A stretch of 64,000 nucleotides of DNA from Nitrosospira briensis. GTDB lineage: Bacteria > Pseudomonadota > Gammaproteobacteria > Burkholderiales > Nitrosomonadaceae. Below, one piece after another: positions 1 through 64,000 of the stretch; the first letter of the stretch is position 1; each line of letters opens with the position of its first letter. Location of the stretch: contig NZ_FOVJ01000002.1 in assembly GCF_900115125.1 (NCBI RefSeq), positions 186,001-250,000 on the forward strand. Direction: 5' to 3'. The notes beneath the pieces were generated by a model. It was not told where the DNA came from, did no database searches, and saw only the letters and a program-made list of their open reading frames with translations. Both the position numbers and the translations under genes were made by a program.

Positions 1-411
1 ACCCGGGTGGCCCGTCATGAACGCGATAGTCCATGAACCCTTACGCGGGTATTGCACCAGCAGCGCCTTGCGAAAAGCTTCACCCTGACTGGAGAAAAGC
101 GTGTCACTGACCTGCTTGACGCCATAGTAGATCGATTTCACTACCGGAATGCGCCACAACACGCCCTCCCAGAAAATCACCAGCCGCTGGCCTATGATAT
201 TGGTCGTGAGCAGACCTGTAAGGAAAACAACCAGCAATGTCAGCACTACGCCCATGCCGGGAACATAGATGCCGACCAGGGCTTCGGGATGAAGGCCGGC
301 CGGCAAGAGCAACAGCGACTGGTCCATCGTGCTGATCAGAAATTTCAACGCCCAGGCCGTGATGCCGAGAGGCACCCAAATCAGAAGACCGGTGATGAAA
401 TAGCGTTTCAT
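1..411 (-). CDS. DUF502 family membrane protein, C-terminally cut by window edge
   Basis: The minus-strand frame begins with an ATG at 411 and runs off the window start, so about 137 residues of the N-terminal part are visible. It opens with a hydrophobic segment (about residues 5-27, starting MKRYFITGLLIWVPLG), has a second long hydrophobic stretch around residues 50-72, and then a segment rich in V, K and Y containing PVVKSIYYGVKQV, typical of the DUF502 family. These are two-helix inner-membrane proteins of unknown function. The gene lies 21 nt downstream of the FmdB gene on the same strand; fmdB-DUF502 (usually followed by aspS) is a common proteobacterial order, so an operon is likely. 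Confidence 0.85.
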   Translation of the reverse strand, partial: MKRYFITGLLIWVPLGITAWALKFLISTMDQSLLLLPAGLHPEALVGIYVPGMGVVLTLLVVFLTGLLTTNIIGQRLVIFWEGVLWRIPVVKSIYYGVKQVSDTLFSSQGEAFRKALLVQYPRKGSWTIAFMTGHPG

Positions 412-432
412 GTTAAGCGATATCGCCCTGAT

Positions 433-738
433 TTAGTCAGTGGTGGAAGCAGGGCAAGCGGCGCCGGCCGCCGGCGTGGGCGGTGATGCTGGAGCAGCGG
501 TTTCGCTCTTCGCAGCCGCTGGCGCTTCTGTATTGGCCGCGGATTTCGGCTTCTGGCCATTCTTGAAATCGGTAGCGTACCAACCGCTGCCCTTCAACTG
601 AAAACCCGCGGCGGAGATAAGCTTGGCATAGGCATCACTGCCACATGCGGGACAAGCCGCCACAGGCGCATCATTCACCTTCTGCAAATATTCCTTTTCA
701 AAACCACAGGACCCGCAACGGTATTCATAAATCGGCAT
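433..738 (-). CDS. FmdB-family zinc ribbon protein
   Basis: This 101-residue protein starts MPIYEYRCGSCGFEKE and has two CxxC pairs (C8/C11 and C29/C32), which form the FmdB/CxxC-SSSS zinc ribbon. After about residue 60 it becomes a low-complexity Ala/Pro/Thr tail, as is usual for the family. The role is unproven; FmdB was named as a putative regulator of formamidase in Methylophilus. A good ribosome binding site (GGAGGG) lies just upstream on the minus strand. The DUF502 gene follows on the same strand, which suggests co-transcription. Confidence 0.9.
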   Translation of the reverse strand: MPIYEYRCGSCGFEKEYLQKVNDAPVAACPACGSDAYAKLISAAGFQLKGSGWYATDFKNGQKPKSAANTEAPAAAKSETAAPASPPTPAAGAACPASTTD

Positions 739-960
739 GACAACCCTCCAACAAAGCGGAATTGAAAAAAATGGAATTATACCTCAACCACTTGCTTAAC
801 CGGAAAATATGGGCTACAGGTGGAATTACAAGGTATGGATGCGGCAGGAGCAACAATGATGGCGAGATAGCGGATTTGTAGATTTTATAGATGAGAAAAA
901 ACGTTCTACAGAAACACTGACCGTTGAGTAAAAGCAAATTTAAAATAGGCGGGCGCCTAT

Positions 961-1164
961 TTACGCTGGTAGCTGCACATTCACCGTGTAATCATCCCGG
1001 TTGTGTGAGCGATATGGAGTCTCCTCACAAAACCGAATAAACGCCAGATCTCCAGCTACACTTTCCGAGCTGGCTTCGATATCGTAAGCAGCAAGAATGC
1101 CGCTGAAATTGGGCCCATCATTTATCGACGGCTCAATGGGTGTAATCAGTACTTTGTATCGCAC
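961..1164 (-). CDS. Small hypothetical protein
   Basis: A 67-residue minus-strand frame with a GTG start preceded by a strong Shine-Dalgarno-like stretch (GGGAGGAG). The protein (starting MRYKVLITPIEPSINDG) has a beta-rich first half with several acidic residues and no Cys, membrane segment or signal peptide. I do not recognise a family. It sits alone between fmdB and ychF, a gap of about 680 bases in which nothing else is evident. The strong ribosome binding site is the main reason for listing it; it could be a chance frame. Confidence 0.4.
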   Translation of the reverse strand: MRYKVLITPIEPSINDGPNFSGILAAYDIEASSESVAGDLAFIRFCEETPYRSHNRDDYTVNVQLPA

Positions 1165-1416
1165 AACTCCTCCCTGTCTATCTGCCGTATTAATTCAAGT
1201 ACAACTGTCTGCCCAGCGCTGCAATTACAGTATAGGCAATAATCGGAGGTCTGTGTTTTCACTATCTCCTTACCGAATGGGGCGTATCATTCGACCCATT
1301 TACACCCATTTTTTAAGTTGCCCGCAGAAATCCATGCCATTCGAACGGATCGGCTGATCGATCTGAATACCGTACCGATAGGGCGCTATGAAGCGTGCTG
1401 AGCGGATGGATTTCGA

Positions 1417-2508
1417 TTAGACGTTAAACCGAAAATGCATCACATCCCCGTCCTTGACCACATATTCTTTCCCTTCCAGCCGCATCTTTCCGGCTTCCTT
1501 TGCGCCCTGTTCACCCTTGCAGGCGATGAATTCGTCATACGCAATGACTTCGGCGCGGATGAAGCCTTTCTCGAAATCGGTGTGAATTACTGCAGCCGCC
1601 TGTGGAGCGGTGTCGCCTTTTGATATGGTCCAGGCCCGCACCTCTTTCACGCCTGCAGTGAAATAGGTTTGCAGACCCAGCAGCTGGTAGGCAGCGCGCA
1701 CCAGGCGGTTCAATCCCGGTTCTTCCAGGTTCATGTCAGCGAGGAAAATCTGCTTGTCCTCGTCCGGCATCTCCGCGATTTCAGATTCGAGGGCCGCACA
1801 GATTGCTACTACGGGCGCGCCTTCTCGAGCGGCATATTCTTCCACACGGGCAAGCAGCGGATTATCAGTGAACCCCTTCTCGTCGACGTTGGCAACGTAG
1901 ATAGCCGGTTTGGCGGTCAGCAGGCACAGCGGCTTCAGTAATTGCTGTTGTTCCTTGTCAAGCCCCAGGCTTCTGACGGGTTTCCCCTGGTCGAGGTGCG
2001 CCCGTGTCGCCTCCAGCAGCGCCACGAGCTTGGTTGCGTCCTTATCGCCGGACCTGGCCAGCTTGGTTTCGCGGTGCAGCGACTTTTCCACTGTCGCAAG
2101 GTCGGCCAATGCCAGTTCAGTCTGTATGGTTTCGATATCCGAGACCGGGTCGACTGCGCCGGCGACGTGTACGACGTTATCATTCACAAAGCAGCGAACC
2201 ATGTTGACGATGCCGTCTGTCTCGCGGATGGTGGCAAGAAACTTGTTGCCCAGCCCCTCGCCCTTGGATGCGCCAGCGACAAGACCGGCGATATCAACGA
2301 ACTCGACAATGGCGGGCTGCACCTTTTGCGGCTTGACGATGGCGGAAAGCGCAGCTAAACGCTTATCGGGGACCTCGACTATGCCGACATTGGGCTCGAT
2401 GGTGCAGAAGGGATAATTTTCCGCGGCTATGCCGGCCTTGGTCAGTGCATTGAATAGAGTGGACTTCCCCACGTTGGGCAAGCCAACGATACCGCATTTC
2501 AGGCTCAT
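1417..2508 (-). CDS. ychF: Redox-regulated ATPase YchF (Obg-family)
   Basis: An OLA1/YchF P-loop protein that binds ATP rather than GTP and associates with ribosomes; in other bacteria it affects the oxidative stress response. With the start [16 protein letters not shown] the length is 363 residues, the same as E. coli YchF. A longer frame to 2553 adds 15 residues before the conserved N-terminus and is unlikely. The G1 motif GLPNVGKST, the DIAGLV switch II region and the C-terminal TGS domain ending in [14 protein letters not shown] are all present. It follows pth on the same strand. Confidence 0.97.
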
Positions 2509-2606
2509 AAGTTTTTCGAACTGTAAAGATTGGAAGATTTCAGGCCAAATCAATCCTGAAATGTAAAAGATGAGATGAACCGCGGGTCTCTCTCAAGACT
2601 TGCCGT

Positions 2607-3182
2607 TCATTCCTTACTTTTAGTATGTAATTTCATCATCGCCGCCTGGCAATTACCCTCCGCGATCAGCGGCCAGACTTCCAAGCTGCGGTGGATGGCC
2701 TCGTCTATCAGCGCCGCTTCTTCCCTGCGAGGAGGCTGCAATACGTAATTCACCACTGCATTTTTGTCGCCCGGATGACCGATACCGATGCGCAGGCGCC
2801 AAAATTCCCGGGTCGCAAGATGAGCAGCGATGTCCTTCAAGCCATTGTGGCCGCCAAGCCCGCCGTCCAGCTTCAACCTGGAGGTTCCAGGCGGCAAATC
2901 CAGTTCATCATGGATCACAAGGATCTCTTCAGGCTGGATTTTATAAAACCGGCACAAGGCTGCAACCGCCCTCCCGCTGGCGTTCATGTAAGTCTGGGGA
3001 TTGAGCAGCCATAACTCCGAATCTCCCTGTCCGATACGCGCGCACAGGCCATGAAACCGCGCTTCCGCTTTTAATGTGATACGCAATTCGTCAGCGAGAC
3101 GGGATATCCACCAGGCGCCGGCATTATGACGGGTAGCCGCGTATTCCCTACCGGGATTGCCAAGGCCGACGACGAGCTTCAT
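2607..3182 (-). CDS. pth: Peptidyl-tRNA hydrolase
   Basis: Releases peptides from peptidyl-tRNAs that drop off ribosomes, recycling the tRNA. The 191-residue protein starts [20 protein letters not shown], which contains the conserved GLGNPG motif and the catalytic His (RHNAG). The NPQTYMN and GGHNGLKD motifs are also visible. The frame extends 10 residues upstream to 3212, but the family N-terminus supports the inner ATG. It lies between rplY and ychF, as in many betaproteobacteria. Confidence 0.97.
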
Positions 3183-3214
3183 TAGGCTTATCGAAAAGAA
3201 AAAACGCTTCAATT

Positions 3215-3255
3215 AAAAGGAAAAGCCCGCCGGAACAGACAAGACTCCAGCGGGC
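3215..3255 (-). terminator. Rho-independent terminator after rplY
   Basis: Read on the minus strand, a GC-rich inverted repeat (GCCCGC at 3255-3250 pairing with GCGGGC at 3230-3225, extended imperfectly by TGGA/TCCG) is followed by a T-rich stretch TTTTCCTTTT. It would end or attenuate transcription from rplY before pth. Confidence 0.6.
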
Positions 3256-3279
3256 CCACATAAATAACAAACCGCGGTA

Positions 3280-3966
3280 TTATTTCTTCTTTCCTGCGTC
3301 CTTTTTCTCTCCTTCCTTAGCGACGCCTTCTTTCTTCTGTACCGTGGTCGGGATTTCCCCTGCCGCTACTACGGCAGCTGCTTCCTCGGCCGCGACAGCG
3401 CGAGGAATGATGATAGTTGCCACCGGCAAATCATCTCCTTTGGCAAGTGCCGGAACTTCCACACCCTCTGGCAGCTTCAGATCGCTCAAGTGAACGGTAT
3501 TTCCGGCTGCAAGATCGATCAGATCCACTGAAATGAATTCAGGTAGATCCTTGGGCAAACAGGAAACATCCAGTTCGGTAAGCACGTGGCTGACAATACC
3601 GCTTGAAAGCTTCACCCCCGGGCACATCTCCCCGTTTATGAAATGCAGCGGCACTTTCATGTGAACTTTTTTATTCCGGTCGACCCGCTGAAAATCGACA
3701 TGCAATACTTGAAGCTTGAACGGATGCATTTGTATATCGCGCAACAGAACGGGTTCTCTTTGCCCCTCCACATCCATGGAAAGGATAGAAGCATGGAAGG
3801 CTTCCAGCTTGAGCTGATGATAAAGACTGTTATGATCCAGCTCGATGGCTTCCGCAGGATTTTCTCCGCCGTAGATGACTCCCGGCACCTTGCCGGAACC
3901 ACGCAGGCGGCGGCTCGCACCCTTGCCCTGCAATGTGCGCTTTCTCGCGCTGATTTCGATTTGCAT
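3280..3966 (-). CDS. rplY: 50S ribosomal protein L25/general stress protein Ctc
   Basis: A 5S rRNA-binding ribosomal protein of the long (Ctc/TL5) type: 228 residues with an N-terminal L25 beta-barrel (residues about 5-95, starting [20 protein letters not shown]) and a second C-terminal beta domain, ending in a Lys-rich tail (KKDAGKKK). The motif GVIYGG and the VLHVDF strand are characteristic. It sits between prs and pth on the minus strand, the standard prs-rplY-pth arrangement, with a hairpin terminator downstream. Confidence 0.96.
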
Positions 3967-4123
3967 CTGCTTTCTCCAAAATGTGGGTCACCCGCGACCA
4001 GGTAACCCGATTAATAAAACTCAAGCCTGTAGATCTCTTCCGAATTATATTGGGGCACAACGGCCTTATCGTCACCGTCCTGTTCTTCTTTATCCCGCGT
4101 ATGTTCGAATCGTTTCGAAACCA

Positions 4124-5074
4124 CTACTCCATGAATAGCGAACTTACCGAATCCTCATTGCTGATCCTCAGCATTGTTTCAGCAAGCAGACTGGCCACGC
4201 TCAGCTGCTGAATACGATCACAGCCCTTGGCGTCTTCTCTCAAGGGAATGGTATCGGTGACCACCAACTTGTCCAGGGCGGAATTCTCGATCCGCTCCAC
4301 TGCCTTGCCTGACAATACCGGGTGAGTGCAATAGGCCAGCACCCGCTCCGCTCCGTGCTCCTTAAGGGCCCTCGCTGCTTCACACAGGGTGTTGGCGGTA
4401 TCCACCATGTCGTCCATGATTACGCAGGTGCGTCCCTCCACCTCGCCGATTATGTTCATCACTTTGGCGACGTTGGCCTTTGGCCGCCGTTTATCTATGA
4501 TTGCAAGATCGCATTCCAGACGTTTCGCCATCTGCCTTGCCCGCACTACCCCGCCTACATCCGGGGAAACCACCACCAGGTTCTGGTAATCGCTTTTCCA
4601 AAGATCCCCCAGCAGGATCGGCATGCTATAGATGTTATCTACCGGAATATCAAAAAAACCCTGAATCTGATCAGAATGCAGATCCATGGTCAACAGCCTG
4701 TCTATCCCTACGCTCGTCAACATATTCGCCACGACTTTGGCGGTAATGGGCACCCGTACCGAGCGAGGCCTGCGATCCTGACGGGCGTAGCCGAAATAAG
4801 GCATCGCCGCCGTAATGCGCCCGGCGGACGCGCGCTTCAGTGCATCGATCAGCACCAGCAGTTCCACCAACGTATCATTGGTAGGCATACAGGTGGATTG
4901 CAAGACGAATATGTCCTTGCCTCGAACATTCTCGAGAATCTCCACCATTACCTCGCCGTCGCTGAAGCGGCCTACAGTCGCACGTCCTATGCGGATATTC
5001 AGATGCCGCACCACGTCCTGCGCCAATTTGGGATTGGCGTTGCCGGTAAAAACCATCAGGCTATCGTAGGCCAT
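4124..5074 (-). CDS. prs: Ribose-phosphate pyrophosphokinase
   Basis: Makes PRPP from ribose-5-phosphate and ATP for purine, pyrimidine, His, Trp and NAD synthesis. The 316-residue protein is full length. The flexible catalytic loop region ([13 protein letters not shown]), the Mg-binding stretch around [12 protein letters not shown] and the PRPP-binding loop [11 protein letters not shown] are intact. It lies downstream of tRNA-Gln and ispE on the same strand, and rplY follows. Confidence 0.97.
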
Positions 5075-5208
5075 GACCTGGGAGCTTTAAGTTTGAAAAT
5101 CCGAATCGGAACTGAGGGATCAAGTAACACAGCCGAATACAAGCGGATACAACCGATTCATAAAGTACCGGGTTGCCTGGCCAGCCTTGAATTTCAGGAC
5201 CTGAAAAT

Positions 5209-5283
5209 TGGCTGGGGAGGTAGGGATCGAACCTACGAATGCCGGAATCAAAATCCGGTGCCTTACCACTTGGCGACTCCCCA
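5209..5283 (-). tRNA. tRNA-Gln (anticodon TTG)
   Basis: On the minus strand the sequence folds as a 75-nt tRNA. The acceptor stem TGGGGAG pairs with CTCCCCA; the anticodon arm is CCGGA-TTTTGAT-TCCGG with anticodon TTG; the T arm carries GGTTCGATCC. A G discriminator and an encoded CCA end follow. It lies only 4 nt after the ispE stop codon and upstream of prs, as in other betaproteobacteria. Confidence 0.95.
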
Positions 5284-5287
5284 ATTA

Positions 5288-6166
5288 TTATTCCGCAAAA
5301 TCATGCAAGGGATGGCGGTCCAATCCCTGCGCTACAAAACCACTCATATCGGATGGAACCTCGGCAAACGCGGCCCTCGCGGCAGGCTCCGTGTCGAACT
5401 CTGCAAATACACAGGCGCCGGAACCTGTCATGGCCGCCATCCGCGTGTTACCAAGCTGTTTGAGCCATTCGAGATAGCGCGCGACCTCGGGATATGACCG
5501 GCATACCACGGGCTCGAGATCGTTATGCCCGTGCCCCACGTAAAAGGGCGGTATTTTGATCGGAATTGTATTTCGTGTCAATTCCTTACTGGTAAAAACG
5601 TGCGCGGTCGGCACGTGTACGGGAGGTGTCAGGATCAGATACCACGCGGGTGGCAGAACGATAGGCGAAAGTTTCTCACCTATGCCTTCAGCAAAAGCGT
5701 TTTCACCAAAAATGAAGACAGGCACGTCCGCCCCCAGTCCGAGCCCCAGTTTTATCAGTTGGCTCCTTTGCCAGCCTAAACCCCATAAACGGTTGAGCGC
5801 CAGCAATGTCGTGGCGGCATCTGAACTACCGCCTCCCAGTCCGCCTCCCATCGGAATGCGCTTTTCGAGGAAAATATCCACCCCCAGGGAAATGCCGCTT
5901 TCCTGTTGCAGCAGTCTGGCGGCCCGTACGCACAGATCCTTGTCCTCAGGCACGCCGGAAGTGGGCGTATGCAACTTGACAACGCCATCCATCCGTAGCG
6001 CAAAATGGAGCTGATCCGCAAAGTCCACCAATCGAAAAACCGTCTGCAGCAGGTGATAGCCATCTTCCCTTTGTCCGACCACATGCAGGAAGAGGTTAAG
6101 TTTTGCGGGAGCCGGGCAGGTCAGTCGGGTGACCAGACCCGTGCCAGCTTCAAGGATTTCCTGCAT
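5288..6166 (-). CDS. ispE: 4-diphosphocytidyl-2-C-methyl-D-erythritol kinase
   Basis: A GHMP-family kinase of the MEP isoprenoid pathway that phosphorylates CDP-ME at the 2-hydroxyl. At 292 residues it is of usual length. Visible motifs are PAPAKLNLFLHV (substrate lysine), the GHMP ATP loop IPMGGGLGGGSSDAA and the C-terminal MTGSGACVFAEF. Its start overlaps the end of lolB by 17 nt; the tRNA-Gln gene follows closely, so the three are probably transcribed together. Confidence 0.97.
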   Translation of the reverse strand: MQEILEAGTGLVTRLTCPAPAKLNLFLHVVGQREDGYHLLQTVFRLVDFADQLHFALRMDGVVKLHTPTSGVPEDKDLCVRAARLLQQESGISLGVDIFLEKRIPMGGGLGGGSSDAATTLLALNRLWGLGWQRSQLIKLGLGLGADVPVFIFGENAFAEGIGEKLSPIVLPPAWYLILTPPVHVPTAHVFTSKELTRNTIPIKIPPFYVGHGHNDLEPVVCRSYPEVARYLEWLKQLGNTRMAAMTGSGACVFAEFDTEPAARAAFAEVPSDMSGFVAQGLDRHPLHDFAE

Positions 6167-6878
6167 TCCAGGCGTCTATCACAAGTTTTATCTGAAGGCC
6201 GTCGCGTTTGAGGGTCAATAATCTCGGAAGCGCCGTCCCTGATTTTGAAGTCTCTACCGGCACCCTGGCGGAATAAGCCAGATAATCGATTGTCCAGCCG
6301 TCCTGGCGAATAGCCATCACTTGCCCGTCAATATTCATATCCATGGCAGCCGCGGTAGCAGGTGAACTCATGCTTTGCACCCAGTACTGCAAGCCCATGA
6401 GCGGCAAGCGCCATCCCAGCACCTGTTCCGTGAGATTCTCCACATCGGCGGCGTAATAATTCTCTCCCTCCGAAGTCGTCAAAAACACTCCGTCCGGAGT
6501 ACGCTGAATCTGCGCCAAAGTTTGTCCCAATGGGGAAAGCAGAAGTATTTCATCGCCTCTTTCGCGATGATGCCATTGTACTCCACCTGAAAAACTTTCT
6601 TTGCCGCCTTTTACCGACACCCGGCCGATTAACCCGAAATCTGCAGCCTTTGCGTCGACCATCTCGGGAACGGGCTGGGTGACGATGGTGCGAACGACGT
6701 TATTCTCGGGAGCAAGGGCGGCGCAACCTCCAAAAAAAAGTGATGCGCATAAAACAGGAAACCACCAGAAAAAAACAAGGCGGCTTTTTAACGGGAAACA
6801 AGCCCGGCCCTGGGATTGAGATTTAGATTGAGCCGCCATTAGACCAGCATGATCCATGACCTTTCGAAGGTGTTGCAC
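6150..6878 (-). CDS. lolB: Outer-membrane lipoprotein insertion protein LolB
   Basis: LolB accepts lipoproteins from LolA and inserts them into the outer membrane. The protein has a hydrophobic N-terminal segment ending in the lipobox LFFGGC (Cys52 when counted from the GTG at 6878), followed by a roughly 190-residue domain with the LolB pattern (FGLIGRVSVKGG, GGVQWHHR, LGWRLPLMGLQYWV). The exact start is uncertain: GTG at 6878 overlaps the stop of the TPR gene, while ATG codons at 6857 and 6839 also leave a good lipoprotein signal. It overlaps ispE at its 3' end. Confidence 0.88.
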   Translation of the reverse strand: MQHLRKVMDHAGLMAAQSKSQSQGRACFPLKSRLVFFWWFPVLCASLFFGGCAALAPENNVVRTIVTQPVPEMVDAKAADFGLIGRVSVKGGKESFSGGVQWHHRERGDEILLLSPLGQTLAQIQRTPDGVFLTTSEGENYYAADVENLTEQVLGWRLPLMGLQYWVQSMSSPATAAAMDMNIDGQVMAIRQDGWTIDYLAYSARVPVETSKSGTALPRLLTLKRDGLQIKLVIDAWNAGNP

Positions 6879-8596
6879 TACTTCATGAATTTCTTCATCG
6901 TGCCCAGCAACACCTCATTATCCGGATGATTCTTGAGCGTGGTCTGCCAAACGTCTTTCGCCTCTTCCCTTGTTCCCTGCACCCACAGAACTTCACCCAG
7001 GTGAGCCGCAATTTCCGGATCGGGGTTAAGGCCGAACGCCTGCCGCAGGTAGCTTAGCCCCTGATTGAGATTACCCATCCGGTAATGCACCCACCCCAGG
7101 CTGTCCATGATGTAGGGATCATTGGGGGAAAGTTCGATCGCTTTTTCGATGAGTTCCAGTGCTTCCGGAAGCCGATCGCTGTGCTCCGCCAGACCGTAGC
7201 CGAGCGCGTTATAAGCATGGGCATGGTCCGGCCTCAGCTGAATCAGCTTGCGCAAGTCCTGTTCCATGATGTCCGATTTGCCGATTTTTTCTGCCGCCAA
7301 GGCCCGGTCATAGAGCAGATCGGGATAGTCGGGAAGCTTTTTAAGGGCGTCACTCAGCAACTGGAAGGCTTTCTTGTAGTCCCCGGCCTCGCGCAGCAAT
7401 TGCGCCTCGGCAACTGCCAACTGTGCACGTTGCTGATCATTCGTGATCGGCAGTTGGTGCAAGTGCTGGAGGCCTTCGTCCATCTTGCCCGTTTTGCTCA
7501 GCAGGAGGGCGTATTTTATTTGAGCGGGAATATATTGAGTGCCGCTCGTCACTGAGCGGTACCATTCCATCGCCTCGTCAATTTGCTGCGTTTTCTCATT
7601 GATGCCGCCGAGATAAAAACGCACCATGCCGGGATCTCTGTAACCCAATTCCAGGGCTTTCCTGAAATATGACTCGGCCGACTCGTATTCCTTTAGTTCC
7701 ATGGACAGCAAACCCACCGCTACCGCGACGTCGGCATTGCCAGGATTCTCCTCCAGCAATTGCTGGAACTGCTCTCGTGCCTTGCCATAGTCTTTTTCGG
7801 CGAGCAATAACCGGGCATAGGTAATTCGTGTATCGTTTGCCTTGGGATAAGTTCTCAGATAGTCTTCAAAGTACTCAAGGGCGCTCGCATTGGACATACG
7901 CGCCAGTATTCGCCCCTGGTAAATTGCCGCCATCTCCCACTCGGGACGAAGCGCCAGCGCCTGTTTCATTTCTGCCAAAGCGACATCGAATTGCTCGGCA
8001 AACCATGCTGCCTGGGACACGGCGAAATGCGCTTCCGGGAGCTCGGGATAGGGTTGAGCGAGCTGTTTCACCAATTCAAATGTCGTATTCTTGTTGGCGT
8101 TCCGTACCAGCAAGCTGTTCAATTGCATGAAGGCCTCATCGATATTATCCCCGGCAGAGGCGAGCAACTTCTCGAGATGTGGCCGGGCTTCCTCCAGTTT
8201 GTCAAAATTCACGAGCAGCGCCGCCAGCGTCTGCCGGGCTCCGACCGAATTCGGATCAAGTTCTGCCCAAATGTTCGCCGATTCCAGCGCAGCTGCAGGC
8301 TGACGTGCTTGAAGCGCGATTTCAGTGGCACGCTGGGCGACGCGCGGGTCATGAGTACTTTTTGCAAGCTTGAGATAAGTGCGGACGGCGATGTCCGTAT
8401 CGCCTCGCTGCAGAGCTGTCTCGGCGAGCAGGAAATCGAACAGCATCGGCGGAGTCAAATCCTGACTGGGCAGTTTTGGCTGTCCAGCTCCGATTTTCGC
8501 TACTGGCTTGTCCGCTTTGATATTTGTTTTAGCAGGCAACTGCGAACAGGCAGCAAGAAAAAGCAGCGGCAGTGCGCCAGCAATTTTAAGACTCAT
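6878..8596 (-). CDS. Tetratricopeptide repeat lipoprotein
   Basis: A 572-residue predicted lipoprotein: signal MSLKIAGALPLLFLAAC with lipobox Cys17, then many 34-residue TPR motifs through to the C-terminus (for example AHAYNALGYGLAEHSDRLPEA, a canonical TPR helix pair near residue 450). TPR arrays bind proteins, so a scaffold role in the cell envelope is likely; no catalytic domain is seen. It is immediately upstream of lolB with overlapping stop and start (TAGTG), suggesting co-translation and a link to lipoprotein or envelope assembly. Confidence 0.85.
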   Translation of the reverse strand: MSLKIAGALPLLFLAACSQLPAKTNIKADKPVAKIGAGQPKLPSQDLTPPMLFDFLLAETALQRGDTDIAVRTYLKLAKSTHDPRVAQRATEIALQARQPAAALESANIWAELDPNSVGARQTLAALLVNFDKLEEARPHLEKLLASAGDNIDEAFMQLNSLLVRNANKNTTFELVKQLAQPYPELPEAHFAVSQAAWFAEQFDVALAEMKQALALRPEWEMAAIYQGRILARMSNASALEYFEDYLRTYPKANDTRITYARLLLAEKDYGKAREQFQQLLEENPGNADVAVAVGLLSMELKEYESAESYFRKALELGYRDPGMVRFYLGGINEKTQQIDEAMEWYRSVTSGTQYIPAQIKYALLLSKTGKMDEGLQHLHQLPITNDQQRAQLAVAEAQLLREAGDYKKAFQLLSDALKKLPDYPDLLYDRALAAEKIGKSDIMEQDLRKLIQLRPDHAHAYNALGYGLAEHSDRLPEALELIEKAIELSPNDPYIMDSLGWVHYRMGNLNQGLSYLRQAFGLNPDPEIAAHLGEVLWVQGTREEAKDVWQTTLKNHPDNEVLLGTMKKFMK

Positions 8597-8845
8597 GGAA
8601 AAATCCAGAAAAGGTTCGAGAAAGACTATAAATGGCGGGGTTGTTCTTCAAGACAGTCCACATATTAGGTATATTTTACGCTTATCACAAGTGGACATCT
8701 TAATCATGGCACTGCAAACCTTCCTTGAAGGAGTTCTGCAAGCCTGAGCGCCGGATGCGCTCCCTTAATGAATGCAGAAACGTAAAGGGAGGCGATACAA
8801 GGAGTGATTTGGTAATTCGAACTATCGTGCCCTTCGGGGGGCTGC

Positions 8846-9592
8846 ATGATGGCTGAACGAAATGCGTCCATGGCCATTTCGGCTCGCGGCCTTTGCCGCT
8901 GTTTTGGCACCCGTGCGGCAGTGCATGACGTCAACCTGGAACTGAGGCGAGGTGAAGTTCTGGGATTTCTCGGCCCTAATGGCGCCGGCAAAACGACAAT
9001 CATGCGCATGCTCACCGGTAATTTAACCCCCAGCTCCGGCACAGTTGAGATCTGTGGTATAGATTTGCTGGGCAAGCCGCGCGAGGCCAAGGCATGCATC
9101 GGGTATCTGCCCGAGATACCGCCACTCTACCGGGAATTAACAGTAAACGAATACTTGCGGTTTGCCGCCCGGCTTCATCGAGTCCATAGCGCAAAAATTC
9201 ACTCCGCTTTAGCGAAGGTCACGCAACGCTGCGGGCTGAGCAGTACCGGGGACCGGTTGATCGGTTCGCTGTCCAAGGGCTATCAGCAACGGGTGGGAAT
9301 CGCCCAGGCGATCATTCATGATCCTGAGGTCATCATACTCGATGAGCCGACGGCAGGCCTTGATCCTAACCAGATACGGGAAATCCGCACTCTCATTCGC
9401 GACCTCGCCGCGGAGCGCAGCGTCATCCTATCCACCCACATCCTGTCCGAGGTTGACAACGTATGCGACCGGGTGCAAATCGTGCATGAGGGGCGAACGG
9501 TACTGGATGAGTACATGGAAAGACTGAAGCAGAAAGGAACAAACCTCGAGGAATCATTTGCGCATTTCACCAAGAATCACGCAACTTCTTGA
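8846..9592 (+). CDS. ABC transporter ATP-binding protein (gliding/GldA-like)
   Basis: A 248-residue ABC ATPase with Walker A GPNGAGKTT, signature SLSKGYQQRVGIAQ, Walker B VIILDEPTAGLDP and the H-loop STHILSEV. Adjacent ATG codons at 8846 and 8849 follow a G-rich Shine-Dalgarno region. In related bacteria this type of ATPase is encoded directly beside an ABC-2 permease and a GldG-like protein; here the permease begins 1.1 kb downstream, after two small unrelated genes. The substrate is unknown. Confidence 0.93.
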   Translation: MMAERNASMAISARGLCRCFGTRAAVHDVNLELRRGEVLGFLGPNGAGKTTIMRMLTGNLTPSSGTVEICGIDLLGKPREAKACIGYLPEIPPLYRELTVNEYLRFAARLHRVHSAKIHSALAKVTQRCGLSSTGDRLIGSLSKGYQQRVGIAQAIIHDPEVIILDEPTAGLDPNQIREIRTLIRDLAAERSVILSTHILSEVDNVCDRVQIVHEGRTVLDEYMERLKQKGTNLEESFAHFTKNHATS

Positions 9593-9801
9593 ACAGCTCG
9601 ATATGGCTTGGCATGCCACACCGTGAATCTCCAGCAGGAGAAATGCTCATTTCCTGCTTCGCGGAAGCTAGACTGTGCTCTACCGAACAGTGGGAGCAGC
9701 TAAAATGCTTTAACCTGTTTCCGTCGTCGTTTTAACGCCTCAACATCTAATTGGGATACCGAAGACGGCGGTTGAACGTAAGTTCTTACCAGGAGATGAT
9801 T

Positions 9802-9987
9802 ATGAATAAAGATCAGGTGAAAGGAACCGCGAAAGACGTCGCAGGAAAAGTTCAGGAAGAGGCCGGCAGGGCGGCAGGAAACAAGGAACATGAAGCCAAA
9901 GGGCTCGGCAAGCAAGTCTCCGGCAAAGCCCAAAAGAAATACGGAGATGCCAAGGAAGCCGTAAAGGACGCAGCCGACAAGCTGTAA
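9802..9987 (+). CDS. CsbD family stress-response protein
   Basis: A 61-residue highly charged, Gly/Ala/Lys-rich protein starting MNKDQVKGTAKDVAGKVQEE, typical of the CsbD family of small, largely helical proteins often induced by general stress. No enzymatic role is known. The start is fixed by a clear AGGAG 6 nt upstream of ATG 9802; a longer frame to 9751 lacks such a site. A strong terminator follows at 10012, so it is a single-gene unit placed inside the ABC/GldG gene set. Confidence 0.9.
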   Translation: MNKDQVKGTAKDVAGKVQEEAGRAAGNKEHEAKGLGKQVSGKAQKKYGDAKEAVKDAADKL

Positions 9988-10011
9988 GCTTCAGGTTCCG
10001 ATATTCCCTCC

Positions 10012-10038
10012 AACCCGCTGCGGCGGGTTTTTTGTTTT
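10012..10038 (+). terminator. Rho-independent terminator of csbD-like gene
   Basis: AACCCGC-TGC-GGCGGGTT stem-loop followed by TTTTTGTTTT, 24 nt after the csbD-like stop codon. Confidence 0.87.
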
Positions 10039-10167
10039 ATTCGCTCCGCTTATAACCACCTTTTCCAGATCAACTTAATCAATTCCAAGTGTGGTAAAAC
10101 GAACAGATGGGAGATGATAGGTACGCTAATAATTATATACGGATCAATGAACTTTTAATGGTTACAT

Positions 10168-10395
10168 ATGGCCGTTTACAAGGACAGTACCTTCCTTATC
10201 GAATGTGATCGCCCTCACTTCGATACAAGATTTGCCCCTGGCACCACCGTGTCAGCTAGCGGTATCTATCGCTGCACGTGTTGCGGCCAGGAGACTGCTG
10301 CAGGGATAGGGCAGTTACTGCCAGGGCACGACCAGCATTCTCATCCTTTCGAATTTGGTCCTGCATGCTGGCAACTCATTGTCTTGGCCCAGTAG
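10168..10395 (+). CDS. Small zinc-ribbon-like hypothetical protein
   Basis: A 75-residue soluble protein. Residues about 30-45 contain SGIYRCTCCGQET, a knuckle resembling half of a zinc ribbon, followed by a His-containing stretch (PGHDQHSHPF) and a C-terminal CWQLIVLAQ. I recall similar small proteins as conserved hypotheticals with a SGIYRC..CG pattern, but I cannot name a function. No strong ribosome binding site is visible. It lies between the csbD-like terminator and the ABC permease. Confidence 0.6.
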   Translation: MAVYKDSTFLIECDRPHFDTRFAPGTTVSASGIYRCTCCGQETAAGIGQLLPGHDQHSHPFEFGPACWQLIVLAQ

Positions 10396-10727
10396 ATGCA
10401 GTCCTTTTAACGCAACTACCCACCCTTCAATGCATCCGGCACGCATATTCCCCCGTCTAACACATCACGGAAGAGTTGCGTTGACGATCCCTGGCATATT
10501 TCCGATGCCGAGAATGAGAAGTTTTGCTTTCGGTGCGCATTCGGTACTATCGCGGAAATTTTGATTTTAGACCGCCTTCTTGCACAATAGAATTTTTATT
10601 ATCGAACAGGGAGCAGGCGTGGCAACCGGTTCCGATTTGGCCTGCCACGTCCTGGCATGGCAATTGGCAAAGAAAGCCTTACGCAATACCGTGCCCCCAT
10701 CGCAAAGGCGTATCAAAATAATTTATT
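10396..10727. other. Intergenic stretch without recognised gene
   Basis: No convincing gene, RNA or terminator is visible in these 332 bases. Short open frames cross the start of the permease gene but lack coding character. A promoter for the permease-gldG pair should lie here, because the terminator at 10012 and the unrelated small gene separate them from the ATPase gene. Confidence 0.5.
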
Positions 10728-11471
10728 ATGATTTTTGTCGTTGCTCACAAGGAACTAAAGATATTGTTCGGCTCGCCGCTGGCCTGGGTGATACTTGCGC
10801 TGGCTCAATTGGTGTTGACCTGGGTCTTTCTGGCGCATCTCGACACTTTTCTTGAAATTCAGCCGCAGCTCATCAGGATCGCCAATCCACCAGGGATAAC
10901 CGAATCAATTGTCGCACCATCATTTGCCCTGGCTGCCATCGTGCTGTTGATGACCACGCCCCTGTTAACCGCGCGTCTCATTGCGGAGGAGCGCCGCAAT
11001 CACACTCTGTCTTTTCTTATTTCGGCGCCCATCTCCATAACCGATATCGTACTGGGGAAATTTCTCGGCCTGATGATCTTCTTATCGGTTGTGATTGCTC
11101 TGGCTGCCGCTTTATCGCTCTCTTTGCTGGCGGGAGGTACGCTGGATTTTGGTTTATTGCTGAGCAATATCATCGGCCTGCTTCTCATAGCCGCCTGTTT
11201 CGCCTCGCTCGGACTTTATATTTCCTGCCTCAGCGCTCAGCCCGCTGTCGCCGGCGCCGGTACGCTAGGCATCCTGCTCGGGTTGTGGGTCATGGATAAT
11301 GTTGCCGGGGAAGAGGATGGCATAACGCGCAGCTTTTCTCTGCTTGCGCATTATGAAAACTTTAATCGCGGAATAATCGATACTTTTGGTCTTGCGTACT
11401 TTGCGCTTTTTATTCTGATCTTTCTGATTTTGTCTATTCGCCGGCTGGATGGTGAAGGGCTGTATGATTAA
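10728..11471 (+). CDS. ABC-2 type transporter permease
   Basis: A 247-residue integral membrane protein with about six hydrophobic segments. It starts MIFVVAHKELKILFGSPLAWVIL, the typical opening of the GldF/NosY-like ABC-2 permeases, and includes the SFLISAPISITDIVLGKFLG coupling region. It probably partners the ATPase at 8846 and the GldG-like protein that begins 22 nt downstream. The substrate is unknown; related systems in Bacteroidetes support gliding, but that role is not expected here. Confidence 0.9.
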   Translation: MIFVVAHKELKILFGSPLAWVILALAQLVLTWVFLAHLDTFLEIQPQLIRIANPPGITESIVAPSFALAAIVLLMTTPLLTARLIAEERRNHTLSFLISAPISITDIVLGKFLGLMIFLSVVIALAAALSLSLLAGGTLDFGLLLSNIIGLLLIAACFASLGLYISCLSAQPAVAGAGTLGILLGLWVMDNVAGEEDGITRSFSLLAHYENFNRGIIDTFGLAYFALFILIFLILSIRRLDGEGLYD

Positions 11472-11493
11472 AGCGGCAAGATATTGAGGGATA

Positions 11494-12849
11494 ATGACGC
11501 CTGTAGATGACAAGCTGCGTTTGCGCCGGTTGGCGCAAAACAGCGTGTTCGTGATACTGCTGATATCATTGCTTGCATTGCCAGGCTACCTGGCATGGGA
11601 AACACGCACCCAGTGGGATGTCAGCCAGAATGAACGCAACAGTTTAAGCCAGGCGAGCGAAGAGGTGCTGCAAAAGCTTGACGGCCCCCTGACAGCCACC
11701 GTCTACGCGACGTCGCACGACGCCCAACTTGGGAACGTTTCGAAAATAATCGGGGATTTTCTGTCTCCTTACCAGCGTAGCAAGCCCGATTTCAACGTGA
11801 CATTCATTGATCCCGAGGAGCAGCCGGCGCTCGCGCATGAGGCCGGCGTTCAGACCAATGGAGAAATGGTGGTTGAATTCGAGGGCAGACGCGAGCGTCT
11901 CACTACGTTTAACGAGCAGGCTCTGGCCAATTTGCTCATGCGGCTGGCGCGACCCGGGGAAAAACGGGTAATGGCGCTCAGCGGCCATGGCGAGCGCAAG
12001 CTGGACGGTGTGGGCAACCGCGACTTGGGGGAATTTGGCAAGCAACTGGCAGCAAAGGGGATTAAAACAGAGGCGCTCAACTTTGCCGCGGCCGCGGACG
12101 TGCCGCCCGATACCAGCCTGCTGATCATATCCTCGCCACAATTTGACCTCCCGGAAGGCGTGGTGGATAAGGTGCTTGCCTATATCGAGAGCGGAGGCAA
12201 TCTTTTATGGTTACTGGACCAGGAGCCTATGCATGGACTACAACCGCTGGCCGAGAAACTGGAATTGACGCTCACCCCCGGCGTAGTCATCGATCCTCAA
12301 GCGCAGCGGTTGAAACTGCCCATCACTTTCTCGATGGGTGCAAATTACGGGCAGCACCCGGTTACGCATAATTTTGATTATATTACTGTGTTTCCTTTTG
12401 CCAGGCAGATCACCATCAACGACAGCGAAGAATGGCACAGTGTCTCACTGGTGGAAGCCGCACAGAACGGATGGGTGGAGACTGGCAAGCTGGACGGGGG
12501 GATTGTCTTCGAACCCATGTATGACGTCTCCGGCCCCGTCAGTATCGCCGCTACGCTGAGCCGCACCCTATATGAGCGGGAACAGCGCATTGCCGTCATC
12601 GGCAGTGGCTATTTTCTCGCCAACAGTTATCTGGGCCATGGCAAGAATCTGGATTTTGGGGTTAACCTCGTCAATTGGCTGGCTGGCGATGATGACCTTA
12701 TCACTATTCAACCCCGCGCGACACTCGATGGCAGTCTGGCCCTGGATGAACCGGCGCTAACCATGATTGCCTGGGGTTTCCTCATCGTGATGCCGCTGAT
12801 TTTTACGGCAAGCGGGGCAATGATATGGTGGAAGCGGAGAAGGAAATAA
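11494..12849 (+). CDS. GldG-like ABC-associated protein
   Basis: A 451-residue protein with an N-terminal membrane helix (about residues 18-36), a large periplasmic region and a C-terminal helix (about 425-446) ending KRRRK. The start of the exposed region (TQWDVSQNERNSLSQAS) and the motif VMALSGHGERKLDG match the GldG/ABC-type uncharacterised auxiliary domain. It follows the permease closely and is probably co-transcribed. A DUF4340 gene often follows in related genomes; here mutM follows after 77 nt and no DUF4340 gene is seen. Confidence 0.9.
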   Translation: MTPVDDKLRLRRLAQNSVFVILLISLLALPGYLAWETRTQWDVSQNERNSLSQASEEVLQKLDGPLTATVYATSHDAQLGNVSKIIGDFLSPYQRSKPDFNVTFIDPEEQPALAHEAGVQTNGEMVVEFEGRRERLTTFNEQALANLLMRLARPGEKRVMALSGHGERKLDGVGNRDLGEFGKQLAAKGIKTEALNFAAAADVPPDTSLLIISSPQFDLPEGVVDKVLAYIESGGNLLWLLDQEPMHGLQPLAEKLELTLTPGVVIDPQAQRLKLPITFSMGANYGQHPVTHNFDYITVFPFARQITINDSEEWHSVSLVEAAQNGWVETGKLDGGIVFEPMYDVSGPVSIAATLSRTLYEREQRIAVIGSGYFLANSYLGHGKNLDFGVNLVNWLAGDDDLITIQPRATLDGSLALDEPALTMIAWGFLIVMPLIFTASGAMIWWKRRRK

Positions 12850-12926
12850 ACATGCGCTCCCATTTGCATTTCATGAACTGGCATCTCTTGCTATCTCATT
12901 GAGTAATTCTTACACCGGACATCCAA

Positions 12927-13748
12927 TTGCCCGAACTGCCTGAAGTCGAAGTTATCCGTCGCGGCATCGTATCCCGGCTTGAAGGGCAACGGGTTGCTGC
13001 TGTCACGGTAAGAAATTCCCATATGCGCTGGCCGGTGCCGCCTGATCTTGGGCAGACACTTGTCGGCCTGGTAATCGGAAAGGTGATGCGGCGTGGAAAA
13101 TACCTTCTGTTCGACTGTGCCAGGGGCACGTTGATTGTACATCTTGGCATGTCGGGCAGCCTGAGATTGCTACCGGCCACAGCCATAACCGCGCCTCAAA
13201 AACATGACCATGTCGATCTGGCCTTCGAGAACGGGATGATTCTTCGCTTCAGAGACCCGCGCCGTTTCGGCGCCTTGCTATGGTCGTCAACCGATGTCAC
13301 GTGCCACAAATTACTCGCCCAACTTGGGCCCGAGCCGCTGACGGAAGCATTCAACGGGAACCTGCTATACAAGAAAACCCGGCGTCGTAGCGCGAGCATT
13401 AAGGAAGTGTTGATGAACAGCCGCATCGTCGTCGGCGTCGGAAATATTTACGCTAATGAAGCGCTCTTTCAAGCAGGCATCAATCCAACCACTGCCGCTG
13501 GCCGGCTCGGGCTGAGCAGATGTGCAAAATTGACCCGGGCAGTAAAGGATACACTCAATCTTGCGATCGAAGCGGGGGGTAGCACCTTGCGCGATTTTGT
13601 GGGTAGCGATGGTAACCCCGGCTGTTTCCAGCAGCGATATCTTGTGTATGGCCGAACCGGGCAAAGCTGCCGGAAGTGTGGTACAAATATCAAGCAAATC
13701 AGGCAGGGGCAGCGTTCGAGTTTTTATTGTCCACATTGTCAAAGATAA
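12927..13748 (+). CDS. mutM: Formamidopyrimidine-DNA glycosylase
   Basis: A base-excision repair enzyme that removes 8-oxoG and Fapy lesions. The 273-residue protein begins (M)[12 protein letters not shown]; Pro2 becomes the catalytic N-terminal proline and Glu3 is the general acid, so the TTG at 12927 must be the start. The helix-two-turn-helix region with [13 protein letters not shown] and the C-terminal zinc finger (CRKCGT...CPHCQR) are complete. It is followed by proC, with 46 nt between. Confidence 0.97.
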
Positions 13749-13794
13749 ACCAGAAGAGAGCGACAGAATTGGGAAATTTCATCACAGGATCTGC

Positions 13795-14607
13795 ATGAAC
13801 ATTACCTTCGTTGGCGGCGGGAACATGGCTCGCGCCTTGATCGGCGGGCTGTTGCAACGGGATTATTCACCCGGGCAGATACGCGTGGTGGAAATCAATG
13901 CTGAAACCCGCATCAAAATAAAAAATGAATGCGATGTGGAAACCGTGGCGGAACTTGCCGAAGGCCTCTCGAATAGCGATGTAATCGTGCTGGCGGTGAA
14001 GCCGCAGCAGCTTTCAGTAGTGGCGCGAGAACTTGCGCCACTACTCAACAAGCATCTGGTCATTTCTATCGCTGCCGGTATTCGCGCAAAGGATATCTCC
14101 CGTTGGCTTGCGGGCTATAGCCGCGTTGTGCGAGCCATGCCCAATACACCGGCGCTGGTTCGCGCAGGTGTCACGGGTCTATATGCCATGCCCAGGGTGA
14201 GTAATGAGGAAAAACACCGTGCAGAGGCAATACTCGCCGCAGTCGGCACTGTGCTATGGGTTGAAAGCGAAGAACTGCTGGATGCGGTGACAGCCGTTTC
14301 CGGCAGTGGTCCGGCTTATGTATTCTACTTTCTCGAGGCGATGCAGAAGGCAGGGCATGAGTTAGGACTGGATGCGGCCCAGGCTCGGCGACTGAGCATC
14401 GACACCTTTCTCGGCGCTGCCGGGCTTGCAGGTCAAAGCGATGAAAACGTTTCCCTCCTGCGCGCTCGGGTCACTTCGCCGGACGGAACCACTGAACGCG
14501 CCATTCGGTCGCTTGAAAATGAGGGGGTCAAAAATGCAATCGGTCGGGCGATTCACATCGCATACCAGCGCTCACACGAAATGGGCGACGAGTTCGGTAA
14601 AACGTAA
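13795..14607 (+). CDS. proC: Pyrroline-5-carboxylate reductase
   Basis: Catalyses the last step of proline synthesis. The 270-residue protein starts MNITFVGGGNMARALIGGL, with the GGGNMA nucleotide-binding loop; the open frame extends further upstream into mutM, but the family N-terminus and the AGGA site support ATG 13795. The conserved C-terminal signature (SGPAYVFYFLEAM and later VTSPDGTTERAI) is intact. The proC-yggT-DUF167 order is the common proteobacterial arrangement. Confidence 0.97.
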   Translation: MNITFVGGGNMARALIGGLLQRDYSPGQIRVVEINAETRIKIKNECDVETVAELAEGLSNSDVIVLAVKPQQLSVVARELAPLLNKHLVISIAAGIRAKDISRWLAGYSRVVRAMPNTPALVRAGVTGLYAMPRVSNEEKHRAEAILAAVGTVLWVESEELLDAVTAVSGSGPAYVFYFLEAMQKAGHELGLDAAQARRLSIDTFLGAAGLAGQSDENVSLLRARVTSPDGTTERAIRSLENEGVKNAIGRAIHIAYQRSHEMGDEFGKT

Positions 14608-14634
14608 ACCTAGCACCCGCAAATATTTGACAAT

Positions 14635-15207
14635 ATGTTCAATCAGATGCTGATATTTCTGCTCGACACCTTGCTGGGCTTGTTTTCTCTGGCGCTGTTG
14701 CTGCGTTTTTACATGCAACTGCTCCGCGCGCCCTACCGCAATCCGCTGTCGCAATTTCTCATCGCAATTACCGACTTTCTGGTAAAGCCCGCGAGACGGG
14801 TAATCCCCAGCTTCAGAACGCTGGATCTTTCCACGTTGCTGCTGGCGTGGCTTGCACAAGTCGCGTTGCTGACCGGCGTGCATATGCTTCAGGGCTACGT
14901 TTTCAGCTCGACTATCGGTCTGGCGGCCGCGGGACTATCGCTGCTTGCCCTGGTGGAAATCATCAAGATGACGCTCTACATCATAATGGCAGCGGTAATC
15001 GTGCAGGCCGTGCTCTCCTGGTTCAATCCATACAGTCCGCTGGCCCCGGTGCTCGACAGCTTTACCCGGCCGGTCCTCGGCGTTTTCCGCCGTTATATTC
15101 CTCCCATCGGCAATATCGATTTGTCACCATTGTTTGTGCTGGTGATTATTCAATTGCTGCTTTTTGTGGTGGGGGGGATGGAGAGGGAAATCTCCCGTCT
15201 GTTCTAA
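14635..15207 (+). CDS. YggT family membrane protein
   Basis: A 190-residue inner-membrane protein made of two repeated YggT units. Each has a helix followed by a loop and the motif RP..R..IP (for example VKPARRVIPSFRTLDLS, and later TRPVLGVFRRYIPPIGNIDLSPL). The family is linked to osmotic shock resistance in E. coli and to cell division-associated membrane biology in other bacteria. Its stop codon overlaps the next start (TAATG), indicating translational coupling to the DUF167 gene. Confidence 0.92.
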   Translation: MFNQMLIFLLDTLLGLFSLALLLRFYMQLLRAPYRNPLSQFLIAITDFLVKPARRVIPSFRTLDLSTLLLAWLAQVALLTGVHMLQGYVFSSTIGLAAAGLSLLALVEIIKMTLYIIMAAVIVQAVLSWFNPYSPLAPVLDSFTRPVLGVFRRYIPPIGNIDLSPLFVLVIIQLLLFVVGGMEREISRLF

Positions 15208-15548
15208 TGCCGGATCTGGAATCCTGCACGTGGTGCCGCAGTGAAAGCAGTGATGAGCGCCTCATCCTCACCTTGCACATACAACCCGGCGCGAAACGCA
15301 CCGAAACAGTGGGATTGCACGGCGACGCGCTGAAAATCAGACTAGCAGCCCCGCCGGTAGAAGGCGCTGCCAATGCTGCGCTGCTGGAATTTCTTGCCGG
15401 GATTTTTTGCGTGCCGCTGCGTCATGTGACGCTCCGGCAGGGAGCGAAATCGCGGCGCAAAGTGGTCGAAATAAGGCAAGCCGCCCGTGGACCTGATGCA
15501 CTGTTCAAGGCAACTCGGATCAAGCTCAATGCGGATTCCGGATCATGA
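15207..15548 (+). CDS. DUF167 (YggU) family protein
   Basis: A 113-residue soluble protein. From about residue 20 it follows the DUF167 pattern: LILTLHIQPGAKRTETVG, then LKIRLAAPPVEGAANAALLEFLA and a Lys/Arg-rich strand (GAKSRRKVVEI). The function is unknown. The ATG at 15207 overlaps the yggT stop codon, so it is almost certainly the true start although a longer open frame exists. Confidence 0.91.
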   Translation: MPDLESCTWCRSESSDERLILTLHIQPGAKRTETVGLHGDALKIRLAAPPVEGAANAALLEFLAGIFCVPLRHVTLRQGAKSRRKVVEIRQAARGPDALFKATRIKLNADSGS

Positions 15549-15601
15549 GTATCTTCTATCCATGACGAGGCCGGATGTATTCAGTATCCCAAAATAAATG
15601 A

Positions 15602-16819
15602 TTATTTTGCGATGGTGATACTCGGAACGCCAGTGCGCGGCAAATCCGTGATCGTCATCTGGAATAGCAGATATAGCATCTGGAAGGCCTCCCGATTCCA
15701 GCGCGCAAGCGGTCCTGTTGTATTTACCGCGTAGTACCGGTTATGTGAGCGTATCGACAGGTCAGCTTCCGGAAGCTCCGAATCCGACACAACGAGTTCC
15801 ATTGTGGAGACCGGATTCTCGTCACGTTTGACAGGTGGGGTTCGGGGATCTTTCTCGACATGATACTCAGGCTCGTCGCCGATAGAACGGCCGAGGAAGC
15901 CGAGAATTGCATGAAAGCTTCTGAGCCTGAAGACTCCTTTGATAGGCCATTCACCACCCGGGTGGTTGGGGCGTACATCAAAGGCAACATCGTTCGTGAC
16001 CCAATCCGTTGCCTCTTCGCTTAACTGTGCCCGCTCCGCTGGCGACAGCGTAGCCGGGTCGTAGTTGGTAATGAGGACTGGACCCGGCGCTTGCTTGCGC
16101 AGCGTATAGGTATTCTCCTGCTTGTTATAAACCACGAAAAACTCTTTCTCCAAAGCCTGAAAGCCTTCTGCTGTAAGCGAGCCAGCGGAAATGGTCCAGG
16201 TGCGGTCCAGGATCAATGGGTCGGCATAGAGCTGGTTCTGGTCTTGAATGGCTGAGAGATGAAGCACCACGCGACGAAACATCTCGTAGCCTTCCGGATC
16301 AGAAGATGTATTGCGGTACGCCACATGCTGCGCCGGGTATTGAATGCGCACTTCCTGCGCCATCAGTCTCAGCAAGAGATCGATATCGTAACGCTGGCGG
16401 AGCAGAAGCGTGAGTTTGCTTTGCTGGAACGGAGTGAGGAGCCGTTTGGTGAAGTCTTCGCCCTCGATCGGGACAATGCTGATGGTGGGGTTTTCAGCGA
16501 CGCTCCCGCCAAATATCGGCATCAGCACTTGTCCGGCGAGTCCTCCCAGCGCGGGCGTAGCCCCGGCATTGAAACGGAAATCAAACGTTGCCGCGACGTT
16601 CGAGACGCCGGTAAAGTGGATAGGCTGATGGTGATGTGCGCGGGCAATATTCATCAGCAGTTGTTTGGACGCTGCGCTGGTGATGGCGTCGTCATAAGCC
16701 CCGACTGCGCGGTTGAGCGTGATGGGCGATACACAACCGGAGAGCGCGAGCAAGAACCCGAGGCACAGCAATGAGCGTAAACACCGAAGGTGAAGGACAT
16801 CCGTGCGCGTTATCTTCAT
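15602..16819 (-). CDS. Hypothetical lipoprotein, unrecognised
   Basis: A 405-residue predicted lipoprotein: N-terminal hydrophobic segment ending in LALSGC (lipobox Cys about residue 29), then a mature region without further membrane segments. Early in it is a stretch rich in Ala, Gly and Phe (FNAGATPALGGLAGQVLMPIFGG), followed by a basic/leucine-rich part (KLTLLLRQRYDIDLLLRLM). I do not recognise a family. It is alone on the minus strand between the yggU-like gene and the corA remnant, in an accessory stretch, so it may be variable between strains. Confidence 0.75.
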   Translation of the reverse strand: MKITRTDVLHLRCLRSLLCLGFLLALSGCVSPITLNRAVGAYDDAITSAASKQLLMNIARAHHHQPIHFTGVSNVAATFDFRFNAGATPALGGLAGQVLMPIFGGSVAENPTISIVPIEGEDFTKRLLTPFQQSKLTLLLRQRYDIDLLLRLMAQEVRIQYPAQHVAYRNTSSDPEGYEMFRRVVLHLSAIQDQNQLYADPLILDRTWTISAGSLTAEGFQALEKEFFVVYNKQENTYTLRKQAPGPVLITNYDPATLSPAERAQLSEEATDWVTNDVAFDVRPNHPGGEWPIKGVFRLRSFHAILGFLGRSIGDEPEYHVEKDPRTPPVKRDENPVSTMELVVSDSELPEADLSIRSHNRYYAVNTTGPLARWNREAFQMLYLLFQMTITDLPRTGVPSITIAK

Positions 16820-17131
16820 TGGGCCGAGCCGAGCGGAACAGAGTTGTTGATGATGACCAGTATGTGCTTAAGTGTGCTTGTATCATAAATGGTTGAGCCT
16901 GCCTAGCAGGCAGGAATTGCAAGCCCAAAGGGAGGAAGTTCCGGAGAATTTTTTCACTTCCAAAGCTAAAGGTTATGAACTGGGGATAATCTGCCGAACG
17001 ATCATGTTGTAAATCGAAAGTATTTGCGATAGCAACGTCCTTTATCGGAATCGCGATAGCTGTCACCGACGTTTCGAGCGTGCTACGCTTCAAAATGCGG
17101 TGACGAATATTCTTAACATCAGAATCAGGTC
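16820..17131. other. Intergenic stretch with possible upstream corA debris
   Basis: No intact gene is visible. The last roughly 80 bases (from about 17050) contain a short plus-strand stretch reading AVTDVSSVLRFK and then, in another frame, TNILNI. This resembles decayed sequence just upstream of the CorA C-terminal motifs that follow. The first half should hold the promoter of the minus-strand lipoprotein gene. Confidence 0.4.
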
Positions 17132-17320
17132 GTCAAGGTCTTCACGATTATTACCGCGGTTTTTTTACCCCCCACGCTCGTGGGCACTTTCTACGGCATG
17201 AACTTCGCCGTAATGCCCGAGCTTTCCTGGGAACACGGATTCATCTATTCGATGGTCCTGACGTTATCGGCCGCATTGCTACCGCTTTTATACATAAAAC
17301 GTAAAGGGTGGTTGCGGTGA
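17132..17320 (+). pseudogene. corA remnant (magnesium/cobalt transporter C-terminus)
   Basis: The frame reads VVKVFTIITAVFLPPTLVG, then TFYGMNFAVMPELSW and ends LLYIKRKGWLR at a TGA. This is the C-terminal two-helix part of a CorA Mg2+ channel, including the diagnostic GMN motif, the MPEL loop and the basic end. Upstream, the in-frame sequence hits a stop at 17114, and a matching CorA-like segment is in another frame, so the gene is truncated and frameshifted. The rest of the roughly 310-residue protein is missing. An intact MgtE at 52.5 kb could supply magnesium uptake. Confidence 0.82.
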
Positions 17321-17558
17321 ACTGGCTTGCACGTTCGCGGCCGACGCGGCACGGAACTCCAAAGCCGCCATCCGGTCTATCACGCACGCGAAAGAAATGT
17401 TGCTTCACATCTTGGAACCGTTTGACTTCAACCAACAGGCTTTTGCGTTAGTGGGAGGCCGGGGTATTTTTTGCTATATTGATATTGAAGCAATCATGGA
17501 TAATAAAGTTGATGCTTGAAAGAGGGCTATAAGGAATCTCTACATACAGGAGAATCAC

Positions 17559-18023
17559 ATGAAGCAACTTTTGATCGCGTCCGCTTTAACGTTGAGCTTG
17601 ATGTCAACCGGTGCCGTTGCCCAAGAGGAAGCAACCTCTGTGGGTAGTCCCGGCGACCCGACCCAGGTTTCACGCACTATTGAAATAACGATGGTGGATA
17701 ACCGTTTCAAACCTTCAGAGGTAAAAGTGAAACAGGGTGAAACGGTAAAATTTGTGCTTAAGAACAACGGCGAGAAAAAGCATGAAATGATGATAGGCAC
17801 GCCGGAGGAAATCGATGAGCACGGGAAAATGATGAAAAAATTTCCGGACATGGAGCATGCCCATGAAGGGAATTTAATTACAGTCGACCCTGGCAAAACG
17901 GGAGAACTGGTGTGGCATTTCACTGAAGCCGGTATAATCAGCTTCGCCTGCCCGCTGCCAGGCCACTTTAAAGGAATGAATTTCCCGGGTATGAAGGGAA
18001 CAATCACAGTGGAAGCCAAATGA
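17559..18023 (+). CDS. Periplasmic cupredoxin-domain (blue copper) protein
   Basis: A 154-residue exported protein: signal peptide cleaved near AVA-QEE (residue 21), then a single cupredoxin domain. All type 1 copper ligands are visible: His75 (in GEKKHEMMIG) and C131-x4-H136-x3-M140, the azurin-like spacing. A Met/His-rich insert (HGKMMKKFPDMEHAHEG) lies between them and could bind extra copper. The role may be electron transfer or copper binding. Its stop overlaps the next start (ATGA), so it is translationally coupled to the DUF411 gene. Confidence 0.9.
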   Translation: MKQLLIASALTLSLMSTGAVAQEEATSVGSPGDPTQVSRTIEITMVDNRFKPSEVKVKQGETVKFVLKNNGEKKHEMMIGTPEEIDEHGKMMKKFPDMEHAHEGNLITVDPGKTGELVWHFTEAGIISFACPLPGHFKGMNFPGMKGTITVEAK

Positions 18024-18502
18024 AAATATCAAAGTACACATTGCTGGCCGGATCGATACTCATCGGCACGCTGACCGGAACCGGTGTCTACGCATCGGCA
18101 ACAGCAGTCGAGGTCTACAAGAGTTCGACTTGTAAATGCTGCGCAAAATGGGTCGACCATATGCGCGCAAACGGGTTTACCGTCAATACGCACGATGTAG
18201 GCAACAAGGAAGCCCGCGAGCGCGCAGGAATTTCCACTACGCTAGGTTCGTGCCACACTGCCCTGGTTGACGGCTACGCAATCGAGGGCCATGTGCCTGC
18301 CCAGGATGTAAAGCGGCTTCTCAAAGAGCGTCCCCGCGCTATTGGGCTGACCGCGCCGGGCATGCCACACGGCTCCCCAGGGATGGAAGGCGCCCGTAGC
18401 GATCCCTACGACGTGCTTTTAATAAACAAGCAAGGCGGTACGACCGTATACAGCCACCACTCGCCATCCGATCCGAAAGAATCCGTGATGAGACTGAAAT
18501 GA
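18020..18502 (+). CDS. DUF411 metal-binding protein
   Basis: A 160-residue exported protein with a signal peptide (cleavage near VYASA, residues 23-27) and the DUF411 domain. The hallmark KSSTCKCCAKWVDHM gives a Cys cluster after the first strand of a thioredoxin-like fold, followed by SCHTALVDGY and GHVPAQDVKRLL. DUF411 proteins are commonly found beside copper genes and are thought to bind copper. It overlaps the cupredoxin gene by 4 nt and is 106 nt upstream of a cytochrome c gene, so a shared role in periplasmic copper or redox handling is likely. Confidence 0.92.
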   Translation: MKISKYTLLAGSILIGTLTGTGVYASATAVEVYKSSTCKCCAKWVDHMRANGFTVNTHDVGNKEARERAGISTTLGSCHTALVDGYAIEGHVPAQDVKRLLKERPRAIGLTAPGMPHGSPGMEGARSDPYDVLLINKQGGTTVYSHHSPSDPKESVMRLK

Positions 18503-18608
18503 GGCGCAGGAAATTTTTTGCTGCCATAGACGTGTATAAGAAGAAGTTTTTCACCGTTGCGATCCAGCCTGCAGGCTCAGTTGCAATGAGCATGAAAACC
18601 GGCGCAGC

Positions 18609-19190
18609 ATGAGCATCCGGTTTTTCGTCCTGACCGGCATGGCGGCTGTTCTTATTGCCGGTTGCGGTGAGTCAAAGCCGCCCGCCACATCGTCTGAAAC
18701 ACCTGAGGCAGTTGAAACGCCTGCGCCGCCTTCTACTTCACCGACGCCGCCTCCGGCCGGACCGGACATATCCGCCGCCGAGCAGCCGGCCTCCACCCCC
18801 AAGGTGGAGGAGCCAAGAAATCTGGCGGCGCGTAAGCTGGCTCCGGAGAAAATCAAGCGCGGTGAAGATGTTTATCGCGCCAATTGTGCAAGTTGTCACG
18901 GTCCCAATGGAGAAGCCACTCCCGGTTGGCGCACTCCCGGCCCGGACGGCCGATACCCACCCCCGCCACTGGATGGCAGTGCTCATGCGTGGCATCACTC
19001 AACCGAGACGCTGGAACAAATGATAAGGGAAGGTAGTCCGGGTGGCGGTATGCCGGCTTGGGATGGAAAATTGACTAATCAACAGATTGATGACGTGATT
19101 GTCTGGATAAAATCGCTGTGGCCGGATGAGGTTTACGATATCTGGTATAAGGAAATTGAAAATAAGCCGCTGCCAAAACAGCAGGGTTAA
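18609..19190 (+). CDS. Cytochrome c lipoprotein
   Basis: A 193-residue class I c-type cytochrome. It begins with a lipoprotein signal ending VLIAGC (Cys19), then a long Pro/Ala/Thr-rich linker to about residue 70. The heme attachment site is CASCH (93-97), and Met148 in GGGMPAW is the probable distal ligand. The domain matches the cytochrome CBB3-type/class I fold. It probably carries electrons at the membrane surface facing the periplasm. It follows the cupredoxin and DUF411 genes and ends facing rplS. Confidence 0.92.
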   Translation: MSIRFFVLTGMAAVLIAGCGESKPPATSSETPEAVETPAPPSTSPTPPPAGPDISAAEQPASTPKVEEPRNLAARKLAPEKIKRGEDVYRANCASCHGPNGEATPGWRTPGPDGRYPPPPLDGSAHAWHHSTETLEQMIREGSPGGGMPAWDGKLTNQQIDDVIVWIKSLWPDEVYDIWYKEIENKPLPKQQG

Positions 19191-19201
19191 AGATCCGTCG
19201 C

Positions 19202-19230
19202 GGCGGGGGCATACAGCAAGTGCCTCCGCC
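19202..19230. other. Inverted-repeat hairpin between convergent genes
   Basis: GGCGGGGGCA and TGCCTCCGCC form a 10-bp stem with one mismatch and a 9-nt loop, 11 nt after the cytochrome c stop codon. No T-run follows on either strand, so it is only a possible transcript-end hairpin. Confidence 0.35.
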
Positions 19231-19372
19231 GAGGATACGGATTGCAGCTATCCGGGGAGATAGGCTTAAGTCAGCGGTTGCACCACTACACTTGTAGCCT
19301 CCAACTGTCAAATCGAACGGTTGTGCCCAAGCCGCTCGATTTCAGGTGCAGGGAGGCGCCAGCCGCTAATCC

Positions 19373-19789
19373 TCAGGCTAACCCGGCCTTAGGTGCGCCT
19401 GTCACTGCCTTAATTCCCTTCTTGGCGGCAGCGCGGGCAGGAAGCTTCTCACGAATACGCGCAGATTTGCCGGAGCGATCACGCAGGTAATAAAGCTTCG
19501 CACGTCGGACATCACCGCGACGCTTTATCTCAATGCTGGCGATTAAAGGCGAATAAGACTGAAAAGTCCGCTCCACACCCTCGCCGCTCGATACCTTGCG
19601 TACCGTAAAGGCGGAGTTGAGGCCCCGGTTGCGCTTCGCGATGACAACGCCCTCATAAGCTTGTATCCGCTTACGCTCGCCTTCCACCACTTTAACGTTA
19701 ACGATTACGGTATCGCCGGGGGCGAAATCTGGAATGGTCTTGTCCAAGCGGGTAATTTCTTCGCTTTCGAGTTGTTCGATCAAATTCAT
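19373..19789 (-). CDS. rplS: 50S ribosomal protein L19
   Basis: A 138-residue ribosomal protein located at the 30S/50S interface. It starts [14 protein letters not shown] and contains the family core [35 protein letters not shown] and [19 protein letters not shown], ending with an Ala/Lys-rich tail. It is the last gene of the rpsP-rimM-trmD-rplS operon. Confidence 0.98.
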
Positions 19790-19829
19790 TTGCGACTCCT
19801 TGCTCTTTATTCCCTGGTTTCAGTTGATT

Positions 19830-20600
19830 TCAATTCGTTTCATAGACGTGCTGGAATTCTTCCAGTAACTTCTTCTCTTCGCTTGTGAGGCCGTGCTCCA
19901 TTTTCAGCGCCAGCAAATCCGGCCGCCTCAGCCATGTCCTGCCAAGCGACTGCTGTAATCGCCAACGCTTGATTCTGGCATGATTGCCGGACTTCAGGAC
20001 GTCGGGTACGACATTTCCATGATAGACCTCCGGCCGGGTGTACTGGGGAAAATCCAGCAAACCCGCTACAAATGAATCCTGGGTGGCTGACTCGGGATCT
20101 CCCAGCACCCCGGGCATTTGTCTCACCAGACAATCTATCAGCACCATGGCCGCCAATTCGCCGCCCGAGAGCACATAGTCGCCAATTGAAATTTCGTAAT
20201 CCACCTGCCGCTCTATCAGACGCTCATCCACGCCTTCATATCGCCCGGCGATTAATATCAGCGCAGATAGTTTACTCAGTTCCAATACCAGGGCATGGTC
20301 CAGTCGACGCCCCTGAGGCGAAAGATAAATCGCTTTCGTCCCGCATAAGCCGTCGGCTATCTGTCTTTGCCTGGCAGCGGTAACTGCCTTTTCCAGCGGC
20401 TCCGCCAGCATCACCATTCCTGGCCCGCCACCGTAAGGGCGGTCGTCTACCCTATGGTAATTATCCTCGGTAAAATCACGGGGGTTCCAGGTGTGTAAGC
20501 GATAAATCGCGTTTTCGTTCGCCCTGCCGGTTACACCATGCTTGGTGATAGCGTCAAACATTTCCGGAAACAGTGTGACGACATCAAATTCACAAGTCAT
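19830..20600 (-). CDS. trmD: tRNA (guanine-N1)-methyltransferase
   Basis: Methylates G37 of tRNAs with G36, preventing frameshifting. The 256-residue SPOUT-family enzyme starts [19 protein letters not shown] and shows the AdoMet-binding trefoil knot motifs ([13 protein letters not shown] and [14 protein letters not shown]), with the catalytic Asp in [15 protein letters not shown]...DFT region. It begins 3 nt after rimM stops and lies 40 nt before rplS. Confidence 0.98.
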
Positions 20601-20603
20601 GGC

Positions 20604-21116
20604 TTAATAGTCCGCGCCCCAATCCACCGTTATCCGGCGCGCCTTCAAATCCACTTTAACAATTACCTGATCGATAAAAGGAATCAAACGTTCCCCTTCA
20701 CCATCTTCCAGACTTTGCACCTGAAGCACGTCGTTTGCGCCGGTTTCCAGTAATCCCGCTACTTTCCCCAGCTCTTCACCCTGCAAATTCACAACCTCGA
20801 GGCCGATGAGGTCAGACCAGTAATAACCGTCTTTACCGCTTTTTGACAAGACCGGCAGCTGACTGCGAGGAATTGCAACCTCCAAGCCCTTCAGCCGCAT
20901 CGCCTCGGTACGGTCCTCGTACTGCTCAAGTAAAGCGGTCAGTACATTTCCGTGAACTTCGCTCCCGGCAACCTTGAACCCGCGCCAGTTGCCATCTCCC
21001 CTGCCCAGCCACCATTTCGGGTAGTCAAGCAGCCCATCTATGTGTTCAGTATAAGGAAAAACCTTGATCCAGCCGGCTACACCGTAGGGGCCGATGACGC
21101 GCCCCATCACCGTCAT
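20604..21116 (-). CDS. rimM: Ribosome maturation factor RimM
   Basis: A 16S rRNA processing protein that binds S19 and helps 30S head assembly. With ATG 21116 the product is 170 residues, starting MTVMGRVIGPYGVAGWIKVF, the RimM N-terminal beta-barrel; the C-terminal PRC-barrel contains GYYWSDLIGLEV and LIPFIDQVIVKVDL. The frame is open upstream to a TTG at 21170, which would overlap rpsP by 32 nt; the ATG is preferred but not certain. Confidence 0.95.
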   Translation of the reverse strand: MTVMGRVIGPYGVAGWIKVFPYTEHIDGLLDYPKWWLGRGDGNWRGFKVAGSEVHGNVLTALLEQYEDRTEAMRLKGLEVAIPRSQLPVLSKSGKDGYYWSDLIGLEVVNLQGEELGKVAGLLETGANDVLQVQSLEDGEGERLIPFIDQVIVKVDLKARRITVDWGADY

Positions 21117-21138
21117 CGGTCCGGCTGTTTGGTCTGGC

Positions 21139-21402
21139 TCAGCTTCCTGCGGCTTCTTGCTTCGAATCAAACTGCTTGACCAGCCTTGTCACAGTGGCCG
21201 ATAACTGCGCACCGTGCGATTTCCAATAAGTAACGCGGTCCATCTGAACGCGCAATGCTTCTTCTCCCCCAGCCGCCCTGGGGTTATAAAAGCCAATGCG
21301 CTCAATAAACTTGCCATCGCGAGCGTTGCGCGAATCGGCAACAACCATGTTAAAAAAAGGACGTTTCTTGGCGCCGCCTCGCGCCAGGCGAATAATGACC
21401 AT
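21139..21402 (-). CDS. rpsP: 30S ribosomal protein S16
   Basis: An 87-residue ribosomal protein starting [17 protein letters not shown], with [16 protein letters not shown], both diagnostic of S16. It is the first gene of the rpsP-rimM-trmD-rplS operon. No strong Shine-Dalgarno sequence precedes the ATG. Confidence 0.98.
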
Positions 21403-21812
21403 GTGTTATGCCTATAGGAGGTCTAAAACCGAAAAGGGGGTGATTTTACGGCAGTTATCGCTGCATTAGCAAGTAATACTCACTGTCCGCGCAAAGAACA
21501 GACATATTACCTGTATTTGTAGCATGTGCCATGCCGGTTCATCCTATCGGCGGAATCGAGCATAGCGGCCTGAAATCTGCGTTGAATATCGCGGCCCTAT
21601 TCTGACGACACGGAATGGTGACGGACACGCTCCTTGCGAATCAAGAAATGAGCGAATCGCATCCGACATTCCGTTGTACGTCATGAAGTCCCAGTGGCGC
21701 GGGCGCATCTACATTGTAGATCGTCAAACCACCCTGCTCACGAATCGTATTTACAGAGTCAGGTAAACCGCCCCTCCCTCCAAGCTTGCGCTCTTGTGGG
21801 CAAGAGGCTATG
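21403..21812. other. Intergenic region upstream of the rpsP operon
   Basis: About 410 bases between rpsP and the DUF1428 gene. The rpsP-proximal part has a plausible sigma-70 promoter (see 21443-21472). The remainder shows no coding or RNA signature that I recognise. Confidence 0.5.
21443..21472 (-). promoter_or_regulatory. Putative sigma-70 promoter of rpsP operon
   Basis: On the minus strand TTGCTA (21472-21467) and TAAAAT (21448-21443) are separated by 18 nt, about 40 nt upstream of the rpsP start. This is a reasonable match to the -35/-10 consensus. Confidence 0.45.
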
Positions 21813-22175
21813 TCACGCCTCTGCAATCATCTCGAATCCACCATAGATCAAGCGCTTGCCGTCAAATGGCATCGGATTCGCGTCGGGCTGCATGCGCGGA
21901 TCCTCCATCACCTTCTTCCAGGCTTCGTCGCGCGTCTGGCGAGAAGGCCAGGTTACCCACGAGAACACCACCGTCTCGTCCGGCTGGCACTTGACGGCCA
22001 TCGGAAAAGACGTCAGCTTGCCCTCGGGCACGTCATCGCCCCAGCATTCGACGACGCTTACCGCCCCGTACTCTTTGAATATTACGGCAGCCTTCTCGGC
22101 ATGCTGCCGGTAGATTTCCCGATTCGCCGTAGGCACGGCAGCGACGAATCCATCGACATAGTTCATGTTATTCAA
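21813..22175 (-). CDS. DUF1428 family protein
   Basis: A 120-residue cytoplasmic protein of the DUF1428 (YbaA-like) family, a small ferredoxin-like/dimeric alpha-beta barrel fold of unknown function. Hallmarks are the start NMNYVDGFVAAVPTANREIY, the central VVECWGDDVPEGK, and FSWVTWPSRQTRDEAWKKVM, followed by PMPFDGKRLIYGGFE. It lies alone between polA and the rpsP operon. Confidence 0.93.
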   Translation of the reverse strand: MNNMNYVDGFVAAVPTANREIYRQHAEKAAVIFKEYGAVSVVECWGDDVPEGKLTSFPMAVKCQPDETVVFSWVTWPSRQTRDEAWKKVMEDPRMQPDANPMPFDGKRLIYGGFEMIAEA

Positions 22176-22362
22176 GATTGATCTCCTTCATGGTTTGAAT
22201 CGAATCAATAGGGCTAAAGCTAAATTGAACCAAAAAGCCATGTCTCGCGTTATGCTTTTCAATATAGCAAAAGCGAATCTCTATGCACCTTGTCTGATGG
22301 AAGATGAAGAATCCCTGTCTCTCCATAAATTAAACTTTAAAAGATAAACCTTATCAGGGAAG

Positions 22363-25098
22363 TCAGTGGGCCACTTCCCAATTCGGTCCCACACCTACCT
22401 CCACCAGGAGCGGTACATCGAGTCTGGCCACATCACCCATGAGTTTTGGCAATTCGCATTTTATCATTTCGATTTCATCATCCGGCACTTCCAGCACCAG
22501 TTCGTCGTGGACCTGCATGATAAGCTTGCTGGCAAGGTTTTCCGATGCCAGCCAGCCATGAACCGCTATCATGGCGAGCTTGATGATGTCAGCCGCCGTG
22601 CCTTGCATTGGCGCATTGATGGCGGCGCGTTCCGCTCCTTGCCTGCGGTTGCCGTTGGAACTGTTGATTTCCGGCAGCCATAGCCTGCGCCCGAACACCG
22701 TTTCGACATAACCCGTTTCTCTCGCGGTTTCCCGGGTGCGCTGCATGTAATTTGCCACCCCTGGATAGCGTGCAAAGTAGCGGTCCATATAAACCCTCGC
22801 GGCCGGGCGGTCGATGCCGAGTTGAGAGGCGAGCCCGAATTCGGACATGCCGTAGATCAGGCCGAAGTTAATGACTTTTGCGTAACGGCGCTGCTCGCTG
22901 TCCACCGATTCCAGCGGGACACCGAATACTTCCGAGGCTGTGGCGCGATGTACATCCTCGCCGCCGGCGAAAGCCCTCAGCAACCCTGCATCCTGGGAAA
23001 TATGCGCCATGATGCGCAACTCGATCTGCGAATAATCAGCGGAGACGATGCTGTGCCCCGGCGAAGCTATGAATGCTTCACGAATGCGACGGCCTTCGGC
23101 AGTGCGTACCGGAATGTTTTGCAGATTTGGTTCGTTGCTGGCAAGCCGGCCCGTCACCGCTACCGCTTGCGCATAGTTGGTATGCACCCGCCCGGTAGCT
23201 GCGTCGACCACGCGCGGGAGCTTGTCCGTATAAGTGGATTTGAGCTTGGCGAGGCTGCGATAATCGAGCAGAACTTTGGGCAGGGGGTAATCCAGCGCAA
23301 GGCGCTGCAGCACATCTTCATCGGTAGAGGGCACGCCACCCGGCGTTTTTTTAATGACCGGCAGCTTGAGCCTGTTGAACAGCACTTCCTGAATCTGCTT
23401 TGTTGAATTCAGGTTGAACGGCTGACCGGCGATGGTGCATGCGCGCTCCTCCAGCGCCAGCATTTTCTCGCCGAGTTCGCGGCTTTGGCTTTCCAGCAGC
23501 TTCAAGTCCAGCAGCACGCCGTTGCGCTCGATTTCGAACAGGATGTCCATGACCGGCATTTCAAGAGAGAGGTAAATATAATCGAGCTTTACATCCTCCG
23601 AAATGCCGGGGTACAGGTGTTGATGCAGTTGCAGCGTAATGTCGGCATCCTCTGCCGCGTATTGCGAGGCTGGTTCTATATCCACCTGATCAAAACCTAT
23701 TCTGGCGGCTCCTTTACCGGTAATCTCGTCGTAACTGGTGGTTTTGACGCCGAGATGCCGCAATGCAAGGTTATCCATGTCGTGCGGACGGTGAGGTTCG
23801 AGCACATAAGACTGCAGCAGCGTGTCGTGGACGATGCCGTTTAAAGCAATGCCATGATTGGCGAAGATATGCTTGTCGTATTTGAGGTTCTGCCCCAGTT
23901 TAGGCTTGGCCGGGTTCGTCAGCCAGGGCTTGAGCTTCTCGAGGACGAGACCGATGGGCAGTTGCTGGGGCGCCCCGGCGTACCGGTGCGTTAGCGGCAC
24001 GTAAGCCCCCTGATGAGGCTTAATGGAAAATGCGAGACCGACAAGTTCGGCCTGCATCGGATCCAGCGAGGTGGTTTCCGTATCAACCGAAACAAGCGGT
24101 GCGGTATCGAGGCGCATGACCCACTCATCGAGCTGGGATGGAGTGAGGATGGTTTGATAGTCTGCCCGCACCGGTTCCGGATATAGTCGATCTGTAACTC
24201 CCTTCTCATATCGGGTGGCGGGAATTGCACTGCCTTGCTCTTTTCCGTCCGGTTCCTGCAGCAGTTCCCGCAACCAGGTTTTGAAATCCAGCCGTTCGTA
24301 CAACTCCGCCAGCTTTGCGGCATTCTGCGGTTGCAGCCCAAGGTCATGCAGGCCTATCGGTAATGGAACATCGCATTTGATGGTAAGAAGCTCGCGGGAT
24401 CGGCTCAACCAGTCCAGGGCCTGCCGCAAATTTTCTCCAACCACGCCGCCAATTTCATCGGCATGAACAATAAGATTGTCCAGCGTGCCGAATTGAGCGA
24501 GCCATTTTACTGCTGTCTTGGGACCCACCTTTGGCACGCCGGGAATGTTGTCGGATGTATCTCCGACGAGTGCCAGATAATCCAGCATGCGGGCTGGCGT
24601 TACCCCGAACCGGACAGCCACGCCGGCCTCGTCCAGTGTCTCGTTCGTCATGGTATTGATCAATGTTACCTGCGGATTCACCAGCTGTGCGATGTCCTTG
24701 TCGCCTGTCGAAATTATGCACCGCATATTCTCGCGTTCAGCCTGCTTGGCCAGGGTTCCGATCACATCATCCGCTTCCACCCCTTCCACTATCAACATCG
24801 GCCACCCCATTGCCTTTATGCACTCATGAAGCGGTTCTATCTGGGCCGCGAGGTCGTGCGGCATAGGTGGCCGGTTCGACTTATACTGGGCGTAGAGATC
24901 GTCGCGAAAAGTCTTGCCTTTTGCATCAAATACGCACGCGCTATAATGGGCCTCGTAATCCTTGTGCAAACGGCGCAGCATGTTGAGCACGCCATAAATT
25001 GCGCCGGTCGGCTCGTTGTTGCGGTTGCGGAAATCCGGCAGCGCATGAAAAGCGCGATACAGATAGGATGAGCCGTCAACCAGCAGTAATGTTTTCAT
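22363..25098 (-). CDS. polA: DNA polymerase I
   Basis: A 911-residue repair and Okazaki-fragment polymerase with all three domains: N-terminal 5'-3' exonuclease (LLVDGSSYLYRAFHA, later GDTSDNIPGVPKVGPKTA), an intact 3'-5' exonuclease domain (VSVDTETTSL and YAAEDADITLQL keep the acidic residues), and the polymerase domain with motif A SADYSQIELRIMAH, motif B RRYAKVINFGLIYG and motif C MQVHDELVLEV. It is divergently transcribed from the LOG-family gene with only 21 nt between the start codons, so promoters must overlap coding sequence. Confidence 0.98.
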   Translation of the reverse strand: MKTLLLVDGSSYLYRAFHALPDFRNRNNEPTGAIYGVLNMLRRLHKDYEAHYSACVFDAKGKTFRDDLYAQYKSNRPPMPHDLAAQIEPLHECIKAMGWPMLIVEGVEADDVIGTLAKQAERENMRCIISTGDKDIAQLVNPQVTLINTMTNETLDEAGVAVRFGVTPARMLDYLALVGDTSDNIPGVPKVGPKTAVKWLAQFGTLDNLIVHADEIGGVVGENLRQALDWLSRSRELLTIKCDVPLPIGLHDLGLQPQNAAKLAELYERLDFKTWLRELLQEPDGKEQGSAIPATRYEKGVTDRLYPEPVRADYQTILTPSQLDEWVMRLDTAPLVSVDTETTSLDPMQAELVGLAFSIKPHQGAYVPLTHRYAGAPQQLPIGLVLEKLKPWLTNPAKPKLGQNLKYDKHIFANHGIALNGIVHDTLLQSYVLEPHRPHDMDNLALRHLGVKTTSYDEITGKGAARIGFDQVDIEPASQYAAEDADITLQLHQHLYPGISEDVKLDYIYLSLEMPVMDILFEIERNGVLLDLKLLESQSRELGEKMLALEERACTIAGQPFNLNSTKQIQEVLFNRLKLPVIKKTPGGVPSTDEDVLQRLALDYPLPKVLLDYRSLAKLKSTYTDKLPRVVDAATGRVHTNYAQAVAVTGRLASNEPNLQNIPVRTAEGRRIREAFIASPGHSIVSADYSQIELRIMAHISQDAGLLRAFAGGEDVHRATASEVFGVPLESVDSEQRRYAKVINFGLIYGMSEFGLASQLGIDRPAARVYMDRYFARYPGVANYMQRTRETARETGYVETVFGRRLWLPEINSSNGNRRQGAERAAINAPMQGTAADIIKLAMIAVHGWLASENLASKLIMQVHDELVLEVPDDEIEMIKCELPKLMGDVARLDVPLLVEVGVGPNWEVAH

Positions 25099-25119
25099 TT
25101 AACTTCCAAAGGTTTTTCA

Positions 25120-25848
25120 ATGAGCCGGAAAGATAAAGAAGCCCGCACCATGACGAATGATTTTCGGGAAAAAACCTGGGCGGCAAGAGAGTCGTGGCGC
25201 GTGTTCGGGATTATCGCAGAATTTGTCGAGGCGACGGAACGCCTGAACTCGATCAAGCCCGCAGTAAGCATCTTTGGCAGCGCGCGCACGCTCCCCGATC
25301 ATCCGTACTATAAGCTGACCGAGCAAATCTCCCGCCAATTGTCCGATGCGGGTTTCTCCGTCATTTCCGGCGGCGGGCCAGGTATCATGGAAGCGGCCAA
25401 CAAGGGCGCTTATTTTGGCGAGTCGCCCAGTATCGGCCTGAACATCCAGCTCCCGCATGAGCAAAACCGTAATGACTACCAGGACGTCAGTCAAACTTTT
25501 CGCCATTTCTTTGCCCGCAAATACATGTTCGTTAAGTTGGCTACCGCCTATGTCGTGCTGCCGGGCGGGTTTGGCACGCTGGACGAACTCATGGAAGCGC
25601 TTACGCTGGTTCAGACCGGCAAGACGAGAAGAATGCCTATTATTCTCGTTTGTTCCGATTTCTGGCGAGGTATGCTCGACTGGCTCCAGAACGTGCTCGT
25701 TGAAGAAGGTATGATCGCCCCGGAAGACATGGAATTGATACAGGTGATTGACGAGCCCGCCGAAGTGGTGGATGCGATATTCAAGTATTACGAAACTCGC
25801 GGCTTCGAGCCTTCCGCGGCGGAACGGGAGATTCAACTCAATCTGTAA
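25120..25848 (+). CDS. LOG family protein (TIGR00730)
   Basis: A 242-residue Rossmann-fold protein of the LOG/YvdD family, which hydrolyses cytokinin riboside 5'-monophosphates or other nucleotide monophosphates. The hallmark GGGPGIMEAANKGA and PGGFGTLDELMEALTLVQ motifs carry the phosphate-binding and catalytic residues. The real bacterial substrate is not settled. ATG 25120 follows AAAGG at a good distance; ATG 25150 is an alternative. It faces polA and is upstream of the DUF2782 gene. Confidence 0.93.
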   Translation: MSRKDKEARTMTNDFREKTWAARESWRVFGIIAEFVEATERLNSIKPAVSIFGSARTLPDHPYYKLTEQISRQLSDAGFSVISGGGPGIMEAANKGAYFGESPSIGLNIQLPHEQNRNDYQDVSQTFRHFFARKYMFVKLATAYVVLPGGFGTLDELMEALTLVQTGKTRRMPIILVCSDFWRGMLDWLQNVLVEEGMIAPEDMELIQVIDEPAEVVDAIFKYYETRGFEPSAAEREIQLNL

Positions 25849-25897
25849 CAGCCGTGTCATTTCGGATAGAATGACATATTGGCCCTGCGGAGGCACC

Positions 25898-26263
25898 ATG
25901 CATCGTCTAGCTCTTGCACTGTTATTGAGCTCTGCACTACCAGCTGCGGCGCAATCAAACCAGCCCAAGGACCTGCGGCCCCTGCCGGAGGTCCCGGAGC
26001 CGCCGGAGTTGGCTTTGCCGTCGCCGGGAGCAGAGGAAGAGGATGAGTCACTCGAACCTCAGGTTACCATCACCCGGCGCGGCGAGGACAAGATCGAGGA
26101 GTACCGCATCAACGGGCGCCTCTACATGATCAAGGTTACGCCCCGCATTGGACTGCCGTATTATCTGATCGACAATCATGGGGACGGCACGCTCTCTGCG
26201 CACGAGACTGGCGGTCTCGATCAACGCATTCGTCCCCCGATGTGGGTAATACGCGAGTTTTGA
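25898..26263 (+). CDS. DUF2782 family exported protein
   Basis: A 121-residue predicted periplasmic protein: signal peptide [19 protein letters not shown], a Pro/Glu-rich linker, and the DUF2782 core ([27 protein letters not shown] and VIREF at the end). Function unknown. The start ATG 25898 has a clear CGGAGG ribosome binding site. Its neighbours polA, LOG and thrB match the usual betaproteobacterial context, in which DUF2782 precedes thrB. Confidence 0.9.
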
Positions 26264-26330
26264 CATTTTCATAAAAGACAGCAGGATCGCGTCTGTCCAC
26301 ACCGCTTTAGCCTTATCTTTTTTCTCGCTC

Positions 26331-27281
26331 ATGTCTGTCTTTACTACCGTTACCCAACAGCAGCTTTCTGTATGGCTGAGGCGTTATTCTCTCGGCACGC
26401 TGATCAATCTGCAGGGCATCTCCTCGGGTATCGAGAATACGAATTATTTTGTCACCACCAGCCATGGCAAATACGTCCTTACCCTGTTCGAGAAACTGAG
26501 CCCTTCCGACCTGCCCTACTACCTGAACCTGATGGCGTATTTCTCCCGCCATGGCATCCCATGCCCCAGTCCGATTGCTGATCTCAACAACCAGTTTCTC
26601 GGTGAACTCAATGGCAAGCCCGCAAGCATCGTTACATGCCTGCCGGGGAAATCCCAGGAACATCCCACCGCAGCGCATTGCGCAGAAGTTGGCGAGCTTT
26701 TGGCGAGCATGCACTTATCCGGCCTGTCCTATCCTGAAAATATGGAGAACTCCCGAGGACCTAAATGGTGGAAAGCGGCGGCGCTCGATATCATGCCTTT
26801 CCTGGCGGCCGAGGAAGCCGAGATCCTCAAGGAAGAATTGCGTTTTCAATCATTGTACCGTTTCGAGAATCTTTCCCGCGGCGTAATCCACGCGGACCTG
26901 TTTCGCGACAACGTGTTATTCAATGACGGTGCGCTTGGGGGCGTCATCGACTTTTACTTCGCCTGCAATGACGTGTTGCTATTCGATCTTGCCATTACCG
27001 CCAACGACTGGTGCCTGAATGAAAATGGCCAACTGGACGCGGCGCGGACATCGTCCCTACTCCAGGCGTACCACCATACCCGTCCGCTTTCCGCCAATGA
27101 ACATGGGGCCTGGCCAGTGATGCTGCGTGCGGCAGCGTTACGCTTCTGGTTGTCGCGGCTGCAGGATTATCATTTGCCACGCATGGGAGAACTCACCCAT
27201 GTCAAGGATCCTGTTCACTTCATGCATATACTCAAGAATCATGCGGCATCCCACTCCGAACTGGCGCAAGTTTGGGTTTAA
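26331..27281 (+). CDS. thrB: Homoserine kinase (ThrB type II)
   Basis: Phosphorylates homoserine for threonine synthesis. The 316-residue protein is of the aminoglycoside phosphotransferase-like kinase family (ThrB2), not the GHMP type. It starts [19 protein letters not shown], has the GIENTNYFV nucleotide loop, and the catalytic Brenner motif [14 protein letters not shown] followed by IDFYFA. The location next to DUF2782 and polA is the common betaproteobacterial one. Confidence 0.96.
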
Positions 27282-27344
27282 AGCAATAATTTAAGCAATA
27301 AGCTGCTGGTCAGCAAATTGCTATCGATTCGGCGAGCAAACAGT

Positions 27345-27441
27345 ACAAACGTCGTACCAGCGGAATCCAGTATCCAGTAACGTTTAAAGCGGCCACTGGT
27401 GGCTCCGGGCTGGATTCCGGATCAAGCCCGGAATGACGAAA
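27345..27441. repeat. REP-like extragenic inverted-repeat element
   Basis: In the gap after thrB, CGGAATCCAG (27361-27370) is repeated inverted as CTGGATTCCG (27410-27419), and TCCGGGCT (27404-27411) pairs with AGCCCGGA (27425-27432). The block ends CGGAATGACGAA, a sequence type widely dispersed as an extragenic repeat in proteobacteria. No second copy is visible in this window. Confidence 0.6.
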
Positions 27442-27495
27442 ATCAAAGTATTTCTGCTGGATAAATAGTGGGCGCAACCCCTCGGAGATGAGAAA

Positions 27496-28218
27496 ATGGA
27501 AGTCAGGCAAGTCGATGCAAAACAAGGCTGGCAGTGGATAGTAACGGGCTTCGGCCTGTTCCGCAAAATCCCTTTGGTATGGATTATCGTGTGTTTCACG
27601 TTGATGCTGATTGCCTTTACGCTGGCGCTGATCCCAATGGCGGGGCAATTTATTTTCACGCTACTCTCCCCGGTCTTTTTAGCTGGAATCATGATGGGCT
27701 GCAAAGCGCTCGAGCAAGGGGAGGGACTGGAAGTCGCCCATTTACTGTCTGGTTTCCGGAGCAACCCCGCGCCGCTGATCACCATAGGCGGAATTTACCT
27801 GATTGGGCAGATCTTGATTCTCGGTGTGTTCATGCTGGTTGGCGGCGACGTGCTGATGGGTCTATTGATGGAGGGAAAACGGGTCGATGAAAATGAGTTG
27901 AAAAGCGTTTCGGGAGATATGTTGTCCGCCTCTCTCGTGGGGCTGACATTATCCATCCCCTTGTTGATGGCTGTCTGGTTCGCGCCTTTGCTGGTGATCT
28001 TCAAGGGCGCGCCACCATTGGAAGCAATGCGTCTGAGCTTTTTCGCATGCCTCAAGAATATTATCGCGTTCCAGATTTATGCCGTGATACTGGTGGTGCT
28101 GACGATAATAGCTACCATACCTTACGGGTTGGGGTTGTTTGTGCTGATACCCACTGTGTTCGCTTCCATTTACACGAGTTACAAGGACATCTTTGAGAGC
28201 AGCGCGGCCACGGCGTGA
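27496..28218 (+). CDS. BPSS1780 family membrane protein
   Basis: A 240-residue integral membrane protein with about five to six hydrophobic segments. The start MEVRQVDAKQGWQWIVTGFG and the later WFAPLLVIFKGAPPLEAMRLSF are characteristic of the BPSS1780-type family, which is common in betaproteobacteria and of unknown function. It converges with uvrD, 26 nt away; a GC-rich hairpin (about 28229-28254) spans the end of uvrD but has no T-run. Confidence 0.88.
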   Translation: MEVRQVDAKQGWQWIVTGFGLFRKIPLVWIIVCFTLMLIAFTLALIPMAGQFIFTLLSPVFLAGIMMGCKALEQGEGLEVAHLLSGFRSNPAPLITIGGIYLIGQILILGVFMLVGGDVLMGLLMEGKRVDENELKSVSGDMLSASLVGLTLSIPLLMAVWFAPLLVIFKGAPPLEAMRLSFFACLKNIIAFQIYAVILVVLTIIATIPYGLGLFVLIPTVFASIYTSYKDIFESSAATA

Positions 28219-28244
28219 GCGTCCCGCATCCCGCCGGCTTCGCT

Positions 28245-30479
28245 TCAGGCGGGAATCAGCTTGGCGTATTCGAGTAGCAGCCACTTTGTGCCGGCGCGGC
28301 CGAACTTGACCTCAACGCGCGCATCCGCCCCGCGGCCTTCGCAATTCACTATTACGCCCGGGCCAAACTTGGCATGAACAACATTTTGCCCAACCCTCCA
28401 ACGCGTCGCAGCCGAGTCCTGAGTGCCGGATTCCTGAATTTGCGTCCTCGCACCAGACAGCCCTGAACTCCTGAATTCCGGCTGTTGACTTCCAAACCTT
28501 GCCTTCTGTACCGGCTGTAGCCACTTGAGCAAGTTATCCGGTATTTCCTGCAGGAAACGAGAGGGAATATTGTAACGGGTCTGACCGTGAAGCATGCGGC
28601 TCTGGGTGAAGCTCAAATACAACCGGCGCCGGGCGCGGGTCAAGGCGACGTACATTAAACGCCTCTCCTCTTCCAGCCCGCCCGCTTCATTACGGCTGTT
28701 ATCGTGGGGAAACAGGCCTTCTTCCAGTCCGCTAAGAAATACGCTGTGAAATTCCAGCCCCTTGGCCGAGTGCACCGTCATCAGCTGCAGCGCATCCTCG
28801 CCTCCTCCAGCCTGATGCTCTCCCGCTTCCAGAGAGGCATGGTTGAGAAATACTGTGAGGCTGTCGTCCTCGGCTTCGTGTACGAAGCTGGTGGCGGCGT
28901 TGACCAACTCGTTCAGATTCTCCAGCCGGTCCGCTCCCTCCCGCTCTGCACGATAATGCCCCAACAGCCCGCTGTGCTCCAGCATGTGGTCCACCACCTC
29001 CGGCAGGGGTAAATTTTCGCAGACCCGGCGCATCGACTCGATCAGCACAACAAAGCCTTCAACTCCTTTCTTTATCTTGTCCGGAGCCATACTTCCATCA
29101 AGCCGAGCCTGTGCATTACCTTCTGTTTCAGACGTGGAAGCCGGTACGCGCCCGCATTTCTGCAGCATTGCCTCCCAAATGCTTCCCCCTTGCCGCCGGG
29201 CGTCATCCTGCACCTGTTCCAGGCTTCGCATACCGATACCGCGAGCAGGAAAGTTGACGACCCGGAGCAGCGCATTGTCGTCGTCGGGATTGGCTATCAG
29301 CCGCAAATAGGCCAAGGCATGCTTGATTTCCTGCCGTTCGAAAAAACGCATACCTCCATATACGCGATAAGGCAAGGAGGCGTTGAACAACGCATGCTCC
29401 AGCACGCGCGACTGCGCATTGGAACGATAGAGCAGCGCCATCTGGGACAATGCCACGCCTTCGGCCCGCAGTGACTTCACTTCGTCCACCACGAACGCGG
29501 CCTCATCGAAATCTGTGGGCGCGTTATATACGCGTATCGGCTCCCCATGACCTTCCGCAGTCCAGAGATTCTTGCCGAGCCGTCCGCTATTGTTGCGTAT
29601 CAGCGTATTGGCGGCGTCCAGTATGTTGCCGTGAGAGCGGTAGTTTTGCTCCAGCTTGATAATCTTCGAGATACGGAAGTCGCGCTCAAACTCTTTCATA
29701 TTGCCGGTATTCGCGCCCCGAAACGCGTAAATGCTCTGGTCGTCATCGCCCACAGCAAATACAGCGGTCTGTTCGCCGGCAAGCAATCTTAGCCATTTGT
29801 ACTGCAAGCGGCTCGTATCCTGAAACTCATCCACGAGAATATGGCGAAAGCGGCTGCGATAATGTTCGCGCACAATCTCGTTGCGATGCAGCAATTCGTA
29901 GTTGCGCAGCAACAGTTCAGCAAAGTCGACCACGCCCTCCTTATTGCATTGCTGCTCGTAGACAAGGTAAAACTCCACCATTTTCCGCACGAAATCATCG
30001 TACGTTTCAACCTGCGATGCTCTAAGACCCTCTTCTTTGGCGTTATTAATAAACCACTGTACCTGCCGCGCAGGAAATTTTTCATCGTCCGCGCCCAGGC
30101 TTTTCAGGATGCGCTTGATGACCGCCAATTGATCTGCAGAATCCAGTATCTGAAAAGTCTGGGGCAATCCCGCATCCTGATGGTGAGCACGAAGCATGCG
30201 ATTGCACAGGCCGTGGAAAGTGCCTGTCCACATCCCCCGCGTGTTGATTGGCAGCATGGCCGAAATGCGGCTGAGCATTTCCTTCGCTGCCTTGTTGGTG
30301 AAAGTGACAGCCAATATGCCGTGGGGACTGGCTTGACCCGACTGGATGAGGTGCGCAATACGGGTAGTGAGCACCCGCGTTTTGCCACTACCCGCGCCCG
30401 CCAGCACCAGTGCCGACTGATGCGGTAAAGCGACCGCTTCGCGTTGTTCAGGATTTAGCGCAGAAAGTAGAGAAGACAT
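28245..30479 (-). CDS. uvrD: ATP-dependent DNA helicase UvrD/PcrA
   Basis: A 744-residue SF1A 3'-5' DNA helicase for nucleotide-excision and mismatch repair. Motifs: Q-motif LNPEQREAV, Walker A GAGSGKTRVL, II ILVDEFQDTSRLQ, III VGDDDQSIYAFRGA, V MTVHSAKGLEF and VI YVALTRARRRLYL. The C-terminus has the RNA-polymerase-binding Tudor-like region (VGQNVVHAKFGPGVI to EYAKLIPA). It lies between BPSS1780 and an inverted-repeat element. Confidence 0.97.
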   Translation of the reverse strand: MSSLLSALNPEQREAVALPHQSALVLAGAGSGKTRVLTTRIAHLIQSGQASPHGILAVTFTNKAAKEMLSRISAMLPINTRGMWTGTFHGLCNRMLRAHHQDAGLPQTFQILDSADQLAVIKRILKSLGADDEKFPARQVQWFINNAKEEGLRASQVETYDDFVRKMVEFYLVYEQQCNKEGVVDFAELLLRNYELLHRNEIVREHYRSRFRHILVDEFQDTSRLQYKWLRLLAGEQTAVFAVGDDDQSIYAFRGANTGNMKEFERDFRISKIIKLEQNYRSHGNILDAANTLIRNNSGRLGKNLWTAEGHGEPIRVYNAPTDFDEAAFVVDEVKSLRAEGVALSQMALLYRSNAQSRVLEHALFNASLPYRVYGGMRFFERQEIKHALAYLRLIANPDDDNALLRVVNFPARGIGMRSLEQVQDDARRQGGSIWEAMLQKCGRVPASTSETEGNAQARLDGSMAPDKIKKGVEGFVVLIESMRRVCENLPLPEVVDHMLEHSGLLGHYRAEREGADRLENLNELVNAATSFVHEAEDDSLTVFLNHASLEAGEHQAGGGEDALQLMTVHSAKGLEFHSVFLSGLEEGLFPHDNSRNEAGGLEEERRLMYVALTRARRRLYLSFTQSRMLHGQTRYNIPSRFLQEIPDNLLKWLQPVQKARFGSQQPEFRSSGLSGARTQIQESGTQDSAATRWRVGQNVVHAKFGPGVIVNCEGRGADARVEVKFGRAGTKWLLLEYAKLIPA

Positions 30480-30554
30480 TGAGAATGTTTACCGGCAGGG
30501 AGAGCCGGAATTGTCGCCCTCGTCCAGCTTGAGGCGATATGAAAAAAACTGAAG

Positions 30555-30668
30555 GGGACCTCTACAAATTCGAACTTCCAGCTGAACTTTGGCACAAAGC
30601 GCACACCGGACTGGCCAATCATTCAAGGGAGCGAATAATGGAACGTGCGGATTTTATATAGAGGTCCC
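30555..30668. repeat. Short element with 10-bp terminal inverted repeats
   Basis: GGGACCTCTA (30555-30564) recurs as TAGAGGTCCC (30659-30668), a perfect 10-bp inverted repeat bounding 114 bases between uvrD and prk. The interior has no coding potential. The layout resembles a MITE or an IS relic, but no flanking target-site duplication is obvious. Confidence 0.5.
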
Positions 30669-30687
30669 TATCAAAAAAAGCGGTCCG

Positions 30688-31560
30688 CTACCTGTTCCGG
30701 CTTTCCCTCACCAGATCCAGAATAAGCGGCGTCAGTACCAACTCTATGGCCAACCCCATTTTTCCACCGGGCACGACAATGGTATTCGGACGAGACATGA
30801 ATGAATTGTGAATCATGGCAAGCAGATACGGGAAATCCACATTTTTTGGATCGCGGAAGCGAATCACGACAAAGCTTTCATCAAGCGTGGGAATATCGCG
30901 CGCAATGAACGGATTGGACGTGTCTACCGTCGGCACCCGTTGAAAATTGATATGCGTAAGTGAAAATTGCGGCGTGATGTAGTGTACATAGTCGTGCATG
31001 CGGCGAAGAATCGTATGTGTCACCGCCTCTGCCGAATACCCGCGCGCGCTCATGTCCCGATGGATTTTCTGTATCCATTCCAGATTAACGATGGGCACAA
31101 CGCCAACCAGTAAATCGACATATTTCGCTACATCGGCTGTATCGCTCTTCACTCCGCCATGCAGGCCCTCGTAAAACAGCAAGTCGGAGCCGGGCTTTAT
31201 CGACGACCATGGGGTAAATGTGCCAGCCTTCTGCTGGTATGGCGCGGCTTCTTCATCGTTGTGCAGGTACAAGCGAACCTGGCCACTTCCGGTCTCGCCA
31301 TATTCCTTGAATAAGGCTTCCAGTTTCTCGAATTCGTTGGCCTCGGGGCCGAAATGGCTGATCGCGTGGCCATTGTTTTTTTCCGAATCCGCTACGGCTT
31401 TTTTCATTGCTTCGCGATCGTAACGATGGAAACTATCGCCCTCCACCACCGCAGCAGTCAGTTTCTCGCGCCGGAAAATATGCTCGAAACTATTCTTGAC
31501 CGTCGACGTACCGGCGCCGGACGATCCGGTAACGGCGATGACTGGGTGTTTTTGTGACAT
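30688..31560 (-). CDS. prkB: Phosphoribulokinase (class I)
   Basis: Makes ribulose 1,5-bisphosphate from ribulose 5-phosphate and ATP, the CO2-acceptor-forming step of the Calvin cycle. The 290-residue protein from MSQKHPVIAVTGSSGAGTST is the short proteobacterial (class I, NADH-regulated) type. The P-loop GSSGAGTST, EGDSFHRYDRE, and LFYEGLHGG carry the ATP and substrate sites. A longer frame to 31707 is not needed. RuBisCO is not in this window. Its presence indicates autotrophy. Confidence 0.96.
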   Translation of the reverse strand: MSQKHPVIAVTGSSGAGTSTVKNSFEHIFRREKLTAAVVEGDSFHRYDREAMKKAVADSEKNNGHAISHFGPEANEFEKLEALFKEYGETGSGQVRLYLHNDEEAAPYQQKAGTFTPWSSIKPGSDLLFYEGLHGGVKSDTADVAKYVDLLVGVVPIVNLEWIQKIHRDMSARGYSAEAVTHTILRRMHDYVHYITPQFSLTHINFQRVPTVDTSNPFIARDIPTLDESFVVIRFRDPKNVDFPYLLAMIHNSFMSRPNTIVVPGGKMGLAIELVLTPLILDLVRESRNR

Positions 31561-31801
31561 ACAAACTTTCTCCTCAGGAAAATAAGGTAATAAAATGATG
31601 CAGTGTTTTTTCGCGTCAGATTTTCGCCGGTCCCAGCAAGCCTCGAGCAGGGCGTTATAATACCTTTTTCTCAAGAATTTTGGTGCGAACGGGCAAAGAT
31701 AAAACATCCCCTTACCCTTGGGAGCCCAGCGTTCCTTGCTCCCCGTCCTCCGCGCCTTGATGCAACACTTTATCCAGCACCTTTTGCAGAAGAAGCCGAG
31801 T

Positions 31802-31830
31802 TTGACATTCGCCCGGGTCTGACATAAAAT
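31802..31830 (+). promoter_or_regulatory. Strong sigma-70 promoter for rplM-rpsI
   Basis: TTGACA (31802-31807), a 17-nt spacer, then TAAAAT (31825-31830). This is a perfect -35 and near-perfect -10, about 35 nt upstream of the rplM start codon. Confidence 0.75.
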
Positions 31831-31865
31831 GCGCGGCTTTACCGAAACAAGCAGGGGTAGGTTTT

Positions 31866-32300
31866 GTGAAAACCTTTTCAGCTAAACCACATGAAGTAGT
31901 CCACGAGTGGTTCGTGATCGATGCGGCCGACAAGGTGCTGGGGCGTCTTGCCGCTGAGATTGCCCATCGTCTGCGTGGCAAACACAAGCCTATTTTTACT
32001 CCTCACGTGGATACCGGCGATTTTATCGTGGTAATCAACGTCGACAAGCTGCGTGTCACTGGCAACAAGGCGGAAAACAAGATCTATTACCGTCATACCG
32101 GTTATCCAGGCGGCATCTACGAAACCAGTTTTGCGAAAATGCATGCGCGTTTTCCGGGACGTCCGCTGGAAAAAGCAGTCAAAGGCATGCTGCCAAAAGG
32201 TCCGCTCGGGTATGCAATGCTAAAAAAACTTAAAATCTATGCAGGCGCCGCACATCCTCACGCGGCGCAACAACCGCGGCAACTTGAAGTCAGGGCTTGA
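31866..32300 (+). CDS. rplM: 50S ribosomal protein L13
   Basis: A 144-residue ribosomal protein, an early assembly factor of the large subunit. It starts with GTG at 31866 ([19 protein letters not shown]) and has the family motifs [18 protein letters not shown] and [13 protein letters not shown], with YRHTGYPGG. The GTG follows a GTAGGTTTT region. It is co-transcribed with rpsI, 5 nt downstream. Confidence 0.97.
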
Positions 32301-32305
32301 TTATC

Positions 32306-32698
32306 ATGAGCACAACCTATAATTACGGTACCGGTCGTCGCAAAAGCGCGGTGGCGCGTGTATTCATCAAGCCCGGCAAGGGCCTGATCACTGTCAACGA
32401 CAAACCGGTCGATGAGTTTTTTTCCCGTGAAACAGGGCGCATGGTAGTTCGCCAACCACTTGAGCTGACGGGAAATCTCACGAGTTTCGACATCATGGTG
32501 AATATCCATGGGGGCGGGGAATCCGGGCAGGCGGGAGCTGTACGACATGGCATTACGCGTGCACTGATTGACTATGACGCTACGCTCAAACCCATATTAA
32601 GCAATGCGGGGCTTGTCACGCGTGATGCGCGTGAAGTGGAACGGAAAAAAGTCGGCTTCCGCAAAGCACGCCGGCGCAAGCAATTTTCGAAGAGATAG
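32306..32698 (+). CDS. rpsI: 30S ribosomal protein S9
   Basis: A 130-residue ribosomal protein whose C-terminal tail reaches the P-site tRNA. It starts [20 protein letters not shown]; a TTG 9 nt upstream is also in frame but the family N-terminus fits ATG 32306. [15 protein letters not shown] and the end [14 protein letters not shown] are diagnostic. A strong terminator follows. Confidence 0.97.
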
Positions 32699-32717
32699 AC
32701 TTTTGTACCTGTCATAC

Positions 32718-32749
32718 AAAAAGCCGCCCGTTTCTGGCGGCTTTTTTAT
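32718..32749 (+). terminator. Rho-independent terminator of rplM-rpsI
   Basis: AAAAAGCCGCC-CGTTTCT-GGCGGCTTTTTTAT: an 8-bp GC-rich stem with flanking A and T runs, 19 nt after the rpsI stop codon. Confidence 0.92.
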
Positions 32750-33061
32750 TTGTTGCTTATAATCGGCCCGGAAGCTTGCGCTTGACCCGGAAATTAAATG
32801 AGCCATCGGGAAAGGTGACGCGTCAAAAAGCAGCGATAGCGAACTTATCCGCCGATCGGTTGCCAAGAAAGGGTAATCAATCGTTGCATCGAACCAGACA
32901 GGAAAATGGTGACGGCATCAGGAAGTTTTTTGAAGACGGGAAAGATTCAGGTCGGAGCGGAAAGGCAGGCAATTGGTGAAACAGATGCCGCGGAAATGTG
33001 AATCTCCACCTGCCGTCCTGTTACGAGAAATTTCATTCTTACCGCAAAACCTTGGGAAGCC
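32750..33061. other. Intergenic region before argC
   Basis: About 310 bases with no recognisable gene or structured RNA. A TATAAT at 32758-32763 has no good -35 box. An open frame across 32776-32979 is Lys/Arg/Gly-rich and lacks a ribosome binding site. The argC promoter is presumably here. Confidence 0.5.
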
Positions 33062-34090
33062 ATGCTTAAAATTGGAATCGTAGGCGGAACCGGCTACACA
33101 GGTGTAGAACTGTTGCGTATTCTGGCGCAACACCCTGAGGCAAGAATAGAGGCAATTACTTCACGCAAGGAAGCGGGAATCGGCGTAGCTGATTTTTTCC
33201 CCAGCTTGCGCGGGCGGCTATCGCTCAAGTTTTGTGATCCAGCCGAAGCTGGTCTGGAAAAATGCGATATCGTGTTCTTTGCCACTCCCAACGGTATTGC
33301 CATGCAACAAGCCCGATCGCTGCTGGATGCAGGCGTACGCGTAATAGATCTTGCCGCCGATTTTCGTATCAAGGACGTGGGGATATGGGAAAAATGGTAC
33401 CGCATGTCTCATGCCTGCCCGGATCTGGTCGCGGAGGCGATCTACGGCCTGCCTGAAATCAATCGAGACAAGATCAGAAATGCGCGGCTCATTGCGAATC
33501 CCGGCTGTTATCCCACTGCAGTGCAGCTGGGTTTTCTGCCCGTAGTCGAGGCCGGAATAGTGGATCCGGACCACCTTATCGCGGATGCAAAGTCAGGTGT
33601 TTCGGGCGCGGGGCGCAACCCGGAAACACATACGCTGTTCGCTGAAGCCGCCGACAATTTCAAAGCCTACGGGGTGCCGGGACACCGGCACCTGCCAGAG
33701 ATCAGGCAAGGCCTGTCCAGCGCCGCCGGGAGGCCCGTCGGGCTGACGTTCGTACCGCATCTCACGCCGATGATTCGAGGCATACACGCGACACTCTATG
33801 TCAGGCTTACCGAAGATGCCGATTTACAGGCGTTGTACGAAAAACGATATGCCGGTGAGCCATTTGTAGACGTGCTTCCCGCAGGTGCTCATCCCGAGAC
33901 CCGCTCGGTACGCGGTTCGAATCTCTGCCGCATCGCAGTCCACCGCCCCCAGGGGGGCGATACTGCCGTGATACTCTCGGTAACGGATAATCTTGTGAAG
34001 GGCGCGGCGGGACAGGCCGTGCAAAACATGAACATCATGTTCGGCTTGCCGGAAACCCTGGCAATCGATCATGTTCCATTGCTGCCCTAG
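33062..34090 (+). CDS. argC: N-acetyl-gamma-glutamyl-phosphate reductase
   Basis: The third step of arginine synthesis: NADPH-dependent reduction of N-acetylglutamyl phosphate. The 342-residue protein starts [21 protein letters not shown] (Rossmann fold) and has the catalytic Cys in [13 protein letters not shown]. The C-terminus [19 protein letters not shown] is typical. The argC gene following rpsI is a frequent betaproteobacterial order. Confidence 0.97.
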
Positions 34091-34167
34091 CGATCCTTTG
34101 CATACTATCCCATGGAAGTTGCAGCCCAGCCCTGGTAGTTCGCCGTCAAGAGACCTATCCTCGGCCC

Positions 34168-34905
34168 ATGATTAAGTCACTTAAAAGAAAGTTCGGCATA
34201 TCCGCGCCCCGTGTGGCGGTCCGGCCTCAAACTCCGGCCTATGTGAAATGGCTGGTTGTTGCTGTGCTTACAGTATCAGCGCTCGTGCTGTCCTGGGGAA
34301 TGTATGATGCCGGCCAAAAGTTTGCCGGCTTTGACAAGAATGAAATAAGTTACGAATTGAATCGCTTGTCCGAGTCGAACGCACAGCTCCAGCAGGAGAA
34401 TGAGGAACTGCGCATGAAGGTAGCCGGCCTTGACCGCCAGTTACAGATGGACTTCGTCGCACGTGAAGATATAACCCGGCAGATCAAGAGCCTGGAACAT
34501 GAAAACACTCGTCTGAAGGAAGATCTGGCATTCTTCCAGAACCTTGGATCTGCCAGCGGAAAAGCCGAACAACGCGTTTCTATCGGCCGCTTGAAGCTGG
34601 AAAGGGGCAGCCTGCCTGGAGAGTATCGTTATAGCCTGTTACTGGTCCAGGGCGGGCAGCGCCCGAAGGATTTTCAGGGTAGTCTGGAGTTCGCTGTCAA
34701 TTTCGAGCAAAATGGGGAGAAAATGATGATACCCCTGGCCGACGCCGCCTCCAAGGCAGTGGATGTCAACTTCAAGTTCTATCAAAGGATTGAAAATACC
34801 TTCCGTCTGCCGCCAGATGCCACCGTAGACAGCATGGAGGTGAAAGTGTTTGAAAAAGGCATAGCGCAGGCAAGGGTAATGCAGACCGTGAATTTGTCTT
34901 TATGA
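34168..34905 (+). CDS. DUF6776 family membrane-anchored coiled-coil protein
   Basis: A 245-residue protein with a single membrane helix (about residues 28-48) and a long coiled coil (about 60-120; for example NRLSESNAQLQQENEELRMK), followed by a beta-rich C-terminal domain with RVSIGRLKLERGSLPGEYR. This matches the DUF6776 family, of unknown function. It is 10 nt upstream of the bactofilin gene; the pair is conserved in betaproteobacteria, suggesting a cytoskeletal or envelope partnership. Confidence 0.87.
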   Translation: MIKSLKRKFGISAPRVAVRPQTPAYVKWLVVAVLTVSALVLSWGMYDAGQKFAGFDKNEISYELNRLSESNAQLQQENEELRMKVAGLDRQLQMDFVAREDITRQIKSLEHENTRLKEDLAFFQNLGSASGKAEQRVSIGRLKLERGSLPGEYRYSLLLVQGGQRPKDFQGSLEFAVNFEQNGEKMMIPLADAASKAVDVNFKFYQRIENTFRLPPDATVDSMEVKVFEKGIAQARVMQTVNLSL

Positions 34906-34915
34906 AGGAGAGAAA

Positions 34916-35335
34916 ATGTTTGGGAAAAAACCGGGCAAGCCCCAGAATCAGATTGACTCGCTTATCGGTGCAGGAACCCATATCGAGGGCAATATCAGCT
35001 TCAGTGGCGGACTACGCATAGACGGCCGCGTTACGGGAAACATCATCGCGCCGGGCGACAAGCCTAGTGCTCTGGTGTTGAGCGATCAGGCAGTCATCGA
35101 GGGGAAAATACAGGTTTCTCATGCGGTCGTTAACGGCTCTATCTCGGGCGCCATTCATGCTAGCGAATATGTTGAGCTTCAACCCAAGGCCCGGGTTTCG
35201 GGAGATGTTTATTACAAAGCCATGGAAATACAACTTGGCGCATCGGTTGACGGCATGTTGCATCACCTGGATAACGTGAAAACCGACGCCGACAGTAAAG
35301 TGGTGACATTGGTACCCGCGAAGCAGAGTGATTGA
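34916..35335 (+). CDS. Bactofilin
   Basis: A 139-residue polymer-forming cytoskeletal protein (bactofilin/CcmA, DUF583). The repetitive beta-helix core is visible: GTHIEGNISFSGGLRIDGRV, then IIAPGDKPSALVLSDQAVIEGKI and similar turns, with a flexible N-terminus. AAGGAGA precedes the ATG. Bactofilins assemble without nucleotides and often organise cell shape or peptidoglycan enzymes; an M23 peptidase and AnmK are encoded nearby. Confidence 0.93.
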   Translation: MFGKKPGKPQNQIDSLIGAGTHIEGNISFSGGLRIDGRVTGNIIAPGDKPSALVLSDQAVIEGKIQVSHAVVNGSISGAIHASEYVELQPKARVSGDVYYKAMEIQLGASVDGMLHHLDNVKTDADSKVVTLVPAKQSD

Positions 35336-35392
35336 CGTTTGCACGATAGCGGGGGATAATTTTTTTTATGATTAAACTATGCGGAATTCAAT

Positions 35393-35761
35393 ATGAACGC
35401 ACCAATCGAGGCTAACTTGGTCGCAGAAATGCATGTTCCGTTGATCTTTACCGATAGCGCGGCAAACAAAGTCAAGGAATTGATCGAAGAAGAAGGGAAC
35501 AACGATCTCAAGCTGCGCGTATTTGTGGCCGGGGGAGGATGCTCCGGCTTCAAATACGGCTTTACATTTGACGAGCTAACGAGCGAAGACGATACCGTGA
35601 TGGAAAAGAACGGCGTGAAGCTTCTGATAGATCCGATGAGCTTTCAGTATCTGGCAGGAGCGGAAATCGACTATCAGGAAAGCGCCGAGGGCGCCCAGTT
35701 TGTTATCAAGAATCCGGGTGCTTCCAGCACCTGCGGCTGCGGCTCTTCATTCTCTGTCTGA
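35393..35761 (+). CDS. erpA: Iron-sulfur cluster insertion protein ErpA
   Basis: A 122-residue A-type Fe-S carrier. The three conserved cysteines are visible: [11 protein letters not shown] and the C-terminal CGCGSSFSV. It delivers 4Fe-4S clusters to apoproteins, for example IspG/IspH. The N-terminus (up to about residue 15) is variable as usual. A bidirectional terminator follows, with anmK convergent. Confidence 0.96.
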
Positions 35762-35807
35762 GCAACCCGGGCAATAACCGGGGCAGGGGCGGCAAGATGG
35801 TTTCATA

Positions 35808-35842
35808 TAAAAAACGGAAGCCCCAGGCTTCCGTTTTTTATT
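35808..35842. terminator. Bidirectional Rho-independent terminator (erpA / anmK)
   Basis: AAAAAACGGAAGCC-CCA-GGCTTCCGTTTTTTAT forms a strong stem with A-run on one side and T-run on the other, between the convergent erpA and anmK genes. Confidence 0.93.
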
Positions 35843-35864
35843 TTCGGAGAAACGAAAAAAGCGA

Positions 35865-36965
35865 TCAAACCGGATAAATTGCGCCAAGCAGCCGGGGACC
35901 CCTTGCGCCGGTTACGTCAGGAATATTGCCGGGACGTCTCTCGATAGCTTGATGCGCCAGCCAGGCGAACGCAAACGCTTCCAGCCAGTCGGCATTGATG
36001 CCGAGGCTGTCGGTCAAATCCACTTTCTTGCCCGGCAACGCCGCTTGCAATCGGCCAACCAGTGCTTTGTTTCGCGCCCCGCCTCCGCACAGATAAACCT
36101 CTGCCGCACCGGGAAAATAAGCCCGCACTGACTCGGCAATTCCGGCAACGGTCAACTGAAGCAACGTTGCCTGAACGTCCACCGGTTTCTCATCCCCGGT
36201 CAGATAACGTTCCAGCAAAGCGAGATTGAACATTTCTCTGCCGGCGCTTTTTGGCGGCGGCAGAGAAAAAAATGGAAGCGCCAGAAGTTTTTCGAGCAGC
36301 GTCTGGATTATTTCGCCGGATTCGGCCCATGCTCCATTTTCATCGTACTCCTTGCCGGTATGCCGCAAACTCCATTCATCCATCATCATATTGCCGGGCC
36401 CGCAATCAAAACCGATGACTTCTCCACCCACCGCGAGACTGGTGAGATTGCAAATCCCGCCGATATTGACAATGACGCGATGAATTTGAGGATCGCTGAA
36501 CAAGACCTGATGAAATGCCGGTACCAAAGGCGCGCCTTGACCTCCGGCCGCTATATCGCGGCTTCTGAAGTCCGCCACGACCGCAATGCCGGTAAGCTCA
36601 ACCAGCAACGCGGAATTGCACAGCTGAATAGTGTAGCCCCTCCCCGCTTGCGGGAAATGGCGCACGGTTTGACCGTGACACCCGATTGCCGCGACCTCCT
36701 GGGGCCGTACGCCACTTTTACCAAGCAAACCAGTCACGGCTTCCGCATACTGGCGTGCCAGCTCATTGGCGAGCGTCGCTGCACGGTGCAGTTCATCGTG
36801 ACCCGTATAATGAAGGCCAAGCAAGCGCTCGCGTAGATCAGCGCGGTAGGATAGATAAAAGGTGTGCAGCAGGGAGGGGGATGCGGAATTGAAATCAGCC
36901 AGCACCGCGTCGATTCCATCCAGACTGGTACCCGACATTATTCCAATATAATAAGCGGTTTTCAA
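35865..36965 (-). CDS. anmK: Anhydro-N-acetylmuramic acid kinase
   Basis: Phosphorylates and cleaves 1,6-anhydroMurNAc to MurNAc-6-P in peptidoglycan recycling. The 366-residue protein starts MKTAYYIGIMSGTSLDGIDA, the ATP/substrate-binding signature; GCHGQTVRHFP, NIGGICNLT and CGGGARNKAL are also conserved. It is encoded next to an M23 peptidase on the same strand, which fits a common wall-turnover role. Confidence 0.97.
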   Translation of the reverse strand: MKTAYYIGIMSGTSLDGIDAVLADFNSASPSLLHTFYLSYRADLRERLLGLHYTGHDELHRAATLANELARQYAEAVTGLLGKSGVRPQEVAAIGCHGQTVRHFPQAGRGYTIQLCNSALLVELTGIAVVADFRSRDIAAGGQGAPLVPAFHQVLFSDPQIHRVIVNIGGICNLTSLAVGGEVIGFDCGPGNMMMDEWSLRHTGKEYDENGAWAESGEIIQTLLEKLLALPFFSLPPPKSAGREMFNLALLERYLTGDEKPVDVQATLLQLTVAGIAESVRAYFPGAAEVYLCGGGARNKALVGRLQAALPGKKVDLTDSLGINADWLEAFAFAWLAHQAIERRPGNIPDVTGARGPRLLGAIYPV

Positions 36966-37013
36966 GCCTTCCGCCTGTGTTATGCCTGTTTTCGGCTAAC
37001 GTTCAGTTCAAGG

Positions 37014-38330
37014 TTAATCCAGAAAGGCAAGATTGGTGCCACGCAGCATGTCCAGTCTCGCCATCGACGACTTTGTGTGCTCGTAAAATGCCGCCATATG
37101 CTTGGGCGGAACGGGCTGTGCGGGGGGCATCGCGACCTTCAAGGGGTCGCGCTGGACATCGTTGTAACGAAATTCATAATGCAGATGCGGACCTGTAGCC
37201 ATTCCGGTTGCACCGACGCGGCCAATGATATCGCCCTGGCGGACATGCTGTCCCTTGCGCAAGCCTTTCGCGAAAGCCGATAAGTGACCGTAAACGGTTG
37301 AGTATGATCCCCGATGTTGCAGGAAAATGACGTTGCCGTAGCCGCCCTGCCAGCCGGCAAATGCCACGGTACCATCGGCTGCGGCCTTCACCCCCGTGCC
37401 TGTCGGCGCGGCATAGTCAATGCCCTTATGGGCGCGCCATGTTTTCAGGACGGGATGGAAACGGCCAGTGGAAAAACCGGAACTGATACGGGAAAATTCC
37501 AGCGGCGAACGCAGAAATGCCTTTTTCAGGCTCTTGCCGTCGGGCGTGTAGTAACCGCTTTCTCCGTTCTCCACCTGGAAATATAACGCCCGGTAAGGCG
37601 TACCCTGGTTAACGAACTCCACGGCGAGCACCCGTCCGGCTCTCGCCGGCTCGCCGTTGCCGTAAAGCGAATCATATACCACGGTAAAACGGTCGCCCTT
37701 GCGCAAATCGCGATGAAAGTCTATTTCGGACGCTAGAATATCGACAATCTGGGTGGCGACGCTATCAGGCACCCCCGCGCCGTCGACCGCGGCAAATAGC
37801 GAACTGTTTATTACGCCGGATTTCATCTGGATATGCGTCTCCAGTTTGGCCGGTTGTGTGCTGGGCTTGAAAACATCGCCGCTCTTTTCCATCACCAACT
37901 GTTCACTGCCGCCAGGAAAATAGCGGAGCAGAAGCAATTCACCCGCGGCTGTCGTCTGCACGTGAATGGTCTTGCCGGCCACCAGTTGATGGATGGCCTT
38001 CATATCCCTTGCATCCCGGAGAAAATTCATCGCCTCCTGATTATTCACCTCGAGGCGGGAAAGCAGGGTTGCAATAGTGTCACCGCTCTGGATGCGCTCC
38101 TGCCGCCAGAACGTCATGTCGGCGTCGTGGCTTGGCTGAATGTCGGGAAGCTCGAGGCCGAGGACAACCTGTTGCACGGGCAGTTCTTCCAATGGAGTAT
38201 TCGGCGCAATACCGAAAGCAGCCATCATGCCGAATAAGGGGAAGGTGGATAACAGAATCAGCCAGCGCAATCTTTTTTTTGTCAGCGCCAGCGGCCTCGG
38301 TGCTGAATTTTTGTTTTTGTCGCCCGACAT
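37014..38330 (-). CDS. M23 family metallopeptidase (peptidoglycan endopeptidase)
   Basis: A 438-residue membrane-anchored protein. From MSGDKNKNSAPR it has an N-terminal helix (about residues 25-45), an OapA/LysM-like region including GDTIATLLSRLEV, and a C-terminal LytM domain. The zinc ligands are visible: H in AHKGIDYAAPTGT with D four after, and HLHYEF near the end (GPHLHYEF). GAGGG 5 nt upstream supports ATG 38330 over the longer frame to 38387. It probably hydrolyses peptide crosslinks. It precedes anmK. Confidence 0.93.
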   Translation of the reverse strand: MSGDKNKNSAPRPLALTKKRLRWLILLSTFPLFGMMAAFGIAPNTPLEELPVQQVVLGLELPDIQPSHDADMTFWRQERIQSGDTIATLLSRLEVNNQEAMNFLRDARDMKAIHQLVAGKTIHVQTTAAGELLLLRYFPGGSEQLVMEKSGDVFKPSTQPAKLETHIQMKSGVINSSLFAAVDGAGVPDSVATQIVDILASEIDFHRDLRKGDRFTVVYDSLYGNGEPARAGRVLAVEFVNQGTPYRALYFQVENGESGYYTPDGKSLKKAFLRSPLEFSRISSGFSTGRFHPVLKTWRAHKGIDYAAPTGTGVKAAADGTVAFAGWQGGYGNVIFLQHRGSYSTVYGHLSAFAKGLRKGQHVRQGDIIGRVGATGMATGPHLHYEFRYNDVQRDPLKVAMPPAQPVPPKHMAAFYEHTKSSMARLDMLRGTNLAFLD

Positions 38331-38608
38331 GATATCCCTCGTTCCCCTCATGGCTTTTGAGTTGCAGAGTCTAACATAAAATCTCACCGTTAATAGAAGG
38401 TCGGGCCATTAAGTCAATCCGAGGTAAGGTATAATTACGGGCTTTGCGCAGAACCCCGCCAGCTCGCTGTTTATAGCGGAATAACACTCACGGTTCACGG
38501 TTATATTCACATTTCCGGAAACGAGCTTCCCTCAAGCCATCTCGCTGATTCAGCAATAACGCCGCACTGATTTTCCGGGAATTTAACAATGTCAATGGAA
38601 CATACTCT

Positions 38609-39793
38609 ATGTCGACGGAAGATTTGACGCTTGATCTCCTGGCGTACCACGCTTTCCCTCTTCTCGCTTCGGCTCTGACGGAGCGAAAAGACGCGATTCT
38701 TCAGGAATGGGAATCAGCCGTAGCACATACGCTGCCGGCCGCGGACGCGCTCACGCTTGAAAACCTTCGAAATTCCGTCCCTTTGATCCTGCAGGAGCTG
38801 ATAGACGCTTTCGCCTCGGGGCAACCGGAAGCAACCCGTTATCTGGAAGAGGGCAGTAAATTGCACGGCGAATCGCGCTTTCAGGAAAATTACAATATGC
38901 GCGAGCTGGTCGTCGAGTACCGGCTGCTGCGCCGGGTAATGATCGAGCAGATATCCGGCGTGTTGAACGAGAAACTGGATATGGAGAACAACGTGGCCTT
39001 GAACATGGCCGTGGACACAGCGCTGCAAAGCGGAATTGTCATGTTCACGGAGAACCTTCAGGCACAAATTAAAGCTTCCACCGAGATAAGGTCCAAGTAT
39101 CTTTCCTATCTTTCGCATGATCTCCGAAACCATCTCAATCGCGCCACACTTCATATACAGCTTCTTTCGGCGAAGCTTGCCAGAATTCCGGAGTATGAAA
39201 GTAACGTGCTGGACCTGGACTCTGTCAAAAATGCAATACTGCAGACGACTGCCGGGATGGACAAGTTGCTGCAGTCGGAGCAGCTGCGGAGAGGATCCAT
39301 GCACCAAGCAGCGAACGTTGTGGATTTGAATTTGTTTCTATCTGAAGTAGTCAAGCAGGTAGCCCCCGAAGCCAAGTCGAAGGGATTGGAGCTGGAGATG
39401 GACGTGCCCGAAGGGGCGAAGGCTGTCAGCGATGAAAAGCTGCTGATACTGGTGTTACAAAATTTACTGGATAACGCAGTAAAATACAGCTCGGCCGGCA
39501 CCATAAAGGTGAGGGCACGAGACCATTCAAATGCTGAAAACATAAGCTGGGTATTAAGTATTATTGACCACGGGCCAGGTATCGCGCCGGAAAATCTGAC
39601 TCACTTGTTCGACGCCTTCAGGCGAGGCGAAACGCACGGTATACCGGGCGTAGGACTGGGCCTGTCAATTGCCGCGGAAGCTGCAAGACTTTTAGGCGGC
39701 AAACTGGAAATCGAATCGGAGGTGGACGTGGGTTCAACGTTCCGGTTAATGTTGCCCAGCCCAGCATCGCCAGCATCAGAAAGCGAGATGTGA
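38609..39793 (+). CDS. Sensor histidine kinase with RsbRD-like N-terminal domain
   Basis: A 394-residue soluble kinase with no membrane segment. Residues about 15-150 resemble the all-helical RsbRD N-terminal domain (RKDAILQEWESAV, EYRLLRRVMIEQI). The HisKA H-box has H170 in YLSHDLRNHLNR; the ATPase domain has N-box NLLDNAVKYS, G1 IDHGPGIAPE and G2 GVGLGLSIAAEAA. It is therefore a cytoplasmic sensor kinase. No response regulator is adjacent, so it is an orphan. It lies between the divergent M23 gene and lnt. Confidence 0.92.
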   Translation: MSTEDLTLDLLAYHAFPLLASALTERKDAILQEWESAVAHTLPAADALTLENLRNSVPLILQELIDAFASGQPEATRYLEEGSKLHGESRFQENYNMRELVVEYRLLRRVMIEQISGVLNEKLDMENNVALNMAVDTALQSGIVMFTENLQAQIKASTEIRSKYLSYLSHDLRNHLNRATLHIQLLSAKLARIPEYESNVLDLDSVKNAILQTTAGMDKLLQSEQLRRGSMHQAANVVDLNLFLSEVVKQVAPEAKSKGLELEMDVPEGAKAVSDEKLLILVLQNLLDNAVKYSSAGTIKVRARDHSNAENISWVLSIIDHGPGIAPENLTHLFDAFRRGETHGIPGVGLGLSIAAEAARLLGGKLEIESEVDVGSTFRLMLPSPASPASESEM

Positions 39794-39884
39794 TCATCCT
39801 TTCAAAATCAACTGTCCGGGGCTTTTACCCCGGACAACGTGCTGTCCAGCTACCGAATCAAATCCGGCAAACAAACTTATTGAA

Positions 39885-41390
39885 GTGTCAAAAAATACGA
39901 TCCGCGCGCAATCAGGCATCTCGTTTCTAATCGGCGCACTTACCGTTCCCGGTTTCGCGCCGTTTTATTTTTTTCCGATCCCGCTTTTCACGCTCGCGCT
40001 GCTGTGCCATTTCTGGCGCAGGAGCGTAACGCCCTTCCGTGCGGCGCTGTTGGGCTTCTCTTTTGGCATGGGCATGTTCGGTGCGGGCGTAACCTGGATC
40101 TATGTCAGCTTGCATGACTTCGGGGGCATGCCCATGGCGGCCGCGGTGGTCGCGCTAATCGTCCTGTGCGCTTATCTCGCGCTATTCCCCGCTGCGGCAG
40201 GCTGGGTACTGAAGAAACTTTCGATCGCTTCTCCCTGGGTCTGGGTATTGGCTGCCGGCGCCCTGTGGGGACTGTCCGACTGGCTGCGCAGCGTATTGTT
40301 TACCGGTTTTCCCTGGCTGACATTGGGTTATTCCCAGGCTCCCGATAGTCCTCTTGCGGGTTTTGCTCCAGTCATAGGCGTCTATGGCGTCTCGATGATA
40401 CTGGTGTGGAGTTCAGCGCTCGTATGTCTGCTTCTTGAAAGAGAATTTCGCAAAAAGAATTATGTGATTTCATTGCTCGCGATCTGGATTGCCGGTTTCG
40501 GCTTGCAGCATGTCCGGTGGACCGAACCGCAGGGCGAGCCGGTAACAGTGAGCCTGTTGCAGGGTAATATCTCGCAAGACCTGAAGTGGCGGGCCGACCA
40601 ACTCGTCAGTTCGCTGGCAAGGTATGCCACACTTACGAGGGAGAGCAACAGCCGCCTGATCATCACGCCGGAAATCTCCATACCGCTGCCCCGTGATGAG
40701 GTGCCCTCAAGCTACCTGTCGCAGCTTGCCGCCCACGCAAGGCAAAATGACGGGGACATCCTCGTCGGCATGCTTGAGGTGCTCACTAGTGCTGGCGGCA
40801 AGGAATACTATAATTCCATGTTCAGCTTCGGCGCCTCGCCCGACCAGCGGTACCGAAAACACCATTTGGTGCCATTCGGTGAATTTATTCCACTGAAATT
40901 CCTGTTCGGCTGGGTCACGAACGTTTTCCCGATGTCCGATTTTTCGCGTGGCGGGCTGGACCAGCAACCCATGAATATCGCTGGGCAAAAAGTAGCAGTG
41001 AATATCTGCTACGAGGATGTATTCGGGGAGGAAATAATCCAGCAACTGCCGCAAGCAACGCTGCTCGCCAACGTGAGCAATGATGCGTGGTTCGGCCGGT
41101 CCATCGGCCCGCGGCAGCATTTGCAGATTTCACAAATGCGCGCACTGGAGACCGGTCGTTATATGTTGCGCGCCACCAACACCGGGCTTACTGCCATCAT
41201 TAACGAACGCGGTGTGGTGCTGCAAGAAGCGGAAGTGTTTACCACAACGGCACTGCACGGACTGGCGCAGGGATACACCGGCGCCACGCCCTACATCCGG
41301 TTTGGGAATAGCCTGCTGCTGGGGCTTGCGGGAATAATACTTTTGATCAGCTTGCTACCGGTTTTCAGCGGTGGGCGCAAAAACCTGTAA
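39885..41390 (+). CDS. lnt: Apolipoprotein N-acyltransferase
   Basis: Adds the third acyl chain to the N-terminal Cys of lipoproteins in the inner membrane. The 501-residue protein has about seven hydrophobic segments in the first half and a nitrilase domain after about residue 220. The catalytic triad is visible: Glu in ITPEISIPLPRDE, Lys in YRKHHLVPFGEF and Cys in NICYEDVFGEE. The start is a GTG at 39885. It follows a histidine kinase and precedes glyQ. Confidence 0.96.
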   Translation: MSKNTIRAQSGISFLIGALTVPGFAPFYFFPIPLFTLALLCHFWRRSVTPFRAALLGFSFGMGMFGAGVTWIYVSLHDFGGMPMAAAVVALIVLCAYLALFPAAAGWVLKKLSIASPWVWVLAAGALWGLSDWLRSVLFTGFPWLTLGYSQAPDSPLAGFAPVIGVYGVSMILVWSSALVCLLLEREFRKKNYVISLLAIWIAGFGLQHVRWTEPQGEPVTVSLLQGNISQDLKWRADQLVSSLARYATLTRESNSRLIITPEISIPLPRDEVPSSYLSQLAAHARQNDGDILVGMLEVLTSAGGKEYYNSMFSFGASPDQRYRKHHLVPFGEFIPLKFLFGWVTNVFPMSDFSRGGLDQQPMNIAGQKVAVNICYEDVFGEEIIQQLPQATLLANVSNDAWFGRSIGPRQHLQISQMRALETGRYMLRATNTGLTAIINERGVVLQEAEVFTTTALHGLAQGYTGATPYIRFGNSLLLGLAGIILLISLLPVFSGGRKNL

Positions 41391-41434
41391 AATCGCATTG
41401 TTGAGTAATCCCCCATTTTTGTTCAAATTCCCGC

Positions 41435-42340
41435 ATGCGCACATTCCAGGAAATTATCCTCACCCTGCAACAATATTGGGATAGACAGGGTTGCGCGCTG
41501 CTTCAACCTTATGACATGGAAGTGGGTGCGGGCACCTCTCACACCGCCACCTTTCTTCGCGCGCTTGGCCCGGAACCCTGGAAAGCGGCCTACGTGCAAC
41601 CCACTCGCCGGCCAAAAGATGGGCGCTATGGCGAAAACCCCAACCGCTTGCAGCATTATTACCAGTTCCAGGCCGTGCTGAAGCCCGCGCCGCCCGATAT
41701 CCTTGAATTGTATCTTGGCTCGCTGAAAGAACTCGGCTTCGACCTCAAGCAAAACGACATTCGTTTCGTCGAGGACGACTGGGAAAACCCGACATTGGGC
41801 GCTTGGGGCCTGGGCTGGGAAGTATGGCTGAACGGGATGGAAGTCACGCAGTTTACCTATTTTCAGCAGGTCGGCGGCCTGAACTGCAAGCCGATCACCG
41901 GTGAAATCACGTACGGGCTGGAGCGGCTTGCAATGTATTTGCAAGGCGTGGACAACGTATTCGATCTGATATGGACAAAGGGGCTTTCCTATCGTGATGT
42001 CTACCATCAGAACGAGGTCGAGCAATCCGCCTATAACTTTGAACACAGTGACGTGAGCTTCCTGCTGGGCGCCTTTTCAAGCCATGAAACACAAGCCCGG
42101 CATCTGGTGGAACAGGGGCTGGCATTACCTGCCTACGAGCAGGTGCTGAAAACAGCGCACACTTTCAACCTTCTGGATGCACGCGGTGCCATTTCCGTTA
42201 CGGAACGCGCCGCCTACATGGCACGGATTCGCGACCTTGCCCGCAGCGTAGCACAGGCTTATTACGAGAGCCGCAAACGTCTGGGCTTCCCCATGGCGCC
42301 GCCCGAGTGGGCGAGGCAGTTGATGGAGAAAGCCGCTTGA
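41435..42340 (+). CDS. glyQ: Glycyl-tRNA synthetase alpha subunit
   Basis: The aminoacylation catalytic subunit of the bacterial alpha2-beta2 enzyme, 301 residues. It starts [20 protein letters not shown] and includes [20 protein letters not shown] and [19 protein letters not shown], the class II active-site motifs. It overlaps glyS by 4 nt, so the two subunits are translationally coupled. Confidence 0.98.
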
Positions 42341-44544
42341 CTAATGCAACTCAAAGTTTGCCAATCCCAAGTCTGCTCGTTGAATTGCTGGTCCAGGAGC
42401 TGCCGCCAAAATCCCTGAAGAAACTTGGCGACAGTTTTGCGGAAACCGTGACGGCAAGCCTGAAGAGGCAAGGCCTGGCAGCAAACGATGTTGCCGCCAC
42501 CCCTTTTGCTTCCCCACGCCGTCTCGCAGTACATATCGAACACGTGGCAGCGCAAGCCGCTGACAAGTCCGTTTCGCAAAAACTGATGCCGGTAGCAGTC
42601 GGCCTGGATGCGAACGGCCTAGCCACGCCTGCACTGCTCAAGAAACTGCGCAGTCTGTGCGGGAATGCCGCCTGTCCGCCGGTATCCCAGCTAAAGCGGG
42701 CGATTGACGGCAAGGCGGAGGCCTTATTCCTTGATAGCGTGGCAAAGGGCGCAACGCTGGCAGAAGGCTTGCAGAAAGCAATCGAAGAAACGCTAGAGAA
42801 GCTGCCGATTGCCACGATGATGACCTATCAGCTTGGCGATGGCTGGAGTACAGTGAATTTTGTGCGTCCCGCGCAAGGCCTGGTCGCCCTGCACGGCCAA
42901 GAGATCGTGCCTGTCGAGGTGCTGGGCTTGACCGCGGGACGTGAAACCCAGGGCCATCGTTTCGAAGCAAAAATGAATCCCCTGATATTGCGGGATGCTG
43001 ACAGCTACGCGCAATATCTTGAAGCAGAAGGTGCAGTAATCGCCGCTTTCCCCGCTCGCCGGGAAGAAATTGAACGTCAGTTGAAAGCGGCTGCAGCCGG
43101 CGGAAACCTTGACTTGATTGAGGATGATGCGCTCCTGGACGAAGTGACTGCTCTGGTCGAACGCCCTCATGTACTGGTCGGTCAATTTGACTCCGGGTTC
43201 CTGGATGTGCCGCAGGAATGCCTGATTCTGACCATGAAAGTACACCAGAAGTACTTCCCGCTTCTGGCCAAAAACGGCGCACTCTCACATAAATTCCTGA
43301 TCGTTTCAAATATCCATCCGGCTGACGCTCGCCAGATAGTTGCCGGCAATGAGCGCGTGCTGCGCTCACGGCTGGCGGATGCAAAGTTCTTTTTCGATCA
43401 GGATCGCAAGAAGACGCTGGCTTCACGCGTTGCTGGCCTGGACAAGGTGGTTTATCACAATAAACTCGGTACGCAGGCGGAGCGGGTGGAGCGGATTTGG
43501 GCGATTGCGCAAGCGATCGGTTTGCAATTAGGCGGAAACGAGTTTGCGGCAAAGGCAAGCGAAGCAGCCATGCTTTCGAAAGCCGATCTGCTCACCGACA
43601 TGGTGGGGGAGTTTCCGGAGCTGCAAGGCATCATGGGGCGCTATTATGCAAAACATGATGGCCTGGCCGACGATGTGGCGGACGCGATTGAAGATCACTA
43701 CAAGCCCCGGTTTGCGGGCGACGCGTTGCCGCGCAATATGACCGGTATTTGCGTAGCGCTGGCGGACAAGCTCGAGACGCTGGTGGGTATGTTTGGTATC
43801 GGACAAACTCCAACCGGCGATAAAGATCCCTTCGCATTACGTCGTCATGCACTGGGTGTAATCCGGATACTGATTGAAAAGGAAGTCGCGCTGCCGCTGG
43901 ACACCTTACTTGAGAAAACCGCGGATATTTTCGGCCGAAAGATCAACGGAACGCCTGAATCGCTCAGTGATTTTATTTATGAACGCCTTCGTCACTATTT
44001 CTTGTCTTCAGATGAGCAGACTTTCAGCCTGGGTGAGCCCGCCGATACGAATACGAATGCGATAAACACTGCCGCGATGAACCGCCCGGCTTTTTCTCCG
44101 CAACAAGTGGATGCGGTGCTGGCCTTGCGGCCCCAGCGGCTGAGCGATGTAAAAAAACGTCTCGACGCGGTGCGCGCCTTTGCGGCATTACCGGAAGCGG
44201 AAAGCCTTGCCGCAACCAACAAACGTGTCGGCAACATTCTAAAAAAAGCGGATGTCAGGATAGAAGACGAGATTAATCCCGCGTTTCTGCAGGCACCGGC
44301 CGAGCAGGCTTTGCACGACGCATTGAGCCGCATCGTGCCAGGAGCCGATGCCGCCTTCGCGGCTGGCGACTATAACGCTTCGCTGCAAATCCTGGCCGCG
44401 TTAAAACAACCGGTGGACGACTTTTTCGATAAGGTCATGGTCAACTCGGAAGATGAGGCGTTGCGCAGCAACCGGCTTGCCTTGCTCGCACGGTTGCACC
44501 ATGCCATGAATCGCGTAGCCGATATTTCCCGGCTGGCAACCTAA
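42337..44544 (+). CDS. glyS: Glycyl-tRNA synthetase beta subunit
   Basis: The tRNA-recognition subunit, 735 residues from a TTG at 42337 that overlaps the glyQ stop (TTGA). The frame is open to 42307, but the extra residues are translated from within glyQ and do not look conserved. The family start [18 protein letters not shown], central [12 protein letters not shown] and the C-terminal DALR-like anticodon-binding region ([22 protein letters not shown]) are present. Confidence 0.96.
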
Positions 44545-44557
44545 CCTTGGCTCCAAC

Positions 44558-45091
44558 ATGAAACTGGTCATTCTGGATCGGGACGGCGTCATCAATTACG
44601 ACAGTGCCGCCTTTATCAAGACGCCGGACGAATGGAAACCCATTCCCGGCAGCCTGGAAGCTATTGCACATCTCACCCAGGCTGGCTATCGCGTAGTCAT
44701 TGCCACCAATCAGTCCGGAATCGGCAGAGGGCTGCTGGATATGGGGACGCTCAATGCCATCAACGACAAGATGTGCAAGGCGGCCATTCAGGCAGGCGGG
44801 CGTATCGATGCGATGTTTTTCTGTCCACACGCAAATACGGACAATTGCAATTGCCGCAAGCCGGCAACTGGAATGTTCAAGGAAATCGCGGACCGCTTCG
44901 GGGTGGAACTGAACGGCGTGCCGGCAATCGGTGACTCGTTGCGCGATTTGCAGACCGCGGCCGCAGTAGGCGCGATCCCGATTCTGGTGCTGACCGGCAA
45001 GGGAAAAAAAACCAAGGCAGAGGGCGAATTGCCGGAAAATACTAAAATATTTCCCAATCTGTCAGCAGCCGTTGATGCCCTGACACAATGA
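44558..45091 (+). CDS. gmhB: D-glycero-beta-D-manno-heptose-1,7-bisphosphate 7-phosphatase
   Basis: Removes the 7-phosphate in LPS inner-core heptose synthesis. The 177-residue HAD-superfamily protein has the catalytic DRDGVIN motif at residues 7-13, the TNQSGIGRG motif, and the structural zinc site CPHANTDNCNCRKP that is specific to GmhB. Its stop overlaps plsC (ATGA). The glyS-gmhB-plsC order is usual in betaproteobacteria. Confidence 0.96.
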   Translation: MKLVILDRDGVINYDSAAFIKTPDEWKPIPGSLEAIAHLTQAGYRVVIATNQSGIGRGLLDMGTLNAINDKMCKAAIQAGGRIDAMFFCPHANTDNCNCRKPATGMFKEIADRFGVELNGVPAIGDSLRDLQTAAAVGAIPILVLTGKGKKTKAEGELPENTKIFPNLSAAVDALTQ

Positions 45092-45837
45092 ACTGGATTC
45101 TGGTGGTGCTGCGCTCGGCGCTATATACTTTATTGCAGATTATTATTACCCCCCTTTACTTCCTCGTCATATTTGCCTCATTCCCGCTGCACCCGCTCAG
45201 CCGCTATCGCATCACTTCCGGTTGGGCGCACCTGATGCTGTTCCTACTGCGTGTTATTTGTGGCATCCGGTATCGTGTGATCGGGGCAGAACATATTCCC
45301 CAAACGCCCAGCATCGTGCTCTCCAAACATCAATCGGCATGGGAGACGCTTGCGTTTCAGCAGATATTCCCGCCGCAGGTGTGGGTCCTGAAAAAAGAGT
45401 TGCTGCTTGTTCCGTTTTTTGGCTGGGGATTGGCAATGACGAGCCCGATCGCCATCAATCGCAGTTCAAAAAAAGCAGCGTTGAAACAGATTGTCGAGCA
45501 AGGAAAAGACCGCCTCAAGCGGGGATTCTGGATAGTGGTTTTCCCGGAGGGCACGCGCATAGCGCCGGGCAAAAAAGGCAGATATGGCATAGGCGGCGCA
45601 TGGCTTGCAACGCACACCGGCGCACCGGTAGTCCCCGTGGCCCACAACGCCGGACACTTCTGGGGCAAGAATGCCCTGATCAAGCGGCCCGGCACGATTA
45701 CCGTAAGCATAGGTGCGCCGATCAATCCTGCAGGGATGGAACCCGGGGAGCTCAATGCCAGCGTGGAAACATGGATCGAAACCGAGATGACGCACATCGA
45801 TAATCCCGCTTCAGGCAATCGCGAATTCGGCCGTTAA
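45088..45837 (+). CDS. plsC: 1-acyl-sn-glycerol-3-phosphate acyltransferase
   Basis: Makes phosphatidic acid by acylating lysophosphatidic acid at the membrane. The 249-residue protein has an N-terminal membrane helix and the PlsC domain. Motif I reads SKHQSAWETL, so the usual HX4D is HX4E; motif III FPEGTRIAPG is intact. The D-to-E change is shared by many betaproteobacterial PlsC proteins as I recall, so it need not mean loss of activity. It overlaps gmhB by 4 nt. Confidence 0.93.
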   Translation: MNWILVVLRSALYTLLQIIITPLYFLVIFASFPLHPLSRYRITSGWAHLMLFLLRVICGIRYRVIGAEHIPQTPSIVLSKHQSAWETLAFQQIFPPQVWVLKKELLLVPFFGWGLAMTSPIAINRSSKKAALKQIVEQGKDRLKRGFWIVVFPEGTRIAPGKKGRYGIGGAWLATHTGAPVVPVAHNAGHFWGKNALIKRPGTITVSIGAPINPAGMEPGELNASVETWIETEMTHIDNPASGNREFGR

Positions 45838-45929
45838 CCCCATCGTATTTCAGTTTCGCACTATGACTGTTAGAGTTTTTTTCTACTTGACCTTCACTTG
45901 GTAAGGTTCCTATTGCCGGATTCAGGATA

Positions 45930-46694
45930 ATGCATGACGAAAACAACCCTCTGCCTCGACGCACAAAGACAAGCAAACTCGCAGCAAGCGAACAACGCCG
46001 TATCAAGCTGAACGGCAAGGATGTGGCGTATGTCCTCATGCGCTGCAGGCGAAAGACCATTGGCATGAAAATCGACAGGGACGGATTAACGGTCCGCATC
46101 CCGCCGAGAGAATCATTATGCTGGGTCGAATCGGTATTGCAAAAAAGAGCCGATTGGATCGTAAAAAAACTCGACGAATGGAAGAATAGAAAGCCGAGTA
46201 AGCCCGAGTGGGCCGACGGCGCAATTTTCCCATTGTTGGGCGAGCCTTGGCGGGTGACGGTTACCCCAGCCGGGGTTGTGCAAATGGTCCCGGCCACCTC
46301 GAACAAAGAGGCGGAGGAGAACCAGTTGAAATTGCCGTTGACATCGATGCTGACATCCCAACAAATCGAAAAAGCGGTGATGGAATGGTATCGCCATCAG
46401 GCCGTGGCGTGTTTCAGCGAACGCATTGCGATGTATGCAAATAAGCTCGGTGTAGCGTTGCCGCAACTGCGATTATCGCGTGCCAGAACCTTATGGGGCA
46501 GTTGCAACTCGCGCGGCATTGTCCATCTCAACTGGCGACTGATCCAGAAGCCGCTTGACCTGGTGGATTACGTCGTGGCGCACGAATTGTCGCATCTCAT
46601 CGAAATGAATCACTCCGAGGCGTTCTGGCGGATAGTGGGAAGTGTATATCCGGGTTACGCGGCGGCGAGGAAGAAATTGAGGGGAGTTGGGTGA
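45930..46694 (+). CDS. YgjP-like metallopeptidase domain protein (SprT/M48-like)
   Basis: A 254-residue soluble protein. Its C-terminal third has the zinc motif VVAHELSHLIEMNHSEAFW, with HExxH and a downstream His, preceded by SRARTLWGSCNSRGIVHLNWRL. This is the YgjP/WLM (DUF45) domain. The N-terminal part (MRCRRKTIGMKIDRDGL) is the usual Lys/Arg-rich beta region. The biological substrate is unknown. It is the last core gene before the Hachiman-like island. Confidence 0.92.
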   Translation: MHDENNPLPRRTKTSKLAASEQRRIKLNGKDVAYVLMRCRRKTIGMKIDRDGLTVRIPPRESLCWVESVLQKRADWIVKKLDEWKNRKPSKPEWADGAIFPLLGEPWRVTVTPAGVVQMVPATSNKEAEENQLKLPLTSMLTSQQIEKAVMEWYRHQAVACFSERIAMYANKLGVALPQLRLSRARTLWGSCNSRGIVHLNWRLIQKPLDLVDYVVAHELSHLIEMNHSEAFWRIVGSVYPGYAAARKKLRGVG

Positions 46695-46799
46695 TGGTAC
46701 AGATTCAATATGCTGCACTCCTGATCTGGCAACTGTGTTGGATGCCAATTTTTGGAAAGTGCCAAGAGTAGTCATTTAACGTCGGCGGAATGGATAAAA

Positions 46800-47696
46800 A
46801 TGACGCAGTGGAAATCCTCAAAACAACCAATTAGCAGATCGTTCAACCCGGACACCGTTTCTGCGAGCGCGACGGGAGCGGCCCTACCCTCCCATCTCTC
46901 AAACCTTTCAAAACGCGCCGAGTCCCTTGTTTCATCTGACGGATGTCGCATCGATATCTGGGAGTTAAACGTTCCGTCAACTGCGGACTATCTGAGCGCA
47001 TGGGCCTCGAACTTCCGACAGCACTACTGTTCCGATACTGAGATCGACGATCTCAGGGCTGGCACAGGCCTTTCCCGTGCTGAATACCTGACTCAACTGA
47101 TATTCCCGGACAAGAGTACCGCTCCCGGACCCGGTATCCGGGCCGGCGACTTTGCTGAGCTGTTAGTATCCGACTACGTTGAGTACCTGCTTGGGTATTG
47201 GGTCCCCCGAGGAAAATATGCCGAGAAATCGAGTCGTGACGAGTCAGTAAAGGGAGTGGATATCCTTGGATTTCGTCTAACCAATCCGCCATCGCCAACC
47301 TCTTCTGACACGCTGTTGGCTTTCGAGGTCAAGGCACAGTTCTCCGGCAGTAAGTACACGGGTCGTCTACAAACCGCTATCATCGATTCGTCAAAAGACT
47401 ACCTGAGACGCGCTATGATGCTAAATGCGACGAAGCGACGGCTTCGCCAAGCGGGCCAGCATGACAGAGCGCTGCTGGTTCAACGCTTTCAGAATCTGTC
47501 AGACCACCCGTATATTTACCGCTCGGGCGCAGCCGGAGTCCTGTCTGATACAGCGTACGACGAGGATATTCTTCAGAAATCAACCAAGGTCTTGGGGCAC
47601 CAGAATGCGGGGAACCTTGAGCTCATCGTGATTCGAGGCAAGGAGCTGATGAAGCTAGTTCACGCGTTATATGAACGGGCCGCGAATGAGGCCTGA
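46800..47696 (+). CDS. HamA-like nuclease of a Hachiman-type defense system (PD-(D/E)XK)
   Basis: A 298-residue soluble protein from ATG 46800 (a TTG at 46752 would add 16 residues). The middle part carries the arrangement expected of a HamA/DUF1837 nuclease: GIRAGDFAELLVSDYVEYLL (Glu120), then KGVDILGF (Asp154), then LLAFEVKAQF (Glu176 and Lys178), so the PD-(D/E)XK residues appear intact. No signal peptide or membrane helix is seen. In Hachiman, HamA is the DNA-degrading effector held by the HamB helicase. Its end overlaps the next reading frame, which suggests coupling to hamB. The family assignment is from motif pattern and context, not a database match. Confidence 0.72.
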   Translation: MTQWKSSKQPISRSFNPDTVSASATGAALPSHLSNLSKRAESLVSSDGCRIDIWELNVPSTADYLSAWASNFRQHYCSDTEIDDLRAGTGLSRAEYLTQLIFPDKSTAPGPGIRAGDFAELLVSDYVEYLLGYWVPRGKYAEKSSRDESVKGVDILGFRLTNPPSPTSSDTLLAFEVKAQFSGSKYTGRLQTAIIDSSKDYLRRAMMLNATKRRLRQAGQHDRALLVQRFQNLSDHPYIYRSGAAGVLSDTAYDEDILQKSTKVLGHQNAGNLELIVIRGKELMKLVHALYERAANEA

Positions 47697-48078
47697 GTTC
47701 AATAGTCGTCGCCTGTTTGGCATCACCAGATCCAAAGGTAAGATGTACGAACTCGGATTGCCCGAGGCTTTGCATATTGCCGTGCCGGAGAATAGCGAAC
47801 CGCAAGAGCTGTTCGTCCTGACTGTGGGCACGCTGGGCGACGTCGCGGCGAGTTTGAGCGATGCTGAAAATTTCGATGTGCCACTGACCCCGCCCATAGT
47901 GGAGGAGTTAGGCTTCTCCGCGAGCTTCTTTGATGCCTTCTGTGAGTCTCGGTTCTCTGAGGCCATTGCGCGCGACACCGCCCTGCTCGCGGCATCCTCC
48001 TACTACCTTGCTGGCCGACCAGGGAGTAGTTTGGTGCTCGCAAGTCAGCTTGAGGTCGTCCCGGACGCCCCGCCGTAG
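47671..48078 (+). pseudogene. N-terminal part of frameshifted HamB-like helicase
   Basis: A 135-residue frame that begins inside the end of the HamA-like gene (ATG 47671 or 47686) and stops at TAG 48076. Its last part (AASSYYLAGRPGSSLVLASQLE) looks like the N-terminal helical domain found before the helicase core in HamB-type proteins. The helicase frame resumes as AVDKLLHWVLLAQ in the -1 frame a few bases on. Adding one C in the CCCC run at 48068-48071 would join the two. I therefore read this as the first part of one gene of about 1,047 codons, not a separate small protein. Confidence 0.7.
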
Positions 48079-48086
48079 ATAAGCTG

Positions 48087-50819
48087 TTGCATTGGGTGCT
48101 TCTGGCTCAATGGGCTGACTATCCGGTCGACGTACATATATTCTTCGGCAAGACACTGGGCAACGTAGCCAGATTGCTGGCATCCCACTTTCACGATGGC
48201 TCCAGTCCGACTGAGTTGATGATCACGCTCGGTGCGTTGAGGCTCCGTGCCTATGCGGGCGCATCGGCACGCGATCTCCTGTTCATTGACATCATTGCCG
48301 CTATCATTCGTATGCGGGTAGCGGCCTCTGTTTGGACCACACTGCCGAGGTTTACCGGCCTCACCCCTGCGCAGTGGGCGACGGCTATTCGAAGGCCTGA
48401 GTTCCCGAAGGAGCTGTGGCCATCGCAGATACTGCTTGGTCGAGCCGGCCTCTTCTCCGGCGCGTCGGGCATTGTTCAGATGCCAACCAGCGCGGGGAAG
48501 ACCCGGTCCGTTGAAATCTTACTGCGGAGTAGCTTTCTTTCTAGAGGTACGAAACTAGCAGTAGTGGTTGCGCCATTCAGGGCTTTGTGCCATGAAATTG
48601 GCACATCGCTTCGGCACGCATTCCGGGAAGACAGTGTCAAAGTCAACGAGCTTTCCGATGCGATGCAGCTTGACTTCCTGCAGCAGGTGGCGGAATTGTT
48701 CGGCTCCGAAGCACCCACCACACAGCATATACTGATACTAACCCCCGAGAAATTCCTCTACGTACTACGGCAGACGCCAGCTCTCGTAACTGACATCGGG
48801 ATCGTTGTATACGATGAAGGACACCAGTTTGATTCCGGCAGTCGAGGCATAACTTATGAGCTACTACTGACCGAGATTAAAGCGCTCCTCCCGCAGGAGG
48901 CGCAAACGGTTCTCGTTTCTGCCGTTATTCAAAACGCGCAGGCGATCGGGGAATGGCTGATAGGTGACAGCACTCACGTTATCAACGGTAGCGGCCTACT
49001 GCCCACGGCGCGATCGATGGCTTTTGCAAGCTGGATCGAACGTCTGGGTCAGCTCATGTTTTATGAGTCAGATAACTACGAACATCCTGACTACTTTGTT
49101 CCCCGGGTCATCGAGCAACAAACACTCATTCCGCGCCCCCGCGAGCACACGGAGCGTCACTTCCCGGTTAAGAGTAGCTCTAACGATATCGCGCTGTATC
49201 TCGGTATACGGCTAGTAGCGCGAGGCGCTATTGCGATATTCTACGGGCGAAAGAGCACCGCCTCTAAAATCGCCACACGCGCCGTCGAGATCTATGAGCG
49301 CGGCTTTAATGTTGCGCCGCCTTCGGCATCGGCGGATCCCGATGAGCTGAGGAGGATGAAATATCTTATCGACGAACATTTTGGTGACCGTTCCGTTTCA
49401 AGCCGGGCTGCATTTTTGGGCATTTTCGTCCACCACGGGACAACGCCTCATGGCCTGCGGCTGTCTATCGAGTATGCGATGCAGCAAAGTCTGATTAATT
49501 TTGTTGCATGCACATCAACGCTTGCCCAAGGGGTCAACCTCCCCATTCGATACTTAATTGTTTCGGGAATCCATCAGGGTAACGAGAGGATAAAGGTTCG
49601 GGATTTCCAGAACCTGGTAGGTCGAGCTGGCCGATCTGGCATGCACACTGAAGGCCTTGTTATATTCTCTGACCCAAAGGTTTACGATGAGCGACTAACG
49701 GAGTCTTGGAAGTTCAATGCCTCCGTCGAACTGCTGTCATCGAATGGATCAGAGAGTACGACGAGTTCACTTTTGGGATTGCTCGCTCCGTTTCAGAGCA
49801 GCGATCACAAGGGAGTGCTACAGCTAACCGCGGACAATTTGTGCCGTCTCGTTCTGTCCGACGAAGTTACGTGGCCAATATGGGCCCATGAGGTCGTACG
49901 ATTGAATCCGCAGCTCAAGCTCGAAGCTAAGGGACTTGTAGCCGAAATTCGAAGTCGACGCCAGTTGATTTTCGCCATTGAGAGCTATCTGATGGCAAAT
50001 CGCGGAAACAGCTCCTTTGACGAATTCAAGTTCGCGGCAGAGAAATTGGCCTCGTCAACCCTCGCCTATCATCTGGCGTCGGACGTGCAGAAGCCAGCTA
50101 TAAAAACCTTGTTTTCCTCCGTCGCTGAGTATTTACAGCAACAGGAACCAGCAACTCAAAAGCAGGCTATTTATGCGAAAACTCTTCTCGGTGTAAAGAG
50201 CGCTAAGGCAATCGAGCAGTGGGTCAATGAAAAACGCGAGTTCCTGCTGGCGCTAGATTCAAACGAATCTTGGCTGGCAATGGTATGGGAGCTATTTGCG
50301 GGACATTCAGACCACAAATTTTTCCATACCGTGGAGCCGAGGTCTCTTGCGATTCAACTCGCGATGCAGTGGCTTGAGGGAAAGCCCTATTTCGATCTCT
50401 TTGCACATTCGAGCTCTGAACAAGGAAGCAAGCCATGGGGTATAGAGAAGCGCAGACGACTAACAGAAGACGATATCGTTGATTTCTGCGAAAGCACACT
50501 TGGATTCGAATGTTCATTAGTCCTTGCGGCAGTGGCGCAGTTTCTTTTCGGAGAAAGAGGCCCTGACGAGAGCCAAAGCGCATTGATTTTTTTTCAAAAA
50601 GCGCTTAAATACGGCCTACCAGATGTACAGTCGGTATCCTGCTACGAAAGCGGATTCGCTGACCGCGTTGTCGCTCAGAGAATCTGTCATGCAGTACGCG
50701 CGGACGGTTTTTCTGGCAAGTTCTTCTCAACAGCACTCAAGTCGCATCAAGAACGAATCAAGACGACGCTCAAAGGTTACCCAAGCTATTTCGAATCTGT
50801 CCTTGCGGTACAAACTTGA
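48087..50819 (+). CDS. HamB-like SF2 helicase core (5'-broken by frameshift)
   Basis: A 910-residue Ski2-like SF2 helicase. Walker A is GIVQMPTSAGKTRSVE, motif Ib ILTPEKFLYVL, motif II VYDEGHQFD, motif III SAVIQNAQ, and the second RecA domain ends FVACTSTLAQGVNLPI and NLVGRAGRSGMHTEG (motifs V and VI). The remaining roughly 400 residues are mostly helical. The annotated start would be TTG 48087 with no ribosome binding site; the frame is open only from 48054, so the N-terminal domain lies in the preceding frame. Together with HamA it would form a Hachiman antiphage complex; the helicase would sense damaged or phage DNA and release the nuclease. Codon use looks more A/T-rich than neighbours. 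Confidence 0.75.
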   Translation: MHWVLLAQWADYPVDVHIFFGKTLGNVARLLASHFHDGSSPTELMITLGALRLRAYAGASARDLLFIDIIAAIIRMRVAASVWTTLPRFTGLTPAQWATAIRRPEFPKELWPSQILLGRAGLFSGASGIVQMPTSAGKTRSVEILLRSSFLSRGTKLAVVVAPFRALCHEIGTSLRHAFREDSVKVNELSDAMQLDFLQQVAELFGSEAPTTQHILILTPEKFLYVLRQTPALVTDIGIVVYDEGHQFDSGSRGITYELLLTEIKALLPQEAQTVLVSAVIQNAQAIGEWLIGDSTHVINGSGLLPTARSMAFASWIERLGQLMFYESDNYEHPDYFVPRVIEQQTLIPRPREHTERHFPVKSSSNDIALYLGIRLVARGAIAIFYGRKSTASKIATRAVEIYERGFNVAPPSASADPDELRRMKYLIDEHFGDRSVSSRAAFLGIFVHHGTTPHGLRLSIEYAMQQSLINFVACTSTLAQGVNLPIRYLIVSGIHQGNERIKVRDFQNLVGRAGRSGMHTEGLVIFSDPKVYDERLTESWKFNASVELLSSNGSESTTSSLLGLLAPFQSSDHKGVLQLTADNLCRLVLSDEVTWPIWAHEVVRLNPQLKLEAKGLVAEIRSRRQLIFAIESYLMANRGNSSFDEFKFAAEKLASSTLAYHLASDVQKPAIKTLFSSVAEYLQQQEPATQKQAIYAKTLLGVKSAKAIEQWVNEKREFLLALDSNESWLAMVWELFAGHSDHKFFHTVEPRSLAIQLAMQWLEGKPYFDLFAHSSSEQGSKPWGIEKRRRLTEDDIVDFCESTLGFECSLVLAAVAQFLFGERGPDESQSALIFFQKALKYGLPDVQSVSCYESGFADRVVAQRICHAVRADGFSGKFFSTALKSHQERIKTTLKGYPSYFESVLAVQT

Positions 50820-51050
50820 CTACCAACCGCTTTTATCGGGAAGCGACTATCGTAATAGGCAGAATTGCGCTGTTTTAGAATCGTTTTTTTTTGACAAATA
50901 GCTAGACCAAATCCGAAATACTAAATGTTCAGGAAAGCCACTGTATAAGCTCTCCCCAGCTAATGCAATGCTGGCAGAACTGGGGGCGTATTCAGAGGTC
51001 TCGGCCTTTGTGTTAGTATTTCCACCTCATCATTCTTGTACTCGGTGTCC

Positions 51051-51185
51051 ATGCGTACGCTTTCCTCTGCCCTCCTGATAGTTTTGCTGCTTAGCGCCTG
51101 CGGCCTAAAAGGGCCTCTTTATCTTCCGCAGGAGCCGGTTCCACCGCAGCCGAAGCAATCTCAGGATGACGAGAACAAGAAGTGA
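51051..51185 (+). CDS. lptM: LptM-like small lipoprotein
   Basis: A 44-residue lipoprotein: signal MRTLSSALLIVLLLSAC with lipobox Cys17, then GLKGPLYLP and a Pro/Gln-rich, charged tail. The motif CGLKGPLYLP matches LptM (formerly YifL), which supports LptD folding in the outer membrane in E. coli. Its stop overlaps the lysA start (GTGA), the classical lptM-lysA arrangement. Confidence 0.9.
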   Translation: MRTLSSALLIVLLLSACGLKGPLYLPQEPVPPQPKQSQDDENKK

Positions 51186-52438
51186 GCGGTTTCCCTTCTT
51201 TCGGTTATCAAAATTCCGGGTTGTGCAGTGAATCGGTTCAACTGGATTTCATCGCCCGGAAATTTGGCACGCCTTGCTACGTTTATTCGCGAGCGGCGCT
51301 AGTTGCTGCTTACCAGGAATTTGACGCGGCGTTTGCCGGCCGCGATCACTTGGTGTGCTATGCGGTCAAGGCCAATTCCAGTCTCGCTATTCTCAACCTG
51401 TTTGCCCGCCTTGGCAGCGGCTTCGATATAGTTTCAGGCGGCGAACTGCGGCGGGTGCTGAAAGCGGGAGGCGATCCGCAAAAAATAGTTTTTTCCGGGG
51501 TCGGAAAACAGCCTGACGAAATGCGCGCGGCGCTTGCCATTGACATACTCTGCTTCAATGTTGAATCGGAAGCGGAGTTGCAAGTATTGAACCAGGTTGC
51601 AGGGGAAATGAATAAAATTGCGCCCGTGAGCCTGCGTGTCAACCCAGACGTAGATGCAAAAACCCATCCGTATATTTCTACCGGCCTCAAGGAGAATAAG
51701 TTCGGTATTCCCTTCGATGAAGCGGAATCACTTTATGCCTCTTCTCGTGATTTTTCCAACGTACGCGTTACCGGACTGGATTGTCATATAGGCTCTCAGT
51801 TGACCGAACTCGCTCCCTTCATTGAAGCTTGTAGGAAAATGCTGGGGCTGCTCGATCGCCTCCAAACGCAGGGCTTGCAAATCGATCATCTGGATTTAGG
51901 TGGTGGATTGGGAATTCGTTATTCCGCGGAAAATCCGCCACTCGTCGGGCAATATGTCGATGCGCTGCGTGCCTGCGTAGGACAGCGTAAACAGCGCATC
52001 CTGATCGAGCCGGGCCGCGCACTGGTGGGAAACGCGGGGATACTGCTTACTCGTGTGGAGTACCTCAAGCATACAGGCGATAAGAATTTCGCCATCGTGG
52101 ACGCGGCCATGAACGACCTGATGCGCCCTGCGCTGTACGATGCCTATCACGAAATCCTTCCGGTCAACGTCAAAAATGATGGCGGCATCAAGACCTATCA
52201 GGTCGTCGGTCCCGTTTGCGAGACCGGCGATTTTCTGGGCCACGACCGCGACCTGGCGCTATCCCAGGGAGATCTGCTCGCCATCATGTCCGTGGGCGCA
52301 TATGGCATGAGCATGAGCTCGAATTACAACACCCGCCCGCGTGCTGCGGAAGTGATGGTGGATGGCGATCAGGTTCATCTCATCCGCGAGCGTGAATCCA
52401 TGGAGCAATTGATGGCTGGCGAAAAAATTCTGCCTTAG
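51182..52438 (+). CDS. lysA: Diaminopimelate decarboxylase
   Basis: The last step of lysine synthesis, a PLP enzyme of the alanine racemase fold. The 418-residue protein starts with a GTG overlapping lptM. The PLP-binding lysine is in CYAVKANSSLAIL; DCHIGSQL, LDLGGGLGI, EPGRALVGNAG and GPVCETGDFL (catalytic Cys) are conserved. It is convergent with mgtE. Confidence 0.97.
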   Translation: MSGFPSFGYQNSGLCSESVQLDFIARKFGTPCYVYSRAALVAAYQEFDAAFAGRDHLVCYAVKANSSLAILNLFARLGSGFDIVSGGELRRVLKAGGDPQKIVFSGVGKQPDEMRAALAIDILCFNVESEAELQVLNQVAGEMNKIAPVSLRVNPDVDAKTHPYISTGLKENKFGIPFDEAESLYASSRDFSNVRVTGLDCHIGSQLTELAPFIEACRKMLGLLDRLQTQGLQIDHLDLGGGLGIRYSAENPPLVGQYVDALRACVGQRKQRILIEPGRALVGNAGILLTRVEYLKHTGDKNFAIVDAAMNDLMRPALYDAYHEILPVNVKNDGGIKTYQVVGPVCETGDFLGHDRDLALSQGDLLAIMSVGAYGMSMSSNYNTRPRAAEVMVDGDQVHLIRERESMEQLMAGEKILP

Positions 52439-52520
52439 TTTCCCTTATCTCCCTGCTTCCCCTGATCCCCCGTTTTCCACTCTCGCGCAATCTGCCTTTT
52501 CGGCTGCACTCCTGCGTCAC

Positions 52521-53963
52521 CTAAACCAGAAAGATGGTAGCCAGCCCCAGGAAGATAAAGAAACCTCCGCTGTCGGTCACGGCGGTGATCATGACACTGG
52601 AGCCTGCCGCCGGGTCGCGGCCCAATCGGTGAAGCGTCAAGGGGATCAGCACACCAACTATGGCCGCAAGCAGCAAATTCAACATCATCGCCATCATCAT
52701 CACCAGGCTGAGGGAAAAGCTGCGGTAAATAAAGAATGCGAACAACCCTACCACGCCACCCCATACCAACCCGTTCACGGCGCTCACGCCTATCTCCTTG
52801 GAAAACAGCTTTCGTGCGTTGCCGGGATTAAGTTGTCCCAGCGCAAGCGCCCGAACTATCATGGTGATTGTCTGATTACCCGAATTTCCGCCGATCCCGG
52901 CGATGATGGGCATCAAGGCCGCGAGTGCGACGAGTTTTTCTATTGAATCTTCAAACACGCCTATCACCCGCGAGGCAATAAATGCCGTCACCAGATTGAT
53001 GGCCAGCCAGGTCCAGCGGTTCTTCAGGCTTTTCCATACTGGCGCAAACAAATCTTCTTCCTGCTGCAGGCCAGCCAGGCTCAGCGCTTCGTTGGCCGAC
53101 TCTTCGCGGATAAAATCCATCACCGCGTTGACAGTGACCCGTCCCACCAGTTTATCTTCCACATTTACCACGGCGGCGGATACAAGGTCATAGCGCTCGA
53201 ATGCCTGCGCCGCCTCGTGCGCCTTCTCATCGGGGTGAAAGACCGTCATTTTCTTGGTCATCACAGCGCCCACTTTGGCTCCGGGGTCACTCACCAGCAG
53301 CCGGTTCAGCGGTAGGATGCCTTTGACATGCTCCTCGCGATCCACGACGAACAATTGGTCTGTATGATCGGGCAGTTCATCCAGTCGCCGCAGATAGCGC
53401 AATACCACTTCCAGGGTCACATCCTCGCGAACGGTCACCACCTCGAAATCCATCAAGGCACCGACGGAATCCTCCGAATAGGACATGGCGGCGCGCAGCT
53501 TCTCGCGTTCCTCCATCGGAAGCGACTGAAAAACATCATCAAGAACATAACGCGGAAGATCAGGGGCAATGTCGGCAATTTCATCGGCGTCGAGTTGCTC
53601 TGTCGCTGCCAGCATCTCGCCGCTGTTCATCGTGGCCAGCAGCGTCTCCCGCACCGCGTCCGAGACTTCGAGAAGAATTTCGCCGTCGCGCTCCGCCTTG
53701 ACCAGATCCCAGATCAAAAGGCGGTCTTCCAGCGGCATCGCCTCCAGAATATGGGCTACGTCGGCGGGATGGAGCTTGTCGAGAAGTGTTCGCAGCTCAG
53801 CCAGGCTTTGCCTGTGCATCAGGGCTTCGGCGAACTCCTCGTGCTCCATGGTTTGCGTGGGCACGAGTCCTTCCACCATCTTGTGCTGGTACAACAAGTG
53901 GATTACGCGCTGCAAGTGTTCTTGCAGGTGCTCGGTTTCCCTGAGGTTATTTGCTTTTGTCAT
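52521..53963 (-). CDS. mgtE: Magnesium transporter MgtE
   Basis: A 480-residue Mg2+ channel from MTKANNLRETEHLQ (an upstream TTG at 53987 is also in frame). It has the N-domain with the HPADVAHILEAM repeat, two CBS domains (about residues 140-260) that sense Mg2+, and a five-helix membrane domain with the conserved GGNSGNQTITMIVRALALG pore segment. It may cover magnesium uptake given that corA is a remnant here. It is convergent with lysA. Confidence 0.96.
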   Translation of the reverse strand: MTKANNLRETEHLQEHLQRVIHLLYQHKMVEGLVPTQTMEHEEFAEALMHRQSLAELRTLLDKLHPADVAHILEAMPLEDRLLIWDLVKAERDGEILLEVSDAVRETLLATMNSGEMLAATEQLDADEIADIAPDLPRYVLDDVFQSLPMEEREKLRAAMSYSEDSVGALMDFEVVTVREDVTLEVVLRYLRRLDELPDHTDQLFVVDREEHVKGILPLNRLLVSDPGAKVGAVMTKKMTVFHPDEKAHEAAQAFERYDLVSAAVVNVEDKLVGRVTVNAVMDFIREESANEALSLAGLQQEEDLFAPVWKSLKNRWTWLAINLVTAFIASRVIGVFEDSIEKLVALAALMPIIAGIGGNSGNQTITMIVRALALGQLNPGNARKLFSKEIGVSAVNGLVWGGVVGLFAFFIYRSFSLSLVMMMAMMLNLLLAAIVGVLIPLTLHRLGRDPAAGSSVMITAVTDSGGFFIFLGLATIFLV

Positions 53964-54100
53964 GGCGTATTGCCCTGATTGCGACAACGTCGCCTGATTG
54001 TGGGGAAATTTTGGCTGGATATTATGACAGGCAGGGTAGCGAACGCAAAGCCGGCATTACGCGACCACTGCTATTCCCGCCTGGAATCCCTGATTAACTG

Positions 54101-54245
54101 AATGGATTCGTGGAAAGCTTCAACGGTAAATTGCGTGATGAATGCCTCAACCGTGAATGGTTTCTCACGTGGCACGAAGCAAAAATATTGATCGAGAAAT
54201 GGCGGCAATTTTATCAACCGCCGTCCACATTCTGCGCTTTGCAAC
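54101..54245 (+). pseudogene. IS3-family transposase (OrfB) C-terminal remnant
   Basis: The plus strand reads NGFVESFNGKLRDECLNREW and then EAKILIEKWRQFY, the end of the DDE integrase domain of IS3-family OrfB proteins, with the catalytic Glu in DECLN. After WRQFY the frame shifts by one, and the matching RRPHSAL continues in another frame, so the fragment is both truncated and frameshifted. No terminal inverted repeats or orfA remain. It sits just upstream of the astacin-like gene. Confidence 0.8.
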
Positions 54246-54341
54246 CGAACTCCCCCCTTTCCCACTCTATATACTATATTGATTGTATTAATGTCTGAAT
54301 CTCCTTAGCTAGCTTTACTGGGCGGTCATCATCTCTATGCA

Positions 54342-56390
54342 ATGCGGACTAAAGAGCTTTCCAATAAGTTGTGCCGGAATCATTCGGGTATGAATGCTGT
54401 GCCGCTTGTCAAAGGTAAAATAGTGTTCGAGGAGGCAGCATCGCCGTTCACTGGTGCGACGATGTATGTGCGCCTGGAAGATATAACCGCCGCCGACGTC
54501 GCTTCTAAGGTAGTCGCGGAATACGTCAAGCGGAATGTAGCTTTCGACCCGAAAATCTCCAGCGACTTAATATTCACCGTAAGCGGCAACCTGCCAGACC
54601 CCAGAGCGAGCTATGCGATCAGGGTACATATCGATATTGACGGGGACGGAGAGGTGAGCCAGGGTGATTTCATAAGCATGCAAAGTTATCCAGTAATCAC
54701 TTTTGGCCATCCAAGTGAAGTATCGATTCTCGCCAGACAGGTAATCTCAAGCCAGAATAAGGAGTGTATGAAAATGGCAAAAGAAGAGTATCGTTCAAGC
54801 CCGGAAGTACGCACAGGTTTTGTCAAAGGCAATACCTTTAGATACCGTCCTGTGCGCTACAGCGTCATCGACGGTGAGGCCATCTTTGAAGGCGACATCG
54901 TGTTGGGAAGCATCAATGAAATGGAGCGGCTAGTCGCTGAGATAAACAGGGAAAAAGATACAGGGTCCCTCGGCATCGTCGTCACTGGCACGCAGTTCCG
55001 TTGGCCGGGCGGCGTTATACCCTACACCATTGATCCGGATCTCCCGAATCAAGATCGCGTCACTGACGCAATAGCTCACTGGCATAGTCGCACCGGTGTC
55101 AGTTTCATCCCCCGCACCGACGAGCAGAATTTTGTAACCTTCAGGCCAGGAGAGGGATGTTCGTCATCAGTAGGCATGCGGGGGATCGGAGAGCAGTTCA
55201 TCACGCTGGCGTCAGGGTGCGACAAAGGCAGCACGATTCATGAAATAGGCCATGCTGCAGGTCTTTGGCACGAGCAAAGCCGCGAAGACCGGGACCGGTT
55301 CATACGGATCCTTTTCGCGAATATCGAGGAAGGAAGGGAGCATAACTTTGACCAGCATATTACCGATGGCGACGACGTAGGCAAATATGATTTCGGGTCA
55401 ATAATGCATTATGACGAATTGGCATTCTCGAGGAACGACCAGCCCACTATTGAGACCCTGAATGGTGAGTCTATAGGCCAGAGAAGCGGGCTTAGTAACG
55501 ACGATATTCTAGCCGTCAACTTCATGTATCCGCTTTCGATTCCATTAATTTTGCAACCGGGACTGTACACCATCCAGCAGCAGAGCAATGGCCGGTTCGT
55601 GGATGCGCATGAACACTCGGGAGAGGATTTCGGACTGGTAACGCGCCCCTCACAGAATAACCGCACCCAGCAATGGATTCTAATACCTGTGGGAGGCGTG
55701 TTTACAATCCAGCAGCAGAGCAATGGCCGGTTTGTGGATGCGCATGAACACTCGGGGGAGGACTTCGGGGTGGTCACGCGCCCTGCACAGAATAACGATA
55801 CCCAGAAATGGGTGTTGACGCGGTTCAGCGGTCCATATAAGGGCGGCCTATACACCATCCAGCAAAAGAGCAATGGCCGATTCATGGATGCGTATCAAGA
55901 TTCGGGAGAGGACTTCGAATTGGTCACGCGTCCCGCAAAGAATAACGATGCCCAGAGATGGGCGATAGTGCCCTTGGGCAACAACACGTTCACCATTCAG
56001 CAAAAGAGCACTGGCCGGTTTATGGATGCGCATGAAATTGAAGAGAGGGACTTTGCGCTCGTTACGCGACCTGAACAGAACAACGACACACAGCGGTGGA
56101 CTCTAACTCCTGTTGGAGTGGTGTGCACTATCCAGCAGCAGAGCAATAGCCGATTCGTGGACGCGTATCAAAGTTCGGGAGAGGACTACGGGTTGGTCAC
56201 GCGTCCTGCAAAGAATAACGATGCTCAGAGATGGATAGTAATACCCTCGGTCAACAACACGTTCACCATCCAGCAAAAAAGTAGTGGCCGGTTTATGGAT
56301 GCCCATGAAATTGAAGAAAAGGACTTTGCTCTCGTTACCCGACCGGAACAGAACAATGCTACACAAAGGTGGCTGATCACACCAGTGTAG
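54342..56390 (+). CDS. Astacin-type metalloprotease with ricin-like repeats
   Basis: A 682-residue protein in three parts. Residues about 20-125 resemble the YbaY/type III chaperone-like lipoprotein domain (GKIVFEEAASPFTGATMYVRLED). Residues about 215-395 are an astacin (M12A) catalytic domain: RWPGGVIPYTID, the zinc signature HEIGHAAGLWHEQSRED (H300, E301, H304, H310) and the Met-turn SIMHYD (Met355, Tyr357). From residue 406 there are six repeats of about 45 residues (TIQQQSNGRFVDAHE...). No signal peptide is visible at ATG 54342 or 54390. The IS3 remnant upstream suggests gene transfer. Exported peptide digestion or host interaction would be guesses. Confidence 0.85.
   Translation: MRTKELSNKLCRNHSGMNAVPLVKGKIVFEEAASPFTGATMYVRLEDITAADVASKVVAEYVKRNVAFDPKISSDLIFTVSGNLPDPRASYAIRVHIDIDGDGEVSQGDFISMQSYPVITFGHPSEVSILARQVISSQNKECMKMAKEEYRSSPEVRTGFVKGNTFRYRPVRYSVIDGEAIFEGDIVLGSINEMERLVAEINREKDTGSLGIVVTGTQFRWPGGVIPYTIDPDLPNQDRVTDAIAHWHSRTGVSFIPRTDEQNFVTFRPGEGCSSSVGMRGIGEQFITLASGCDKGSTIHEIGHAAGLWHEQSREDRDRFIRILFANIEEGREHNFDQHITDGDDVGKYDFGSIMHYDELAFSRNDQPTIETLNGESIGQRSGLSNDDILAVNFMYPLSIPLILQPGLYTIQQQSNGRFVDAHEHSGEDFGLVTRPSQNNRTQQWILIPVGGVFTIQQQSNGRFVDAHEHSGEDFGVVTRPAQNNDTQKWVLTRFSGPYKGGLYTIQQKSNGRFMDAYQDSGEDFELVTRPAKNNDAQRWAIVPLGNNTFTIQQKSTGRFMDAHEIEERDFALVTRPEQNNDTQRWTLTPVGVVCTIQQQSNSRFVDAYQSSGEDYGLVTRPAKNNDAQRWIVIPSVNNTFTIQQKSSGRFMDAHEIEEKDFALVTRPEQNNATQRWLITPV
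55562..56387 (+). repeat. Six tandem ricin-like (QxW-type) coding repeats
   Basis: Six units of about 135-150 bp within the astacin gene, each coding a TIQQ(Q/K)SxGRF(V/M)DA start and a TRPxxNNxxQ(R/Q/K)W end. Six units would make two beta-trefoils. Units 3 and 5 (DAYQ) and 4 and 6 (DAHEIEE) are most alike, so a two-unit block appears to have duplicated. Confidence 0.82.
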
Positions 56391-56533
56391 CGCCGACAAA
56401 TGTTAGGATTGGGTGAACTAAAAAGGCTGTCGATTTCGACCCAGACCAGGAGAACAGCCTAAATACTACATACGCCGCATTCCCTAAAACTGCCTGCGCG
56501 CTTTCCGGGCCTTTTCTTGCGATGCCCGGGCTT

Positions 56534-57232
56534 TCAGGGAATTTGTGCCGCTGCCATCCGGCTGCGTATGATACGGGCTTTCTTCGACAACCAGGGCGTA
56601 TTACGATTTTTGTCGTAGAAGCGCGGACTCGGAATCATGGCGGCAAGGCGAGAGGCCTGTTCCACAGTTACAGAAGAAGCCGAAACGCCATAGTAGTGAC
56701 GGGCTGCCGCCTCCGCCCCGAACACACCGTGACCCCATTCGATCACGTTCAGGTAAATTTCCAGGATGCGGCGTTTGGACATCACGTTTTCCAGCATCAG
56801 CGTGATAATAGCTTCCTGGATTTTACGCCAGGGAGTTCTTTCACCGGATAAAAATAAATTTTTTGCCAGTTGCTGGCTGATGGTGGACCCCCCCGCAACC
56901 AGTTTGCCCTTTTTCAGGTTCTTTTCATAGGCTAGCTGAATAGCCTCGAAATCAAAACCCTCATGTACCAGAAATTTGCTGTCCTCGGCAGCAACTATCG
57001 CTCGCTTGAGGCTGGGAGAGATTTTCTCGTATGGGACCCACTGTGCGCACAGCACCGTTGCTGCATTTCGTTGGCGTAATGCATCCAGCCGGTCTTCCAT
57101 AAAGGCGCTGGAAGACGGGTTATAAAAATTCCAGTAAACCACATGGCTGAAAATCCAGGATTGATAGACAAGGACGGCGCCGATAGAAAGCAAAAAAATT
57201 CGCCAGATCCAGCGCGTGATGAACGTTCCCAT
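56534..57232 (-). CDS. mtgA: Monofunctional peptidoglycan transglycosylase MtgA
   Basis: Polymerises lipid II into glycan chains. The 232-residue protein has one N-terminal membrane helix (about residues 8-28) and the GT51 domain with motif 1 IVAAEDSKFLVHEGFDFEAI (catalytic Glu), motif 2 GGSTISQQLAKNLFLS and motif 3 region IEAYLNVIEWG-like LEIYLNVIEWGHGVFG. It follows aroE. Confidence 0.96.
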   Translation of the reverse strand: MGTFITRWIWRIFLLSIGAVLVYQSWIFSHVVYWNFYNPSSSAFMEDRLDALRQRNAATVLCAQWVPYEKISPSLKRAIVAAEDSKFLVHEGFDFEAIQLAYEKNLKKGKLVAGGSTISQQLAKNLFLSGERTPWRKIQEAIITLMLENVMSKRRILEIYLNVIEWGHGVFGAEAAARHYYGVSASSVTVEQASRLAAMIPSPRFYDKNRNTPWLSKKARIIRSRMAAAQIP

Positions 57233-57256
57233 GTGTTTGTGGCGTCATTATGTTTT

Positions 57257-58087
57257 TTAACTTGTCGTGCAAGATCCGAGCATTTCAATTACCGGCGCCG
57301 TTTCCGGCCGTATTCCGCGCCATAGCAGGAACGATTCCGCCGCTTGCTCCACCAGCATGCCGATACCATCCGCCAGGCGCGCTGCACCCTGCTGTTTGGC
57401 ATATTGCAGGAAAGGTGTGAGTCCATCACTGTACATCATGTCATAAGCGAGAGACCCGTCAGCAAAAATTCCGGCGGGAAGCGCTGGCAACTCGCCCCGT
57501 AGGCTGGCAGAGGTGGCATTGATGACAAGGTCGAATTTTTCACCAGCAAGATCAGCGTACGCCGCGGAAACGATGTTTCCGTTGCCGTAGCGTGAAAATA
57601 GTTGCTGCAATTCACAAGCTTTCTGTTTGGTGCGGTTGGCGATGGCGAGTACCTGCGGCTTGTGCTCCAGCAGCGGTAGTATAACGCCCCGGGCAGCGCC
57701 TCCGGCGCCCATCAGCAAAACCCGCCTGGCTTTAATCAAAAACTTCAGATTGGCTCGGATGTCGCGCACCAGCCCGGCACCGTCCGTATTATCACCGGCG
57801 ATTCCGCCGGGTTCAAACACGAGCGTGTTGACCGCTTGCGCAGCTTGAGCCCGTTCAGTCAGACGGGTGGAAATCTTGTGGGCTTCAAGCTTGAATGGAA
57901 CGGTTACGTTCGCGCCCTTGCCTCCGCGCGCCCTGAAGCTGCTTACGGTTGCGGGGAATGCATCCACCGGCGCCAGTATGGCCTCGTACCGGATATCCTG
58001 ACCGGTTTGCCGGGAAAACTCGGCATGAATCAGCGGCGACTTGCTGTGGGCAATCGGGTTGCCGATAACGGCGTAGAAATCGGTCAT
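57257..58087 (-). CDS. aroE: Shikimate dehydrogenase
   Basis: NADPH-dependent reduction of 3-dehydroshikimate in aromatic amino acid synthesis. The 276-residue protein starts MTDFYAVIGNPIAHSKSPLIH; the catalytic Lys is in NVTVPFKLEAH and Asp in GDNTDGAGLVRD. The NADP-binding loop GAGGAARGVI and NRTKQKA follow. It lies between tonB-like and mtgA, a common betaproteobacterial order. Confidence 0.97.
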   Translation of the reverse strand: MTDFYAVIGNPIAHSKSPLIHAEFSRQTGQDIRYEAILAPVDAFPATVSSFRARGGKGANVTVPFKLEAHKISTRLTERAQAAQAVNTLVFEPGGIAGDNTDGAGLVRDIRANLKFLIKARRVLLMGAGGAARGVILPLLEHKPQVLAIANRTKQKACELQQLFSRYGNGNIVSAAYADLAGEKFDLVINATSASLRGELPALPAGIFADGSLAYDMMYSDGLTPFLQYAKQQGAARLADGIGMLVEQAAESFLLWRGIRPETAPVIEMLGSCTTS

Positions 58088-58150
58088 TAAGAGGTTGCCT
58101 GATTTGATACGGGATCACGGACGACAACCTGCAGCTATCTTCAGATATCG

Positions 58151-59083
58151 CTACTCGCTTGCCAGTTGATCCGAGCGGGTAAATACCCAGGTTCGGGTAA
58201 TGTGGAGAACATCGGTATCCCGGCTGATTTCAGGCGGGAAAGGAGCGAACCCGTTTTGCCCGGCCAAGTTGACAATTCGTACCGCCGCTTCATCCAGAAC
58301 TTTTTTTCCTGAAGGGCGGTTTATAGCGATTGATTCCAGGCTGCCATCCGACTTAATGCCTACGGTGAGTTGCAAGTTTCCGTAAAGCTGTTCACGCCTC
58401 GCTGCTTCAGGATAATTCAGGTTGCCGACGCGTTCCACCTTGAGGCGCCAATCTTCGACATAACGGGCAAAGCGATATTCCTGTGTACGGGCGCCCACAA
58501 ATTTGCGCTTGGGGCGCTTTTGATAAACTTCGTGATTCTGGGCGGTCTGCGCCTCCAGCCGAGCGATCTCAAAACTTCGCTGAAGCAGATCGGACGCATC
58601 AAAAGCCTGACTTTGTTCTGATTGTGCGAAAGGGAGGTCAGCCTGATAAACGCTGTGGTCATCGTCGCTATTGACCGCTGCCATCAGCCGCTGTTCTTCC
58701 TGTTCAAGCTGCTCCATTTTTTGCGTGGCCACAGCGGTATCCGCGACGGTATCCGCCGTATTGCTGTGTTTTGGAATAACCGGAAAAGGTGTTTTTGCAC
58801 GGCGATTGCTATCGGTATTGCCCCCACCGTCGAGGGTGGCCTGCGCCAGTGCGTCAGGTTTATTGGGCCTGGATGCGGACCTGCTGTTTACCAGCACCAC
58901 TTCCAGCGATGTGAAAGCTTTGCTGTTTTCTGGAAGCGGAAATTTGAAGGTGATGCCAAACAAGACCACCGCATGGAGAATTATCGACGCCAGTATCGCC
59001 AGGTTCAAGCGTGAGGACGTACCTAACGGCCAGCCGGTGGTCGCAGCTATACTACGTTCGAATAAATCGGGAGCGGTGCTCAA
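58151..59083 (-). CDS. Energy transducer TonB-like protein
   Basis: A 310-residue envelope protein with an N-terminal helix (about residues 26-50, ILASIILHAVVLFGITF), a long charged central region and a C-terminal TonB domain (LNYPEAARREQLYGNLQLTVG, NRPSGKKVLDEAAVRIV and ARTWVF-like HITRTWVF). The domain is complete. ExbB/ExbD genes are not in the window. It may energise outer-membrane transport, but a generic envelope role is also possible. Confidence 0.9.
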   Translation of the reverse strand: MSTAPDLFERSIAATTGWPLGTSSRLNLAILASIILHAVVLFGITFKFPLPENSKAFTSLEVVLVNSRSASRPNKPDALAQATLDGGGNTDSNRRAKTPFPVIPKHSNTADTVADTAVATQKMEQLEQEEQRLMAAVNSDDDHSVYQADLPFAQSEQSQAFDASDLLQRSFEIARLEAQTAQNHEVYQKRPKRKFVGARTQEYRFARYVEDWRLKVERVGNLNYPEAARREQLYGNLQLTVGIKSDGSLESIAINRPSGKKVLDEAAVRIVNLAGQNGFAPFPPEISRDTDVLHITRTWVFTRSDQLASE

Positions 59084-59223
59084 TTTCTGAAGAGTAAAAG
59101 AACTGTGCTGGAGAAAAAAATTTCAGGCCATTTTAAACACAATGACGCCGTTCGTCACATTATTGGCAATAAAATTTTGACCCGAATCCGGCAATTGGAC
59201 GAGGTAGACTGCGGTTTTTGGGT

Positions 59224-61080
59224 TTACGTCTGCACCTTGCGCAGGAACTTGGCTGTGAAAGTGAGTTCCAGCAAGTCGATATTGGAAATTTCAATTTCAA
59301 CATTCGTTTCGGAGGGTACTTCAGGTAACGAAGGCACCCGCGCAACCAGTGGCAGACAATCCAGCTTTACCAGGTTTTCCCTTATTACCTGTGCACCCGT
59401 TGTACTGACGTTCTCCTGCAATAGCCAGCGCAGGCACCAGTAGCGCTCCATGTTGCGCTGAAAATCTCCGTAGACCTCATAAGCACTTTCGAAACTTCGC
59501 ATATATTGTTGCAGGCTCTCGCTCTCCCTCGTGTAAGGGGGCGTTTCGCCGCGCAAAAGCGCTACAAGCTGTCTTTGATTGATGAAGTCGACATAGCGCC
59601 GCATGGGCGAACTGATCCACGCATACTGTGAAACGCCCAAGCCCTGGTGCGGCGCCGGAGAGGTGCTTATCCTCACCTTGCCGCCACCCTGACTGCGATA
59701 AATGCCTGCCACGCCGCTGTCTGCAAGTTGCTTGCCCCATTCGGCGTTGACATAAATCATCAGTTCCGACACCACCTTGTCAATTGGCGAGCCCCGGCGG
59801 CGCGGACAGATGGTAATGTGATCGTCCGTGACATTGAAACAATAATCGATCCTCTCGTTATTGCTATCGTTGGTCTTCCCCCTGACCGCTTCCATCTTGA
59901 GCGCGAAATTCCATAGCGCCAGCAACTCCTTGCCGAAAGGATGATCAACATTTCCGGCCGCCAGGGCGTATTCGTTAAAATGCTCCTCCAGCGTGTCATG
60001 CCTAAGATTGGCTGCAACCCTTATCTGTTCGAGGCGGCTACTCGTAGCGAAAACCGTGAAATCATCCGCCACGTCGAGGTACATCGAGAGGGCCGGACGC
60101 AACTGGTTTTCGCACAATGTATAGTGCTGTATCACGGCCTCCGGCAACATCGTGATCTTGCTGCCGGGAAGATAAACAGTGGACAGACGCTGTGCCGCCA
60201 CCGCGTCCAGGGGCGAATCCGGTGCGACTCCCAAGGTTGGAACCGCGATGTGTACACCGATGCGAAAACTGCCCAAAGTCAGCGGCGTGACGGAAAACGC
60301 GTCGTCGATTTCCGTAGTGGTGACATCGTCAATGCTGAAGGGAGTTACATCCGCTATCGGTAAATCCGCCGGATCGCTGAGCTCACTCGTATCCAATGCG
60401 CCAAAGTCAATGCCTTCCGGAAAATGCTCCATCAAAAAACGGTTGAGGTGGTAGTCGTGCGTAGAGGGGATCGCACCACATTTTTCCAGCAGTCGGGAAG
60501 CGCTCAGCTTGCTTGCAGCACAGGCGGTTTCCAGTGCTTTCCACTCGAGGCTGTTCTTGTCGGGCCGGTAGAGCAGATTCAGCAACAACGGCTTGAACTC
60601 TTCCGGCAGGGTAAACTCATTCAGTAATTGCACGTAGCGCGTCTGTTGCTCTGCTTGGCGGCGCCTTTTTTCCTGGCCCGCAAGTGCCGCCTCAAGCGCT
60701 TTCGGCGGCGCTGCCTTGTAGCGCCCACGGCCTTTCTTGTAGAAATACATGGGCGCGCTATGCAACCGGATCAATACCGCCGCCGCTTCCTCCGGTGTCG
60801 CTGTGTGGCCAAAATACTCCTCAGCCAGCGCATCACTGGCGAACTCTTCTTCGCTTTCGCAACATTCCCACAGAAAATTCGGATCCAGATCCTCCGCGGT
60901 TTTTTGCGCAAGATCCATGAACTCAGAGAGGGAAGGCGCGTTGAAGCGCAGCAGCACTGAGGCCGCCTTTATTTTTGCGCGCTTGCCGTGAGGCGCTTCC
61001 ACCTGAAGCGAAGTCGTGTTATCGGCAAGAATGGCGCCCACCTTGAAGGTGCCTTCCTCTTCGTAAAAAACATTCATCAA
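59224..61080 (-). CDS. RNB-domain (RNase II family) exoribonuclease
   Basis: A 618-residue protein of the RNase II/R superfamily. The catalytic acidic cluster is intact in FSIDDVTTTEIDDAFSV (residues about 248-264), with the conserved SSPMRRYVDFINQRQL near residue 500. It is shorter than RNase R and lacks the usual cold-shock domains at the N-terminus. The tonB-aroE-mtgA genes follow on the same strand, as in related bacteria. Target RNA is unknown. Confidence 0.92.
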   Translation of the reverse strand: MMNVFYEEEGTFKVGAILADNTTSLQVEAPHGKRAKIKAASVLLRFNAPSLSEFMDLAQKTAEDLDPNFLWECCESEEEFASDALAEEYFGHTATPEEAAAVLIRLHSAPMYFYKKGRGRYKAAPPKALEAALAGQEKRRRQAEQQTRYVQLLNEFTLPEEFKPLLLNLLYRPDKNSLEWKALETACAASKLSASRLLEKCGAIPSTHDYHLNRFLMEHFPEGIDFGALDTSELSDPADLPIADVTPFSIDDVTTTEIDDAFSVTPLTLGSFRIGVHIAVPTLGVAPDSPLDAVAAQRLSTVYLPGSKITMLPEAVIQHYTLCENQLRPALSMYLDVADDFTVFATSSRLEQIRVAANLRHDTLEEHFNEYALAAGNVDHPFGKELLALWNFALKMEAVRGKTNDSNNERIDYCFNVTDDHITICPRRRGSPIDKVVSELMIYVNAEWGKQLADSGVAGIYRSQGGGKVRISTSPAPHQGLGVSQYAWISSPMRRYVDFINQRQLVALLRGETPPYTRESESLQQYMRSFESAYEVYGDFQRNMERYWCLRWLLQENVSTTGAQVIRENLVKLDCLPLVARVPSLPEVPSETNVEIEISNIDLLELTFTAKFLRKVQT

Positions 61081-61586
61081 TGGTTCGCGGACAATACTGT
61101 TAAAAGTAACGAGAAGCGCAAAACGCGGGGTTCAACTAGCGTGACAACGGTAAATTATAGCCCCAAACGTAGACTCTCCAGAGATCGGAGGAACCCGCCC
61201 CGGCTTGAGTAAAGCGTTCACTACGTCGTGGACACCGATGGCCGGCATGGCTTCCCATCGGCTTCCAGTCCAGGATGCGGGACAGGAGGAGATCAAGACA
61301 TCCCGAATTTGATCGTGATTTGAAAGAAAAGTTTTCTCTCCACTTCGATTTTATACAACCCAGCCGTGGGACGATTGACTGCGCCGCGTTGCCGCTTCCA
61401 ACCCGAAACTCTTTGATACTTCCTTTCCCCCCTGCTGAGTCAGTTTCAAAAAAGATTCGATAAAGAATTTTCCTCAACAACACTGTTCTGGCCTTGCCGG
61501 ATATTTCGCGGGAATCAACTATAATGATTTAAAGAACATTGCTCTTGCTCAACCTCGCTATTTACATTTACAGAAAGGGAGTCACA
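61081..61586. other. Intergenic region between divergent genes
   Basis: About 500 bases with no recognised gene or RNA. A TATAAT at 61520-61525 lies 60 nt upstream of the next start, but the closest -35-like hexamer TTGCCG is 20 nt away, so the promoter is weakly supported. Short open frames on both strands show no coding character. Confidence 0.45.
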
Positions 61587-63788
61587 ATGAAACAATCTCA
61601 TGCGCCGGGGAAACGTCACACACTTCTTATTCCTGCTGCGTTGATGCTTGTGATTGTGCTCTTGCCTGCCTGCGCCGCACTTGACTCCGATCCGGACCGC
61701 GGCGCAACCACTGTCAAGGAGGATGTTTTTGGCGATCACTTCAGCACGGTAGAGTATCTCCCAAGCCAGAACTGGAAACCCTCCGACAGTCTCTGGTTTT
61801 ATACCGTTACACAGGGATCGAACATGATGCCCTATGATTTTTTCATGGCGCTGGAGCGGCCGGGCACGTCCGAGTTGATCCGCGGTAACGAGAATATGAA
61901 CAATCGCTACCGCTATCTCCCGCAGAAAGCCACGTCCAGTAATCCTGATGCACTCCCGGTCGGCTTCGTCAAGGATATTTACAAGGATGAAGAGTATATC
62001 GGCATAACCTGCGCGGCCTGTCATACGGGACAAATAAACTATAAGGGTAAAGGCATACGCATCGACGGTGGCCCGGCAGGGGCTGACATGGAAACTTTCA
62101 TGGCAGATATTGTACGCGCAATGAAGGCTGCTCTAGAAAATGGCGAAGTCCGGAAACGTTTCGTGGAGAACGTCCTGGCCCGGGGAAAATATAAAACGGA
62201 GGAGGAAGTCGAGGCTGATCTCAGGAAGTACACCCAGCGTCTCACCAATTACATTACGATCAACTACAGTACGACACACTATGGTTTCGCGCGGCTGGAT
62301 GCATTTGGACGAATCTATAACCGGGTCCTGGAACATACGGTAAACGTCCAGGCACTCAGGGAGCTATTGCGCGATCCAAATGTGATGAAAAAAGGCGTGA
62401 TAAGCGAAGAAGAGCTGGACGCAATATTCCGCGATACTGAGAATGTGCGCGTTCTAAGCGGTGCGCAGCGTGACCGGATAGTTGAAAATCTCGTGAAAGC
62501 CTTGAACGAGAAGAAAGGGCGTGACGCACTCGAATCGCTCTGGAAGCTTAGGACAAAGCTGTTCAATATGCCTAATGCCCCAGTCAGCTATCCTTTCCTG
62601 TGGGACACTCCTCAGCATGATTATGTCCAGTGGAACGGGCTGACGGAAAATGCCGGGTTGAAGGCTATCGCCCGCAATGCGGGAGAGGCGATTGGCGTAT
62701 TCGGAACGCTGGATTGGACGGAAAGAGAGGGATTTTCATTGCCGGCATTCATTACCGGCCAAGGTTTGTTCAGCAAGCACATCAGCTACGACTCTTCCGT
62801 TAATGTAATGAATTTGCGACGGATAGAGGCCCGCCTGCTAACCCTGCAATCTCCGCTATGGCCAGGAAATATCCTGCCGCGCATTGACGAGGCTCGTCTG
62901 GACAAGGGGAGATCGCTGTTCAATCAGCATTGCGTGAGTTGTCATGCGAACATCAAGCGCGAGGATCCGGATCGCCGCATCGTGGCGCATATGTCGAGAG
63001 CCACCGATGTCGGCACCGATGCTCAGATGGCGGAGAACAGCGTAAATTACCAGGGTTTCTCGGGCATACAACGAAATATGTATGTCGGCGCCGGTGGGGT
63101 GGGCGACATTTTGCTCAGTCAGCGCGCGCCGGTTTCAGCCTTGCTGACAAAAGCGACAATAGGGGTCGTCGCCAATCCCGAACCCGACAAGTGGTTCCTG
63201 CAGCGTTGGGGCGAGTGGGCCTATAATCTGGCGACAGGGTTTCGTGACAATGTAATCAAACCTTCGATCAAGCACGGCGATTATGATCCCGACACGACAG
63301 CCGATCCGGTTGCCTCGCTGAAATCGTACAAGGCCCGGCCGTTAAATGGCATCTGGGCAACTGCGCCTTACCTGCATAACGGTTCCGTACCTACGCTCTA
63401 CGATTTACTGCTGCCGAAAAAGAGACCTGGAGACCCGGAAAGCGGGGAATACCGGCCTGATGAGTTCGTAGTCGGGTCGCGGGAATTCGATCCGGTCAAG
63501 GTTGGGTTCAAAAGCAGCGGTTACGAAGGCTTTACATTCAATACCAGGGGAATTTGGGACGACAGGACAGGAGGCTATACCAAGGGAAATAGCAATGCGG
63601 GGCACGAATATGGAGCGCGGCGCTTGGCCGACGAGTCTGACGGGCCTGCAGACCAGAAAATTAAAGAACAGTGTGAAGACGACAAGGTTAAAGACGAAGA
63701 TCTGGATCCATCCATCAAGGACAAATGTCTGTATCCCATGTCAAGGGAAGACCGTTTCGACCTGGTTGAATACATGAAAACGCTATGA
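61587..63788 (+). CDS. RoxA-like di-heme cytochrome c lipoprotein
   Basis: A 733-residue exported protein from ATG 61587 (AAAGGGAG upstream), with a signal ending in lipobox LPAC (Cys29). It has two c-type heme sites: CAACH at 142-146, in ITCAACHTGQINYKG, and CVSCH at 449-453 (LFNQHCVSCHANI). The architecture is that of the RoxA/di-heme cytochrome c peroxidase-like family, whose RoxA members cleave rubber oxidatively. The substrate here is unknown. A cytochrome P450 gene begins 57 nt downstream on the same strand, suggesting a joint oxidative pathway. Confidence 0.87.
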   Translation: MKQSHAPGKRHTLLIPAALMLVIVLLPACAALDSDPDRGATTVKEDVFGDHFSTVEYLPSQNWKPSDSLWFYTVTQGSNMMPYDFFMALERPGTSELIRGNENMNNRYRYLPQKATSSNPDALPVGFVKDIYKDEEYIGITCAACHTGQINYKGKGIRIDGGPAGADMETFMADIVRAMKAALENGEVRKRFVENVLARGKYKTEEEVEADLRKYTQRLTNYITINYSTTHYGFARLDAFGRIYNRVLEHTVNVQALRELLRDPNVMKKGVISEEELDAIFRDTENVRVLSGAQRDRIVENLVKALNEKKGRDALESLWKLRTKLFNMPNAPVSYPFLWDTPQHDYVQWNGLTENAGLKAIARNAGEAIGVFGTLDWTEREGFSLPAFITGQGLFSKHISYDSSVNVMNLRRIEARLLTLQSPLWPGNILPRIDEARLDKGRSLFNQHCVSCHANIKREDPDRRIVAHMSRATDVGTDAQMAENSVNYQGFSGIQRNMYVGAGGVGDILLSQRAPVSALLTKATIGVVANPEPDKWFLQRWGEWAYNLATGFRDNVIKPSIKHGDYDPDTTADPVASLKSYKARPLNGIWATAPYLHNGSVPTLYDLLLPKKRPGDPESGEYRPDEFVVGSREFDPVKVGFKSSGYEGFTFNTRGIWDDRTGGYTKGNSNAGHEYGARRLADESDGPADQKIKEQCEDDKVKDEDLDPSIKDKCLYPMSREDRFDLVEYMKTL

Positions 63789-63845
63789 TCCAATCCGCTG
63801 TAATTTTCCTATATTCATAACATACGAATCATAAGGGAGCTACCG

Positions 63846-64000
63846 ATGAGTGAAAGCCGTTACCTGGAGCAGTATGACGCCGCTGCCGATGCAGATAAAT
63901 CTCTGTTGGCCCGACGTTGGATCGATACGGAACCTTTGCCATTTTTCAAGGAATTACGGGAAAAACGGCCCATTCTGGTCACCCCGAAATTTACCCTGGT
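63846..64000 (+). CDS. Cytochrome P450, N-terminal part (cut by window edge)
   Basis: The first 51 residues are visible: MSESRYLEQYDAA, then RRWIDTEPLPFFKELREKRP, then ILVTPKFTLV at the edge. The spacing and PLPFFKELREKRPI look like the N-terminal segment of a soluble bacterial cytochrome P450. The ribosome binding site AAGGGAGC precedes ATG 63846. The heme-ligand Cys lies beyond the window, so the call rests on the N-terminus only. It follows the di-heme cytochrome gene directly. Confidence 0.7.
   Translation, partial: MSESRYLEQYDAAADADKSLLARRWIDTEPLPFFKELREKRPILVTPKFTL

Follow-up and report, generated by a model that had tools for sequence, protein, structure and literature searches.

Results

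Organization of the locus

The window, that is, the whole 64,000-nucleotide stretch of Nitrosospira briensis DNA analyzed here, carries at positions 46800–50819 what is, judging from sequence, a genuine Hachiman (HamA–HamB) pair (Table 1). It adds one further Hachiman copy to a HamA1/HamB1 subfamily that is already known and modelled in PADLOC. The hamA reading frame lies inside an ORF listed from TTG 46752, and HamA residues are numbered from ATG 46800.

Table 1. Features of the Hachiman locus and its flanks (window coordinates)
Feature	Position	Strand	Description
ygjP-like metallopeptidase gene	45930..46694	+	left flank; Pfam PF01863, E 6.3e-54
Inserted segment	46779..50904	+	~4.1 kb, approximate; hamA and hamB alone
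hamA	46800..47696	+	298 aa, predicted PD-(D/E)XK nuclease; ATG 46800
hamB 5′ piece	47686..48078	+	~130 codons; first half of N-terminal helical bundle
hamB frame-change stretch	48054..48078	+	downstream frame open from 48054; TAG 48076–48078 closes upstream frame
hamB 3′ piece	48087..50819	+	910 codons; rest of N-terminal bundle, RecA1, RecA2, C-terminal domains
lptM-like small lipoprotein ORF	51051..51185	+	44 aa, right flank; read by eye, name assumed
lysA	51182..52438	+	right flank; Pfam PF02784, E 4.9e-68

A sequence-only reading of this DNA had proposed a Hachiman-like locus, and the proposal is borne out by the profile matches, the fold, the order of the genes, and the catalytic residues. 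It had described a nuclease-like protein followed by a 910-residue Ski2-like helicase, encoded by adjacent, overlapping genes on one strand. Both ORFs are on the same strand and the helicase ORF is present, but the latter is not the whole of HamB, as its first ~130 codons had been missed. Nor does this ORF adjoin or overlap hamA: 390 bases separate the two, and most of ORF 47671–48078 falls between them. It is the overlooked 5′ piece of hamB that overlaps hamA, by 11 bases. The split in hamB, which had been missed, changes the functional reading of the locus.

HamA

HamA matches the PADLOC HamA1 profile PDLC00161 with an E-value of 1.2e-101, so the earlier remark that it is recognizable only by motif pattern does not hold. 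The idea of a divergent or unclassified HamA survives in part: the match to Pfam HamA (DUF1837; E 2.8e-4, 21.2 bits) is under the 25-bit cut-off and the E-value against Escherichia coli HamA is 0.3, but the subfamily is one that PADLOC models. Two further matches, to a Pfam EBNA1-like family (11.8 bits, cut-off 25) and an NCBIfam VapB-like family (20.4 bits, cut-off 60), are under their cut-offs and were treated as chance.

The putative PD-(D/E)XK layout formed by Glu120, Asp154, Glu176, and Lys178 had been called intact, and all four residues are invariant across 55 aligned HamA proteins (the window's and those of 54 of the 67 loci kept in the overlap survey below). The D–E(x)K nuclease site appears intact, and we propose a catalytic role for the four residues. 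The predicted structure of HamA has a pLDDT of 91.9, and its best PDB match is 8vx9_A (HamA, E 1e-6). The three PDB matches at E ≤ 0.001 (8vx9_A, 8vxy_A, and 8zue_A) are all of the Hachiman type. Structure prediction and profile search, both suggested beforehand as checks, agree, the models of HamA and of a relative's HamB (L060, described below) matching Hachiman structures and the PADLOC HamA1 and HamB1 profiles both being matched.

hamB is split over two frames

The 5′ piece, searched as ORF 47671–48078, matches positions 1–121 of the 1037 in the PADLOC HamB1 profile PDLC00188 (E 6.9e-34), and the 3′ piece matches positions 136–1034 (E 0). Because the two ORFs match successive parts of one profile, hamB is split over two frames in the assembly. 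The earliest ATG/GTG/TTG codon of the downstream frame is TTG 48087. The site of the frame change is not a long homopolymer, and no further stop occurs within the 910 codons. The 3′ piece retains the PTSAGKT, DEGH, SA, and GRAGR motifs, most residues of which are invariant in an alignment (A2) of 46 sequences, consisting of this piece and HamB from 45 of the 67 kept loci.

The position of the break should be noted. In the HamB model of the relative L060, whose best PDB matches are 8vxa_A, 8vx9_B, and 8vxy_B, it falls between helices 112–121 and 130–140, inside the helical bundle, which we read as ending near residue 235. The locus has a HamA nuclease with an intact site, the HamB helicase motifs, and a same-strand hamA directly upstream, as Hachiman does, but the N-terminal bundle by which HamB holds HamA is encoded in two frames rather than in one chain. 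The dN/dS ratios against L060 are ~0.11 for hamA, ~0.09 for the 5′ piece, and ~0.06 for the 3′ piece of hamB.

Genomic setting

The earlier claim of an insertion between core genes, a YgjP-like gene and lptM–lysA, agrees with the flanks found and with DNA comparison within the genus, which delimits the insert. Similarity to same-genus genomes reaches 46778 (G006) or 46764 (G020) on the left and starts again at 50905 (G020) or 50966 (G006) on the right. The product of lysA, from its family, is presumably diaminopimelate decarboxylase. Each of the 23 genomes in the genus has a best match to lysA, and the ygjP-like gene lies upstream of it in all 22 measured, the window's included; G002 was left out, as its contig starts only a short way before lysA.

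The ygjP–lysA interval varies within the genus. Several other members have different defence candidates there, or almost nothing (10 of the 34 interval ORFs outside the window, picked by eye, were searched with PADLOC). It seems to be a small hotspot, with definable limits, at which defence genes occur in the genus. Base composition (G+C of 0.54 for hamA, 0.59 and 0.52 for the hamB pieces, and 0.54 for the window) gives no sign of foreign origin, and a DNA search of the whole locus against plasmids gave no match. Viral contigs contain one locus with a HamB 48% identical, which is no evidence of phage carriage for the window's copy. Searching the region for promoters and terminators gave numbers at chance level (3 against 3.1 expected and 6 against 4.8, respectively). 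Elsewhere in the window, PADLOC DRT and GajB matches of the genes at 22363–25098 and 28245–30479 are cross-matches of housekeeping genes, which we take to be PolA-like and UvrD-like.

Relatives of the pair

HamB relatives were found at 80 or more genome loci, whose record titles name several phyla, and HamB in them is a single chain of ~1,040 residues. Among the matches listed, 78 of 80 genome loci also encode HamA. The two parts of hamB share one frame in 78 of the 80 listed loci that have both (82 were counted, and L135 and L139, without the N piece, were dropped); they are in different frames only in the window and L098. This count flagged five rows, among them L096, where the stop is upstream of the hamB start and there is no break. 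The break in L133 lies further along and was found only in a separate scan of whole hamB genes, which covered 83 loci and flagged 17 rows. Uncounted were L077, L103, L118, and L139, where the gene begins or ends at the locus end, L134, with a stop 127 bases before the locus end, and L135, without the N part and HamA. The flags in L073, L079, L080, L120, L126, and L127 were put down to natural gene ends or to stops that precede the start, judging from coordinates and the relatives' ORFs (for L080, absent among those ORFs, from coordinates alone). Besides the window, hamB is broken in four of the listed genome loci (L087, L098, L133, and L136), two of them from isolates, each time at a site other than the window's.

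Coordinates usable for the overlap survey were available for 75 loci, the window and L058 included, and 67 with HamB of >850 aa and HamA of 200–420 aa were kept. The 11-base overlap of hamA and hamB is present in 63 of these 67, among the matches listed. The nearest PDLC00161/PDLC00188 copy among the matches listed is that of Allopusillimonas ginsengisoli (L060), with identities of 78% for HamA and 78% and 75% for the HamB pieces. It has the same overlap (hamA ends at 3543 plus the stop codon, and hamB starts at 3536), but its hamB is one open frame, unlike the window's.

Comparison with known systems

E. coli Hachiman (PDB 8vx9/8vxa/8vxy) is the best fold match for both proteins, that of HamB being obtained with the L060 model. 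It is likewise a nuclease–helicase pair with a D–E(x)K nuclease core, and its HamB has an N-terminal helical bundle and a DEGH helicase (PMC12278908). However, sequence similarity is low for HamA, as given above, and for the 910-aa piece of HamB (E 6.7e-43), the solved E. coli HamB chain has 1,174 aa as against ~1,040 aa in the window's relatives, and the split of hamB sets the window apart. AbpAB of E. coli (PDB 8zue, titled Hachiman) also combines a Ski2-like helicase partner with a HamA-like domain, and 8zue_A ranks third, and last, among the significant fold matches for the window's HamA. AbpA is described as a fusion protein with inactive residues in its HamA-like part (PMC12278908), whereas the window's HamA is unfused and has the four proposed catalytic residues.

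Discussion

By analogy with E. coli, HamB in an intact system would patrol DNA while holding HamA through the N-terminal helical bundle. A 3′ DNA end would drive the HamB ATPase, and HamA, thereby freed or activated, would destroy both phage and host DNA. Translation of hamB in the window should end after ~130 codons, so that the HamA-docking bundle would be cut in two and the helicase would either not be produced or be produced lacking the first five helices. In either case HamA should be neither held nor activated, leaving the cell unprotected by the locus yet alive. In PMC12278908, the N-terminal bundle of E. coli HamB contributes to HamA binding, and certain mutants of the HamA–HamB interface lose defence while the cells remain viable. 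Single interface mutations, on the other hand, left defence unimpaired there (PMC12278908), which counts against inactivation, as does the position of the break: the loop is a variable one, and a HamB of two chains might still come together there.

With the break in the HamA-binding bundle, a recently inactivated Hachiman locus is the most likely reading. It is rather likely that a Hachiman insert of ~4.1 kb at a variable site was maintained by selection until recently and that its hamB has since been inactivated by the frame change. The Hachiman system in this genome is probably switched off. The loss of hamB function is deduced from the E. coli structure, to whose HamA the window's is weakly similar in sequence, and the break is probably one in the organism and not in the assembly.

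The main rival, in which the frame change was introduced by sequencing or assembly and Hachiman is intact and working in the organism, appears unlikely. The break is one single event, and the remainder of hamB shows no damage and had been subject to purifying selection, which would also fit an error or a working split. However, gene comparisons with G006 (48 genes, no flag) and G020 (51 genes, one flag, on an ORF at the edge of the window that runs antisense to a gene with a better match) revealed no other convincing frame break in the window. Over ~45 kb in each comparison, 45 of 48 and 48 of 51 genes had a match in a single frame that spans ≥90% of their length. Breaks close to the ends of genes would escape the control; hamB in two frames is picked up by a search of this kind. 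For one G020 ORF (333 aa), only the last 66 residues are present in the window (17120–17317). The lack of a long homopolymer at the break also argues against an error, as do the four other broken hamB loci, though these might be errors too.

A functional HamB made of two chains is much less probable still. Translation would stop at 48078 and restart just downstream, and the halves of the bundle would assemble. The break does fall in a loop between two bundle helices in the relative's model, and TTG 48087 begins 8 bases past the stop, but a ribosome-binding signal is absent: duplex energies are 0.3 at TTG 48087, 0.3 at CTG 48084, and 0.4 at GTG 48096, compared with −5.0 at the hamA ATG and a random median of −1.8. 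This test is weak evidence, because 6 of 23 other genes in the window score 0.6 or worse. The prevalence of a single frame among the listed loci and the different break sites of the other four broken copies also speak against two chains. Slightly more doubtful again is a three-part Hachiman with separately translated HamB chains, split between helices five and six of the docking bundle; if true, the free N-terminal piece could set the tightness with which HamA is held. Programmed frameshifting was rejected, since no X XXY YYZ slippery heptamer lies in the frame overlap; the one at 47868 lies so far upstream that slippage there would not lead into the downstream frame where it is open. Finally, the view of the helicase as a Ski2/Hel308-like housekeeping enzyme whose neighbouring nuclease gene is unrelated to it is refuted in our reading. 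The 910-aa piece does match Hel308-type models weakly, but its best NCBIfam score, 111.3 bits, is far from the curated equivalog cut-off of 887, whereas the HamB profile is matched across nearly its full length. HamA, moreover, accompanies HamB in nearly all listed loci, and other members of the genus gave no match to the helicase.

If only the long helicase ORF were annotated, the locus would pass for a working Hachiman system although its sensor gene is split. Mild toxicity of ectopic Hachiman expression is reported in PMC12278908, and hamB genes broken at different places in five loci would fit it. Such broken copies, the window's and four among the 80 genome loci listed, could serve to measure how frequently systems of this kind decay.

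Identity and layout of the locus

Three open frames, flanked by a YgjP-like gene and lysA, form a Hachiman locus that is a member of an already known subfamily. The Pfam HamA model gives a value below its cut-off for the hamA frame (E 2.8e-4). In the second part of hamB, the Pfam DEAD model scores above the cut-off and Helicase_C slightly under it. A search of the same genome gives a single match for the HamB piece and a single one for the Pfam HamA model, both at this locus.

Open frames of the hamAB locus and their profile matches
Feature	Position	Strand	Match
hamA open frame	46800-47696 (ORF listing starts TTG 46752)	+	PADLOC HamA PDLC00161, E 1.2e-101
hamB first part	ORF 47671-48078	+	PADLOC HamB PDLC00188 positions 1-121, E 6.9e-34
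hamB second part	48087-50819	+	PADLOC HamB PDLC00188 positions 136-1034, E 0

The sequence-only reading had assigned a nuclease motif to Glu120, Asp154, Glu176, and Lys178. All four residues are invariant in an alignment of the window HamA with 54 relatives, and the motif reading is therefore exact. At E ≤ 0.001, the predicted HamA structure (mean pLDDT 91.9) matches three PDB chains (8vx9_A, 8vxy_A, and 8zue_A), all of Hachiman type. At the sequence level it resembles its E. coli counterpart weakly (E 0.3).

The hamB gene is split

The frames of hamB should be noted. In 66 of 67 loci of relatives, HamB is a single chain of 1,027-1,057 residues; the remaining one (L133) has 920 residues because its own hamB is broken. 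In the window, the gene changes frame after its first 130 or so codons, and the other 910 follow in a different frame. TAG at 48076-48078 closes the upstream frame, whereas the downstream one is already open at 48054 and stays so from there. We compared frames in 82 loci (80 listed genome-contig loci, one same-family genome, and the window). Both pieces are present in 80 of these and share a frame in 78, the exceptions being the window and L098; 75 of the 80 also lack a stop up to the match end. Among the 80 listed loci, hamB is broken in four, at differing positions and never at the window's site: L087 and L098 (metagenome-assembled genomes) and L133 and L136 (isolates, going by titles). hamA carries no flag in L087, L133, and L136. 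In L060 (Allopusillimonas ginsengisoli), the closest relative among the matches listed, hamB is intact. One metagenome-assembled genome (L128) has, downstream of hamAB, another helicase stretch of distant similarity (22%) at 9341-10624.

A single assembly error may account for the frame change, but a comparison of ORFs with two same-genus genomes argues against it. Frame breaks are absent in all 48 G006 ORFs compared with the window, and the one flag among the 51 of G020 falls on an ORF that runs, at the edge of the window, antisense to a gene with a better match. One-frame matches cover at least 90% of the length for 45/48 and 48/51 ORFs, respectively (about 45 kb each); those falling short lie at the window ends, differ in their start (one case), or are the antisense ORF and a G020 ORF matched at its end only. 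This near-absence of other breaks indicates that the assembly here is not error-prone. Under a like search, the L060 HamB falls in two frames in the window. Restart of translation right after the stop gains no support from ribosome-binding signals, none being found at restart sites just past it; this is weak evidence, since of 23 other window genes measured in this way, 6 have no signal either. The hamB frame overlap contains no slippery heptamer.

dN/dS against L060 is 0.142/1.25 for hamA and 0.127/1.38 and 0.161/2.56 for the hamB pieces, with dS near saturation. These low ratios indicate that hamA and both pieces were under constraint until recently.

In G020, the counterpart of the stretch 17120-17317 is an ORF of 333 codons, of which just the final 66 residues match (97%); the stretch may be a short gene, with an over-long ORF in G020.

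Position of the break

The L060 HamB model (pLDDT 89.9) has a solved HamB as its top match (8vxa_A, E 3.1e-33). The break maps to a loop between helices 112-121 and 130-140 of this model, about halfway through the N-terminal helical bundle, whose end we place near residue 235. We infer that the split locus confers neither defence nor strong toxicity, and this genome probably does not have a working Hachiman. In the portions of the literature consulted, PMC12278908 and PMC12799240 included, a non-exhaustive search found no report of a split HamB.

Insertion in a variable interval

DNA similarity to same-genus genomes ends near 46778 and restarts near 50905, and the insert is thus about 4.1 kb with hamAB as its sole content. 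No mobility gene was seen in it. HamB-like matches occur in 6 of 101 relatives (own genome counted), none in another genus member; besides the window's genome, only G033 (same family, 42%) has a full-length match.

The ygjP-lysA interval is variable within the genus, as measured in 22 of 23 genomes (window 46695-51050; L140-L144, L040, L041, L043-L045, and L047-L057). The gap is nearly empty in 10 (213-474 bases) and has 919 bases without an ORF of 90 codons in G020. In the other 11, the window counted, it spans 1.1-7.0 kb with such ORFs, and the cargo differs. The gaps of the genomes other than the window's hold 34 ORFs, and ten of these, picked by eye, were scanned with PADLOC. Matches are PD-Lambda-5_B adjoining an ATPase gene (G010), PDC-M60A/B/C downstream of a pair that we take to be IS3-like (G007), PDC-S02 (G019), a phospholipase effector (G012, E 2.5e-8), and, as a single weak match, a restriction enzyme (G006, E 0.0011); two scanned ORFs (G003 and G006) have none. 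Several gap ORFs are thus candidate defence genes by PADLOC profile. Part of the remaining cargo is non-defence-like, for example PEP-CTERM-like proteins in G012, G014, and G021, as judged by eye.

Outside the locus, window 54342-56390 has no match of at least 55% identity in the compared stretches of G006 and G020. It encodes an astacin-type metallopeptidase with ricin-type lectin domains, and the lectin part gives weak PADLOC matches.
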